DNA from: Pontibacterium granulatum
GTDB lineage: Bacteria; Pseudomonadota; Gammaproteobacteria; Pseudomonadales; Balneatricaceae
Direction of reading: 5' to 3'
DNA: 46,789 bases
Assembly: GCF_029961155.1 (NCBI RefSeq)
Contig: NZ_JASBRH010000033.1
Location: 1-46,789, forward strand
In this document: positions 1 through 46,789 of the stretch, in pieces
Layout of the letters: every line of letters starts with the position of its first letter
How positions within the stretch are numbered: position 1 is the first letter of the stretch
Program-made: the position numbers and the translations under genes
Notes under the pieces: generated by a model
Databases searched by the model: none
What the model saw: the letters and a program-made list of their open reading frames with translations, nothing else
Told to the model about the DNA's origin: nothing

Positions 1-7
1 ACATTGC

Positions 8-95
8 GGTGAGGTGTCCGAGTGGCCGAAGGAGCACGCCTGGAAAGTGTGTATACGGAAACGTATCGAGGGTTCGAATCCCTCCCTCACCGCCA
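8..95 (+). tRNA. tRNA-Ser (anticodon GGA)
   Basis: The acceptor arms GGTGAGG (8-14) and CCTCACC (85-91) pair. They are followed by discriminator G and an encoded CCA (93-95). The T-loop GGTTCGAATCC is intact. The long variable arm (GTATACGGAAACGTAT area) marks a class II tRNA, as expected for serine. The anticodon loop is CTGGAAA with GGA at 42-44, reading UCC/UCU. A terminator follows at once, so this looks like the last or only gene of its transcript. Confidence 0.96.
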
Positions 96-110
96 GCCTA
101 TTTTGATACG

Positions 111-145
111 AAAAAGCCTTGGTTTGTGACCGAGGCTTTTTTGTT
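111..145 (+). terminator. Rho-independent terminator of tRNA-Ser
   Basis: AAAAAGCCTTGGT and ACCGAGGCTTTTTT form a GC-rich stem with a short loop and a T-run, 15 bases after the tRNA. The A-run on the left arm makes it potentially bidirectional. Confidence 0.85.
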
Positions 146-150
146 TCTGA

Positions 151-273
151 TGTCCCGTCCTGAATAACGTTGACACTTTTCGAGGAACAAATCGGAGAGT
201 GTTATGAAATCAAGCACTAAGCGTACTCAGCGTGTGTCCTGTCCTGATATAGGTTGACACTATTTCAGGACAA
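151..273 (+). mobile_element. Two abutted left ends of an IS3-type element (remnant)
   Basis: The end-like sequence at 151-176 (TGTCCCGTCCTGAATAACGT, then TGACAC) is repeated directly at 235-260 (TGTCCTGTCCTGATATAGGT, then TGACAC). Between them lie a ribosome site and the first codons of an IS3-type OrfA. The second end folds with TATTTCAGGACA (261-272) into a 13-pair stem with one mismatch. No transposase body remains. The most likely history is two insertions or a deletion at a hotspot just downstream of a tRNA gene. The family call rests on memory of related OrfA N-termini, not on a search. Confidence 0.6.
204..233 (+). pseudogene. IS3-family OrfA, first ten codons only
   Basis: The ATG at 204 follows GGAGAG (194-199) and encodes MKSSTKRTQR. 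This resembles the N-terminus of IS3-type OrfA proteins that continue with a DYTLAFK-like segment. The frame then runs directly into the second IS end at 235, so the gene is cut after codon 10. It can have no transposase function. Confidence 0.5.
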
Positions 274-459
274 GACATGCAGCACTTCCGACCAAGTCTT
301 TAGCGCAACCAATGTTTCTTCCTTATTCGCTCTGGCGGCTGACGCTTGCTTCTTATGGCGGAAGTGGGCCGGTTTTGCATAATTCAGCGGCAATTTTCGC
401 TTCGTTTTGATTTAATAGGCCGAAGTAAGAGTATTTGTTTGGTATAGGGGATATTGGGA

Positions 460-807
460 ATGGCTTACGAGCTGACCGGTAAAGTTAAGTTAATTCAGGA
501 TCCACAGACCTTTAACAGTGGCTTCACCAAGCGTGAGATGGTGGTTACTGTTGAAGATGGTAAGTATCCGCAGGACATCAATCTGGAATTTGTTCAGGAT
601 AAAGTGGCGCTGTTGGATAGCCTGCAGATAGGCCAGGAAGTAACAGTCGCCTTTGATATTCGTGGTCGTGAATACAATGGCCGCTATTTCAACAACCTAC
701 AGGGTTGGAAGATTCAGACCGGAGCACCAGCCAGTGATGGGTTTGATCAGACTCCAGCATACGACCAGAGTGCGCCGGTAAACTTTGATGATGACGTGCC
801 GTTCTGA
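460..807 (+). CDS. DUF3127 single-strand-binding-like protein with SSB-type C-terminal tip
   Basis: This 115-residue protein matches my recollection of the DUF3127 family. It has a beta-rich N-terminal part (MAYELTGKVKLI, TVAFDIRGREYNG, YFNNLQGWKI) that looks like a small OB fold. A short disordered linker leads to an acidic tip ending NFDDDVPF. The tip of E. coli SSB ends FDDDIPF and is the docking site for many repair and replication proteins, so this protein may recruit the same partners. That role is inference; the family has no settled function. The start is the ATG at 460, behind AGGGG (446-450). A TTG six bases upstream is possible but less likely. It is a single gene with its own terminator. 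Confidence 0.85.
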   Translation: MAYELTGKVKLIQDPQTFNSGFTKREMVVTVEDGKYPQDINLEFVQDKVALLDSLQIGQEVTVAFDIRGREYNGRYFNNLQGWKIQTGAPASDGFDQTPAYDQSAPVNFDDDVPF

Positions 808-845
808 TTCGAACGCCACTATCACACGATTAACAGTGTGTATTC

Positions 846-880
846 AAAAAAGCCTTGGTTGATGCCAAGGCTTTTTTGTT
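846..880. terminator. Bidirectional terminator between convergent genes
   Basis: AAAAAAGCCTTGG, a short TTGATG loop and CCAAGGCTTTTTT form a perfect stem with A- and T-runs on both sides. It lies between the DUF3127 gene and the 3' end of the ohrR-like gene and can serve both. Its stem is close in sequence to the tRNA-Ser terminator at 111-145. Confidence 0.88.
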
Positions 881-897
881 TCTGCTGTTATTACGCT

Positions 898-1344
898 TCA
901 CTGATCACACAGATGGACGCGCAGCTTGTCGCACAGGGATTTTAGCTGTTCCAGCTCCTCCTCGGTCAGGGGGGCTTTACACGCCATCGCCTTTTTCACT
1001 TCCAACGCACGCTCTTTGAGTGCCAGACCTTCATCGGTCAGTTGCAGCAGGCAGGAACGTTCGTCCTGTTTGCAACGTACACGTTGCAACAATCCTTTGG
1101 CTTCCAGGCGCTTCAGCAGCGGGGTGGTGGTGCCCGAGTCCATGTGCAGCCGTTCGCCCATCCGTTTCACACTGAGGCCGTCTTCCGACCAGAGCACCAT
1201 CATTGCCAAGTACTGGGGATAGGTCAGATCCAATTCCAACAGAGCGGTACGGTAGGAGCGCACCATTGCGTTGGCAGCACTGTAAAGGGAAAAACAGCTC
1301 TGCTTTTCCAGGCAGAGTGCGTCGTCGTTATTCATTTGGCTCAT
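898..1344 (-). CDS. ohrR: OhrR-like MarR-family peroxide-sensing repressor
   Basis: This 148-residue winged-helix protein shows the OhrR pattern: a conserved N-terminal cysteine in KQSCFSLYSAANAM, then LTYPQYLAMMVLW, the recognition region LHMDSGTTTPLLKRLE, and the wing KQDERSCLLQLT. OhrR proteins sense organic hydroperoxides by oxidation of that N-terminal cysteine and release operator DNA. An ATG six bases upstream exists, but only the ATG at 1344 has good spacing (seven bases) from AGGA. No ohr peroxidase gene lies nearby, so the target is more likely the divergent exported protein. Other MarR subfamilies remain possible. Confidence 0.85.
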   Translation of the reverse strand: MSQMNNDDALCLEKQSCFSLYSAANAMVRSYRTALLELDLTYPQYLAMMVLWSEDGLSVKRMGERLHMDSGTTTPLLKRLEAKGLLQRVRCKQDERSCLLQLTDEGLALKERALEVKKAMACKAPLTEEELEQLKSLCDKLRVHLCDQ

Positions 1345-1385
1345 AAGCATATCCTGAATTGTTATTTTAAATAGCGGTCAAATAT

Positions 1386-1439
1386 ATTGCGCACAATTTA
1401 GTTGCTGGCTATTATGGTTTGCAGATTGATTGTGCGCAA
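1386..1439. promoter_or_regulatory. Paired palindromic operators in the divergent ohrR-like promoter region
   Basis: ATTGCGCACAAT at 1386-1397 recurs in inverted orientation as ATTGTGCGCAA at 1429-1439, giving a perfect 11-base inverted repeat with a 31-base spacer. Each copy is itself a near palindrome with ATTG/CAAT arms, the usual layout for MarR/OhrR dimers. The sites lie 42-95 bases upstream of the repressor start and about 120 bases upstream of the exported protein, so they could control both. Confidence 0.6.
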
Positions 1440-1557
1440 GATAATAGCGAGCCACATGTAAAATTCTATCAGGATGACGGTTAATCTCAACCGCAACAGA
1501 GGCTGGGTTAACCATCACGACTTAAATGAACAGAACAGCTTTTTTGAGGATACAGAC

Positions 1558-1785
1558 ATGAAAAACATCGCAACTGCAATCGCCCTGACTTCCGCTATCT
1601 TCGCCGGTACTGCATCTGCAGCGGTAGAATCCAGCCAGATCAGCCACTTCGGCACCGGTGTTGAATTTGCCAGCACGTCCCATTTCGATGGTCTGGAGCA
1701 GGTGGTGGTAGACAACAGCAACCTGAAAGCAGGTAACGCTTTAGAGCCCGTCTACGGTGCGGATCTGTACTTCGGTTCTAACTAA
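1558..1785 (+). CDS. Small exported protein of unknown function
   Basis: A 75-residue precursor. It starts MKNIATAIALTSAIFAG and has a likely signal-peptidase site after TASA (about residue 22), leaving about 53 residues in the periplasm or outside. The mature part is polar, has no cysteine, and contains the near repeat SHFGTG / SHFDGL and a final GADLYFGSN. The start at 1558 has GAGGA upstream (1546-1550) and fits the signal peptide; longer in-frame starts do not. It diverges from the ohrR-like gene across two palindromes and is followed by a terminator, so it is probably a monocistronic, OhrR-controlled gene. I do not recognise the family. Confidence 0.75.
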   Translation: MKNIATAIALTSAIFAGTASAAVESSQISHFGTGVEFASTSHFDGLEQVVVDNSNLKAGNALEPVYGADLYFGSN

Positions 1786-1820
1786 GTACTCTTTGTTCTT
1801 TTTAGAGAGAAGTAACGATG

Positions 1821-1848
1821 AAGCGATCCTTTCCGGGGTCGCTTTTTT
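1821..1848 (+). terminator. Rho-independent terminator of the small exported protein
   Basis: AGCGATCC and GGGTCGCT pair around a short TTTCCG loop, followed by TTTTTT. It lies 36 bases after the stop codon. Confidence 0.75.
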
Positions 1849-1938
1849 GGTTTCTTGAGCACGGTCCCGCTGTAGTTCCCCGTAATCTGGGTTGTCTTCC
1901 TATACTGCTACTGAGCCTCGACCTCAGGTAAGACCGCT

Positions 1939-4800
1939 TTGAAGGATAATTCAGAACGCGCCGAACAGGCTGCCACCCAACTCTTACACACCGTAAAGCA
2001 GGTTGCGCGTGAGCTGCATCCTCAACATCACTTTTCAGCAGAATTGAGTCTGGATAGCTCATTGGCTACGGACTTCGCATTTGACAGTCTGGGCAGGGTC
2101 GAGTTGTTGTTGCGCCTTGAGCGCATATTTGATGTAGCGTTGCCGGATGCCTTGCTGAGTAGCGCCGACACCCCACGTGATCTGTTGCGTGCTGTCCTGG
2201 GAGGGCGTTCCAGGTTGGCGGCTTTCGAACTGCCTGAGATAGAGCATATTGAAGCAGTGTTACCGAGTACGTCCGCTGTTCCGGAGCAGGCCTGTACGTT
2301 AACCGCAGTGTTGGAGTGGTATCTGCAAACCGATCCGGATCGCACGCATATCCGCCTGTACGCCCCCGACAGTGACGGTGTTGCGTTGAGTTATCGCCAG
2401 TTGAAAGCAGGCGCGATACAGGTAGCGTTGGGATTGCAGCAACTGGATCTGCAACCACAGGAGCCTGTGGTGCTAATGCTCGATACGTGCGAAAACTATT
2501 TTTACTGCTTCTTTGGCATTCTGTACGCGGGGGGAGTCCCTTGCCCTCTCTACCCCCCCGGCCGGATCAGCCAGATTGAAGAGCACCTCAACCGACACGT
2601 GAGCATCGTTCAGAATGCCCAGGCCGGTATCATGGTAACGCAGAGGGAGGCTTTACCCTTTGCCGGGTTGCTCAAAAGCCGGGTACGTTCGTTGCGTCAT
2701 GTGGTAACCGCGCAGCAGCTTAGAGGGGCCAATGAGCATCCTCTGCTACCCAAACTTCATGCTGACGATATTGCCTTTCTGCAATATACCTCCGGAAGCA
2801 CCGGAACGCCGAAGGGGGTGGTGCTGACCCATGCCAATTTGCTAGCAAACGTACGTGCGATGGGGCAGGTGGTGCATGCCAACGCCAGCGATGTGTTTGT
2901 CAGTTGGCTGCCGCTGTATCACGACATGGGCTTGATCGGTGCCTGGTTCGGGAGTTTGTATCACGGTGCGCAGCTGGTGATTATGTCGCCGCTCACTTTT
3001 ATCAGTCGCCCCCAGCGCTGGCTGGAAGCGATTCACCGCTATCGGGGGACACTGTCGGCATCACCTAACTTCGGTTACGAGCACTGTGTCCGACTGATTG
3101 AGGACGAGACGCTAACTCAACTTGACCTGTCCAGCTGGCGTTGTGCCTTCAACGGTGCCGAACCGGTAAGCCCCCAAACCTTGTCAGCCTTTTGTGACCG
3201 CTTTGCTGTTTGTGGCTTTGACCCCCGAGCGATGATGCCGGTGTATGGATTGGCTGAAAACAGTGTGGGGCTCGCCTTTCCGACCCTTCAGCGAGGCGTC
3301 CTGCTAGACCGAATCGAGCGCGAGCGGTTTACCCGGACCGGTTGGGCAATACCCAGCACGGCCGACGACAAAGGTGTGCTGGATGTAGTGGCCTGTGGCC
3401 GGGCTATACCCCAACACGAATTGCGTGTGGTGGATGCCAGTGATCGCGAACTGCCTGATCGCCAGGAGGGGCGGATTCAGTTTCGGGGACCGTCCTCAAC
3501 CAGTGGTTATTATCGAAACCCTAAACAGACAGCCTCACTGTTTCACGGCGACTGGCTGGAGAGTGGAGACCTGGGTTACGTCTGCGACGGGGAGCTCTAT
3601 GTGACCGGCAGGCAGAAAGATCTGATTATCATAGCAGGACGCAATATTCATCCCGCCGAGCTGGAAACCGCCGTGGGGAACGTCGAGGGCATTCGCAAGG
3701 GGAGTGTGGTGGTATTTGGCAGTCGTTATACATCGCAAAATGTTGAGCGTGTTACCGAGCGATTAGTTGTGCTGGCGGAAACACGCGAACGGGAGGAGGA
3801 ACGCCGCGTAGAATTGACCACAATGATCAACCAGCTTGCGGTGGATCTGTTGGGACAACCCGCAGATGATGTGGTACTTCTGGCCCCCAATCAGGTATTA
3901 AAAACCTCCAGCGGTAAAGTGCGTAGATCCGCCTGTAAAACCCTCTATGAACAGGGCGAGCTCAGTAAGCAGTCACCTCAATGGCAGCAGTGGCTGCGCA
4001 TTGGTGTGGGAGAGTTGGCAGGGCGTATGAGGCGTTTCGGTTATCGAACTCTGGAGTATGCGTTTGCTGGGTATGGATGGCTGATCTATGGGGGCTTGCT
4101 TTGTCTGGCGTTGCCGGTATTCCTTCTGATACCGGGTAAGAAAGCGCGCTGGAGGGTTGTAAGCCGTGCCGCTCGGATGTTGAGCCTGTTGACGGGCACT
4201 TCCGTTCGTCTGGAAGGATTAGAGCATTTACCGCCGGAGAGAGAAGGCTGTGTGTATGTTTGCAACCACGCCAGCTATCTGGATGGGTATGTGTTGGTCG
4301 CCTTTTTGCCCAGATGCGTGCGCTTTGTCGCTAAAGGGGAGTTCAGAGACAATCGGCTGATCTCGTTCTTACTGGATAAGATCGGTGTCGAGTATGTAGA
4401 CCGTATCGATCCGGATCAGGGGAGCGCAGATACTCTGCGCCTTGCCGCGCAGGGTAAGCATGATGATCCGCTGTTCTTTTTCCCGGAGGGGACCTTCACC
4501 CGTATGCCCGGTCTTAGGGCCTTTCATCTCGGCGCATTCACCACCGCCATTCGGCAGGAACTGCCCATCGTACCCATAGCAATCCGTGGGACAAGGTCGA
4601 TGTTGCGTGCTGATAGCTGGTTCCCAAGGCGTGGGCAGATCGTCATAACGATCGGGGCTGTTATACCCAGTCAGTCTGCTGCTGGCGAAAGCTCATGGCA
4701 GCGGGCGCTCGAATTACGGGATCTTACGCGGCGCGAAGTGCTTCGGCTTTCGGGAGAAGCCGATCTGAACACGGAAACCATGACCAACCGGGCAGGCTGA
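1939..4800 (+). CDS. ACP - acyl-AMP ligase - PlsC acyltransferase fusion protein
   Basis: A 953-residue, three-domain protein. Residues 1-95 are an acyl carrier protein, with the phosphopantetheine serine in FDSLGRVE (Ser50). Residues about 110-700 are an adenylating enzyme with the P-loop YTSGSTGTPKG (about 282-292), YGLAENSVG and a C-terminal SSGKVRRS; this resembles the fatty acyl-AMP ligase group. A hydrophobic segment near 715-735 leads to a PlsC-type acyltransferase with NHASYLD (from residue 776) and FFPEGTFTR. Inferred chemistry: a free fatty acid is activated to acyl-AMP, loaded on the fused ACP, and passed to a lyso-lipid or other acceptor at the membrane. The start is TTG at 1939 behind AGGTAAG; stops block any earlier start. 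It appears to stand alone. Confidence 0.88.
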   Translation: MKDNSERAEQAATQLLHTVKQVARELHPQHHFSAELSLDSSLATDFAFDSLGRVELLLRLERIFDVALPDALLSSADTPRDLLRAVLGGRSRLAAFELPEIEHIEAVLPSTSAVPEQACTLTAVLEWYLQTDPDRTHIRLYAPDSDGVALSYRQLKAGAIQVALGLQQLDLQPQEPVVLMLDTCENYFYCFFGILYAGGVPCPLYPPGRISQIEEHLNRHVSIVQNAQAGIMVTQREALPFAGLLKSRVRSLRHVVTAQQLRGANEHPLLPKLHADDIAFLQYTSGSTGTPKGVVLTHANLLANVRAMGQVVHANASDVFVSWLPLYHDMGLIGAWFGSLYHGAQLVIMSPLTFISRPQRWLEAIHRYRGTLSASPNFGYEHCVRLIEDETLTQLDLSSWRCAFNGAEPVSPQTLSAFCDRFAVCGFDPRAMMPVYGLAENSVGLAFPTLQRGVLLDRIERERFTRTGWAIPSTADDKGVLDVVACGRAIPQHELRVVDASDRELPDRQEGRIQFRGPSSTSGYYRNPKQTASLFHGDWLESGDLGYVCDGELYVTGRQKDLIIIAGRNIHPAELETAVGNVEGIRKGSVVVFGSRYTSQNVERVTERLVVLAETREREEERRVELTTMINQLAVDLLGQPADDVVLLAPNQVLKTSSGKVRRSACKTLYEQGELSKQSPQWQQWLRIGVGELAGRMRRFGYRTLEYAFAGYGWLIYGGLLCLALPVFLLIPGKKARWRVVSRAARMLSLLTGTSVRLEGLEHLPPEREGCVYVCNHASYLDGYVLVAFLPRCVRFVAKGEFRDNRLISFLLDKIGVEYVDRIDPDQGSADTLRLAAQGKHDDPLFFFPEGTFTRMPGLRAFHLGAFTTAIRQELPIVPIAIRGTRSMLRADSWFPRRGQIVITIGAVIPSQSAAGESSWQRALELRDLTRREVLRLSGEADLNTETMTNRAG

Positions 4801-5630
4801 GCCATTTAGGGTAGGCGCAGCAGGGAGTCTTTGAGTAAGTAAGAGAGGGGAGCAAGCCCAATTCCGTATCGGATCACTGAAGACCGTTTTTGATGGGAAT
4901 ACCGATCATGGAGAACACCACCCGGACGGCAAAACAGCCGGTGAGTCCTGTGGTGTTTCATTGTCAGTGCGGATAGCTGCTTGGTTCGAAGGAAGATCCA
5001 CATTCGATTCCCGGTAAGTGGGCGTACAGCAATGAGGAGCGAATAAAAGACGGTATGCCAGCTAGCTTCTTTGAAGTGTGTAGGCGTTACATAAATTCGC
5101 TTTTAATCAAGATAGCTGCGGTCAGTTCTAAGTTCCAGAGCATATGCCAAGTTGTTCTGATAACAAGACGTTATCTATTTTTAAACGGAACGCAATCTAC
5201 CCCTTTTTGACGTTGGTAAGCTGAAGATGGCCGGTATATTACAGTTACTGACCAAGCGGTAGCTTTCCTTTCCGAGCAATGTGGGGCATGTCCACTTGCT
5301 AGCCGGAGACCCTTATGATGAAACAATGCGCTGTTGCGATCACCTCTTTCAGTGCCCTGCGCACAGCACTTTTTTCACGTCAAATTCCCCTCGTTGACCA
5401 GTTTCCATACGCTTTTTCTCTCTCTTCTTGCAACAACCTCCCGGTAAGCCTAGGTGTTGTTGTGTCATTTGTGATGTTAATGGAAACATTTTGACTATTG
5501 ATTTCTGTTATGCGGCGAAGGCGGATAGTCTGAATTCGTAGCAGCTGATTCGCTTGCGATTTTCACCCGCAGACCTGAAAGCGTCATGGGTAAATAGTGA
5601 TTAATTAAAACAATAAAGAGGATTTCTAAG
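4801..5630. other. 830-base gap with no convincing gene
   Basis: There are no strong coding signals between the fusion gene and creatinase. A bulged hairpin lies at 4914-4957. A 59-codon frame at 5315-5494 starts after GGAGAC and is weakly supported. The last part (about 5500-5615) is A/T-rich and must hold the creatinase promoter, but I cannot place -35/-10 boxes with confidence. The creatinase ribosome site AAGAGGA is at 5616-5622. Confidence 0.5.
4914..4957. repeat. Bulged inverted repeat downstream of the fusion gene
   Basis: AACACCAC (4914-4921) pairs with GTGGTGTT (4950-4957). Inside it, GGAC (4924-4927) pairs with GTCC (4945-4948), and GGC with GCC around an AAAACA loop. There is no T-run, so it is more likely a processed 3' end or an old mobile-repeat unit than a classic terminator. 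Confidence 0.4.
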
Positions 5631-6842
5631 ATGCAGATGCCACACACTTTGTCGATTCCAAACGGCGAAAAAGTGCGTCCAACGTTTTCGAAGGAGGAGA
5701 TGAATTCCCGCCTGGAGAAGCTTCGTCGCTACATGGCGGAAAATGACCTGCAGGCCGTGGTGTTCACTTCTTACCATAACATCAATTACTACAGTGACTT
5801 CGTTTACTGCCGTTTCGGCCGTGACTATGGACTGGTTGTTACCCAGGATTCCTACACTACGGTGACTGCCAATATTGATGGTGGCCAGCCTTATCGCCGC
5901 AATCAACTGGGCGATAACGTGGTGTACACCGACTGGCAGAAAGATAACTTCTTCCACGCGTTGAAGCAGCTGATCAAGGACGGAGGCAAAGTGGGAATCG
6001 AGTATGACCACATGCCGCTGCAAAATCTGGAAAAGATGAAGGCCATTCTGCCAAATGCCGAATTCACAGATATCGGCGTACCCACCATGAAAATGCGCAT
6101 GATCAAATCCGATGAAGAGATTGCGTTGATTAAACAGGGGGCTCGGGTTGCTGATGTGGGTGGTGCAGCCATTCGTGATGCAATCGCTGTAGGCGTGCCT
6201 GAGTACGAAATTGCCCTGGCGGGTGTGCAGGCAATGGTTCGAGAAATCGCAGGGACTTTCCCGGATGGGGAGTTGATGGATACCTGGGTCTGGTTTCAGT
6301 CCGGTATCAACACCGATGGCGCTCACAACCCGGTGACCAGTCGTAAGGTACAGGCTGGCGACATTCTGAGTCTGAACACCTTCCCAATGATTGCAGGTTA
6401 CTACACGGCATTGGAGCGCACCCTGTTTGCCGAATATGCCTCCGACCGCCATCTGGAACTGTGGGAGATCAACTGTGAAGTGCATCGAAAAGGTCTGGAA
6501 CTGATTCGACCGGGCGCACGTTGCTGTGATATCGCAGCCGAACTGAATGAGATCTTCCTGAAGCACGATGTACTGCAGTATCGCACCTTCGGCTACGGTC
6601 ACTCCTTTGGCACCTTGAGCCACTACTACGGCCGTGAAGCGGGACTGGAGTTGCGTGAAGACGTTGAAACCGTTCTGGAACCGGGCATGGTTGTCTCCAT
6701 GGAACCGATGCTGATGCTGCCGGAAGGTATGCCCGGTGCTGGTGGTTACCGTGAACACGACATTCTGGTTGTGGGCGAAGAGGGTGCAGAAAACATCACC
6801 CGATTCCCGTTCGGTCCTGAGTACAACATCATCAAATCCTAA
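5631..6842 (+). CDS. Creatinase (creatine amidinohydrolase, EC 3.5.3.3)
   Basis: Creatinase hydrolyses creatine to sarcosine and urea without a metal, using a pita-bread fold shared with aminopeptidase P. The protein has 403 residues, as does the Pseudomonas putida enzyme. It keeps its hallmark segments: FTSYHNINYYSDF near residue 45, TANIDGGQP, WFQSGINTDGAHNPVT with the catalytic histidine near 232, the FGYGHSFGTLSHYYGREAG block, and SMEPMLMLPEG. The residue identity I can recall is very high, so I prefer creatinase over DMSP lyase DddP or proline dipeptidase. The ATG has AAGAGGA eight bases upstream. Genes for a transporter and glycine-linked regulators follow, but sarcosine oxidase and creatininase are absent from the window. 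Confidence 0.95.
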   Translation: MQMPHTLSIPNGEKVRPTFSKEEMNSRLEKLRRYMAENDLQAVVFTSYHNINYYSDFVYCRFGRDYGLVVTQDSYTTVTANIDGGQPYRRNQLGDNVVYTDWQKDNFFHALKQLIKDGGKVGIEYDHMPLQNLEKMKAILPNAEFTDIGVPTMKMRMIKSDEEIALIKQGARVADVGGAAIRDAIAVGVPEYEIALAGVQAMVREIAGTFPDGELMDTWVWFQSGINTDGAHNPVTSRKVQAGDILSLNTFPMIAGYYTALERTLFAEYASDRHLELWEINCEVHRKGLELIRPGARCCDIAAELNEIFLKHDVLQYRTFGYGHSFGTLSHYYGREAGLELREDVETVLEPGMVVSMEPMLMLPEGMPGAGGYREHDILVVGEEGAENITRFPFGPEYNIIKS

Positions 6843-6875
6843 TTGCCGATTCTGATGACCAATTTCTGTTGGTCT

Positions 6876-6986
6876 GAAGAGGGCAGGGCTCGTCCTCTTC
6901 GGGCCGGCAGAGCTCTGTGTCGGCTAGCCTTCGCTATGGCCGGTACAAGCAGCAACCTCTTGCTGCATCACCCTTCTTGGGTGATG
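6876..6986 (+). promoter_or_regulatory. Cluster of hairpins between creatinase and dctP
   Basis: Three perfect stems follow one another: GAAGAGG/CCTCTTC (6876-6900), GCAGCAA/TTGCTGC with a 4-base loop (6949-6966), and CATCACCC/GGGTGATG with a 5-base loop (6966-6986). None has a proper T-run. They could stabilise the creatinase 3' end, mark an mRNA processing site that sets different enzyme and transporter levels, or attenuate read-through. Confidence 0.5.
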
Positions 6987-7069
6987 TGGGAGGTAAGTCT
7001 CTCTGCTGCGACGTCAGCAGGTAACGAAAAATCTTTAACCCGATAAATAAGAATAATAGAGGTGGTTCC

Positions 7070-8095
7070 GTGATTAATGTGAGAAAAAAAATAACTGGTG
7101 CACTAGCCGCAGTAGCACTCTCCACAAGTGCTTTGACGTTGGCCCTTCCGAATGACGTTCAGGCCGCAGAAGGCGGGCATATCCTGGCCCATGTGATGCC
7201 AACCGACCATATCTTCAACAGCGTTTCCCAGGAGTTCATGTCCAAATTGGATGAACTCTCTGGTGGCACAGTGAAGATCGAGTATCACCCCGGCGGAGAC
7301 CTGGGGGATTGGGCGACTATTACCGAGCAGGTGATGCAGGGCGCTCTGCCAATGACTATGGCTTGGTCCAACTCCGAGCTGGATCCACGCCTGGATATTG
7401 CCAACTTGGGCTACGTGGCTGATGACTGGGAAAGCGCAAGCAAGGTCTATGGTCCGGGTAGCAAGATGGATGCGCTGTTCGGTGAAATCTATGGCGGTCT
7501 GAATGTTGAGTTGCTGGGTACTTTGCCTACCGACTTTACCGGATACGTTGTCCGCAAGGGCGTGGATATCCCGGTTAACATTCCGCAGGATGCCAAGGGC
7601 TTCAAGATCCGTGTGCCTAACTATCCGATGGCGATTGACCGTTACAGCGCTCTTGGCTTCTCCGTGATGCCAATGGCGTTCTCTGAAGTGCACACCGCAC
7701 TGCAAACCGGTGCGATTGACGGTCGCGCCTTCTCTCCTCCATACGAAGTACTGCTGTTTGAAGATGTGCTGCGTGCTTACGTTTATACCCGTGAATCCTT
7801 TGAACCTACGTTCTGGATTGCCAGCAAAAGTTGGTTGGCAAGCCTGAGTGATCAAGAGCGCGCCTGGGTACGTCAGGCTGCAGACCACGCCACACAATGG
7901 GCGTGGAATAATGCAGAAGCGTTTAGTCAGGGCTGGCTAGACAAGATCCGTGCCGCAGGTATCGAAGTACTGGAACAGAGTCCTGAGCAGGCTGCTGCCT
8001 ACAAGAAAACTGTGATTGAGGTTGAGTGGCCAATCATGGAAAAGCTGCTTGGCAAAAAGGTAATGGATGACCTGAGGGTAACCGCTGGTCTGTAA
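7070..8095 (+). CDS. TRAP transporter substrate-binding protein (DctP family)
   Basis: A 341-residue periplasmic binding protein with a signal peptide (basic start, then hydrophobic LAAVALSTSALTLAL, cleavage near VQAAEG). The mature protein begins HILAHVMPTDH, the usual opening strand. The segment KGFKIRVPNYPM carries the arginine (precursor residue 181) that in this family grips the substrate carboxylate, and FSEVHTALQTGAIDG is the conserved hinge block. The start is GTG at 7070, with AGAGGTGG upstream. The membrane genes follow directly. The position behind creatinase suggests creatine or a related guanidino or N-methyl amino acid as ligand; this is inference. Confidence 0.93.
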   Translation: MINVRKKITGALAAVALSTSALTLALPNDVQAAEGGHILAHVMPTDHIFNSVSQEFMSKLDELSGGTVKIEYHPGGDLGDWATITEQVMQGALPMTMAWSNSELDPRLDIANLGYVADDWESASKVYGPGSKMDALFGEIYGGLNVELLGTLPTDFTGYVVRKGVDIPVNIPQDAKGFKIRVPNYPMAIDRYSALGFSVMPMAFSEVHTALQTGAIDGRAFSPPYEVLLFEDVLRAYVYTRESFEPTFWIASKSWLASLSDQERAWVRQAADHATQWAWNNAEAFSQGWLDKIRAAGIEVLEQSPEQAAAYKKTVIEVEWPIMEKLLGKKVMDDLRVTAGL

Positions 8096-8176
8096 GACCG
8101 AGTGGTTTTCCAAAGGGCCTGTGTACCTAAATGTCGCAGGCCCTCGTTGTCAAAGTACATTCATGAGGAGCTTGAT

Positions 8177-8761
8177 ATGACTATCGAGTACACCCATCCG
8201 GATGATCTGGTCGGGCCTGCGCATGTGAAGCCGGTCCCTGCAGATGTGAAAACCGGTCAGAGTTTGCTTTACCGGATTGAGGCCCGTCTAGCACAGGTCG
8301 TTTCGGTGGGCATGGTTGTGGCGTCGATCGCTCTGGGACTGCTGATGGCGGCCCAGGTGTTGATGCGTTATGGCCTGGAGTCTCCTTTTCTGGGAATCGA
8401 GGAGCTGGCGCCGATGCTGGCACTGTGGGCTTACTTTTTGGGCATGATCTACGCTACCCGCGAGCAGGATCATATATCCGGAGGCATTGTTGCCCTGATC
8501 TTTAAGAACCGAACTGTCATCCAGTGTATTAGATTGGGTGCGAGTCTTGCCTGCCTGCTGGCGGTGTGCGTGTTCGGCTACTTTGCTCTGAATTTCGCGC
8601 AGTTCAATCTGGACCTGGGGCGCAAGAGTATCTATATGCGTTGGCCTAAGTACCTCTGGGATTTCAGTATGGTCACCGGATTTACGCTGATGGGGTTCTA
8701 CTACTGCCTGCAGATCATCGCCGATGTGCGTGATCTGAAGAATGGCCCGAATAAACAATAA
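8177..8761 (+). CDS. TRAP transporter small membrane subunit (DctQ family)
   Basis: A 194-residue protein with four membrane segments: VSVGMVVASIALGLLMAAQ, MLALWAYFLGMIYA, LGASLACLLAVCVFGYFAL and FSMVTGFTLMGFYYCLQI. The motif EELAPMLALWAYFLG after helix 1 is typical of DctQ. Of two in-frame starts, the ATG at 8177 has GAGGAG at 8165-8170, while the upstream one at 8102 has none and would add a non-conserved tail. It lies 81 bases after dctP and 12 before dctM. It forms the membrane complex with the large subunit. Confidence 0.92.
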   Translation: MTIEYTHPDDLVGPAHVKPVPADVKTGQSLLYRIEARLAQVVSVGMVVASIALGLLMAAQVLMRYGLESPFLGIEELAPMLALWAYFLGMIYATREQDHISGGIVALIFKNRTVIQCIRLGASLACLLAVCVFGYFALNFAQFNLDLGRKSIYMRWPKYLWDFSMVTGFTLMGFYYCLQIIADVRDLKNGPNKQ

Positions 8762-8773
8762 GAGGGTGCGGCC

Positions 8774-10072
8774 ATGACAATATTCTTTATCACCATTGCA
8801 ATCGTGATTCTCCTGCTTTTACTGGAGGTTCCGGTTGGCTTCTCGTTCGGATTGGGGGCTCTGGCTTATGGTCTGATGACCGGAACCGACATCTCCTTCC
8901 ATGCCGGGTACGGGTACTCGCAGATTGGTGCGTTCTCTCTGTTGGCACTGCCCCTGTTTGTGCAGGCGGGAACGTTGATGGGCACCGGCGGTATATCAGA
9001 GCGTTTGCTGGATTTCGTGAATGCCTTTGTTGGACGTACCAAAGGAGGCCTGGGAGCGGTCACTGTGCTCAGTTGTGCGATGTTCGGTGCAATTTCCGGC
9101 AGCGCTTCTGCGGCGATCGCAGCTATCGGTCGCATTATGGTCCCTCGCATGATCAAGGAAGGGTACCCGGAAGGACACGCGACCGCCCTGGTCGCCGTGT
9201 CATCGGTACTGGCGCTGATGATACCACCCAGTATCCCGATGATCGTGTTTGCGATTGCTACTCGCCAGTCCGTTGCAAAGGTGTTTCTGGCAACGATGAT
9301 GCCGGGGATTCTGCTGGCATTGGTCTATTGTGCGCTCAACTTCTTCTTCCTGCGCAATAACACCAGTATCCAGGTGGCACCTAAATTACCCCTGCGGGAA
9401 GTTGGACGCGAAATATGGACTGCGGGTAAGCGAGCGACGTTGGCGATCATCATGCCGTTCATTATCCTGGGAGGGATCTATAGCGGTGTGGCAACCCCAA
9501 CGGAAGCGGGCGCGGTGGCACTGGTGTACACCCTGTTTGTGGGATTTGTGATCTACCGCACCATGACGTTCCGAAACTTGTATGAATCCAGTAAGGACGC
9601 CGCCATTCTGACCGGATCAGTGATTATGGTGTTGTTTTTCCTGTTCATCCTCAGTCGCGGAATGATTCTGGCGCAGATTCCAAATCAATTTGCTGATTTG
9701 CTGCTCAGTGTCTCGGACAACAAGATCGTACTATTGCTTATCATCAACCTGCTGTTGTTGCTGATGGGGATGATTGTGGATGACGTCTCCGGAGGGGTAT
9801 TGGCAGCGATTATCCTCATGCCGGTTGTAGAGAAAATCGGTATCGATCCAGTTCACTTCGCTGCCATTGTTGGTACCAACCTCGGTTTGGGGAACATTTC
9901 ACCTCCATGCGCCCCTTTGCTCTATATGGCAGGTGGGGTTACGAAGCTCTCACTCGACCGCTATATCGGCCCAACAATGAAGTTTCTGCTGCTGGGACAC
10001 CTGCCGATGGTGTTTGTCGTGACTTTTGTACCAGAGCTGAGCCTCTACCTACCAAGCTTGTTGGATAACTGA
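8774..10072 (+). CDS. TRAP transporter large membrane subunit (DctM family)
   Basis: A 432-residue polytopic protein with about 12 helices, the usual size for the Na+-coupled transport subunit. Recognisable blocks are GGISERLLDFVNAFVGRTKGG, the small-residue turn AMFGAISGSASAAIAAIG, IPPSIPMIVFAIATR and DDVSGGVLAAIILMP. The start ATG follows GAGGGTG. It ends the transporter operon proper. A 23-base GC-rich hairpin separates it from the ACT gene, which may lower expression of the regulator relative to the transporter. Confidence 0.94.
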   Translation: MTIFFITIAIVILLLLLEVPVGFSFGLGALAYGLMTGTDISFHAGYGYSQIGAFSLLALPLFVQAGTLMGTGGISERLLDFVNAFVGRTKGGLGAVTVLSCAMFGAISGSASAAIAAIGRIMVPRMIKEGYPEGHATALVAVSSVLALMIPPSIPMIVFAIATRQSVAKVFLATMMPGILLALVYCALNFFFLRNNTSIQVAPKLPLREVGREIWTAGKRATLAIIMPFIILGGIYSGVATPTEAGAVALVYTLFVGFVIYRTMTFRNLYESSKDAAILTGSVIMVLFFLFILSRGMILAQIPNQFADLLLSVSDNKIVLLLIINLLLLLMGMIVDDVSGGVLAAIILMPVVEKIGIDPVHFAAIVGTNLGLGNISPPCAPLLYMAGGVTKLSLDRYIGPTMKFLLLGHLPMVFVVTFVPELSLYLPSLLDN

Positions 10073-10103
10073 TCCAAGCAAGGCCAACAAAAAAACACCA
10101 TAA

Positions 10104-10126
10104 GAGGGGAGGTCTTCGCTCCCCTC
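10104..10126 (+). terminator. GC-rich hairpin between dctM and the ACT-domain gene
   Basis: GAGGGGAG and CTCCCCTC pair perfectly over eight bases around a GTCTTCG loop. The tail GCAATCTTTATT is only weakly T-rich, so this is a partial terminator or attenuator at best. It ends 12 bases before the AGGAG of the next gene. Confidence 0.5.
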
Positions 10127-10150
10127 GCAATCTTTATTAGGAGCGTTCCA

Positions 10151-10684
10151 ATGGTGACTTGGGTATTAACTGTAACGGGAGAAGATCAGCCCGAACTGTT
10201 TAAGCGATTTTGCGAACTGCTCGCCATGATGGAAGGCATTATCCTGGATAGTCAGCAGGCCGTTTTAGGGGGGCATTGCACGGCAATCTATAAAGTTTGT
10301 TTGCCTAAACAACATCTTTCTTTTGCTCATCGGCAGTTTGCAGCGTTTGCCGTGCATGGGCTGGAGATCGTGTTATTAAAGGAGATAGAAGACGATTGCA
10401 GGGTGAGGCAACACCTGTCGCTGGACATTAAGGGAGCCTATCGTTTTGGTCTGGAGCATGATATCCGCCGAATGCTTGAAAGCTACGGAGCGCGGGTGTC
10501 ACACCTCAATCATGATTTTCAGAAACAATCCCTCTGGGATGGTGTGCAGATGCGTTTACATATTAAGGCTGAGTTGAGTCGGCCACTGTCTGAATCCCGG
10601 CTTGAGAATGCGCTAGGGGGGCTGACCAGTGGACTCTGCATCAAGTTGGGCATTTCCGAACTGAAAAGCAGCTTGGCTAGTTAA
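10151..10684 (+). CDS. GcvR-like protein with two ACT domains
   Basis: A 177-residue protein opening VTWVLTVTGEDQPELFKRF, the typical first strand and helix of a GcvR-type ACT domain (about 3-80), followed by a second, more divergent ACT-like half (about 90-170). In E. coli, GcvR senses glycine and restrains GcvA, the activator of glycine cleavage. Creatine breakdown ends in glycine, so a glycine-sensing ACT protein beside creatinase makes sense. Which regulator it partners here (the LysR protein at 11892-12812 is the obvious candidate, since GcvA is LysR-type) is inference. AGGAG lies at 10139-10143. Confidence 0.78.
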   Translation: MVTWVLTVTGEDQPELFKRFCELLAMMEGIILDSQQAVLGGHCTAIYKVCLPKQHLSFAHRQFAAFAVHGLEIVLLKEIEDDCRVRQHLSLDIKGAYRFGLEHDIRRMLESYGARVSHLNHDFQKQSLWDGVQMRLHIKAELSRPLSESRLENALGGLTSGLCIKLGISELKSSLAS

Positions 10685-10692
10685 CACCTCAA

Positions 10693-11952
10693 ATGATGAC
10701 GCTGATTCTGCTTTGTGCTGCTTATTCCCTTAGCTTATTTTTTAGGGGAATGTTGGCAGTTGTTGCACCAGAGGTCGCTGCTGAGCTGTCTCTGGATGAA
10801 GTTCGGTTGGGTGGGTTGGCATCCTGCTTTTTCATCAGCTTTGCGGTTGCTCAGATTCCTAGTGGTGTATTGCTCGACCGGATTGGTGGAAAGCTAACGG
10901 TCAGTCTTTCACTCTGGTTTGCTGTGATGGGCATTGGGCTGTTCAGTGTTGCAAGAAGTTACCCTTTGGCGGTTGGGGGGCTGATGTTGGTCGGGACGGG
11001 GTGTGCCCCTGTTTTCACCGGCATCATGCTTTTTATCGGCAAACGCTTTCAACCGCAACGATTTACTTATATCACCGCAATGGTACTAGCTATCGGCAGT
11101 GTTGGTGACCTGATGGGAACTATGCCGTTGGCTTTACTCACAGAATGGTTGGGTTGGAGGGGGGCATTACAGCTCATTATGGTAATAACGGCGTTGATTG
11201 CACTGTGTTGCTTGTTGGGCCTGGAAAGTGATCGGCCCGAAGTATCGCGTGAATCCTATAAGCAAATGCTCAAGGGGATGGCACAAATTATCAGTGTGAG
11301 GGCTTTGTGGCCTATTGTGCCCATGTTTCTCACCAGTTATGCCGTTCTTATTGCCATAAGGGGCGTATGGGGTGGCCCTTATCTTCTTGATATCTTCAAC
11401 TCCGATACTGCTGAGAGGGGGCGGGTCCTGCTTTTGATGTCAGTGGCAATGGCAGGTGGCACCTTTTTATTGAGTCTGACCGATCGTCGTTTTACCCATA
11501 CGAAGGTGACGGTAATCAGCAGTAGCTGTCTGACATTGCTTGCATTATTGATGTTGGCGGTCCGCCCTGATCAAGGCCTAGTGTATTCGATGGTGGCCTT
11601 TATCTTTTTAGGTCTTTTTGGATTTAATTACCCATTACTGATGTCCCATAGTAGAACGTTTCTGGCTCCGTCATACCATGGAAGAGGGATGGCGGTGATG
11701 ACCGCATTTAGTTTTCTTGGTGTTGCAATAGTACAGGGCGTAAGTGGTTGGGTGCTCGGTGCTGCGGATGCAGCACAATTGGGGGCAATCAATCAGTACC
11801 GTATTTTATTTTTTATGTTGGCAGGTATGTTGGCCCTATCAGTTGCAATCTACTGTTTCAGCTATCGGCAAGGAAGCGGTGATGGGCCAGCCTATCGTAC
11901 CGATAAAAAGCCGCTTTTACCCTCTAAAGGTATCTGTAATGACGCCGGATAA
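10693..11952 (+). CDS. MFS transporter
   Basis: A 419-residue protein with about 12 hydrophobic helices. Between helices 2 and 3 it has the family motif in the form GVLLDRIGGKL (about residue 57-67). The N-terminus MMTLILLCAAYSLSLFFRGML begins directly with helix 1. Only eight bases separate it from the ACT gene, and no clear ribosome site precedes the ATG, so translation may be coupled. The last 61 bases overlap the 3' end of the LysR gene on the other strand. The substrate cannot be read from the sequence; position suggests a role in creatine, sarcosine or glycine movement. Confidence 0.88.
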   Translation: MMTLILLCAAYSLSLFFRGMLAVVAPEVAAELSLDEVRLGGLASCFFISFAVAQIPSGVLLDRIGGKLTVSLSLWFAVMGIGLFSVARSYPLAVGGLMLVGTGCAPVFTGIMLFIGKRFQPQRFTYITAMVLAIGSVGDLMGTMPLALLTEWLGWRGALQLIMVITALIALCCLLGLESDRPEVSRESYKQMLKGMAQIISVRALWPIVPMFLTSYAVLIAIRGVWGGPYLLDIFNSDTAERGRVLLLMSVAMAGGTFLLSLTDRRFTHTKVTVISSSCLTLLALLMLAVRPDQGLVYSMVAFIFLGLFGFNYPLLMSHSRTFLAPSYHGRGMAVMTAFSFLGVAIVQGVSGWVLGAADAAQLGAINQYRILFFMLAGMLALSVAIYCFSYRQGSGDGPAYRTDKKPLLPSKGICNDAG

Positions 11953-12812
11953 TTCTGGCTTTGCAATAGGCCGTTACGCAGAAAGTCCAGCAACAACGTC
12001 GCAGCTGGGGAGAGACTGTGGCTATCGTAGTTAAAACCTATCGTCACTTTGCCCAAGCGTGGTAGCTCCTCGCATTTGTTGCCTGCTCTAAAAGTATCTG
12101 GAATGGTACTTGTTCCTAAAGCGCTGATACCCAGCGCCGCTTTTATTGCGGATTGGATCCCTAAAAGGCTGGAGGAGCAGTAAAGTACCCGCCATGGAAT
12201 ATTTGCTTGGTTTAATGCATCTGTGATGTGCTTACGGTAAATACATCCCTGTGGGTACAATACCAGCGGTATCGGTTGTTCTGTATTTAGTACGAAATCG
12301 GCATCTGCAATCCAGGACAGTTCTTCAACAATATAGTCACCTTCCTCAAACTCATGGCCTTGGTGCTCATCCATTGACATCACCAGATCATATGCCCCTT
12401 TTTTATAACCGTCGCGTAGATTGATGCTGACGTCAGTACTTACGTCCAGCGTAACCTCCGGATAAGCACGGGAAAACTTGGATAACAAGACAGGAAGGAA
12501 TGAAACTTCGAAATCGTTAGGCGTTCCCAGACGCACCGTTCCGCTGACAGAGGGGGCTGACAGGCGAGATACAATCGCGTCGTTCATCTCCAGGATCTTA
12601 AGTGCTGAGTTGTATAATATTTGCCCCTCTTCCGTGAGCTTCAGTCCTCCAATCCGGTTAAATAGCTTTACATCCAACATCTCTTCCAGCCTTTTTACCT
12701 GAAGGCTTATTGCTGGCTGTGACCGGCCGAGCAGGTCGCCTGCTTGTGTAAATCCACCCAGATCGTTGATGGTAGTAAAGGTGCGGAGCAAGTCCATGGG
12801 AAGGTTTTTCAT
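11892..12812 (-). CDS. LysR-family transcriptional regulator
   Basis: A 306-residue regulator with the N-terminal helix-turn-helix DLLRTFTTINDLGGFTQAG ... SQPAISLQVKRLEEML and a periplasmic-binding-like effector domain (about 90-300). I place the start at the ATG at 12812 because LysR proteins normally begin just before the DLLRTF segment. The open frame continues to 12854, where AAGG lies 11 bases upstream, so a 320-residue form is possible. It converges with and overlaps the MFS gene and diverges from the GlxA-type regulator. It probably controls the transporter/ACT/MFS genes, perhaps with the ACT protein. Confidence 0.9.
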   Translation of the reverse strand: MKNLPMDLLRTFTTINDLGGFTQAGDLLGRSQPAISLQVKRLEEMLDVKLFNRIGGLKLTEEGQILYNSALKILEMNDAIVSRLSAPSVSGTVRLGTPNDFEVSFLPVLLSKFSRAYPEVTLDVSTDVSINLRDGYKKGAYDLVMSMDEHQGHEFEEGDYIVEELSWIADADFVLNTEQPIPLVLYPQGCIYRKHITDALNQANIPWRVLYCSSSLLGIQSAIKAALGISALGTSTIPDTFRAGNKCEELPRLGKVTIGFNYDSHSLSPAATLLLDFLRNGLLQSQNYPASLQIPLEGKSGFLSVR

Positions 12813-13028
12813 GGCAAATGATGGATAGTGGTTTTTTTTAAAGCCTGCAAACATTTTTAAACATACCTTTGGTGTATAAATATTGCAAATAAAGGCATTA
12901 ATACTATTAGTTGGATTAATGTCGGAAGGCTTAATAGCATCTTCTTATCAGTATCCCTGTACACATGTTCGGAGGCTCAGAGATGAGCGTCAGTAAGCAG
13001 ATGGATTCTGGCCAGGAGAATAATAAAA
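12813..13028. promoter_or_regulatory. Divergent promoter region of two regulators
   Basis: An A/T-rich stretch between the LysR and GlxA-type genes. It must contain both promoters and probably the LysR operator, but I see no clear inverted repeat of the T-N11-A kind that I would stake a site on. Two ribosome sites lie at its right side: GGAGG at 12971-12975, serving a short leader frame, and AGGAG at 13015-13019, serving the regulator. Confidence 0.45.
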
Positions 13029-13045
13029 ATGCAGAAGTCTTTTGA
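12983..13045 (+). CDS. 20-codon leader ORF overlapping the GlxA-type regulator start
   Basis: ATG at 12983 sits seven bases after GGAGG, an excellent ribosome site. The frame reads MSVSKQMDSGQENNKNAEVF and stops at 13043-13045, 15 bases inside the regulator gene and in another frame. The overlap suggests translational coupling of the regulator to the leader. It could also be a chance frame, or a sign that the regulator has a frameshifted N-terminus. Confidence 0.35.
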   Translation: MSVSKQMDSGQENNKNAEVF

Positions 13046-14144
13046 TCATACCGATTCCAGTAAAATAGTTTTGCGAGATAGCGCCAAACGTAAGTTGGAA
13101 AAAGGCACACGTACGTTTAGTAACGTTATGCGTGATGCGAATAGCGCGTTTATCCTAAAGCCACTGGTCACTACGAAGGTGACGAAGGTTGGCTTTGTGT
13201 TACCTCAGAACTTCTCCATGATGTCATTTACAGCGGCAGTGGATGTGTTGGTAACAGCCAATCTGGTACACACCGCGCCGCTTTTTCAGTTTTCGACTTT
13301 TGGAATAGACTCCAGCTGTGTGATCAGCGATTTGGGTATAGAGATAACATCCGATGGCGAGCTTGAGGCTCTGGGGAAGAAGGAGCTGGCAGCATGTGAT
13401 GTGCTGATTGTCTGTGGTGGTTTTCGTTGTTCGAGTGAAGAAAGCCGCCAGTTAACATCAGTACTGAAAGCCGCGGTAAAACGTAAAATGATCGTCGGTG
13501 GAATCTGGAACGGCGCGTTAGCCTTAGCCTACGCCGGATTATTGAACAACATGCGTTGTGCATTACATCCCGATAATCATGCGCTTATGCGAGAGCGCTT
13601 CAGTCAAGTCCGGGTCACTGAGAATACACTGGCGCTGGAGCCAGGAATTATCACCAGTGCCGGCCCCGCCAGTGCTTTGGAGATGATGCTTCAATTAATT
13701 GCGCAGTTAAAAGGCAAAGAGGTGATGCGTGCGGTTCGCGAGATTCTTAGCTGTGACAGGCTTGAAGAGCAAGAGAGCTTCAAGTTATCCGGGATATCGG
13801 ATAATCCCACGTTGCCCGATGATTTGAGGCATATCATCCAAATTATGGAGAGCAACATTGAAGATCCCTTAAGCATTGATGAGCTTGTGACTTGTACGGG
13901 TACTTCTCGGCGTCAGTTAGAAAGGTTGTTTCAGAGTTATTTGAAAACGTCACCATACCGATATTATTTAGAGCTACGGATAACACATGCACGGCGTTTA
14001 CTATTGCAGAGCAACGATAATGTGACCAATGTCGCCATAGCATGTGGATTCGTTTCAACGAGCCATTTCAGTAACTGCTTTAAAGATTTCTTTGGCATCT
14101 CACCAGTACATGCGCGGGAACAGTATCGCAGACGATTTGCTTGA
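13029..14144 (+). CDS. GlxA-type AraC-family regulator (amidase-like sensor plus HTH)
   Basis: A 371-residue protein. Residues about 48-225 form a DJ-1/PfpI-like sensor domain (VGFVLPQNFSMMSF, VLIVCGGF, IVGGIWNGALALAYAGLL). Residues about 265-370 form an AraC-type double HTH (IDELVTCTGTSRRQLERLF, VAIACGFVSTSHFSNCF). The nucleophile position of the amidase fold is not cysteine (GIWNGA), so it binds but does not cut. Regulators of this class (GbdR, SouR, CahR) control betaine, sarcosine and creatine use in Pseudomonas, so this is the best candidate for the creatine or sarcosine sensor here. A 48-residue N-terminal extension precedes the sensor domain. The LysR gene diverges from it. Confidence 0.9.
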   Translation: MQKSFDHTDSSKIVLRDSAKRKLEKGTRTFSNVMRDANSAFILKPLVTTKVTKVGFVLPQNFSMMSFTAAVDVLVTANLVHTAPLFQFSTFGIDSSCVISDLGIEITSDGELEALGKKELAACDVLIVCGGFRCSSEESRQLTSVLKAAVKRKMIVGGIWNGALALAYAGLLNNMRCALHPDNHALMRERFSQVRVTENTLALEPGIITSAGPASALEMMLQLIAQLKGKEVMRAVREILSCDRLEEQESFKLSGISDNPTLPDDLRHIIQIMESNIEDPLSIDELVTCTGTSRRQLERLFQSYLKTSPYRYYLELRITHARRLLLQSNDNVTNVAIACGFVSTSHFSNCFKDFFGISPVHAREQYRRRFA

Positions 14145-14153
14145 CACTGTGCC

Positions 14154-14495
14154 TTACCCTGGTGGCCAATGCATGGCCCGGCCACCCAGCAAATGCAGAT
14201 GGATGTGAAACACATCCTGACCACCTTGTTCATTGCAGTTCCAGATCAATCGGTAGCCACTTTTCGCCAGCCCCTGCTCATCGGCCAGTTTGGTGGCGGT
14301 CAGCACCATATGACTGATCAGGTCAGCATTGTCGCTGTTGAGGTCATTAAGCGTTGCGATGTGGTGTTTGGGAATGATCAGTACGTGGCTTGGCGCTTGT
14401 GGACTGATGTCGTGAAAGGCGAGGAGCCGATCGTCTTCATAGGCGATGTTTGCCGGAATCTCTCTGGCGATGATTTTGCAGAATATGCAGTCCAT
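14154..14495 (-). CDS. hinT: HIT-family nucleotide phosphoramidase/hydrolase (HinT type)
   Basis: A 113-residue protein with the HINT start MDCIFCKIIAREIPA, including the paired cysteines C3 and C6, and the histidine triad in DVFHIHLHLLGGRAMHWPPG. HinT hydrolyses adenosine phosphoramidates and lysyl-AMP in the cytoplasm. The ATG has GGGAGG upstream with six-base spacing. It converges on the GlxA-type regulator, nine bases apart, with no separate terminator visible. It lies 81 bases after the RND gene in the same direction but is probably an independent housekeeping gene. Confidence 0.95.
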   Translation of the reverse strand: MDCIFCKIIAREIPANIAYEDDRLLAFHDISPQAPSHVLIIPKHHIATLNDLNSDNADLISHMVLTATKLADEQGLAKSGYRLIWNCNEQGGQDVFHIHLHLLGGRAMHWPPG

Positions 14496-14576
14496 CCTGA
14501 GCCTCCCTAGGGCACGGTGTGTTTATATCTAAGCATAGGAGAGTTCGTGGAAGCCGCTATCTGTAGGCGGTATCGC

Positions 14577-17072
14577 TTATTGTTCAGGGCCAAGTGGCTT
14601 AAAGCTGATGATCAGTTGGGGCAGCAGTAATAACGCCCCCATCAATGCAGAGAACATTGCGAGGCCGGTAAGCAGTCCGAAATAGATGGTGGGAGTAAAG
14701 TTGGAGAGAGCAAGAATCGCGAAGCCCGCAATAATTATCACCGACGTGTAGAACATCGCCTTACCGATACTGTTGTGGCAGCGATACATGGTAGCGCGGT
14801 AGTTTCGGTCTTTGGGGAACTCATTCCGAAAACGGTGAATGTAGTGGATTGTGTCATCTACGCCGATACCGACGGTGATTGCCGCGATGGTAATAGTCAT
14901 CATATCCAGCGGTATGTTGGCCCAGCCCATGACCCCAAGTACAACACCGGCAGCCAGCAGATTGGGTGCTACGGCGATCAAGGCCAGAAAAACGGAGCGG
15001 AACAGCAGGCTGAACATCAGGGTGATGGCGACAAATACCGCTCCCAATGTTGATATCTGTGACCCAAACAGGCTCTGCAGCATATTGTTATATAACACCA
15101 GCATGCCGGTCTGGCTGACCTGGTCGGGCTGGTAGCCCATCTCGTTGATCAAAAATGTTTGTACCTGTCTAAGAAGCTCATCACGTTGCAGGCCCTTGCT
15201 GGTCTCCATGACTCGCACGGTTATTCGGGTTTCTTTACCGTCGGCAGAGAGGTAGGGATCTATCAGCAGCGGTTGAACATCTGCCGGTAGATTTTTACGC
15301 AACAGTGCCAGCTGAAAGTCGTCCAGCTCTTCGCCGGTGATATCCTTAAACACCTGGTACAGTGAGTTGAGCGATAAAACTTTGCCGGTTTCGTCCAGTG
15401 ATTCAAGATAGGTTTGCACCTTATTTATTTGCTCCAGTCCGGAGCGCGTAAACCAGTAATTGGTGCTTTGCGTACCTGATTCTGCAAAGGGGTTATCTAC
15501 CGGGTTACCGAACGGATCATCGTCAAACGGATCGTTGTCTGTGCTTTTCGTGGCCAGAGAGGCAGCCTCAGGTGCTCTTAGCAATATATCCAGTGGGATG
15601 GTTCCTCCCAGATCCTGATCGATCACCAGCATGCCCTGGTAGATCTCGGTGGTTTCATGAAAGTAGTCGATAAAACGGTTTTCCACTTTCAGGCGCATGA
15701 TGCCAATAATACTGGCGATCAGCAGAAAGCCACTGACGACCAAGATCGTTATGCCATATCGATCGGTAATCCGGGCGAAGTAGTGGGTAAGGGGTTTGGT
15801 TTTGCCTCTTATCTCACTTTTACCTTTGGGAATCATCAACAAGCACGCAGGTAACAGGGTAAAAGCCATTATGAGCGCGACGCCAACGCCGATGCTCATC
15901 ATCCAGCCAAAATCGATGACCGGGCGGATATCACTGACAACCAATGAGACAAAGGCCATCATGGTGGTAATGGCAGTAAAGAGGCAGGGTTTGGCCATAA
16001 AGGCCAATGTGCTAAGGACCAGTTGCCGCTGGCTGAAACCCGGTTGTGCCCGATAGTATTCGCGGTATCGCACCACCAGGTGAATAGTTATCGCCAGGGT
16101 GATGATTAGGAGCAGCGCCGTGAAGTTTGAGGAGATTACTGTGAGCTGCCAATCGGCGAACGCGATAAAGCCAAGCATGATGAGGCAGGTAACCACACAG
16201 GTGAGCAACGGTAGGATCATCCAGCGCAGGCGCCTGAAGATGAGCGCCATCAACGCGATGATAAATAATATGATGGCGCTCCCGAAGGTGATTAGGTCAC
16301 TTTCGATAAAGCTAATCATATCCACCGCAATCATGGGGACTCCGCCGAGGAAGATTGTGGCGTGATCGCGGTGTCGGTCGAGCACCTTTCGGATCTGGGT
16401 AACCAGCTCGCGTTGTCGTTCATTGGCCTGGATGGAGTAGGAGCGAAATGCGTGCTCGGCTTCGGCCAGCTGTTGCGTCTCCATGGGGATCAGCCTGTGT
16501 TGGAGGCGTTTGCTGCGCAGCTGATCTCGTGCCTCCAGAAGCTGAAAGAACCTATCATCCCGCTCCAGATTTATCTGCAGTACGGTGGTGCGCTCATCGG
16601 GGCTGGTGAGTAGTTGCTTGTATAAGGGGCTATGGCGAAACTCCTGCCGGGCAAGATCGGTGCTGGTTTCATCCTCATGTAGATAGCGGATATCCCGTGA
16701 GAGGTTGCCGAGACTGACCGGAGGGCTGTAAAGCAACGGCACATCCAATATGGTGATAACCGAGTCCACGTCGGGTATTGTTTTCAGCTCATCGCGAAGC
16801 TGCGCCAAACGTTTGAGTACGTCAGGAGAAAACAACGACTCATTGGGGGTGTAGGTCACCACCAGGTAGCTTTTGGATTGATAGCGTTTGCCCATTTCCC
16901 GATACAGTTCCAGAGCTTTGTCACCTTCGAGTACGAGCGAGTCGGCCGATGCATCCAGGGTCAGCCTTGGAAGCTGGAATAACAGGAATATCAGCAGGGT
17001 TGTAAGACCAGACAGGATTAGCCACGGGTGGCGAAGTAGAAAGGCAAAGGCCGTATAGGTGCGCGAATTCAT
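14577..17072 (-). CDS. RND/MMPL-family exporter, HpnN-like
   Basis: An 831-residue RND protein with two repeats. TM1 is near residues 15-35, a large periplasmic loop follows, and a five-helix bundle begins near SDLITFGSAIILFIIALMAL. A second periplasmic loop and a second bundle (FGSQISTLGAVFVAITLMF and onward) contain the conserved charged turn ITVGIGVDDTIHYIHRFR. The second loop holds an odd acidic run, NDPFDDDPFGNPVDNPF, that may bind a cation. It follows an MlaC-like gene after 15 bases. MlaC-like plus RND is the layout of HpnM-HpnN, which moves hopanoids to the outer membrane. No hopanoid genes are seen here, so another lipid is likely. Confidence 0.88.
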   Translation of the reverse strand: MNSRTYTAFAFLLRHPWLILSGLTTLLIFLLFQLPRLTLDASADSLVLEGDKALELYREMGKRYQSKSYLVVTYTPNESLFSPDVLKRLAQLRDELKTIPDVDSVITILDVPLLYSPPVSLGNLSRDIRYLHEDETSTDLARQEFRHSPLYKQLLTSPDERTTVLQINLERDDRFFQLLEARDQLRSKRLQHRLIPMETQQLAEAEHAFRSYSIQANERQRELVTQIRKVLDRHRDHATIFLGGVPMIAVDMISFIESDLITFGSAIILFIIALMALIFRRLRWMILPLLTCVVTCLIMLGFIAFADWQLTVISSNFTALLLIITLAITIHLVVRYREYYRAQPGFSQRQLVLSTLAFMAKPCLFTAITTMMAFVSLVVSDIRPVIDFGWMMSIGVGVALIMAFTLLPACLLMIPKGKSEIRGKTKPLTHYFARITDRYGITILVVSGFLLIASIIGIMRLKVENRFIDYFHETTEIYQGMLVIDQDLGGTIPLDILLRAPEAASLATKSTDNDPFDDDPFGNPVDNPFAESGTQSTNYWFTRSGLEQINKVQTYLESLDETGKVLSLNSLYQVFKDITGEELDDFQLALLRKNLPADVQPLLIDPYLSADGKETRITVRVMETSKGLQRDELLRQVQTFLINEMGYQPDQVSQTGMLVLYNNMLQSLFGSQISTLGAVFVAITLMFSLLFRSVFLALIAVAPNLLAAGVVLGVMGWANIPLDMMTITIAAITVGIGVDDTIHYIHRFRNEFPKDRNYRATMYRCHNSIGKAMFYTSVIIIAGFAILALSNFTPTIYFGLLTGLAMFSALMGALLLLPQLIISFKPLGPEQ

Positions 17073-17087
17073 AGGGCGTCCATGCGT

Positions 17088-17702
17088 TTACTGTGAATCC
17101 GACTGTGGGTTGATGGCGCTAATGATTGCATCGATGCTATCACCAGACAGCTCCTGGTGAATGGCGCCATTTAGCGTTTTACTCAGAACCACACCGTCAA
17201 CCGACAGATCGAATACCTTCCAATCTCCCTCGGTTGGACGTACTGCAAAATCCAGTAAGTGGGCATTTTGTCCCGTTTGGACGGTTATTCTGACGACACT
17301 GTAGTTGGGCGTATCGCGACTGTCTCCGACGGAAAAAGGTTGTCCGTTATAGCTCCTGAGGGCTATACGATAGGTGCGCCGCAATGAACTGATAACCGCG
17401 GTTTGGGCCTGTAATTGCTTGCCCGCCGCGATGATATCTTCCCAGCGGGGATGGAAAATCCGCTTGCTGAGAAGTGCCGGGTCCACGTAGGGCAGGATAT
17501 TTTCGTCGATGATCTGGTCAAGATGCTGATCATTGTCGAGCAGGTTTTTCTCTAAACCTGTCTGAAGCGCTTGTTGGAGTTGTACCGCAAGTTGGCTGAT
17601 ATATGCCTTTGCCCCCGTATCCTGAGCTGCTGGAGATCCTGTGCTACATACCAGCAGCAACGCAATGATTAAATGACGGATACTGATCAGGCAGTGTTTC
17701 AT
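17088..17702 (-). CDS. MlaC/Ttg2D-like periplasmic lipid-binding protein
   Basis: A 204-residue precursor with a signal peptide (hydrophobic LIIALLLVCSTG, cleavage near SPAAQ). The mature part shows the MlaC pattern: a helical N-terminus, DENILPYVDPALLSKRI, a cystatin-like half with YNGQPFSVGDSRDTPNYSVVR, and WKVFDLSVDGVVLSKTL. MlaC-type proteins carry a phospholipid in a hydrophobic pocket across the periplasm. Here the partner is an RND protein encoded 15 bases downstream, not an MlaFEDB ABC transporter. The gene diverges from the SRAP gene across a 133-base promoter region. Confidence 0.88.
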   Translation of the reverse strand: MKHCLISIRHLIIALLLVCSTGSPAAQDTGAKAYISQLAVQLQQALQTGLEKNLLDNDQHLDQIIDENILPYVDPALLSKRIFHPRWEDIIAAGKQLQAQTAVISSLRRTYRIALRSYNGQPFSVGDSRDTPNYSVVRITVQTGQNAHLLDFAVRPTEGDWKVFDLSVDGVVLSKTLNGAIHQELSGDSIDAIISAINPQSDSQ

Positions 17703-17835
17703 CGTGACACTCCGTGGCTAGCGGGACCTTTCCGCTTCTCTTCCTCATACTAGATCATCGGTACCGGAGGGCAAATTTGACGACTCTAGGCGTCGCTTTG
17801 CTAGGCTGTAGACAGGTTGAGTAACGAGACTGATC

Positions 17836-18501
17836 ATGTGCGGCCGCTACAACATCATTGATGATCCGGCCATCCGCGATCTACTGGCATATCTGGGGAT
17901 TCGGCAATATCTTCAGACCACCTACAACATCGCACCCACCGAGATGGTACCGGTAATCCGGCAGGGTGAATCTGGAGTTGAGTTATGCCGTATGCGCTGG
18001 TGGTTGGTGCCTTCCTGGGCCAAAGAGCCAAGTACCCAATACGCCATGTTTAACGCGCGGGCAGAGGGCCTGGCCGAGAGCCGCGCTTTCCGGCATCCCT
18101 TTAAAAGGCAGCGCTGTATCTTGCCCGCCAGTAGCTTTATCGAGTGGCGGAAGGAGGATGGCAAGCAGCCCTACGATATCCGCTTAAGGGAAGGCGCACT
18201 TGCCTTGGCTGGTCTTTGGGATTGTTGGGGAGAGGGATCGGAAACAATCTTGAGCTGCACCATGATCACCACGGATGCGGTGCCGGGCTTTCGCCATATT
18301 CACTCCCGAATGCCGGTAATGCTGGAGCGGGACATGTTGCAGCAGTGGTTAAATCCGGAGATCGACGGCAGATCGCTGATGCCTTGCCTGATGTCCAACT
18401 TGCCCGGCCCGTTGCAGGTTGTGCCTGTGGATACGCGTATTAATAGCAGCCGTGTAAAAGAGAAGCCCGAACCGATCGCCGCCGGTGAAATTATTGAGTG
18501 A
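17836..18501 (+). CDS. yedK: SRAP protein (YedK/HMCES family, abasic-site crosslinking)
   Basis: A 221-residue protein beginning MCGRYN. Cys2 becomes the N-terminal residue and forms a thiazolidine crosslink with abasic sites in single-stranded DNA. The other active-site elements are present: FNARAEGLAES with the conserved asparagine, PASSFIEWRK with the glutamate, and IHSRMPVML with the histidine. The length is that of E. coli YedK. It is a single gene with its own upstream region. No LexA box is obvious to me. Confidence 0.95.
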   Translation: MCGRYNIIDDPAIRDLLAYLGIRQYLQTTYNIAPTEMVPVIRQGESGVELCRMRWWLVPSWAKEPSTQYAMFNARAEGLAESRAFRHPFKRQRCILPASSFIEWRKEDGKQPYDIRLREGALALAGLWDCWGEGSETILSCTMITTDAVPGFRHIHSRMPVMLERDMLQQWLNPEIDGRSLMPCLMSNLPGPLQVVPVDTRINSSRVKEKPEPIAAGEIIE

Positions 18502-18719
18502 CCTGCAGGTGACCATAAAGGGATTTCCTCTGCCCGTCAGATAATCTTTGTCTGTAGGTCGCACTATTCCCATCACTGTTTGAACCCTGGTTTATAACCG
18601 CATCATACCTTGTATAGCAGGTAAATGGCGGATGCGGTGAGCTGTCAGTTTTAAAGCGATTTGCAATGTGAGACGCTTAACGCTGTTTATGGAAAAACCA
18701 TCCTTTGTAAGGAGTACTT

Positions 18720-21700
18720 GTGCGGCTTATCTCCGTGTTAATCGCCTTATTGCTGAATATATCCGCATTTTCCGCCCATGCTAGTCAGGCCCATAGCCGA
18801 CTCTTGTTGAGCCAGAATCTGCAGTATTTTGGTGCCGTGGGCACACCTACGTGTGATGCTTTTCTGTCAATGGATAAACACTTTCCGATGGAGGTGATGT
18901 CCATTGAGTCCATCAAAGCCTGTCGTGCGGAGATAAAGGGTAAGTTTGCGCAGCTTCTTCGTCAGTTAACAAAACAAGACGGTAGCCGCGATATGGAGGT
19001 TACTGAGAAGGTGGCGGACCTGTTTGCCTGGGAAGGGTTGCTGATCTACTGGATTGGGCAACTCGATTTCCAGGACAGCGATGGCAACATCTTTGTTGCC
19101 AGTCAGAATGCACACCAGGCGGCTAACTACCTGAAGTCCGCTGAACCGGCGACCGTCAAGCTCCTTCGGACCCAAATGTTAGGCCTTGCACTCTATGCAA
19201 AAAGCCAAGTGTTGGGTGATATCGAGAACTATGAAAAAGCCATCCACACCCTCACGGACGTGCACGCCAAACTGGGGGAGGACAGCAACTTACTGTCTGA
19301 AGGCGATCGGATGTCGTTGCGTGCCTATTTAGCATATTGGTTGGGTATGCTGGCGATCGATAAAGCCTTGGCCACCCCTGTTGCTGTTGACTCGGATAGC
19401 TATGCGCAGCTTCGTTTTACGGCATACCGCTATTTGCAGCAAGCCTACGAGGAGGAAAGGGATGCCGAGACGCGGTTAGGGTATCTCCTGGCGCTGAAAG
19501 CGCAGCTTGGCTACGCCTCCCTTCACTCAAACCCTGATACTGCAGCCAGGATATACAGTGCTGAAGTATTGGCCGATCATATAGAGCGTGCTGCCGAAAC
19601 TGCGGGCAATACGCAGGTAAAAGTCTGGCACCTGATTGATCGGGCACGCGAGGCCGCGTTTAGCATCAAGTCTGTGGGCGATGCTGCTTATGTTCAGGTT
19701 TCAGATCTTTTGGCTCGGGCTGACCAGATCAGCACGCCACTCGATCTACGCCACTACCTGATTGATACAGCAAACTTGCGTATGGAGCTTGCGCTGCAAT
19801 TTGCAGATCAGGAAACCGTAGAAAGCGTGATGAATGAACTGATACAACAGGCTGCTTATCTTGGGCAATTGGCACAAGAGCAGTCGTTAGAGGCAGAGTT
19901 GTGGGTGAGCCGTTATTTCCTGCTGATTGATATCGTTGGGCAAGCCGTTGTGAGTTTTGGTGACACTGGTGATGCGGTGACTTTTTTTACAGAACTCAAC
20001 AACCAGGGCCTATCGTCAGCTGCACTCAATCTGTCGGCGTTGTATATCGAGCAGGGTGATTATCCATCTGCCATCGACACACTGACCAATATCAGTGAGG
20101 ACCTCTCTGGCATGGATCGGGTGGTGTACCGCCAAAATCTCAGCTTAGCGAGGCATCTTGCAGGCGATCTGGAGGGGGCCATTGCTGTATTGTCAGAGGA
20201 GAATTCACCCTCTGACTTGGCCGTTGCCTATCAGGTGTCGCTTTTGGCGTTGAATAACCAACGTAACGAAGCGCTTGAATTGATTATCAAACATGCGGGG
20301 GCAGGTTACGGGGCTCTGGCACAATCGTTAAACCGTACCGCGCTTGAACTGTATCAGTCCCATAATCAGGGGGCCAAGGCAGGCTCGATCCTCAATACGC
20401 CTGTACCCCTGTATAGCTTTATCAACAGACTGGTCTTTAACAGCGACATTGAAAAGAATGGTTTCCCTTACTTTCAGGGGGCTGCAACACGTACTGCCGA
20501 AACCGGGGCCACGCTGGTCACGGGGATTAAAAATGATGATTGGGCGACAGTCAGTCAACTCAGCACAAACGGCCAAACCGTTGCATTAGCCAACGGCAAC
20601 CAGATCACCCTCTGGGGTTCGGATAACGGACTGCCTTTCCGGCGTATCAACAGCAGCGATCGCGTGCAATACATGGACTTTCTCCATAATGATCAACACC
20701 TGCTAGTGCAAAGCGCTGATAACTTACTGACCTTGTGGGCGCTTGAAACGGGCGAGGCGCTGTATACCCTGCCGGTCAGCAGCAATATCTGGAAAGCCTA
20801 TGCTATCAACCGTGCTGAAGGCTCTCTGTATTTCTCGAATCCGTATGCCCAGTTGGTTGAAATGGATTCTCATGATCCGGCTACGACGCGTATTGTTGAA
20901 GCGGCTAACGGGAGCGTGATTTTTACTACGGATGATCGGGGCAAGCGTTTGTTCTTTGTGAGCGACGGGCAACTGTTTGTCTATGATCTTGAACGCCAAG
21001 CTATACAGCATCGTGTTCCTGTTAGTGGATACGTAAGAGAGCTGACATATATTCCCGGTGTGCAGCAGCTTCTCACTTTGACAGATAAAGGGTTTAACCC
21101 CAACGGCGAGGTGGATAAGGATAAGTACCGTCTTGCCGTCTGGAGCCTGAATGACGGCTTACATGAAGTCACACACTTTGCTTTTGCCAACGCAGTACAT
21201 GTTGTAGGTGCCGTGGAGGAGGGGCGTAAGGTTCTCCTGACATCCAGAGATGGTGATATCCGGTTGGATATGCAGGCACTGCATTTGCAGCCCTTGGCTG
21301 ATGCGAAAGATAGCAGGTTTGTGGCGCTATCGGAGTCGCGTGATCGCGCAATCGTGAGCGATAAGAATTCCAGGAATCTACGTGTGGTTGACTACCCCTC
21401 GTCAAAGCTCGTTAACAGGCTTAAACAGCCTACTTCTGATCCGGGCCTGGTATTCTACGATGAGGAACGCGAACGGTTGATGGTTTCGTCCAGTTACGAC
21501 CGGTTGCATATCTGGGATATGAGTACCGGGCAGGAGATCGTGCGTGAAAAACACTATCCCCGGGTTAATCCGGGGTATATCAACGGTCAGCTGATTACGC
21601 TAATTGATGAGGTACAACGGTACTCACCGGAGAAAAACCGCTGGGGACATTTCGAGCAGGGGACTTTGATGACTCAGCCCCTGTCTTTGCCTAAGGAGAT

Positions 21701-23837
21701 CGTTGATAGCAACGTACGTGCGGACCTTCAGGTATTCGAGTCTGGCGAGCAGCTTTACTTTACGGCCTGGGATCAGTATCTGGGTGACACGCGTCAGCGC
21801 CGTATCTGGCGGAGCAACGTCGATATGACTGAGGTTAAGTTACTGCCTTGGACATTGGAAGGTGAGCGTATCGGCGCAATCGATTCAAACGCGCAGCGGT
21901 TAGTCACAGCCAGTGCAAAAAAGGTGCTTATCCGGTCCCTGCAAGATGGCGTGATCCGGGCGGAGATCTCCATTGCTAGTGAATATGGTGGTTTCGACGA
22001 TCTCGAACTGACCTGGGTTGATGTAGAGAACCAAACCATCTGGATTGGTGTTGATAACCACTTGGTGGGTTACGATTTTGAAGGTAATCCAAAGGTTCGT
22101 TTTTCAGATGAGTTTGGCCGTTTGATTGCCGTTGCAGGTCATCCAACTGCATCGCACTTTATCGCTGCTTATGAAATCTCCGGCTCTACGCTCCTGCGTA
22201 AAGTCGATCGACAATCCGGTTCGGTTGTACGTAGTGACGTACTGTTTGATCGTATCGCAAAAGGGATCAACTTATCTTCAAAAGGCCGCTACCTGATGGT
22301 ATCTACGGAAGTCGGCAGTATCGAGTTCTGGTCGCTCACCAAAAATGAGGCCATGTTCTCGATGTACCTGTTGCCGGATAAAACCTGGGCGGTGATTGAT
22401 CAGCAGGGACGCTTTGATACCAATGACCTGAGCAACATTGATTTTCTGGCCTGGCGCCTGCCACAGGAACCGTTGCGTTCCTACCCAGTTGATATCTTCC
22501 TGCGAAACTTCTACGAGCCACGGCTGATTCCCCGGTTACTCAATGATGCACCGTTCAGTCCGATTCCTGATTTGCGTCGAATCAATCGCTGGCAGCCCGA
22601 GGTCGAGATTACGCAGGTGGAGGACGACGGCAAAGGCAAACTCAATGTCACGGTGGAACTGAATAAAGGCGCGTGGCCTGATTCAGCTCAGACAAAAGCC
22701 TACGATCTTCGGTTATTCCGTAACGGTCAGCAGGTGGATGTGTATCCGCAAGATCATGGCGAGATCGACTTAAGTGATAGCGGCAGCAGGGTCATCGTGT
22801 TTAAACAGGTTGCACTGCCGAATCTGCAAAAGGGACAGGCGGTGGAGTTCAGCGCAATGGCGTTTAATGCTGCTGGGGTCAAAAGTCAGACAGCCTATGC
22901 GCAGTACGTGCCCGAGAAGACAGGGATAATCCAGCCACCCCGTGCTTTCATCCTGAACGTGGGCATCGACCACTACACCAATCCCGCCTGGAATCTGGCA
23001 TTTGCTGGTAATGATGCCCGGCTGCTGGCAACGACATTGGCAGACAATGTTAAGGCATCTGGAGACTATGCATCGATTGGTCGTAAAATGCTGGTGACTC
23101 AGCCCGGTCAGTTTATCGATAAAGCGCAAATTCGAGCTGCGATTCAACGTCTGGCGAATGCGGGGAGTTCCGATAGCACCGATCCCGAAGGGTTTGCACA
23201 AAGCACACCCAATGACACAGTGATCATGACCTGGTCGGGACACGGCTATGTGGATCAGGCGGGCGAATTCTATCTCCTGACCTCGACTATGGGGCCGGAC
23301 TCTGTAGATATGCAGGACAATCTCCAGGGCGCCGTCAGCGCTACGGAACTGTCCCGTTGGATAGAAGGGATTGATGTGCATCGCTTCATTCTGATTATCG
23401 ATGCTTGCCACTCCGCAGCTGCGGTGGACAGCGGCGCGTTTAAACCGGGGCCGATGGGCAGTAAGGGATTTGGCCAGTTGGCCTGGTACAAAGGGATGCA
23501 GATTCTGACGGCCAGCCAAGCCAACGATGTTGCCCTGGAAAGCAGTCTGCTTGAACATGGTTTGCTGACCTATGCGCTTGTGAACGATGGACTCGTGAAC
23601 GAGCAGGCAGACTTCCTGCCGCAGGACGGTGTGCTTACCGCCAGTGAATGGTTGAAGTTTGGTCAACAGCGTGTGCCTCAGATCTACCGGCTTTTAAAAG
23701 CAGGTAACAGCTCTGCGCTGAAGTTGAGTCGCGGGGCAAAACGTAAAAACAGGCCGCGGGTTGAAAAGGTGCAGATGCCGGGACTATTTGATTTCTATCG
23801 TGGTGACCAAACCATGCAACTACATACGAACCATTAA
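18720..23837 (+). CDS. Giant exported caspase-like (C14) protein with helical-repeat and propeller regions
   Basis: A 1705-residue protein. It starts at GTG 18720, six bases after TAAGGAG, and has a signal peptide (LISVLIALLLNISAFSAHA). Residues about 30-570 are helical with TPR-like stretches (for example around ALYIEQGDYPSAIDTL). Residues about 600-1240 look like one or two WD40-type propellers, with repeated blades ending in patterns like LTLWALETGEALY and LHIWDMSTGQEI. A beta-rich linker follows. A caspase domain occupies about 1405-1640: it opens RAFILNVGIDHYTNPAWNL and has the dyad His1508 (WSGHGY) and Cys1563 (IDACHSAA). It is probably a periplasmic orthocaspase cutting after a basic residue. 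The substrate is unknown; it converges on the PPC gene. Confidence 0.88.
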   Translation: MRLISVLIALLLNISAFSAHASQAHSRLLLSQNLQYFGAVGTPTCDAFLSMDKHFPMEVMSIESIKACRAEIKGKFAQLLRQLTKQDGSRDMEVTEKVADLFAWEGLLIYWIGQLDFQDSDGNIFVASQNAHQAANYLKSAEPATVKLLRTQMLGLALYAKSQVLGDIENYEKAIHTLTDVHAKLGEDSNLLSEGDRMSLRAYLAYWLGMLAIDKALATPVAVDSDSYAQLRFTAYRYLQQAYEEERDAETRLGYLLALKAQLGYASLHSNPDTAARIYSAEVLADHIERAAETAGNTQVKVWHLIDRAREAAFSIKSVGDAAYVQVSDLLARADQISTPLDLRHYLIDTANLRMELALQFADQETVESVMNELIQQAAYLGQLAQEQSLEAELWVSRYFLLIDIVGQAVVSFGDTGDAVTFFTELNNQGLSSAALNLSALYIEQGDYPSAIDTLTNISEDLSGMDRVVYRQNLSLARHLAGDLEGAIAVLSEENSPSDLAVAYQVSLLALNNQRNEALELIIKHAGAGYGALAQSLNRTALELYQSHNQGAKAGSILNTPVPLYSFINRLVFNSDIEKNGFPYFQGAATRTAETGATLVTGIKNDDWATVSQLSTNGQTVALANGNQITLWGSDNGLPFRRINSSDRVQYMDFLHNDQHLLVQSADNLLTLWALETGEALYTLPVSSNIWKAYAINRAEGSLYFSNPYAQLVEMDSHDPATTRIVEAANGSVIFTTDDRGKRLFFVSDGQLFVYDLERQAIQHRVPVSGYVRELTYIPGVQQLLTLTDKGFNPNGEVDKDKYRLAVWSLNDGLHEVTHFAFANAVHVVGAVEEGRKVLLTSRDGDIRLDMQALHLQPLADAKDSRFVALSESRDRAIVSDKNSRNLRVVDYPSSKLVNRLKQPTSDPGLVFYDEERERLMVSSSYDRLHIWDMSTGQEIVREKHYPRVNPGYINGQLITLIDEVQRYSPEKNRWGHFEQGTLMTQPLSLPKEIVDSNVRADLQVFESGEQLYFTAWDQYLGDTRQRRIWRSNVDMTEVKLLPWTLEGERIGAIDSNAQRLVTASAKKVLIRSLQDGVIRAEISIASEYGGFDDLELTWVDVENQTIWIGVDNHLVGYDFEGNPKVRFSDEFGRLIAVAGHPTASHFIAAYEISGSTLLRKVDRQSGSVVRSDVLFDRIAKGINLSSKGRYLMVSTEVGSIEFWSLTKNEAMFSMYLLPDKTWAVIDQQGRFDTNDLSNIDFLAWRLPQEPLRSYPVDIFLRNFYEPRLIPRLLNDAPFSPIPDLRRINRWQPEVEITQVEDDGKGKLNVTVELNKGAWPDSAQTKAYDLRLFRNGQQVDVYPQDHGEIDLSDSGSRVIVFKQVALPNLQKGQAVEFSAMAFNAAGVKSQTAYAQYVPEKTGIIQPPRAFILNVGIDHYTNPAWNLAFAGNDARLLATTLADNVKASGDYASIGRKMLVTQPGQFIDKAQIRAAIQRLANAGSSDSTDPEGFAQSTPNDTVIMTWSGHGYVDQAGEFYLLTSTMGPDSVDMQDNLQGAVSATELSRWIEGIDVHRFILIIDACHSAAAVDSGAFKPGPMGSKGFGQLAWYKGMQILTASQANDVALESSLLEHGLLTYALVNDGLVNEQADFLPQDGVLTASEWLKFGQQRVPQIYRLLKAGNSSALKLSRGAKRKNRPRVEKVQMPGLFDFYRGDQTMQLHTNH

Positions 23838-23944
23838 ATTAGTTAACGCTGCACGGAATATGAGATGTCGAGCGACGGTCTAACTCAGCGTTTGGATTGA
23901 AACTGATACTTAAACTCCGGTTGGTTGGTCCTGATATTTTATTG

Positions 23945-23985
23945 GTCTCCCTATTCAAGCTAAATACACGCCTGAATAGGGAGAC
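23945..23985. terminator. Hairpin between convergent caspase and PPC genes
   Basis: GTCTCCCTATTCA and TGAATAGGGAGAC form a perfect 13-pair stem around a 15-base loop, midway between two convergent stop codons. T-runs are poor on both strands, so a role as bidirectional terminator is likely but not certain. Confidence 0.6.
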
Positions 23986-24020
23986 GTTATCTATGATTTG
24001 TAAACTGCGAGATCCGAGAT

Positions 24021-24713
24021 TTACTCAAAAATCATGGTGTAGTCGTTATATACGGTACCCAGGTTTTTTATTTTGATCTCAAACTCGCCAGTCCAACGAG
24101 GGGTCCAGCGGCAAAGCATCGTGTCGGAGCCGTCGGTGTCTTTGCAGATTTGGTTGCCGTTCTCGTCGTAAACGTACAGGTCCAGATCCGTATCGCCATC
24201 CCCACTCACAAAGACAGCGGCCTGTTCGCCCCCTTTGAAGTTCAGAGTGTAGATATCATTACGTCGCGCTTTAACACGATCCGAGTGGATTGCCGGGCCT
24301 CCAACCAAGCCTCGTGCACGTACTTCTTCCTGAGCGTCGATCAGGGCGAGTACAGGTTGTAACTGCTGTTCGGTCGCCAGCTCACGGGCAAGTTCGAGAG
24401 GGGATAGTTGTGGGTCTGAAGACTTTTTCGTGGCGGATTCGGACAGTCCGTTACCGGTTACCTGCTTGCTTTGCTTATCTTCTTTGGTGGGAATTGCGGC
24501 TTGCATTCGGGCTGCGACTAACAGGACAAGAGGATCCTGGTTTTCTACACCGTAATCGATTAACTGCGATGCCATAGCCAGTTTTTCAACAGCGGAAGTG
24601 GGGCTGTCGGTAGATGCTTCACCGGCATTGATGTCTTTACCCGAGTTAGCATTGGCAGAAAAACTGATCACAGCTGCGACTATTCCTACAGCCAGCGTAT
24701 TCTTTAACAGCAT
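24021..24713 (-). CDS. Exported PPC-domain-like protein
   Basis: A 230-residue precursor with a signal peptide ending near FSANANSG. The middle part is helical and polar (about 40-145). Residues about 150-230 form a bacterial pre-peptidase C-terminal (PPC) type beta-sandwich: the run DTDLDLYVYDENGNQIC, then WTPRWTGEFEIKIKNLG and a final YTMIFE. PPC modules occur as C-terminal accessory domains of secreted peptidases; here the domain stands on a separate protein in the middle of a caspase locus. Two cysteines (in NQICK and TMLCRW) may form a disulfide. It lies 263 bases after the FecR-like gene, so it probably has its own promoter. Confidence 0.8.
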   Translation of the reverse strand: MLLKNTLAVGIVAAVISFSANANSGKDINAGEASTDSPTSAVEKLAMASQLIDYGVENQDPLVLLVAARMQAAIPTKEDKQSKQVTGNGLSESATKKSSDPQLSPLELARELATEQQLQPVLALIDAQEEVRARGLVGGPAIHSDRVKARRNDIYTLNFKGGEQAAVFVSGDGDTDLDLYVYDENGNQICKDTDGSDTMLCRWTPRWTGEFEIKIKNLGTVYNDYTMIFE

Positions 24714-24976
24714 ATTGGCACTCCTGGTTTGCTTATGATGTTTGAATCGACCGAAAAACTCCTACCGGCCCCAAACAAATAAACATAGTTACCTAACACG
24801 TACAAGAACTTTAATAGGTTCTGATGCATGTATCGCGTTAAATGGAATTGGCTGATCGAGGCAGTAAGGTTTAGTGTCGCATCCGTACGTTTATCCCCGA
24901 AAACTAAGACGCTACTCAGAGTGCTGGTGCTGTGAATGGCCTCAGGGTAGTGGCACTTAAGTTCATGAGTGGCGTT

Positions 24977-25816
24977 TTATTGCCGAAGTGATTTCAGCAC
25001 CTCTATGGCGAGCGGATTGCCTTCATTGGCTTGCAGACTCAGCTGCTGCAGCGCTTCAAATTGCCAGTTACCATCTTTTTGCTCATACAACCAGACTGAA
25101 TAGAGAACTGAAGCGGTTTCAACAGGCGTCTGGTCTGTAATCAGCGAATCAGGTACTGGAGGAAGTTGGTCCTGGGCGATGGTTTGCAGCGTGTACCGCA
25201 ATTGCTGGTTGCTGTCGGACAGTGTCACGAGAACGTCATTGGGAAGGCCTGAGGCAGTCGCTAGTTGCACGCTCTGGTCTGACGTTGTCACTTCATATAG
25301 CTGGGCGTCTGTTTCGGCATTCGTAAGGATCAGGGTAAAGGGCGGCACACCGTTCTGCCACGCAAAATGCAGACTGTCTCTGGATTGCACCAGGGGGGAG
25401 ATAGAGTTCAAACCGCTGATGGAGAGTCCACGGCCCCTGGATATTGCACCCACGTCGCGTGTCGAGGAATCGGTCCAGAGCAGAGATGCAACCTTCTGGC
25501 TGAGATTCGACAGTAAACCCGGCTCCTCTTCAGGTACGACTCTGAAGGGAGATAATACTGAATCGATCTTAACCTGTTTGCCATTGACCATGAGCGAGAG
25601 CGTTGCGTGTTTGTCCGTCACAACGACGGTATCGCCAAGAAACAACGGCGCCAGTGGTGTTAGTGTGCGCTTTTGACCGGCCCGTTCCACATAGTAGCCA
25701 TCTTGGGGCGCCTGCACGCGTTCTATCCAGCCCAACTGGCTAATTGTGTCGGCCTTTACCGGCAAGGTAAGGGCGAGCAGGACAAGGTGAATCAGGAAGA
25801 AGGGCTTTCTAAACAT
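24977..25816 (-). CDS. Exported FecR-like protein
   Basis: A 279-residue precursor with a clear signal peptide (FFLIHLVLLALTLPVKA). The first mature half carries a FecR-type beta domain: LFLGDTVVVTDKHATLSLMVNGKQVKI (about 58-85). The second half (about 140-220) looks like an Ig-like beta sandwich (LHFAWQNGVPPFTLIL), followed by a short helical tail with WLYEQKDGNWQFEALQQL. It lacks a cytoplasmic anti-sigma part, so it is a free periplasmic protein. Its start overlaps the end of the CHASE2 gene by 25 bases, which strongly suggests translational coupling and a shared function. Confidence 0.8.
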   Translation of the reverse strand: MFRKPFFLIHLVLLALTLPVKADTISQLGWIERVQAPQDGYYVERAGQKRTLTPLAPLFLGDTVVVTDKHATLSLMVNGKQVKIDSVLSPFRVVPEEEPGLLSNLSQKVASLLWTDSSTRDVGAISRGRGLSISGLNSISPLVQSRDSLHFAWQNGVPPFTLILTNAETDAQLYEVTTSDQSVQLATASGLPNDVLVTLSDSNQQLRYTLQTIAQDQLPPVPDSLITDQTPVETASVLYSVWLYEQKDGNWQFEALQQLSLQANEGNPLAIEVLKSLRQ

Positions 25817-27216
25817 GAGTCTTCTTGTTTTTTAGTTTTGAATTTGTATTCCGCAATGGCGAGCAGTTCATGCAGTTCGACGGCAATCAGGGGTAACGTG
25901 AAATCCAGCCATACTCCCTCTTTAAACACGATGCAGGCGATTGGGAAAATAACAAATACCACCAAGCCGGTGGAGAGTAGGGATGCACGTCCTGGCGGAT
26001 TGGTTGTGAATAGCAGACTGATCCCGATCAGTAGCCCCAGCTCGATAAGCAGAATGACCGGTAGCGGTGGTGGTTCTATTTCACCAATGCTGAACAGCGA
26101 GTGCACCGCATTGACGATCACCAGGCTGCCCGGCATAAGGCCTAATGGGGTCGCGTGGAGATCCCCACCGTACTGGCTGCTGTTGCCGATAATCACGACG
26201 TGGTTTTTTAGCAGCGCTGTATCGGGTATAACCGGTGACTCAGTAACGATGTGGGCGGGAATAATTGTCAGCGCTTTGAATCGATATGCCTGACCGTCTT
26301 CCTTTAAGGTGGTGTCAGGAACGCCCGCGTTGCTGTTCAGATATGAGGGCCAGCCAATGTTGAACATAATAAGGCGCTGCAGATCACTCCCTTGCCAGTG
26401 AATATCATGCTCACCGGCTTGCACGGTAGTATTGAGCAACCCCGGTCTTGCCTTTTTCCAACCGAGACAGCTTGACGGTGTGAGTTTTTCCATCGCAACG
26501 TAAAAGTTTCTTGCAGTAGGGTCACTGTAAACAGCTAGCAGTAAGAGCTGGCTGGACGGAATCAATCGTGGTTCGTGGTTGCTGCAACCCGCAACCCACT
26601 GTTTCCAACGGCGTAGTATAAAATCACTGTCAACCTCAAATAGCGGCGATGCCCAGTGGTAGTGTGCGGTTTTCGCGACCAGTGAATCCAGGGTAGAAGG
26701 GCGAAGTTCTCGATAGCCATCTGCGTTTTTCGGGCTCAATTCACGGAACGTTTTCATCAGGATCAGAGGTGGTGAACCTGCATCGGGCGAGCCGAATGTG
26801 TTCAGCACTGATTCAATGGGCTGACTATCCACCGGGAGGTTGAGATCGATATCAAGGATCACGGCTTTGGCCTGACTGGACAGCGCATATTCCAAAAGCT
26901 GGGCGAGTTTATCCCTTGGGGTGACAACCGGCTCCCCCCATGCCAGGTGGCTGTCGCTGTCTATGTCCAGAAAAACAAAGGGCGGTACATCTTCCAGATC
27001 GCTGTTGGACTGCAGGCGTAGCATCAGGTCGAATCCCTGTGCCACCTGACTGGAAATGAATTTTAAATCCTGGGCTTTATGAACGATCAGTACAACAATT
27101 ATTCCGATAAAGCAGTTGATCAGAATATGCCGGGTATGTCGATTGAGCTTACCCCAGTAACGTCCATATTGTGTTGTGATCGCTGACACCTGCACTCCAT
27201 CTGATAAGAGATTCAT
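25792..27216 (-). CDS. CHASE2-domain membrane sensor without output domain
   Basis: About 474 residues. A first membrane helix (HILINCFIGIIVVLIV) is followed by a CHASE2 extracellular sensor domain of about 280 residues, with the typical opening FDLMLRLQ ... VPPFVFLDIDSDSHLAWGEP. The usual three helices come next (PVILLIELGLLIGISLL, LLSTGLVVFVIFPIACIV, LIAVELHELLAIA). CHASE2 proteins normally continue into a cyclase, kinase or GGDEF domain; this one stops about 20 residues after the last helix (KFKTKKQEDSCLESPSS). The start is uncertain: ATG at 27216 is used, but TTG at 27249 and GTG at 27189 (GGAG upstream) are possible. It overlaps the FecR-like gene. Confidence 0.82.
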   Translation of the reverse strand: MNLLSDGVQVSAITTQYGRYWGKLNRHTRHILINCFIGIIVVLIVHKAQDLKFISSQVAQGFDLMLRLQSNSDLEDVPPFVFLDIDSDSHLAWGEPVVTPRDKLAQLLEYALSSQAKAVILDIDLNLPVDSQPIESVLNTFGSPDAGSPPLILMKTFRELSPKNADGYRELRPSTLDSLVAKTAHYHWASPLFEVDSDFILRRWKQWVAGCSNHEPRLIPSSQLLLLAVYSDPTARNFYVAMEKLTPSSCLGWKKARPGLLNTTVQAGEHDIHWQGSDLQRLIMFNIGWPSYLNSNAGVPDTTLKEDGQAYRFKALTIIPAHIVTESPVIPDTALLKNHVVIIGNSSQYGGDLHATPLGLMPGSLVIVNAVHSLFSIGEIEPPPLPVILLIELGLLIGISLLFTTNPPGRASLLSTGLVVFVIFPIACIVFKEGVWLDFTLPLIAVELHELLAIAEYKFKTKKQEDSCLESPSS

Positions 27217-27386
27217 GCCCAATATATTGAGTTTGCTAACGTGCTGCAAAGCTAAGATAGCTGGATGCCCAATATTGTCGGAAAAAGGGGCAGGTCTTTA
27301 TTAACCCGCTACGAAACGCGCGTGGTTTATCAGACTGGATTGATTGTGGTTGAATAGTAGCCTGATCCCATAAAAGGACTTTTCCC
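27217..27386. promoter_or_regulatory. Divergent promoter region of the CHASE2 operon and second caspase gene
   Basis: About 170 bases separate the CHASE2 and 725-residue caspase genes, so both are likely to be controlled from here. The 11-base direct repeat ATGCCCAATAT occurs at 27215-27225, over the proposed CHASE2 start, and at 27265-27275, exactly 50 bases apart. This is about five helical turns and so a possible regulator site. The ribosome site AAAAGGA (about 27372-27378) serves the caspase gene. Confidence 0.45.
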
Positions 27387-29564
27387 GTGAACATGTTGCC
27401 GAAAATCTGTCTGCTACTTTCCTGTCTTGTGTTTTCTGTTGTCGCGAAGGCTGAAAAGCGAGCGTTATTGGTCGGTGTCACTTCATACCCTCAACTTAAA
27501 GATGCGGACTTGGTTGGCCCCAAAAACGACACCGAGTTAGCGTATCAGGTGTTGGTTGAGCGTGGTTTTCAGAAAGAGAATATTACATTGCTCAGTGAGA
27601 GCGAGAAGGCGTCTGCTAAACCGACGCGGGAACAAATTCTGGGTGAGTTGGAGGCACTGGTAAAGTCAGCGCAAGCGGGAGATTTTTATTACCTGCATTT
27701 CGCAGGGCATGGATCTCGACAGCCTGCCGCCGCAACGGACAACACTGAAACAGATGGGCTGGATGAGATCTTTCTGCCCTCGGATGCGTCTGAATGGGAC
27801 AGCTATATCGGGGCCGTCAAGAATGCTATCACCGATGACGAAATTGCGGGTTATCTGGACCGCATTCGTGATAAGGGAACAGATGTATGGGTGGTGTTTG
27901 ATAGCTGCCATTCCGGCACTATGACCCGTGGTGGTTCTTTGCAGGATGTGCGCTATCGGCAACTATCACCGGCCAGTCTGGGTATTCCCGAGTCAGCGTA
28001 TGGCTCAGCAAGTGGGTCTGTTGTTTCGCGTGGCTGGAACGATGAATCCGAAAATGAAACGCCCGCGTTTAGCCTCATGAGTGATCTGTCAGCGAGCGAC
28101 TCGAACAATAATACACGGGGGGCGTTGATTGCATTTTCTGCCGCACAGGCGACTCAGACAACGCCGGAAATGCGTTTGCCGCGTCAGGGCGATGAGCGTC
28201 GTTATCATGGACTGTTCACATTCACGTTGATGAACGCACTTTCGCAATACAAGGGGCTTAGTTACGACCAGCTTGGTCAGTATATTCTTGGCCAATACCG
28301 TATGCTGCCCTGGCGTAACAGCCAGCCTCTGATCAGTGCAACAGATCTGAATGCCACTGTATTTGGCGAGGAGCCGTCCTCCATTAAAATATGGCCAGTA
28401 TCAAAGGCCGGCAAGGAACTGGTCATACAGGCAGGGCAAATGCAGGGCTTCGCGATGGGTACGGGGGTCTCTTTGTATAAGTCCGTTGTCGCCGGTGAAG
28501 CAGACCTGCTGGGGACTGCGGAAGTGGTGAAGGCAAGTCCGCTGTCCAGTCGCGCAAAACTGTTATCGACAACAGTCAAGAAGTTGCCGCGACAGGTGTT
28601 TGCTGTAATTACTAATCCAGTCGTCGATTTTTCTCTTTCTGTTCAGGCTGTTGCATCAAAGGAGATGACTGCGGATCAACTGAAAGTCCTACAGCAGGTT
28701 GTAGCCGAGGTGACAAAGGGAAGTCCTTTGCTGCGCCAATGGCAAGCGGGAGACGAGGCGGATCTCAGAGTGAGTATGTTTGAGAACTCGCTGTGGTTCT
28801 TGCATGCAGATCAGAGTTTGCCATGTGATCAGCAGCTGTTAAATGCAGAAGAACTGGCATCCTGCAGCGCATTGCGTTCACCACAACGTTTGCTTAATCA
28901 GCCTGTGGACGGCGTTCGTAAAGCCGAGTTGGTGGATGCTGCAGGCAGCGGCCTGAACCGCATTGCGCGGGGGGAAAATATCGTCCGAATGCAGCAGTTG
29001 GTGTCACATGCGGGGTTAAAAGGTTCATCTAAGATCAAAGTCGATCTGAGCATGACACGAAATGGCCGGGTTCAAGCGTATCCAACAACAGCGATACCGG
29101 TTTTTAAAGAGGGTGATGAAGTGTCTGTGACCATCACCAACATTTCAAAGAAATCCCAGGACATTAGCGTTCTGTATAAAGATAGCCGGTACGGCATTAC
29201 TCAGTACTTTCCGGAACAATCCGGTGAAGTGAACCGTATTGAACCGGGCAAATCGGTGACCATTGAGTTGGAACTGTACCCAGAGCCGGAAGGATTGGAA
29301 GATCTGATTATCCTGAGCCAACCCGCGACGGGTTTAATGCAGGATTTCGCATTTCTGGAACAGGAGGCGTTGGGTATCGCTACCCGTGGATCTGCACTTT
29401 TGCCAACAGGTAGCAGTCAGGGACTGATGAAAGCCCTATTCGCGGCAGCTGGCGGTAGTGGTGAAACGGCTAACGAGGCGATAGGGAAAACCAGGGGAGG
29501 GAAACGCAAGGCCAACGTCGAGGTTGGGGCGATGGAGGTATATCGCTGGGAAGTTGTGGAGTAA
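27387..29564 (+). CDS. Exported caspase-like (C14) protein with DUF4384-like C-terminus
   Basis: A 725-residue protein with a signal peptide (ICLLLSCLVFSVVAKA). The caspase domain spans about residues 24-310: it opens KRALLVGVTSYPQLKDADLVGPKNDTE and carries the dyad His108 (HFAGHGSRQ) and Cys174 (FDSCHSGTMTRGG). A middle region follows. The segment near 555-660 (VSVTITNISKKSQDISVLY, GITQYFPEQ, IEPGKSVTIELELYPEPEG) matches DUF4384-type beta domains often attached to exported caspases. The start has AAAAGGA upstream. It diverges from the CHASE2-FecR-PPC genes. After its TAA the frame stays open for 45 more codons. Confidence 0.9.
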   Translation: MNMLPKICLLLSCLVFSVVAKAEKRALLVGVTSYPQLKDADLVGPKNDTELAYQVLVERGFQKENITLLSESEKASAKPTREQILGELEALVKSAQAGDFYYLHFAGHGSRQPAAATDNTETDGLDEIFLPSDASEWDSYIGAVKNAITDDEIAGYLDRIRDKGTDVWVVFDSCHSGTMTRGGSLQDVRYRQLSPASLGIPESAYGSASGSVVSRGWNDESENETPAFSLMSDLSASDSNNNTRGALIAFSAAQATQTTPEMRLPRQGDERRYHGLFTFTLMNALSQYKGLSYDQLGQYILGQYRMLPWRNSQPLISATDLNATVFGEEPSSIKIWPVSKAGKELVIQAGQMQGFAMGTGVSLYKSVVAGEADLLGTAEVVKASPLSSRAKLLSTTVKKLPRQVFAVITNPVVDFSLSVQAVASKEMTADQLKVLQQVVAEVTKGSPLLRQWQAGDEADLRVSMFENSLWFLHADQSLPCDQQLLNAEELASCSALRSPQRLLNQPVDGVRKAELVDAAGSGLNRIARGENIVRMQQLVSHAGLKGSSKIKVDLSMTRNGRVQAYPTTAIPVFKEGDEVSVTITNISKKSQDISVLYKDSRYGITQYFPEQSGEVNRIEPGKSVTIELELYPEPEGLEDLIILSQPATGLMQDFAFLEQEALGIATRGSALLPTGSSQGLMKALFAAAGGSGETANEAIGKTRGGKRKANVEVGAMEVYRWEVVE

Positions 29565-29702
29565 GAGGCCCGCGAGCTGGATAACCAGCGCAAGAAGGTG
29601 AAATCCGTAGCTTCTGCCGCTACCAATGAAGCAGTTTCAGATACACTAAAAGCGGCTCTGAAGGGGTCTAACCTCTTCTGGTTTCGACTTCTGGCCACCT
29701 GA
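29565..29702 (+). other. In-frame open extension after the caspase stop codon
   Basis: After TAA at 29562-29564 the same frame reads 45 sense codons to TGA at 29700-29702. It starts EARELDNQRKKVKSVASAAT and continues with a helical, charged segment rich in Ala, Lys and Glu that looks like real protein. It may be the lost C-terminal tail of a longer ancestor, a read-through tail, or chance. Confidence 0.35.
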
Positions 29703-29825
29703 CGTTCGCCGCCTACCTGTTTCTTCAACAAAGTGACTGAGCAGTAGCTGGTTTTTTATTTAGCATCCGGGGGGCGGTATGGTTAGCGTTTGAACTGAAG
29801 ACGCGGTTACCTAGGAATGCCTCGC
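29703..29825. other. Short non-coding stretch
   Basis: I see no gene, repeat or clear terminator here. It separates the caspase read-through frame from a weak minus-strand frame ending at 29826. Confidence 0.4.
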
Positions 29826-30053
29826 TTATCGATCAAATTCGATAAGATGGGGGCGTTTCTGCCAAACCTGTCCGCCGGAGATAAAAGCATGCAATGTATG
29901 GCCTATAGCTTCCGGGCTGAGATTTATTTCTTCCGCAGATTCAACGTGGCCCTTCCCGTCAAAGTGCGATGAACCATTGTGGGGACCATCGATTTTACAA
30001 AAGGTGGCAGCTGTCTCGCTTACGCAGATTATCTTTCTATCTGTGTAACTCAA
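29826..30053 (-). CDS. Weak ORF in frame behind the DUF1932 dehydrogenase
   Basis: A 75-codon frame starting at TTG. It lies in the same frame as the dehydrogenase gene, three codons after that gene's TAG stop (30063-30065). The end, LSPEAIGHTLHAFISGGQVW, looks protein-like, and codon choice resembles its neighbours. There is no ribosome site. It may be a lost C-terminal extension, a small gene, or chance; I do not recognise it. Confidence 0.25.
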   Translation of the reverse strand: MSYTDRKIICVSETAATFCKIDGPHNGSSHFDGKGHVESAEEINLSPEAIGHTLHAFISGGQVWQKRPHLIEFDR

Positions 30054-30062
30054 TTGTGGGTA

Positions 30063-30947
30063 CTAAGTGTGGTGAATCGTCTTTAATATGCTGTCAGCGA
30101 GTGCTCCAAAAGCGTCGGTCTCTGCTGCTAATCCAAGCTCCCCAATTTGTTGCTGCCACTCGACGGCCCCTCGGGTCATAGCGCTGTTGATTCCTAGCTC
30201 CTCAATGGTGGCCGCCACTTCGCGCATTTCGGCCGCCCGGCGTACCCCATGTACCATCATCCTCTCCAACATATAACCGGATTGTTCCTGCCAGCCGAAG
30301 CCGGGATAGCTGTTTGCGAGGGATTGGAGAATCGTTCGGTCAACGCCCGCTTGGCGGGCTGCCAACAGGCACTCTGCACTCAGTGCCTCCAATCCCTTGA
30401 TCATTACGCTGCGGATCATCTTGATAGTGGATGCACCGCCGACGCCTCCTTCAACGATTTCGGCATTCATGTCCAGTGCGGCAAAAATATCCCGCATTGC
30501 GGTTTCATCGCGTCCGCTGACTAGCAGCGGCGTTTGGTGTCGGGCGGGGTGAACCGGTGCCATGATAGCTACGTCCAAGTAATGACCGCCAGCAGCCTCA
30601 ATGAGTGCAGCGTTGCGCCTTTTGGTATTGGGTGAACAGGAATTGCCGTCGAGATAATACTGTCCTGGCTTGATGTGCCTTGCGACAGCTTGTGCCACTG
30701 AAGCTGCCTGATCTGCCGTTACAAGTGAAAAGACCAAACCGGCATCAGCGACGGCGGCTTCAAGGTTGTCACACCCTTCCACGCCTGCGGCAGCATAGTC
30801 TTTCAGCTTAGTATTACGGGACTCCGGCCATTGTGTTGCCGTATCAAAGGCACTTATTTTTCTGATAGCGGCTCTGTCCCATCCATTCACAAATGCGATT
30901 GCCGCTTCGCCGAAACCGATAAAAGCCACATGGTTGGTCATATACAT
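30063..30947 (-). CDS. NAD(P)-dependent dehydrogenase, 6-phosphogluconate-dehydrogenase-like with DUF1932
   Basis: A 294-residue protein. It has an N-terminal Rossmann fold with VAFIGFGEAAIAFVNGW (a variant GxGxxA turn, about 7-15) and the segment YLDGNSCSPNTKRRN, the substrate-contact region of the beta-hydroxyacid dehydrogenase family. The middle GGVGGASTIKMIRSVMIKGLEAL holds the catalytic-type lysine. The C-terminal helical domain matches DUF1932. Family members reduce or oxidise small hydroxy acids; the substrate is not evident. The start ATG at 30947 has GAGGA six bases upstream. It is a single gene with no functional link visible to its neighbours. Confidence 0.88.
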   Translation of the reverse strand: MYMTNHVAFIGFGEAAIAFVNGWDRAAIRKISAFDTATQWPESRNTKLKDYAAAGVEGCDNLEAAVADAGLVFSLVTADQAASVAQAVARHIKPGQYYLDGNSCSPNTKRRNAALIEAAGGHYLDVAIMAPVHPARHQTPLLVSGRDETAMRDIFAALDMNAEIVEGGVGGASTIKMIRSVMIKGLEALSAECLLAARQAGVDRTILQSLANSYPGFGWQEQSGYMLERMMVHGVRRAAEMREVAATIEELGINSAMTRGAVEWQQQIGELGLAAETDAFGALADSILKTIHHT

Positions 30948-31326
30948 CGGGATTCCTCAGAATTTGGACGTTTTCCATCACATCCTAAAGCGTAGTTCGC
31001 ATACGCTGGCACCGGTCAGTGTTTTGGTGCGGGAAGCGCGGCGACGACGCTCGATCTAAGTAGATGCAAAGCTTGATGCTTAGACCTATGGGATGCAATG
31101 TTCGATAGCTGTGAGGGGGGAAGGACTATGTCGGAAGGGGCATGGCATGGCCTTATCGAATGCGTCCGAAGTCGCAGATGCTCATGTGTATGTTCACCTA
31201 ACCGGGGAGTAATAAGTACTGGACGACTAAAAGAATCACGCGCCGGAAATGATTAAGTGCTGCGAGAAATGCAATTGCTAACGTTCGTGGCTAGTTACAC
31301 TATGATCTTTTAGGCTTATCGGGAGC
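30948..31326. other. 379-base gap without a convincing gene
   Basis: This holds the promoter of the dehydrogenase gene and the 3' flank of the large membrane protein gene. A 42-codon plus-strand frame at 31128-31256 has a strong purine-rich ribosome site (GGGGGGAAGG) and several cysteines, but I have no other support for it. A weak AGGCT/AGCCT hairpin lies at about 31312-31328. Confidence 0.4.
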
Positions 31327-34300
31327 CTACTTTTCGCTAGTAGGTTTTTCCCTCGGTTTGGTTTCACCCCACGGGTCAGTGCTCGCCGTAGCCACTTTCA
31401 GCTGCTTTTTCCATAGCAGTCCATGGCTGAAACGTTGCCAGCCCCAACGCAGCCATCTCAGCATGGCAAAAACCAACCAGAGAGACCAGGCCAGCATTGT
31501 GAGTCTGTATACCCAGATAGGCAGGGAGAACACCCAGCCTTGGGGTAAAGTCTCACTGGATATATCCTGATACCAGTTAAAGAGGAAGTTATTGCTAAAG
31601 TTGCCTAATACTTTCATGTCTGGTGTCGCCAGCAGGCTGAACGGTATTGTCGCCAGGAGGCAGCCCAATGCGGCAATCGAGAGCGTAAGCAGGGCGAGTT
31701 GAGTCAGGTTGTACTGCCAGCGTGGCAGTTGTGCAGAGAGTTTTTGCCGACGCTCAAAGGCAAAGAACCAAACAGCGATCAGTAGTCCGCCGACCGCTGT
31801 CACCGTGCTGACACCAAGCCCTAATAAGATCCATTGATATGCTCTTACAGGAATGTCTAAGCGGAAATGGCGTACGCTCCAGCCCAGGGCCAGCGCGATC
31901 AGAATGATTACGATTAATATGCTCCAATAAAGCATGGCGGGACCGATCGCTGGTCCACCTAGAAGGAGTGGCCAGCGGTCGTGGGGAAGGAGGAGCGTCA
32001 GGTCGATATTATTGGCCGGGGTGGAAAGGTGCAGCTGTGGTGTTTTCATAAGCAGCGAGTCATCAAGCGACTGCCGCCAGCTAATCTGGATGTATTGCAG
32101 GCCTGGGTGCAGCGGTAATTTTAAGGGCCGCTGCTCGCTTTGGATAATTTGTGGTTGGCCATCGATCTCAATTTCGTGGACCTGGGCATTGTCTGGTAGC
32201 GTCACAGCATACTCACCGCCATGACTGGCTCGGATCTGCAGGCTAAGGGTGGATTCACTCATACGTGCACCGGGACGGTGGGCCAGGGCAACATGTTCAA
32301 GCGTCTGGGATGCACCTGCCACAGCTTCAGGACGTGTGATAGCCAACTGTAATTGATCGCCCGGCGAGGGGCGCCACTCGGGACGGGGATCCACTGTTTG
32401 GGCATCCTGTTTGATCGGATTGATACCCGTTGATTGGATATGCCAGATCGGTGCTGCCTTCAGGCGCCAGTGTTCAATCCAATGATCGATTCCGGGGGCT
32501 GTCAGGGTAATGAGTTCAGTGACCGGAAGACTGGAACGCCAACTGACAAGGGACTGGTCTGGACTCATGGTCACGATCGCCTCACCTCTTTCTACCCGTT
32601 GATCCTCGCTCAGCACCGATTCATTCGGCAGTAGGGGGAGATTGAGGTTAATTGTTCCACGGCGCGGCGCAACGCGGCGTACTTCTGTTACTACCTCCCA
32701 CTCCAATCCCAATTGCAGCGTGCGTACGACGGTCACAAAGGGAGGGGCAGAATCAGGCAGCAGGCGTTCCTGTGCTGTATCCTGAGTGGTTTTGACCTTG
32801 CGCTCAAGCTGCAGGGAATCTCCCGGCACAGCCGTATCAACAAGTCCTGCGACCTGCCAACCGGGCGCGTTTAGCGTGACATTTCGCGGTTTGAGTGGGA
32901 ATTGAACCGTGGCGGTATCGTCTGCCAGAGTGCCAAGCAGCGTGATTTGGTGATTGCCCTCAGGAAGCATGACTGATAGCTGACCCTGATGGTTACGCCC
33001 CAGCACCGGACTTGGTTGTCCATCCAGCGTGACGGCCGAAGCCGCCCACGTGTTGCGTCCATGTGGCAGGGGGATCTCGATCTGTTCCAGCGCATCGACC
33101 GCCAACCGAATCTGTATCTGCTGTCCGTTCACCTGGATGTGCATGCGCTGAATGGCAGCGCAGTCGGGCACACAGGTTGGGGGGCGGGTAAGCCGGTTCT
33201 CTAACTGTTCTAGTAACTGTGCTGGAGGAAAAGAGGCTTCGGCCTGAGGGGAGGCAACGCCGAGTGCAATGGTTAGTGCGATCGCTGAGAGTGCCCCTGT
33301 AGCTGACTCGCACGACGCTGGATGGTGTTGTTTCCAGCCTGATTGACGTAACAGACTGAATAGCCACAGGGCCAGCAAAGCTACAGTCGTAAAACGCCAG
33401 AGACGTGTCATGAATGGACTTATCACGTAGAGCTGCATGGTTTGTGATTGGGTGACCGGTCCACTCCAGGAGAGCCCAACACGGTGCCACTGCCATTTGG
33501 GTTCACCGGGCCCGGTTTGAATGCGCCCAGCCGGGTCCAATTCCAGGGATTTTGTGACTTTGTGTTGTTGCATAAGAAGGGGCGCTTCACCGGTCGGTGT
33601 CCTCAGTACACTCTCTTCACGAGATAGTGCGTCGGCAACCTCCCTCGTACGGGGTTCGTAGCTGAAGGGACGGTGGATCGCCTGGGTAAGTTCCAATTGG
33701 GGATAGATACCTTTGCGGATCTGATCGACCGAAAAATTGATCCCTACCATAAGCAGTGCCAGTATGCTGACCAACTGATAACCTCGCAGCAGCTTTTTCA
33801 TTTTGCCGGTTGGTATAACTCTGAGTAGTCCGATGACCAAGATCAAATTGAGCCAGAGTCCAACCGGGGCAAAGGGCTCATGGTAGGTCAGCGCTAAGGT
33901 TATCCCTGCCAGTACGCCCCAGTGCAGACGTGTAATACGTGCCATCGCGCCGGCAATCAGAAGACAGAGGAAAAGGTCCCATAGTGTCCAGCGAGACAGC
34001 CAGGAGAGGCTGACCTGATCGACACCGCTCGCATGCAGCAGACGCCAGCCCGGCGGCAGGTTCAGGGTCCCGGATGCTTGGTTAACATGTTGATTCCATC
34101 CCACCACCGGCAGACTACTGCTCGTGACAGAGAAGGGCAACTCCACCCGGCTGAGTGTTTCCAGCGACAGGCTTCCGGGGGAAACCTCCAGGCCTGGTTC
34201 TTCATCCGGCAGCACAGTGATCAGTTGGGGGATACCGTTAAGCGACGCACGCCCCAGCGTATAAGTGGGTACCATACGAAAGCGGTCGGTCCGATGGATG

Positions 34301-35403
34301 AGCCCGCTCATCTGGTCTTTAACGGTGAGCCCCTGACCATCAAAGTCCAGCCAGAACTGGCGCTTAAGGCTAAGATCGCTGGGGGGCGGCGAGGCATCTC
34401 CGCGATAGCGTTCTTCGAGTTTGAATATGTCTTCAGGGGTGATCAGATAGGTTGGCAGGGCTTGCCAGGCGGCCGGTGCTTCGACCTGTTTGGGATCAGT
34501 CAGGCGGGGCCCTTGTATCTCGACACCGCGTAGGTGGCGTTGATGCTGAAACGCCCAGACTTCCTGCTCCGGCCAGTTTTCATCTTGGCGTTCCATAGCC
34601 AATGTGGATACGGGATGGTTGAAGCGTGCCTTGAGGCGCACAATCCAGTTGCCGGGGCGGAGTTGAATACGCAATCGGCCATCTGGCTCTATGCGGGCAG
34701 GAAGAGGAGACCGCAACCACAATGGCGTTGAATCGGCCAGTAACAGACGTCCGAGCAGGACCTCACGCTCGTGCCCAGAAACGGTTAGTTGCAGTTCTGT
34801 CTCGACTGTCAGAGGCAGAGCGTCCACCAGCTTACGGTAGACTCGGGCATTGAGGGTATCGATCACTTCCGTCGTCGCGGTCTCCTGTTTACCCAGCCAG
34901 AGGCGTCCGTTTTCAAACACCGGGCTGGAGACCTGCTTTCCGTCTACACGCAATGACAGCAGCCCGGTGTCCGTCGGAATCGGGAGGAAGCGTGGTGGTT
35001 CTCGCCACCGTAAATGGCCTCGGAGTTCGTATTGTCCTGGATCTAACAACACCGAGGGAACGCCGTTGTGTTCAGTAACTTTTAACGGGGAGCCGTTGGC
35101 GCTCACGTCGGTCGGCCAGAGGGTAGTGCTGCCGGGGAGAGTGATCCAGCTTTCTGCATAGAGAGTCCACTGCTGGATGAATTGCGCTTGTGTGTTGTCG
35201 GTGGTGACCTCCAGACGACTGGGCCAAGCGCAGCGCTTCTGGTCGAATCGGTTATAGAGGAAGGGGCAGGCGAAGGACAGGTGCTCCCTCATTACCCAAT
35301 CTTTCCAAGGTCTGAGAGGCTCGGGGACATTGAATTCCGCCATTGTCAGGTGGCTGAGGCTGAGCATTAGACAGCCCAGAAGAAGCAGAACCCGCTGTTG
35401 CAT
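31327..35403 (-). CDS. Very large exported/membrane protein of unknown function
   Basis: 1358 residues. It starts at ATG 35403 with GAGGAA upstream; the frame extends to 35454 but without a ribosome site. A signal peptide (VLLLLGCLMLSLSHLTMA) is followed by a beta-rich periplasmic part of about 440 residues, then about four helices (from WTLWDLFLCLLIAGAMA to SVDQIRKG). A second periplasmic part of about 420 residues comes after a helix near WRFTTVALLALWLFSLL and an internal signal-like stretch ending ASPQAEAS. Four C-terminal helices finish the protein. The two periplasmic parts resemble each other: both open with a cysteine pair, then W-x-...-G-x-P...-LPEG/DPGQY. I do not know the family. 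Confidence 0.75.
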   Translation of the reverse strand: MQQRVLLLLGCLMLSLSHLTMAEFNVPEPLRPWKDWVMREHLSFACPFLYNRFDQKRCAWPSRLEVTTDNTQAQFIQQWTLYAESWITLPGSTTLWPTDVSANGSPLKVTEHNGVPSVLLDPGQYELRGHLRWREPPRFLPIPTDTGLLSLRVDGKQVSSPVFENGRLWLGKQETATTEVIDTLNARVYRKLVDALPLTVETELQLTVSGHEREVLLGRLLLADSTPLWLRSPLPARIEPDGRLRIQLRPGNWIVRLKARFNHPVSTLAMERQDENWPEQEVWAFQHQRHLRGVEIQGPRLTDPKQVEAPAAWQALPTYLITPEDIFKLEERYRGDASPPPSDLSLKRQFWLDFDGQGLTVKDQMSGLIHRTDRFRMVPTYTLGRASLNGIPQLITVLPDEEPGLEVSPGSLSLETLSRVELPFSVTSSSLPVVGWNQHVNQASGTLNLPPGWRLLHASGVDQVSLSWLSRWTLWDLFLCLLIAGAMARITRLHWGVLAGITLALTYHEPFAPVGLWLNLILVIGLLRVIPTGKMKKLLRGYQLVSILALLMVGINFSVDQIRKGIYPQLELTQAIHRPFSYEPRTREVADALSREESVLRTPTGEAPLLMQQHKVTKSLELDPAGRIQTGPGEPKWQWHRVGLSWSGPVTQSQTMQLYVISPFMTRLWRFTTVALLALWLFSLLRQSGWKQHHPASCESATGALSAIALTIALGVASPQAEASFPPAQLLEQLENRLTRPPTCVPDCAAIQRMHIQVNGQQIQIRLAVDALEQIEIPLPHGRNTWAASAVTLDGQPSPVLGRNHQGQLSVMLPEGNHQITLLGTLADDTATVQFPLKPRNVTLNAPGWQVAGLVDTAVPGDSLQLERKVKTTQDTAQERLLPDSAPPFVTVVRTLQLGLEWEVVTEVRRVAPRRGTINLNLPLLPNESVLSEDQRVERGEAIVTMSPDQSLVSWRSSLPVTELITLTAPGIDHWIEHWRLKAAPIWHIQSTGINPIKQDAQTVDPRPEWRPSPGDQLQLAITRPEAVAGASQTLEHVALAHRPGARMSESTLSLQIRASHGGEYAVTLPDNAQVHEIEIDGQPQIIQSEQRPLKLPLHPGLQYIQISWRQSLDDSLLMKTPQLHLSTPANNIDLTLLLPHDRWPLLLGGPAIGPAMLYWSILIVIILIALALGWSVRHFRLDIPVRAYQWILLGLGVSTVTAVGGLLIAVWFFAFERRQKLSAQLPRWQYNLTQLALLTLSIAALGCLLATIPFSLLATPDMKVLGNFSNNFLFNWYQDISSETLPQGWVFSLPIWVYRLTMLAWSLWLVFAMLRWLRWGWQRFSHGLLWKKQLKVATASTDPWGETKPREKPTSEK

Positions 35404-35718
35404 GTCAGTTCCTCGCGATGCACGCCTAAAGGTCGGCGCAGTCAGAAAAAGCATAGCATCGAAAGTGGGTCCCGGAGGGCACTCTGCTGGGAGAAGGTCA
35501 TTTCCAGGCGTAGGCTAGGAAAGGTTATTCACCGCATGCCTTCAACGTGTCTTGCGGCAGATCGTTCCCCCGATAGCGCGTTCTATTAGCAGAACCTTGT
35601 CAGGCTCAGGTCAATTTTCCCCTTCATCACGCAAAACAAGACCGGCATGTTGCCTGTATAGCGCCAAGACCTTTAATGGACAGTTCCACAATCCATTGAA
35701 GGTCTGATGAGTCTCCCG
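35404..35718. other. Gap between the large membrane protein gene and the response regulator gene
   Basis: This 315-base stretch carries the promoter and leader of the large membrane protein (ribosome site GAGGAA just right of 35403) and the 3' hairpin of the response regulator (35668-35704). I see no gene in it. Confidence 0.45.
35668..35704 (-). terminator. Hairpin downstream of the response regulator
   Basis: GACCTTTAATGG and CCATTGAAGGTC pair over 12 bases with one mismatch, 15 bases after the regulator stop. T-runs are weak, so termination efficiency is uncertain. Confidence 0.55.
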
Positions 35719-36447
35719 TTAACGATTCTTTCCTTCGCTATCTATCCACTCAACAGGCGTACAAAGCATATAACCCGCACCATACACTGTTTTGATAATC
35801 CGTGGGTCTTTGGGATCGGCTTCCAGCTTTTTACGCAGGCGGGACATGCGTGAATCAATGCTGCGGTCGTAAGGGATGGCTTGCTCTCCCAACAGGCGAT
35901 CGCGGGAGAGGATCTGTTGTGGCGCGCGGAGTAGGGTGCCAAGCAGGTCGGCTTCGGCAGTACTCAGCGTCAGCTCCTCGCCAGAGTCTCGTTTCAGGGT
36001 CAGAGTGGATGGGTTAAAGATCCAGTCGGCAAAGCGGGCTTTCTTTACTGTGCATGACTGAGCTGGGCCCTCGTCCTTGTTGATCCGCCGCAGCAGGCTG
36101 TGCACACGTGCAACCAGTTCCCGGGGTTCGAACGGCTTGGTGATGTAATCGTCGGCGCCCAGCTCCAGCCCCAAAACCCGGTCCGGCAGGCTGCCGCGCC
36201 CAGACAGGATCAGAACACCGATATTGGCGCTGTCACATAGCTCTTTTACCAGCGCCAATCCATCCATATCGGGTAAGCCCAGGTCAACGATGCAGAGCTT
36301 TGGGGTTTGGCGTTTGATTGCCTGCAGTGCCTGTGCGCCGGTGTGAAACGCCCGCATATCAAAGCCGTAGTAGTCCAGCTCGGTGCAGACCAGATCGCAG
36401 ATGTCTTTTTCATCATCTATTACATAGATCAGGTCACTTCTGTTCAT
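35719..36447 (-). CDS. OmpR-family response regulator
   Basis: A 242-residue regulator. The receiver domain spans about 4-118: acidic pair DDEKD, phosphate acceptor in CIVDLGLPDMDG, signalling residues in LILSGRG and the conserved lysine in DYITKPFEPREL. A winged-helix DNA-binding domain spans about 140-235, ending in IKTVYGAGYMLC. I prefer the ATG at 36447, eight bases after AAGGA; the ATG at 36453 is too close to it. It lies about 30 bases after the hybrid kinase gene in the same direction and is its natural partner. Confidence 0.93.
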   Translation of the reverse strand: MNRSDLIYVIDDEKDICDLVCTELDYYGFDMRAFHTGAQALQAIKRQTPKLCIVDLGLPDMDGLALVKELCDSANIGVLILSGRGSLPDRVLGLELGADDYITKPFEPRELVARVHSLLRRINKDEGPAQSCTVKKARFADWIFNPSTLTLKRDSGEELTLSTAEADLLGTLLRAPQQILSRDRLLGEQAIPYDRSIDSRMSRLRKKLEADPKDPRIIKTVYGAGYMLCTPVEWIDSEGKNR

Positions 36448-36479
36448 GCCCATTGTCCTTAACGTTGATTGTTCTTGTT

Positions 36480-39275
36480 TTATCTGTTGGCGCTTTGAGG
36501 TCGTTTGGCGGCACTAATGGCCGCGGCCAGGGTATCACCCTCAAAGGGCTTAGGGAGAATCTCCCATGTTTGGTGTGTACTCTCCGGCTGCTGATAAACC
36601 GCGTTTCCGCTGATCAACACGATGGTGCTGTTACTGTTCTGTTCACGCATCAGCTCTGCCAGGCCAAATCCATTCAGCCGTCCGGGCATGTCGATATCAC
36701 TGACCAATCCCTCAATCTCCGGCAGCGACCGGATTAGCTGTTCCGCCTCGTCTGCATCACCGGCTTCCAACACCGTAAAACCCAACGTGATCAATTGATC
36801 ACGGACCACTGCACGTACATCCCGATCATCCTCCACTAATAGCATAAGCTGATTTGTGAAATCCTGATGAGTTGGCGCGGGCACGTTTTGGGGGTGATGT
36901 GGCTGAAGGTCCACGTCGGTTAACGGCAACAGCAGAGAGACGCAGGCGCCACCTGCCGGGCGATTCACAATAGTAATGAAGCCACGGGATTGCTTGATAA
37001 AACCGTACACCATACTGAGGCCCAGGCCGGAGCCTTTGCCCGCTCCTTTGGTGGTGAAGAAGGGTTCACAGGCCTGGGCCAGCGCCTCATCTGGAAACCC
37101 ACAGCCGGTGTCGCTGACCCGTATCTCAACGTAGTCGCCTCTTGGCACGGGTTCATCATATTCAAGAGGTCGGTCGACACGGAGGTTGCGCACCCGAAGT
37201 TCAATCTCGCCGCCCTCGGGCATCGCATCCCGGGCATTGAGGGCCAGGTTGACCAGCGCGTTTTCCAGCTGGCCGGGATCGACAAACAGCGCAGCGTCGG
37301 ACTCAATCTCCTGGATCACCAGGATGTTGCCGGGCAGGGAGCTGGTGACCAGTTCGACGGTGTCCTCAATCAATGACTTTACGTCAACAGCTGTGGGTGC
37401 CAGGGCCTGACGCCTGGAGAAAGCCAGTAGACGGGCAGTGATATCGGCGCCGCGACGGGAGGCCCGGATAGCCGGGGTGAGGTATTTTTGCAGACCTTGG
37501 GTCTCAATAAAGCGATCACTTGCTGCCAAAAGGTTACCCTGAATAACCGACAGCAGGTTGTTGAAATCGTGGGCCAGACCACCGGCCAGTTGCCCTGCGG
37601 CGTTCATCCGCTGGGCTTCAGTCAGGCGGCGTTCCGCCTCTTTTTCCGCGGTAATGTCTAGGGAGAGGTTGAGCAGGCCGATGATCTCGCCGTTGCTGTT
37701 GATATCCGGTAGCAGGATCCGCTTGGTGATCATCTCCTGACCGTCACGATTGAAACTGTACTCGAAGGCAACCTCTTCGCCAGCCAGGCATTGTTCGATC
37801 TGTGGTTTGATGGTGTCCATCATCTCTGGATCGATCACCGCATCAATTGAACGGCCTACGATGCTTTGTTTATCACCGCCGAACAGATCGGCGTAGCCCT
37901 GATTGACGAAGAGGTAGCGTAGATCTGCATCCAGGTACGCGATCTGTGCGGGTAGGGCGTCCAGGATCAGGCGCTGACGCTCCTCCAGCAAAGCGAGTTC
38001 CTGGGTGCGCTCCTGCACCTTGCTGTCCAGGGTCTGAATATTGGTGCGCAGTCGGTGCACCATGCTGTCAAAGGTCTGCGCCAGCATGCCCAGTTCATCG
38101 TCACGCTGGATTCCGCTGCGTGCGGTCAGGTCGCCCCCGCGAACCCGCTCGGCCGTGAGGGCCAGCTGCTTGATGGGTTGCACGATGCGGTGGATAAAAA
38201 ACACCGCCAAGCCCATCGCCAGCAAGATAGAGATCAGGGCGATAGTGAGGATACGTTGGCTGAGCTGGACCGAGCTGTGACGTAGTTCATCCACATAGAC
38301 TGACGAACAGATATACCAACCGAACCCCTCCATCGAACGCACCAGGGAGATTTTGTCGTAAACGTAGTTACCTGGGTCGGATGGGCTATCCCATTTGTAG
38401 TGCAACTCCTTGCCCGTATCCGCAATGTCGATCAGCTCCTCGATGATCGGGCGGCCGGAAGAGGGATTGATCAGGGTAAGGGCACTGGTTTGATCGATGT
38501 TGGGGTTGGGGTGGGCCAGCAAGTGCCCTTTATTGTCGAAGATATACAGGTAGCCGGTTTTTGCCACCCGGATCTCACTGAGCGCTTCACGTACCTCCTG
38601 AATCGCCGCTTGCTTACGGGCCTGGACCTCCGCTTCCAGGTCATCCAGATAGAGCCCACTACCGATCACAAATCCCCATTGCGGGAAGTTCTTCACGTAA
38701 GAGAGTTTGTCGATGGCCGGGCCTTCACTCAGGCGCTGCCATTTGTATTGATAAAACCCTTCGCCCTCTTTTACCGCCGCGTCGATCACCTGTCGGATGA
38801 GGTGGCTTTGGTCACGGTTGTCGGTTTTTGAAATCTCAAAGCCCTGGAAGCGTGGGTCGGGATGGGAGAGCAGGGTCGCGTCATGGTCGGCCACCCAGAT
38901 ATAGCCGTCGTTGCCGTATGTGACGTTGCGCAGGTTGGCGAATAGTCGTGTGCGCACCTGTTCGGCACTGAGGTTGTCGCGTTCAGCTTGCGCGAAGGTA
39001 TTGGCGATCTGGGCTTCGGTGAGTTCCACCACCGCCTTAAGACGCTGCTTATGGGCATCCAACGCCTGCGCACGAAAGCTCTCCAGATTGGAGTACATCT
39101 TGTTCGCGAGCTGAAAGACATTGTTCAGTGCCAGTCGTGCAGAGTTGCGCTCAATCTCGTACACCTCTTTCTGGATCATGGGCACGGAGTAAACGTATAC
39201 GGCGATAAACATCACCGCGATGATCATCAGGATCACCCAGAAGAAGCGCCGTACCAGCTTTGTGCCTGACATCAT
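36480..39275 (-). CDS. Hybrid sensor histidine kinase with Cache sensor, HAMP, PAS and receiver
   Basis: 931 residues. TM1 (VILMIIAVMFIAVYVYSV) is followed by a periplasmic part of about 300 residues with two Cache-type modules (repeats of YIWVADHDATLLSHPDPRF and YLYIFDNKGHLLAHPNPNI). TM2 lies near 340-362, then HAMP and PAS (LPAQIAYLDADLRYLFVNQG). HisKA follows with the phospho-accepting histidine in GGLAHDFNNLL, then HATPase (NALVNLALNARDAMPEGG, DTGCGFPDE, GSGLGLSMVYG). The C-terminal receiver carries LVEDDRDV and the acceptor in LVSDIDMPG. Cache modules usually bind small organic acids or amino acids. It diverges from a binding protein and acyl-CoA ligase, which are likely targets. No good ribosome site is visible at MM. 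Confidence 0.93.
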   Translation of the reverse strand: MMSGTKLVRRFFWVILMIIAVMFIAVYVYSVPMIQKEVYEIERNSARLALNNVFQLANKMYSNLESFRAQALDAHKQRLKAVVELTEAQIANTFAQAERDNLSAEQVRTRLFANLRNVTYGNDGYIWVADHDATLLSHPDPRFQGFEISKTDNRDQSHLIRQVIDAAVKEGEGFYQYKWQRLSEGPAIDKLSYVKNFPQWGFVIGSGLYLDDLEAEVQARKQAAIQEVREALSEIRVAKTGYLYIFDNKGHLLAHPNPNIDQTSALTLINPSSGRPIIEELIDIADTGKELHYKWDSPSDPGNYVYDKISLVRSMEGFGWYICSSVYVDELRHSSVQLSQRILTIALISILLAMGLAVFFIHRIVQPIKQLALTAERVRGGDLTARSGIQRDDELGMLAQTFDSMVHRLRTNIQTLDSKVQERTQELALLEERQRLILDALPAQIAYLDADLRYLFVNQGYADLFGGDKQSIVGRSIDAVIDPEMMDTIKPQIEQCLAGEEVAFEYSFNRDGQEMITKRILLPDINSNGEIIGLLNLSLDITAEKEAERRLTEAQRMNAAGQLAGGLAHDFNNLLSVIQGNLLAASDRFIETQGLQKYLTPAIRASRRGADITARLLAFSRRQALAPTAVDVKSLIEDTVELVTSSLPGNILVIQEIESDAALFVDPGQLENALVNLALNARDAMPEGGEIELRVRNLRVDRPLEYDEPVPRGDYVEIRVSDTGCGFPDEALAQACEPFFTTKGAGKGSGLGLSMVYGFIKQSRGFITIVNRPAGGACVSLLLPLTDVDLQPHHPQNVPAPTHQDFTNQLMLLVEDDRDVRAVVRDQLITLGFTVLEAGDADEAEQLIRSLPEIEGLVSDIDMPGRLNGFGLAELMREQNSNSTIVLISGNAVYQQPESTHQTWEILPKPFEGDTLAAAISAAKRPQSANR

Positions 39276-39442
39276 CGAACATAAAACCTGTCTGCCATTT
39301 CCGTTCAGTCTACTGCCAATCCTGGCCGAATTCTGCCTGTGCGCACATTTCGGTGCATTTGTGGCAAACCGTTGCCAGATTCCTGCTGTTGAATGGAGTT
39401 GTCATGCAACAAATAACAATAAAAAACGTTCCAGGAGAACAG
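39276..39442. promoter_or_regulatory. Divergent promoter region: kinase / binding protein
   Basis: 167 bases between the kinase start and the binding-protein start. They include AGGAG at 39433-39437 for the latter. Divergence suggests that the two-component system controls this promoter, but I see no clear direct-repeat OmpR-type site. Confidence 0.4.
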
Positions 39443-40651
39443 ATGATGAAAACGATGAAGTCTTCACTGCTGACCGCCGTTATCGCCAGCGCAATGACAT
39501 TCTCAACCGCGCAGGCGCAGGGTATCTCAGATAACAAGGTGAAGATTGGCGTGCTTGGCGACATGGGCGGTGTATACGCCGATGTCTGTGGGCCGGGTTG
39601 TGTTACCGCTGCCCAGATGGCTGTCGAGGATTTTGGCGGTACGGTGTTGGGCAAACCGATCGAGGTGATCAGTGCCGACGACCAGAACAAACCGGATATC
39701 GGCTCAGCCAAAGTAAGGGAGTGGATTGAAAGCCAGCAGGTGGATGCCGTGACCGGGCTGGTGGCATCCTCCGTGACCGGTGCGGTAACCAAGGTACTCA
39801 CCGATGCCAAGAAGATCGCCCTGATCTCCGGCTCCGCGTCCCATGCCTTTACCACCAAGGCGTGCAGTCCGTACAACGCCCACTGGACCTACAACGTGGT
39901 GGCACTGGCACAGGGTACGGTGAAACCGATGGTAAAGGCCGGTAAGAAAAACTGGTTCTTTATCACCGCCGATTATGCCTTCGGCCATGCACTGGAGAAG
40001 GTGGCAACCGGGGTAATCAACAAGAACGGCGGTGAAGTGGTGGGTTCCGTGCGGGTTCCGCTGGGCACCACCGATTTCTCCTCCTACGTGTTGCAGGCCC
40101 AGTCCTCGGGTGCAGACGTAGTTGCGCTGGCCAATGCCGGTGCTGACTTTGTGAACTCCCTCAAGACCGCTTCTGAATTTGGCCTTACTGAGATGATGGA
40201 TGTGGCGGGATTGCTGGCCTTTACCCAGAACGCTAAAGCACTGGATCCGGCTATTGCCGGTGGCATGAAACTGACCACCGGATTCTATTGGGATCTGGAC
40301 GACGACAGCCGCCAGTGGTCCGCACGCTTCAAGGAACGTCACGGCGGTATCCCATCCATGGCCCACGCCGGTGTGTACTCCGCCACCATGCACTACCTCA
40401 ACAGCATCAAAGCCACCGGTACCGATAATGCCGATGTGGTGATGCGCGAGATGAAAAACACGCCACCGAACGATTTCTTCGCCCGCAACGCCACCCTGCG
40501 TAACGACGGCCGTATGGTGCACGACATGTACCAGGTACGAATCAAAAAAGCCGACGAGCGCAAAAACGACGACGATATCTTTGCCATTGAGCAGGTGATC
40601 CCGGGCGATCAGGCCTACGGTGCCATGCTGGCGCAGTGCAACTTTAAGTAG
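39443..40651 (+). CDS. Branched-chain-amino-acid-type (LivJ-like) periplasmic binding protein
   Basis: A 402-residue precursor starting at one of two adjacent ATGs behind AGGAG. The signal peptide ends at STAQAQG. The mature part has the type I periplasmic-binding fold: VKIGVLGDMGGVYADVCGPG at the ligand cleft, GKPIEVISADDQNKPDIG, DAVTGLVASSVTGAV and WFFITADYAFGHALEKV. Homologues bind amino acids, amides or aromatic acids. No LivHMGF permease or ATPase genes are nearby. Its neighbours are a Cache-type sensor kinase and an acyl-CoA ligase, so the ligand may be a carboxylic acid that the ligase later activates. That is inference. Confidence 0.92.
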   Translation: MMKTMKSSLLTAVIASAMTFSTAQAQGISDNKVKIGVLGDMGGVYADVCGPGCVTAAQMAVEDFGGTVLGKPIEVISADDQNKPDIGSAKVREWIESQQVDAVTGLVASSVTGAVTKVLTDAKKIALISGSASHAFTTKACSPYNAHWTYNVVALAQGTVKPMVKAGKKNWFFITADYAFGHALEKVATGVINKNGGEVVGSVRVPLGTTDFSSYVLQAQSSGADVVALANAGADFVNSLKTASEFGLTEMMDVAGLLAFTQNAKALDPAIAGGMKLTTGFYWDLDDDSRQWSARFKERHGGIPSMAHAGVYSATMHYLNSIKATGTDNADVVMREMKNTPPNDFFARNATLRNDGRMVHDMYQVRIKKADERKNDDDIFAIEQVIPGDQAYGAMLAQCNFK

Positions 40652-40659
40652 CTTCCAAA

Positions 40660-40737
40660 CGTAGGTTGGTCTGAGCAGAGCGAAGCCCAACAGCTTAGAA
40701 CCGATGTTGGGCTTCACGATGTGAAGACCAACCTACG
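40660..40737. repeat. Long palindromic repeat unit (GTAGGTTGG type), copy 1
   Basis: CGTAGGTTGGTCT (40660-40672) pairs perfectly with AGACCAACCTACG at the other end. An inner stem GAAGCCCAAC/GTTGGGCTTC sits between them. A degenerate copy lies at 45601-45690. This is a REP or MITE-like dispersed repeat placed right after a stop codon, where it could also act as transcript end or stabiliser. Confidence 0.75.
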
Positions 40738-40786
40738 TCGATGTGCACCTGAAAAATAATAAACAGACACCGAAAGGTAGAAGACG

Positions 40787-42424
40787 ATGAAAACCAAAAT
40801 CCTCGCACCAACCGATAGCGCTTATCAGTATCCCCTGTTGATCAAAAGCCTGCTGCTGTCTGGACAGCGTTACGAACCGGGCCGTGAAATTGTTTACGGC
40901 GACAACATCCGCTACGACTACCGCACCCTCAACCAGCGTATCCGCAAGCTGGCCAACGTACTGACCAACGCCGGGATCGGTGCCGGTGATACTGTGGCAG
41001 TGATGGACTGGGACAGCCACCGTTATCTGGAAGCCTACTTTGCCGTACCGATGATTGGTGCGGTGCTGCACCATGTGAATATCCGCCTCAGCCCGGATCA
41101 GATCGCCTACACCATGAATCACGCCGAGGATGACCTGGTGCTGGTGCATGATGACTTCCTGGCAATTGCCGAAACCCTGGTGGATCAGATCCCGAGTGTG
41201 CGCGGTTACATCCAGCTGTCTGATGATGGCAAGCCGCTCTCGACCTCTCTGAACAGCCTTGGCGAATACGAAAGCCTTATCGCGGATGCCGATGATCAGT
41301 ACGAATTCCCTGACTTTGATGAGAACTCGGTTGCCACCACGTTCTACACCACCGGTACCACCGGCAATCCTAAAGGGGTGTATTTCAGCCACCGTCAGCT
41401 GGTGCTGCACACGCTGAATATGGCGACCACACTGGGCGCCTACGAGGGCCTGCCGCTGCTGCGATCTGACGATGTCTATATGCCGATGACGCCGATGTTC
41501 CATGTGCACGCCTGGGGTGTACCGTATGTGGCAACCATGATGGGTGTAAAACAGGTTTATCCGGGCCGTTACGAACCGAACAAACTGGTGCGCCTGTTCC
41601 GCGATGAGAGCGTGACCTTCTCGCATGGTGTGCCTGCCGTGTTGCAGATGATCCTGGGTTGCGACGAAGCCAAAGACACCGATCTGAGCGGCTGGAAACT
41701 GCTCACCGGTGGCAGCGCGCCAACCTTGGGCTTGGCACGTGAGATGGCCGAACGCGGCATCCTGTTCCATACCGCCTACGGCATGTCCGAAACCTGTCCG
41801 CTGCTGACCGCCACCTACCTGCACAGCAACGAGCGGGATGTAGCGATGAGCGATCAGATGCCCCAGCGCATCAAGACTGGGATGCCGTGTGGCATGGTCG
41901 ATCTGCGTATCGTTGATCCGGAGGGTAACGACGTACCCCACGACGGTGAAGCGATGGGGGAGGTGGTCGTGCGTGCACCCTGGCTGACCCAGGGGTACGC
42001 CAAAGAGCCGGAAAAAAGCGAGGAGCTGTGGGCCAATGGCTGGTTGCATACCGGCGATGTGGGCTCGATTGATGAAGCGGGTGTGCTGCAGATCAAAGAC
42101 CGCATCAAGGACGTGATCAAAACAGGCGGGGAGTGGATCTCCTCGCTGGAGCTGGAGAGTCTGATCAGTCAGCACGAGGCTGTTGGCGAAGTGGCCGTGG
42201 TGGGTGTTCCGGACGAGAAATGGGATGAACGACCATTGGCGCTGGTGGTTCCGGTGGCCGGCGCTGAACTCTGTGCAACGGTGTTGCAGGAACACCTGAA
42301 GCAGTATGTGGAAAGCGGCCGCATCAACAAGTGGGCGATCCCACAGGAGATCAACGTTGTCACTGAAATCCCGAAAACCAGCGTCGGTAAGATCAACAAG
42401 AAACTGATTCGTGAGCAGGTTTAA
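40787..42424 (+). CDS. AlkK-like acyl-CoA ligase
   Basis: A 545-residue adenylating enzyme, the size of the Pseudomonas AlkK medium-chain ligase (about 546). Motifs: TTFYTTGTTGNPKGVYFSH (P-loop, about 183-198), MTPMFHVHAWGVPY, GMSETCPLLT, LHTGDVGSIDEAGVL and the A8/A10 region IKTGGEWISSLELESL ... KTSVGKINKKLI. It activates a carboxylic acid to acyl-AMP, then the CoA thioester. Chain length cannot be read off; medium-chain or branched acids are plausible. It follows the binding-protein gene after 135 bases that contain a long palindromic repeat, so the two may still share a transcript. A 605-codon antisense frame is a shadow. Confidence 0.92.
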   Translation: MKTKILAPTDSAYQYPLLIKSLLLSGQRYEPGREIVYGDNIRYDYRTLNQRIRKLANVLTNAGIGAGDTVAVMDWDSHRYLEAYFAVPMIGAVLHHVNIRLSPDQIAYTMNHAEDDLVLVHDDFLAIAETLVDQIPSVRGYIQLSDDGKPLSTSLNSLGEYESLIADADDQYEFPDFDENSVATTFYTTGTTGNPKGVYFSHRQLVLHTLNMATTLGAYEGLPLLRSDDVYMPMTPMFHVHAWGVPYVATMMGVKQVYPGRYEPNKLVRLFRDESVTFSHGVPAVLQMILGCDEAKDTDLSGWKLLTGGSAPTLGLAREMAERGILFHTAYGMSETCPLLTATYLHSNERDVAMSDQMPQRIKTGMPCGMVDLRIVDPEGNDVPHDGEAMGEVVVRAPWLTQGYAKEPEKSEELWANGWLHTGDVGSIDEAGVLQIKDRIKDVIKTGGEWISSLELESLISQHEAVGEVAVVGVPDEKWDERPLALVVPVAGAELCATVLQEHLKQYVESGRINKWAIPQEINVVTEIPKTSVGKINKKLIREQV

Positions 42425-42496
42425 CCAACCGTTCGCCTCCGGTGTAAAACAAACTTTGTGTCCCTCAATAATCTTCTGATATCGATTATCGATCTT

Positions 42497-42530
42497 GGCC
42501 GGTGCATGGTGCGATGTACCGGTCTTTTTT
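42497..42530 (+). terminator. Rho-independent terminator after the acyl-CoA ligase
   Basis: GGCCGGTGCAT pairs with ATGTACCGGTC (two G-U or mismatched positions) around GGTGCG and is followed by TTTTTT. It lies 73 bases after the stop. Confidence 0.85.
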
Positions 42531-42718
42531 AGCTTTACTCTCCTGCACACACCTCAATGCCCTGTCCGAAATTATCAACTTAATGGCTTGATCGGTAATA
42601 GCTTCGCAGGTCAGAAACTAGCCAGAATAGTCCGTTAGACGTTTGTCTAGGTGGCGAGTTTTGACTGCTTTGAATTCAAAGCGGCCTACGCCACATATCT
42701 CCGACGTACCCAAGGGGC

Positions 42719-42743
42719 GCCAGGTAAGCCAGGCTTACCTGGC
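42719..42743 (+). promoter_or_regulatory. Perfect hairpin in the chemoreceptor leader
   Basis: GCCAGGTAAGC and GCTTACCTGGC pair perfectly around CAG. The hairpin ends 31 bases before the ATG and about 19 before the CAGGA ribosome site. It is followed by an A-rich run, so it is not a terminator for the plus strand. It may be an operator palindrome or an mRNA stability element. Confidence 0.5.
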
Positions 42744-42774
42744 CACTAAAAAAATAATAAATCAGGACTGAAGT

Positions 42775-44796
42775 ATGTTGAGTGCATTGCTGTCTCCGGC
42801 CATTGGTCTGATGAACAGATTGAACTACCTCTATAAGTTTTCACTTATCAATGTGTTGTTTCTTATCCCGCTATTGAGCCTTGCTTATATGCAGCTGGAT
42901 GAGATCTCTGTGTCACAACAGATTACCCGAACTGAGTTAAGTGGAATAAAAGCACTGCGCCAGGCTATAGCACTGACCCAAACCGCATCGGATCTACGGG
43001 ACCTGACCGTTGTTCAGGGTAGCGGATTAGACGTGAATGCGAAGTTGAATGCGTTGCAGGGCAAATACAGTGAGGGCCTGAACGACCTTGAGCAGGATAT
43101 TGCCAGAATGGATGGGGCGGAAAAGCTGATAGAGCTCATATCCAAGCTGCGTAGCTTGGCTGCGGAGGAAAGAGGTGCAGGCACGCTGAACGAAGCGGCG
43201 ATGTTTGTAAAAAACAATGCCCTGGTGCTGGAGACCTGGATACTGGTGCACAGGCTAAGTTACGAGACCGGCGTCTATCAGGACAGAGACCCGCACAACT
43301 TTATCCTGATGAAGGTGGTGTTGGATGGAATGGAACCCTTGCTGGAGCATCAGGGGCAGCAGCGTGCCTTTTCCACTCGAGTGGTCAAGGCCGGGATGGT
43401 GAATTCCAGTGTGATGGAAACGCTTAATCGGGTTATGGATGAACTGGTCAGTGATCAGAAACGCCTGGCTAGTAGCTTACGCCCGATTGCCGCGGCGGAG
43501 GGGGTCTTTGGACTGGACCTGATTGCACGGGCTGAAGCAACGTTGGTGAAGTTGAAACAAGGGGCCGAACGCTTTGAGAACAACATTCTGATCGACGAGA
43601 ACCTGGATCATAACTGGGAGCAGTATTTCCAGCAGGAGTCGGATACGGGGGAGGCAATCTATAGCTTTATCTATGGTGCGCTCAACTTTGTGGAGGCACG
43701 TCTGCAAGTGAGGGACAGTGCACAAAGTAACCGGTACTTCGGCTTGCTGGCCGTTGTCCTGGCGGTTTTTGTGATCACCAACTATTTGATGTTGGCCTTT
43801 AACTTCTCGGTACGCAGCAGCATTCAGGCGATTTTGGATGCCGCCGAGCGTGTGGCGCAGGGCGATATGACCTGCCAGGTACAGATTTCCAACCGAGATG
43901 AGCTGGGCACTTTAGCCACTCAGTTCAATCAGATGATCGAGCGAATGCGATTACTGTTGTCGCAGGTTACCACGACGGTTGAGTCGGTGGCATCCCAAGC
44001 CGGAGTGGTTGATGCGATCGCCCAGCAAAGCAGCGAAGCGACTGAAACACAGCGCCGGGAAACGGATCAGGTCGCGGCTGCAATCAATCAGATGGTGGGC
44101 AGCGCACAGGAAGTGGCCGACAAAACCCTGATCGCATCACAAGAATCAGAAGAGGTGGACCGCAAGGCTGCGACGGGGCAGCAGCTGGTGACAAACACCC
44201 TGGCCGACATCGATCAGCTGTCCCGAGATATTGATGATGCGATGGCTGTGATCCATCAACTGGTCAAAGACAGCGACAGCATTACCCAGGTGTTGGATGT
44301 CATTAAGGGGGTAGCGGAGCAGACCAATCTGCTGGCGCTTAACGCTGCAATAGAAGCCGCCCGGGCTGGAGAGCAGGGGCGTGGATTTGCCGTAGTGGCT
44401 GATGAAGTGCGAACGCTGGCGAAACGGACGCAGGACTCGGCCTCGGAAATAGAGGAGATGATTACCCGCCTGCAGGCTGGCGTAAACGATGCGGTACGGG
44501 CAATGGAGGTTAGCCATGAGAAAGTCGGTCAAACGGTGACTAACTCGTCGGAGGTTGGTCGCACGCTAGAAAGCATTTCAGAGGCGATCTCTCGCATCGT
44601 TGAGTTCAACGCTCAGATAGCGTCTGCAGGTGAAGAGCAGACCATGGTTGCCAGTGAGATTGAGCGCAATGTGCGCTCAATCAGCGATGTAAGCATTCAA
44701 ACTGCTGATGGTGCCAAAGGCACGGTTACAGCATGCCAGCAGATGACAGCTCAGGCTGATCAGTTACAGGGTGTGGTGGCGACCTTTAAAGTTTAA
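42775..44796 (+). CDS. Methyl-accepting chemotaxis protein
   Basis: A 673-residue transmembrane receptor. TM1 is near 22-42 (FSLINVLFLIPLLSLAYMQ). A helical periplasmic domain of about 275 residues follows, with no Cache signature that I can see. TM2 is near 318-341, then HAMP (about 340-395, ISNRDELGTLATQFNQMIERM). The cytoplasmic coiled coil has the conserved tip GVAEQTNLLALNAAIEAARAG (from about 512) and DEVRTLAKRT. There is no C-terminal CheR-binding pentapeptide. The ligand is unknown. It stands alone, with a hairpin in its leader and another after its stop. Confidence 0.95.
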   Translation: MLSALLSPAIGLMNRLNYLYKFSLINVLFLIPLLSLAYMQLDEISVSQQITRTELSGIKALRQAIALTQTASDLRDLTVVQGSGLDVNAKLNALQGKYSEGLNDLEQDIARMDGAEKLIELISKLRSLAAEERGAGTLNEAAMFVKNNALVLETWILVHRLSYETGVYQDRDPHNFILMKVVLDGMEPLLEHQGQQRAFSTRVVKAGMVNSSVMETLNRVMDELVSDQKRLASSLRPIAAAEGVFGLDLIARAEATLVKLKQGAERFENNILIDENLDHNWEQYFQQESDTGEAIYSFIYGALNFVEARLQVRDSAQSNRYFGLLAVVLAVFVITNYLMLAFNFSVRSSIQAILDAAERVAQGDMTCQVQISNRDELGTLATQFNQMIERMRLLLSQVTTTVESVASQAGVVDAIAQQSSEATETQRRETDQVAAAINQMVGSAQEVADKTLIASQESEEVDRKAATGQQLVTNTLADIDQLSRDIDDAMAVIHQLVKDSDSITQVLDVIKGVAEQTNLLALNAAIEAARAGEQGRGFAVVADEVRTLAKRTQDSASEIEEMITRLQAGVNDAVRAMEVSHEKVGQTVTNSSEVGRTLESISEAISRIVEFNAQIASAGEEQTMVASEIERNVRSISDVSIQTADGAKGTVTACQQMTAQADQLQGVVATFKV

Positions 44797-44807
44797 CGTT
44801 CAAGGCC

Positions 44808-44832
44808 GGATAACGTTCGAAGAGCGTTATCC
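44808..44832 (+). terminator. Hairpin after the chemoreceptor
   Basis: GGATAACG and CGTTATCC pair over eight bases, 12 bases after the stop. No T-run follows, so it may only protect the mRNA end. Confidence 0.4.
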
Positions 44833-45028
44833 AGACGGCTCTGTTTACCAAGCCCCGGTAATCTCACGCCCAAATCCTACCAAATGCCGTTATTACCCCC
44901 CTTTTGGGTGATTTCGAATATTGCTCAGCACGGTAAGTTAAAGAAACAAAGGATCCAAGGCATTTGCAGTCAATGAACGTAAGGAAGAAAGAGTTAAGCC
45001 TCAATACACGATAAAAGAGGTGGCGAAT

Positions 45029-45367
45029 ATGTTAACCCGACACCAAGTTCCTAGCCTGGCTGAAGAAAACCGAGAGTTTGCCGGTACCGGTGGTGTAAGC
45101 GAAAACAATGCGCAAGCCAATTTCGCTCCCGCATTTCAGGATGCCGGTACCGGAGAGGTTGAGATCTCACGGTTTAAAAACGGTCAGCCCGCACCCTTTC
45201 ATTTGCTGGATGGATTACCGGATAAATGGATCCTGGAAAGGGACGTAAAAGGTCGGGTGGTTACAGTAAAAGCCAGCATTGTTTCGGGTTTTGTTCGTCT
45301 TGGCGAGTTCTTCACACGACAGGAAGCTGCCGAGTTTATGGCGCACGTGGAAACTAACGTCCTCTAG
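45029..45367 (+). CDS. Small conserved protein of unknown function
   Basis: A 112-residue soluble protein. The start ATG at 45029 sits behind AAGAGGTGG; a GTG nine bases upstream overlaps that site and is unlikely. The central pattern GGVSENNAQANFAPAFQDAGTGEV ... SRFKNGQPAPFHLLDGLPDKW resembles a family of proteobacterial small proteins with a motif like FxPAFxDxxTGxVxxSRxxxGxPAPxHLLDGLP, as I recall it; its function is unknown. The C-terminus ends in a short amphipathic helix (RQEAAEFMAHVETNVL). It has its own terminator. Confidence 0.78.
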   Translation: MLTRHQVPSLAEENREFAGTGGVSENNAQANFAPAFQDAGTGEVEISRFKNGQPAPFHLLDGLPDKWILERDVKGRVVTVKASIVSGFVRLGEFFTRQEAAEFMAHVETNVL

Positions 45368-45437
45368 GTGTATTCAATCTATTCATCTCAATCCATCCCC
45401 GCACAATTTCTTCTACTCATCCGTTAAAGTGAGCTTT

Positions 45438-45461
45438 GGGAGGCTAATGCCTCCCTTTTTT
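45438..45461 (+). terminator. Rho-independent terminator of the small conserved protein
   Basis: GGGAGGC, loop TAAT, GCCTCCC and TTTTTT form a textbook terminator. Confidence 0.92.
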
Positions 45462-45800
45462 ATGCCTGTTTGCTAGGGCGAATACCGTCAACATCGTTTG
45501 GTTCCCATGCTCTGCGTGGGAATCCGGATTATAAGGGCGGAGAGTATATGCATTCCCACGCGGAGCGTGGGAGCGAGGAAACCGATAAAGCGATTTGGCT
45601 GTAGGTTGGCCTTCGCAACGCGAAGCCCAACAGGCAAGGGGGCGTTTTGTGTCGACCGGTTGGGCATCGCTTCACGATGGCCAAGCTACGCTTTTTTATG
45701 TCCGTTAGTTTGGGTGAATACCATCAAGATTGTCTGTTTTCCCATGCTCCGCGAGGGCATCCGTATTGTAGGACGGAGCGCAGGATGTGCTCCCAGGCGG
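45455..45800. repeat. Diverged tandem repeat block with palindromic units
   Basis: The stretch from about 45455 (TTTTTTATGCCTGTTTGC, GAATACCGTCAACAT, TTCCCATGC) recurs in diverged form from about 45691 (TTTTTTATGTCCGTTAGT, GAATACCATCAAGAT, TTCCCATGC). Within it lie palindromes TTCCCATGC/GCGTGGGAA (45502-45522) and TCCCACGC/GCGTGGGA (45554-45572), and the GTAGGTTGG unit at 45601-45690. There is no gene in the block. Confidence 0.65.
45601..45690. repeat. Long palindromic repeat unit (GTAGGTTGG type), copy 2
   Basis: GTAGGTTGGCC at the left pairs with GGCCAAGCTAC at the right (one mismatch). An inner CGAAGCCCAAC pairs with GTTGGGCATCG. It is the same architecture as 40660-40737 with about 12 more bases in the loop. 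CTTTTTTAT follows, so it could also end transcripts. Confidence 0.7.
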
Positions 45801-46097
45801 TTATTCGGTACGGCTCAGTTTCCGGTTGGTGTCAGGAGAATAGAGTAAAGGTATCCAATGCAAGAAACCGAACAGCAAAACATTGAGGAAATGAATTCTG
45901 GTCGATCCTCGATGCAACGCCTTGAGTTTTTGTTTGACGGCAATGAATTCCATCAGGTGGGCTACCAGCAAAGCAGTCACGATGGAGATTAGAGTTAAGT
46001 GATATGCCTTCATCGTTCCCATTACCAGGGACTCGAGGCAAAACAGATAAAAAGTAGCAACGCACACCTTCAACAGGGTAAAGATGTTATACAGCAT
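45801..46097 (-). CDS. DUF1145-like small membrane protein
   Basis: A 98-residue protein with about three hydrophobic stretches: LLKVCVATFYLFCLESLV, LTLISIVTALLVAHLMEFI and FLNVLLFGFLHWIPLLY. The layout (two helices, a charged loop with KQKLKALHRG, then a final helix and polar tail) fits the DUF1145 family, whose members lie in the inner membrane with no known role. The ATG at 46097 has AGGAG upstream. It borders the repeat block at its 3' end. Confidence 0.75.
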   Translation of the reverse strand: MLYNIFTLLKVCVATFYLFCLESLVMGTMKAYHLTLISIVTALLVAHLMEFIAVKQKLKALHRGSTRIHFLNVLLFGFLHWIPLLYSPDTNRKLSRTE

Positions 46098-46274
46098 GAT
46101 GATCTCCTGAACATATAGGCTTGAGGGAATGGCACGGAGGTGTTGTTAGCTGATCCAGCGTGAGTTGGGCACAAATAAACACCGCATGGCCGGGGATGTT
46201 AGGTCTAGGTTGGTGCTGGGCCATCAATATCTGAAGGGGTAGATACTGATGGCCCAGAGGGTGTGCCCGTTGGC
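46098..46274. other. Gap with strong hairpin
   Basis: This carries the promoter region of the DUF1145-like gene and the 3' flank of the RND fragment, including the long hairpin at 46217-46256. Confidence 0.4.
46217..46256 (-). terminator. Long hairpin downstream of the RND gene fragment
   Basis: TGGGCCATCAATATCT and AGATACTGATGGCCCA pair over 16 bases with one mismatch around GAAGGGGT. It lies 18 bases after the stop of the RND fragment, so it probably was the terminator of the intact gene. There is no strong T-run. Confidence 0.5.
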
Positions 46275-46490
46275 TTAGCCTACGCAGTCTTTACGTGACT
46301 CAAGGCAGTGCTGGTGCGTCTGTGTGGTGCTTTTGCGCTTATGCAGGAAGCAGGCGAGGGCTGGTAGCAGTATCAGCGCCCCAAGCATGTTCCACACAAA
46401 CATGAATGTAAGCAGGATACCCATATCGGCCTGGAACTTGATAGGAGACAGGGCCCAAGTCGTAACACCGATGGCCAGTGTGGCACCGGA
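46275..46490 (-). pseudogene. C-terminal fragment of an RND-superfamily exporter
   Basis: Read on the minus strand, 71 codons to the TAA at 46275-46277 encode SGATLAIGVTTWALSPIKFQ, then ADMGILLTFMFVWNMLGALI and LLPALACFLHKRK. This is the usual last transmembrane segment and tail of COG1033-type RND exporters. The frame is cut exactly at 46490/46491, where a TAG appears and similarity ends. The N-terminal 90% or so of the gene is missing. It is not similar in detail to the RND gene at 14577-17072. Confidence 0.8.
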
Positions 46491-46506
46491 CTACCTGACA
46501 AATAAA

Positions 46507-46695
46507 CTATTGGGAATTGCCAATAACCCAGGATTTGGCTTTATCAAATTCTTGAAAAGAAAATGCCTGAATTTCTGCACTTACAAAGTGACCGGCAATT
46601 TTTTCCGCAAAGTCACCGAGCATGGAATCTGTGGCTAAGGCTACACGCGCGATCTTTTGATGGTGGTTTTTCACAAAACGAAGGTGGGAAGTAAG
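46507..46695 (-). pseudogene. C-terminal fragment of a STAS/SpoIIAA-like protein
   Basis: On the minus strand, about 62 codons to the TAG at 46507-46509 read HHQKIARVALATDSMLGDFA, then EKIAGHFVSAEIQAFSFQEF and DKAKSWVIGNSQ. The pattern 'K-I-x-R-V-A ... F-x-x-A-E-I-x-x-F ... A-x-x-W-I' is that of the C-terminal half of STAS/SEC14-like (SpoIIAA-like) proteins. The upstream half is lost at the IS boundary near 46696. A stop in the same frame lies at 46705-46707. Confidence 0.6.
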
Positions 46696-46789
46696 TGTAG
46701 TGGTTCAATGAACCCGGACACCAATTTAGGTGGTAAAGTCACCACCGTAGGAAGAGGTGTCCAATGGCAAGACAACGTCGATCATTTTC
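46696..46789 (+). mobile_element. Left end of an IS3-family insertion sequence (runs off the window)
   Basis: The end starts at TGTAGTGG (46696) or at TGAACCCGGACACC (46709). The palindrome GGTTCAATGAACC spans 46702-46714. An OrfA gene with GGAAGAGG (46750-46757) starts at 46764. The element interrupts the STAS-like fragment. The exact boundary needs the other end, which is outside the window. Confidence 0.75.
46764..46789 (+). CDS. IS3-family transposase OrfA, N-terminus (partial)
   Basis: Only MARQRRSF is encoded before the window ends. This start, with the upstream end sequence and ribosome site, matches IS3-type OrfA proteins of the form MARQRRxFSxEFK. OrfA is the helix-turn-helix DNA-binding subunit made before the frameshift to OrfAB. 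Confidence 0.7.

Follow-up and report, generated by a model that had tools for sequence, protein, structure and literature searches.

We propose that a five-gene locus of the gammaproteobacterium Pontibacterium granulatum is one copy of a modular system of the cell envelope in which a sensor is coupled to proteases, a reading to which, the proposed mechanism included, we give an even chance. The locus lies within the window, by which we mean the whole stretch of 46,789 nucleotides that was analysed (contig NZ_JASBRH010000033.1). As predicted from sequence, its anatomy comprises an inner-membrane CHASE2 protein, a small FecR-like partner, a small PPC-like protein and two exported-looking caspase-clan proteases. 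The arrangement of the genes in distant relatives suggests that they belong together. Bacterial caspases have figured chiefly as predicted cytoplasmic proteases of stress, death or defence; if the parts form a conserved group of exported proteins that includes a membrane sensor and partners, part of caspase biology would move to the envelope. The envelope reading is testable, since a caspase, a sensor and a possible adaptor are named and the gene-order links point to contact pairs.

Components of the locus

The five genes are real, lie where the first-pass annotation had placed them and include two caspase genes whose His-Cys dyads are both confirmed. The large caspase-like gene (18720..23837, plus strand, 1705 aa) encodes matches to WD40-type propellers followed by a C-terminal caspase (C14) domain with the dyad H1508/C1563. 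Against the Pfam cut-off of 21.4 bits this domain scores 19.1 in the protein scan, below, and 22.7 in the genome search, above; we count it as a C14 member on the dyad and the genome-search score. Its relatives are found in Amphritea, Marinobacterium and others, and the His and Cys are kept in all 12 large caspases aligned. The small caspase (27387..29564, plus strand, 725 aa) belongs to C14 with 70 bits, well above the cut-off, and the dyad H108/C174. It is of the metacaspase-like p20 type, its closest PDB structures being metacaspases, and an Asp sits two residues before the Cys, a position which we take to be linked to basic cleavage specificity. The dyad and this Asp are kept in 35/35 aligned small caspases.

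The CHASE2 gene (25792..27249, minus strand, 485 aa) has a TTG start with no clear ribosome-binding site. Its product is a member of the CHASE2 family (PF05226, 64.6 bits against a cut-off of 26.3) with flanking hydrophobic segments, placed by hydropathy at residues 41-65, 396-414 and 424-442; Pfam recognised no cytoplasmic output domain in it. It overlaps the FecR-like gene by 25 bases, as had been claimed, and diverges from the small caspase gene across 137 bases (27250..27386). The divergence stands. The shared promoter proposed with it found no support: the region holds two sigma-70-like sites against a shuffle mean of 3.9, so that such sites are no commoner than in shuffled sequence.

The labels of the two small proteins fared differently. 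For the FecR-like gene (24977..25816, minus strand, 279 aa), the name is not borne out by Pfam, which assigns the protein to no family: the FecR family (presumably PF04773) has no match in the window protein or in three Alcanivorax relatives at E up to 1, nor at 0.01 in the one protein tested from a second Alcanivoracaceae genus (L198), and a single-sequence structure model was unusable (pLDDT 37). For the PPC-like gene (24021..24713, minus strand, 230 aa), the label fails by Pfam score, with 16.1 bits against a cut-off of 25.9 and weak matches to PF04151 in only two of ten aligned members, and is supported by the predicted fold. The AlphaFold2 model (pLDDT 78) has a helical N-terminal half and a jelly-roll C-terminal half; its top Foldseek hit is the jelly-roll of Tk-SP subtilisin (3afg), followed by GOLD domains and collagenase binding domains (3jqw), and an entry named PPC (5sv5) stands at rank 28. 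The modelled protein would have a PPC-type jelly-roll, a fold not unique to PPC. Its Cys 190 and Cys 201 are invariant across 10 relatives.

All five proteins carry a hydrophobic segment near the N-terminus, judged by hydropathy only, in agreement with the first-pass annotation, and sequence indicates that both caspases, the FecR-like protein and the PPC-like protein are probably exported. In a crude scan of longest open reading frames, a strong N-terminal hydrophobic segment was found in only 26/83 caspases and 16/44 WD40-caspases, which speaks against export but is probably an undercount because frame starts are over-long.

Gene order and accessory genes in other genomes

The five genes were rejected as one conserved unit: the complete set was seen in the window alone, so that homologues of the five proteins are in part found apart, which counts in part against the unit that had been suggested and not against its pairs. 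The gene-order linkage of several genes is recurrent, and pairwise links reappear in distant genomes, more than chance would explain. In the second Alcanivoracaceae genus (L195-L198), the caspase gene diverges from CHASE2, which is followed by the FecR-like gene; this arrangement occurs in all four genomes of the genus having a FecR-like gene (four of the seven searched), with caspases 33-35% identical to that of the window and outside its clade. Pfam confirmed the CHASE2 assignment for the two of these genes that were scanned, at 66 and 72 bits. The order CHASE2, FecR-like, PPC is found in two close sister Alcanivorax genomes (L145, L147), away from their caspase, and CHASE2 followed by FecR-like in a third (L146); the CHASE2 operon and the caspase lie on different contigs in three genomes of Alcanivorax. 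Altogether the FecR-like gene is downstream of CHASE2 in 7/7 relatives examined, with two intervening genes in L195.

FecR-like matches of at least 60 bits were found in eight genomes of two overlapping sets (341 and 46 genomes); matches below 25 bits, from five genomes of the 341-genome set, were left out. All eight also have a caspase of the small-caspase family, the link being made in two of them through contig coordinates matching G366 and G368, and the FecR-like gene adjoins CHASE2 in five. Relatedness among genomes precludes a clean test of co-occurrence. The CHASE2 that neighbours the caspase in Marinobacterium mangrovicola shares no more than 15% identity, and the 130-aa protein after it is at best a candidate FecR-like protein; we counted this case against the modular reading. 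Searching 57 genomes by tblastn gave, besides the window, one weak match for CHASE2 and none for the FecR-like protein, so that profiles were needed. Within at most 10 kb on each side of the caspase, often shortened by contig ends, the CHASE2 profile had no match in 78 of 80 loci and the FecR-like profile none in 80/80; neither the scan of genome contigs nor the search of plasmids matched CHASE2. Phage origin was rejected, with one partial match in 50,697 phage records.

The PPC-like gene adjoins the caspase in Amphritea, Rhodobacterales, Burkholderiales and plasmids, and such genes near caspases span Alpha-, Beta- and Gammaproteobacteria. It lies at most 300 bases upstream of a same-strand caspase frame in seven genomes (G018, L037, L046, L047, L052, L058, L100), near the caspase in four plasmid records (L199, L200, L202, L203) and 3.6 kb from it in G060. 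Caspase matches below 200 bits were left out (32 of 37 matching genomes had only such matches), as were the PPC matches of G358 (41.8 bits) and G076 (20.6).

Compared with the window, the relatives' loci have extra parts: a giant CHAT protein, trypsin-like proteases and a sigma/anti-sigma-like pair. Counts come from an 80-locus set, half of it Mesorhizobium (40/80) and with many stretches shortened by contig ends, and use profiles that we made from a small number of sequences. The small caspase has a WD40-caspase nearby in 46/80 loci (18/40 outside Mesorhizobium), and some second protease family, whether WD40-caspase, CHAT or trypsin-like, in 70/80 (31/40 outside Mesorhizobium). Trypsin-like genes occur in 50/80 once opposite-strand shadow frames are removed, and CHAT in 16, seven of them at 500 bits or more and the rest weak; Pfam confirmed 8/8 trypsin-like representatives and 3/3 CHAT giants.

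In Marinobacterium and Alcanivorax the sigma/anti-sigma-like pair has caspase and CHAT genes as neighbours, and in G046 the caspase adjoins genes for a sigma factor and a predicted membrane anti-sigma, although a sigma-like gene is near the caspase in only 6/80 loci. In related loci the families score below cut-off in Pfam (Sigma70_r4, 22 bits against 24.1; zf-HC2, 14.6 against 22.2) and near but not over it in NCBIfam (sigma70-ECF, 39.1 against 42.9). The genome of the window itself holds a second caspase locus, on contig C66, where a CHAT giant and a sigma/anti-sigma-like pair lie beside a caspase paralogue; the window is therefore probably part of a larger modular system. This second locus was absent from the first-pass annotation.

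A possible mechanism and its rivals

In the mechanism that we propose, CHASE2 together with the FecR-like protein would sense an envelope cue in the periplasm, and this side would control the small caspase, perhaps via the PPC-like protein. The small caspase may cut after Arg or Lys by analogy with orthocaspases, which cut C-terminal to basic residues (PMC6426788). It would then mature, or act with, a second protease, which would be the WD40-caspase here and either a CHAT giant or a trypsin-like protease in relatives. Where a sigma factor and a predicted membrane anti-sigma are present, they could couple the protease state to transcription. More tentatively, and with doubt prevailing, such loci might together make up a modular network of proteolysis, widespread in the proteobacterial envelope. 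Exported metacaspase, WD40-caspase, CHAT and trypsin-like enzymes would in it be connected to a CHASE2/FecR-like sensor, a PPC-like protein as dedicated adaptor and a sigma/anti-sigma pair, and the network would be a bacterial counterpart of extracellular protease cascades in logic, not in descent.

The locus could instead be a protease-rich neighbourhood with no single function, in which various proteases and accessory genes accompany the small caspase, each working alone. Composition indeed differs between loci, 10/80 lack a second protease by profiles (some being short contigs) and only the window has all five genes together; we nevertheless consider this unlikely, because identical pairs return, with order or orientation kept, in lineages where caspase identity to the window's is 30-55%. 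A digestive or matrix-remodelling role for secreted proteases, in which the PPC-like protein would serve as binding module and CHASE2/FecR-like would anchor them in the envelope, would fit both the side-by-side protease families and the PPC-type folds named in structure-entry titles of secreted proteases. A dedicated sensor-like partner is, however, unexpected for a digestive enzyme, and the PPC-like protein stands alone and is conserved, a helical half included, which leaves this explanation highly improbable.

Defence or altruistic death, the CHASE2 side sensing envelope injury or surface phage and the caspases killing or arresting the cell, is a concept known from the EACC1 and EACC2 systems (PMC7159879, PMC8195603). 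A patchy distribution speaks for it, the small caspase being present in 2/5 genus members searched; plasmids carry caspase and PPC-like genes, one plasmid set adding a patatin-like phospholipase and a histidine kinase, and the CHAT giant of Amphritea scores 193 bits against PADLOC PDC-M72A in its ankyrin half, perhaps through its repeats. We judge it distinctly unlikely, since for the window caspases PADLOC offers no more than a generic caspase model, a Pfam scan of 13 flanking proteins of the window shows no mobile-element family, and the components look exported whereas most known defence caspases are not. The caspase might also cut the periplasmic side of an anti-sigma and free an ECF-type sigma, as the gene pairs of Marinobacterium, Alcanivorax, G046 and contig C66 would allow; with no sigma or anti-sigma profile match in the window and the scarcity of sigma genes among the 80 loci, this is very unlikely for the locus.

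Relation to described systems

No description of this gene combination was found in the open-access literature searched. PADLOC named no defence system, giving only PDLC02987 ('caspase') for the two caspases and, at E 0.001, no match for the other three proteins. Nor did we class the locus as an EACC1 system, since the NCBIfam model of the EACC1-associated caspase, with its cut-off of 140 bits, gives scores of 49.2 and 32.5.

The two-gene EACC1 systems (PMC7159879) share with the locus the concept of a membrane-linked caspase proposed to be sensor-triggered. The EACC2 systems (PMC8195603) share a caspase with variable partner domains, CHASE2 among them, and an ECF sigma factor often encoded beside it; there the caspase follows the EACC2 domain and CHASE2 is fused, whereas in the window CHASE2 is a separate protein and the C14 match of the small caspase begins as early as residue 24, where the signal-like segment ends, which would leave no space for an N-terminal EACC2 domain. 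DUF1822 had no match among the proteins scanned with Pfam. The system in the window is akin in concept to both, but appears to lack their constant domains and to be exported.

A Burkholderia operon (PMC5192318) likewise joins a CHASE2 protein to an exported FecR-domain protein; its CHASE2 is joined to a histidine kinase and the operon is accompanied by a response regulator, while the locus in the window has no recognised output domain, proteases instead, and a protein that is only putatively FecR. Prokaryotic metacaspases and orthocaspases share the C14 domain with its His-Cys dyad and have WD40 as a frequent extra domain, and a metacaspase-CHASE2 fusion is reported in Trichodesmium (PMC3501461, PMC2853523, PMC6426788). 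The fused caspase is predicted to work in the cytoplasm, whereas in the window both caspases look exported and CHASE2 is encoded by a separate gene.

Composition of the cluster and properties of its proteins

The five open reading frames lie where the first-pass annotation had placed them: a large WD40-caspase (18720-23837, plus strand), a PPC-like gene (24021-24713, minus), a FecR-like gene (24977-25816, minus), CHASE2 (25792-27249, minus) and a small caspase (27387-29564, plus). The His-Cys dyads of both caspases (H1508/C1563 in the large, H108/C174 in the small), the 25-base overlap of CHASE2 and FecR-like and a hydrophobic segment close to the N-terminus of all five proteins were also verified. 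CHASE2 and the small caspase are indeed divergent, across a 137-base gap, but the analysis gave no support for the shared promoter proposed for them.

Clear Pfam matches were C14, in the small caspase, and CHASE2; the large protein has WD40-type propellers and a C14 match close to the Pfam cut-off. FecR has no Pfam match and is a name only. The PPC label scored under the Pfam cut-off, but the predicted fold is PPC-type: in an AlphaFold2 model (nine sequences, pLDDT 78) helices precede a jelly-roll that in the structure search is matched best by Tk-SP subtilisin, p24 GOLD domains and collagenase binding domains. The entry at rank 28 is called pre-peptidase C-terminal domain, and "PPC-type fold" is a fair description of the model.

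The His, the Cys and the Asp two residues before the Cys are conserved in 35 of 35 aligned small caspases, and the dyad in 12 of 12 large ones; catalysis is likely to be under selection. The best PDB relatives of the small caspase are metacaspases. Signal-like segments in the caspases, PPC-like and FecR-like proteins, together with the CHASE2 topology, would place the site of action in the periplasm or beyond, as judged from hydropathy and family knowledge.

Elsewhere in the window, a 1375-aa protein (31327-35454, minus) has no match in Pfam (E 0.001) or NCBIfam (0.1), and two long frames overlap on opposite strands (40733-42550, minus; 40787-42424, plus), the minus-strand one without Pfam or NCBIfam match.

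Neighbourhoods of the small caspase

A caspase-alignment scan of the genome contig collection found 89 relatives, of which 80 loci, 40 of them from Mesorhizobium, were retained and their neighbours counted within the fetched stretches. Some second protease lies near the small caspase in 70 of the 80 (31/40 outside Mesorhizobium): trypsin-like in 50 (13/40), WD40-caspase in 46 (18/40) and CHAT in 16 (16/40; 7 strong). PPC-like genes occur at seven loci (7/40), sigma at six and CHASE2 of the window's type at two, and the FecR-like profile matched none within these stretches. A PPC-like frame lies less than 300 bases upstream of a caspase frame, on the same strand, in G018, L037, L046, L047, L052, L058 and L100.

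Three C14 matches are found in the window's own genome (4.66 Mb), two in the window, itself contig C26, and one on contig C66. At E <= 0.001 the small caspase matched 7 of 57 genomes, its own included, with most of its length covered in G000 (its own), G018, G002 and G035. The C66 locus (about 171000-193000; L025, L034) holds sigma-like and anti-sigma-like genes, a 119-aa exported-looking protein, a caspase paralogue (42% identical) and a 3039-aa ankyrin/CHAT giant, with CHAT at 186 bits (Pfam) within the 2953 residues fetched. The locus of G002, a genome of the window's genus, combines WD40-caspase, sigma, anti-sigma, small caspase and a CHAT-type giant; that of Marinobacterium mangrovicola, trypsin-like, CHAT giant, small caspase, WD40-caspase, anti-sigma-like and sigma-like; that of Amphritea OB2 (L037), WD40-caspase, one additional gene, PPC-like, small caspase and CHAT. 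Sigma-like and anti-sigma-like scores fall under curated cut-offs, by little or by much. Because the relatives' loci and C66 hold additional pieces, the window seems to carry one portion of a larger kit.

The M. mangrovicola locus also has CHASE2, after which come a 130-aa gene and a bacterial alpha-2-macroglobulin gene (L031:5086-10392), a protease trap next to a protease cluster, perhaps by coincidence. The additional gene of L037 has a counterpart with an Exo_endo_phos match in G018; at two Amphritea-type loci (L037:7845-8723 and L022:11346-12188) related exported-looking proteins, one of them with the Exo_endo_phos match, are encoded next to PPC-like, and the window cluster has no such neighbour. 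In two Alcanivorax-genus genomes (L187, L188) a sigma-like paralogue from the family seen at the caspase loci, with a gene after it, lies near a lipoprotein-like gene, and the fetched stretch contains no caspase.

Linkage of CHASE2, FecR-like and PPC-like genes

Among 46 Alcanivoracaceae genomes the FecR-like profile was positive in seven: three Alcanivorax, which contig coordinates equate with the L145-L147 genomes, and four from a second genus, of which seven genomes were searched. In the three Alcanivorax genomes a CHASE2 gene without recognised output domain lies on a different contig from the caspase/CHAT/sigma locus; the order is CHASE2, FecR-like, PPC in the close sisters L145 and L147, and CHASE2, FecR-like in L146. 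In all four second-genus genomes (L195-L198) a caspase adjoins CHASE2 divergently and FecR-like follows, immediately in L196-L198 and after two genes in L195, which is the window's arrangement. The caspases of these four share 33-35% identity with the window's small caspase and branch outside its clade in a tree of 35 rows with some deep forks open. Across 341 genomes of the order, FecR-like reaches at least 60 bits in two (G000, G271) and PPC-like at least 100 bits in two (G000, G060), and all these positives fall within the five genomes with a caspase above 200 bits, few cases from related genomes. These separate gene-order links read most simply as a sensor-protease module, whose cue, contacts, cascade and targets we infer.

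EACC2 systems combine a caspase with an ECF sigma and at times CHASE2 (PMC8195603), EACC1 systems pair a caspase with a membrane protein (PMC7159879), and CHASE2-FecR operons with a histidine kinase are already known (PMC5192318). The window caspases do not fit an EACC1-type caspase model and the small caspase appears to leave no space for an EACC2 domain ahead of C14. No description of this gene combination was found in the openly accessible literature searched.

Plasmid-borne relatives

Of 72,556 plasmid records, 48 contain a PPC-like match (46 from Pseudosulfitobacter, 2 from Sinorhizobium); a caspase match is present in 169, which include 46 from Pseudosulfitobacter and 3 from Sinorhizobium. 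The two genes are near each other in all four records inspected (L199, L200, L202, L203); for the other 44 PPC-like records, agreement with the caspase set is at the level of genus tallies. The Pseudosulfitobacter plasmids L199 and L200/L204 carry a protease island. It comprises two caspases, two proteases annotated as trypsin-like or serine and two PPC-like genes, along with a kinase/regulator pair and a patatin-like phospholipase; L204 also has an annotated CHAT gene.
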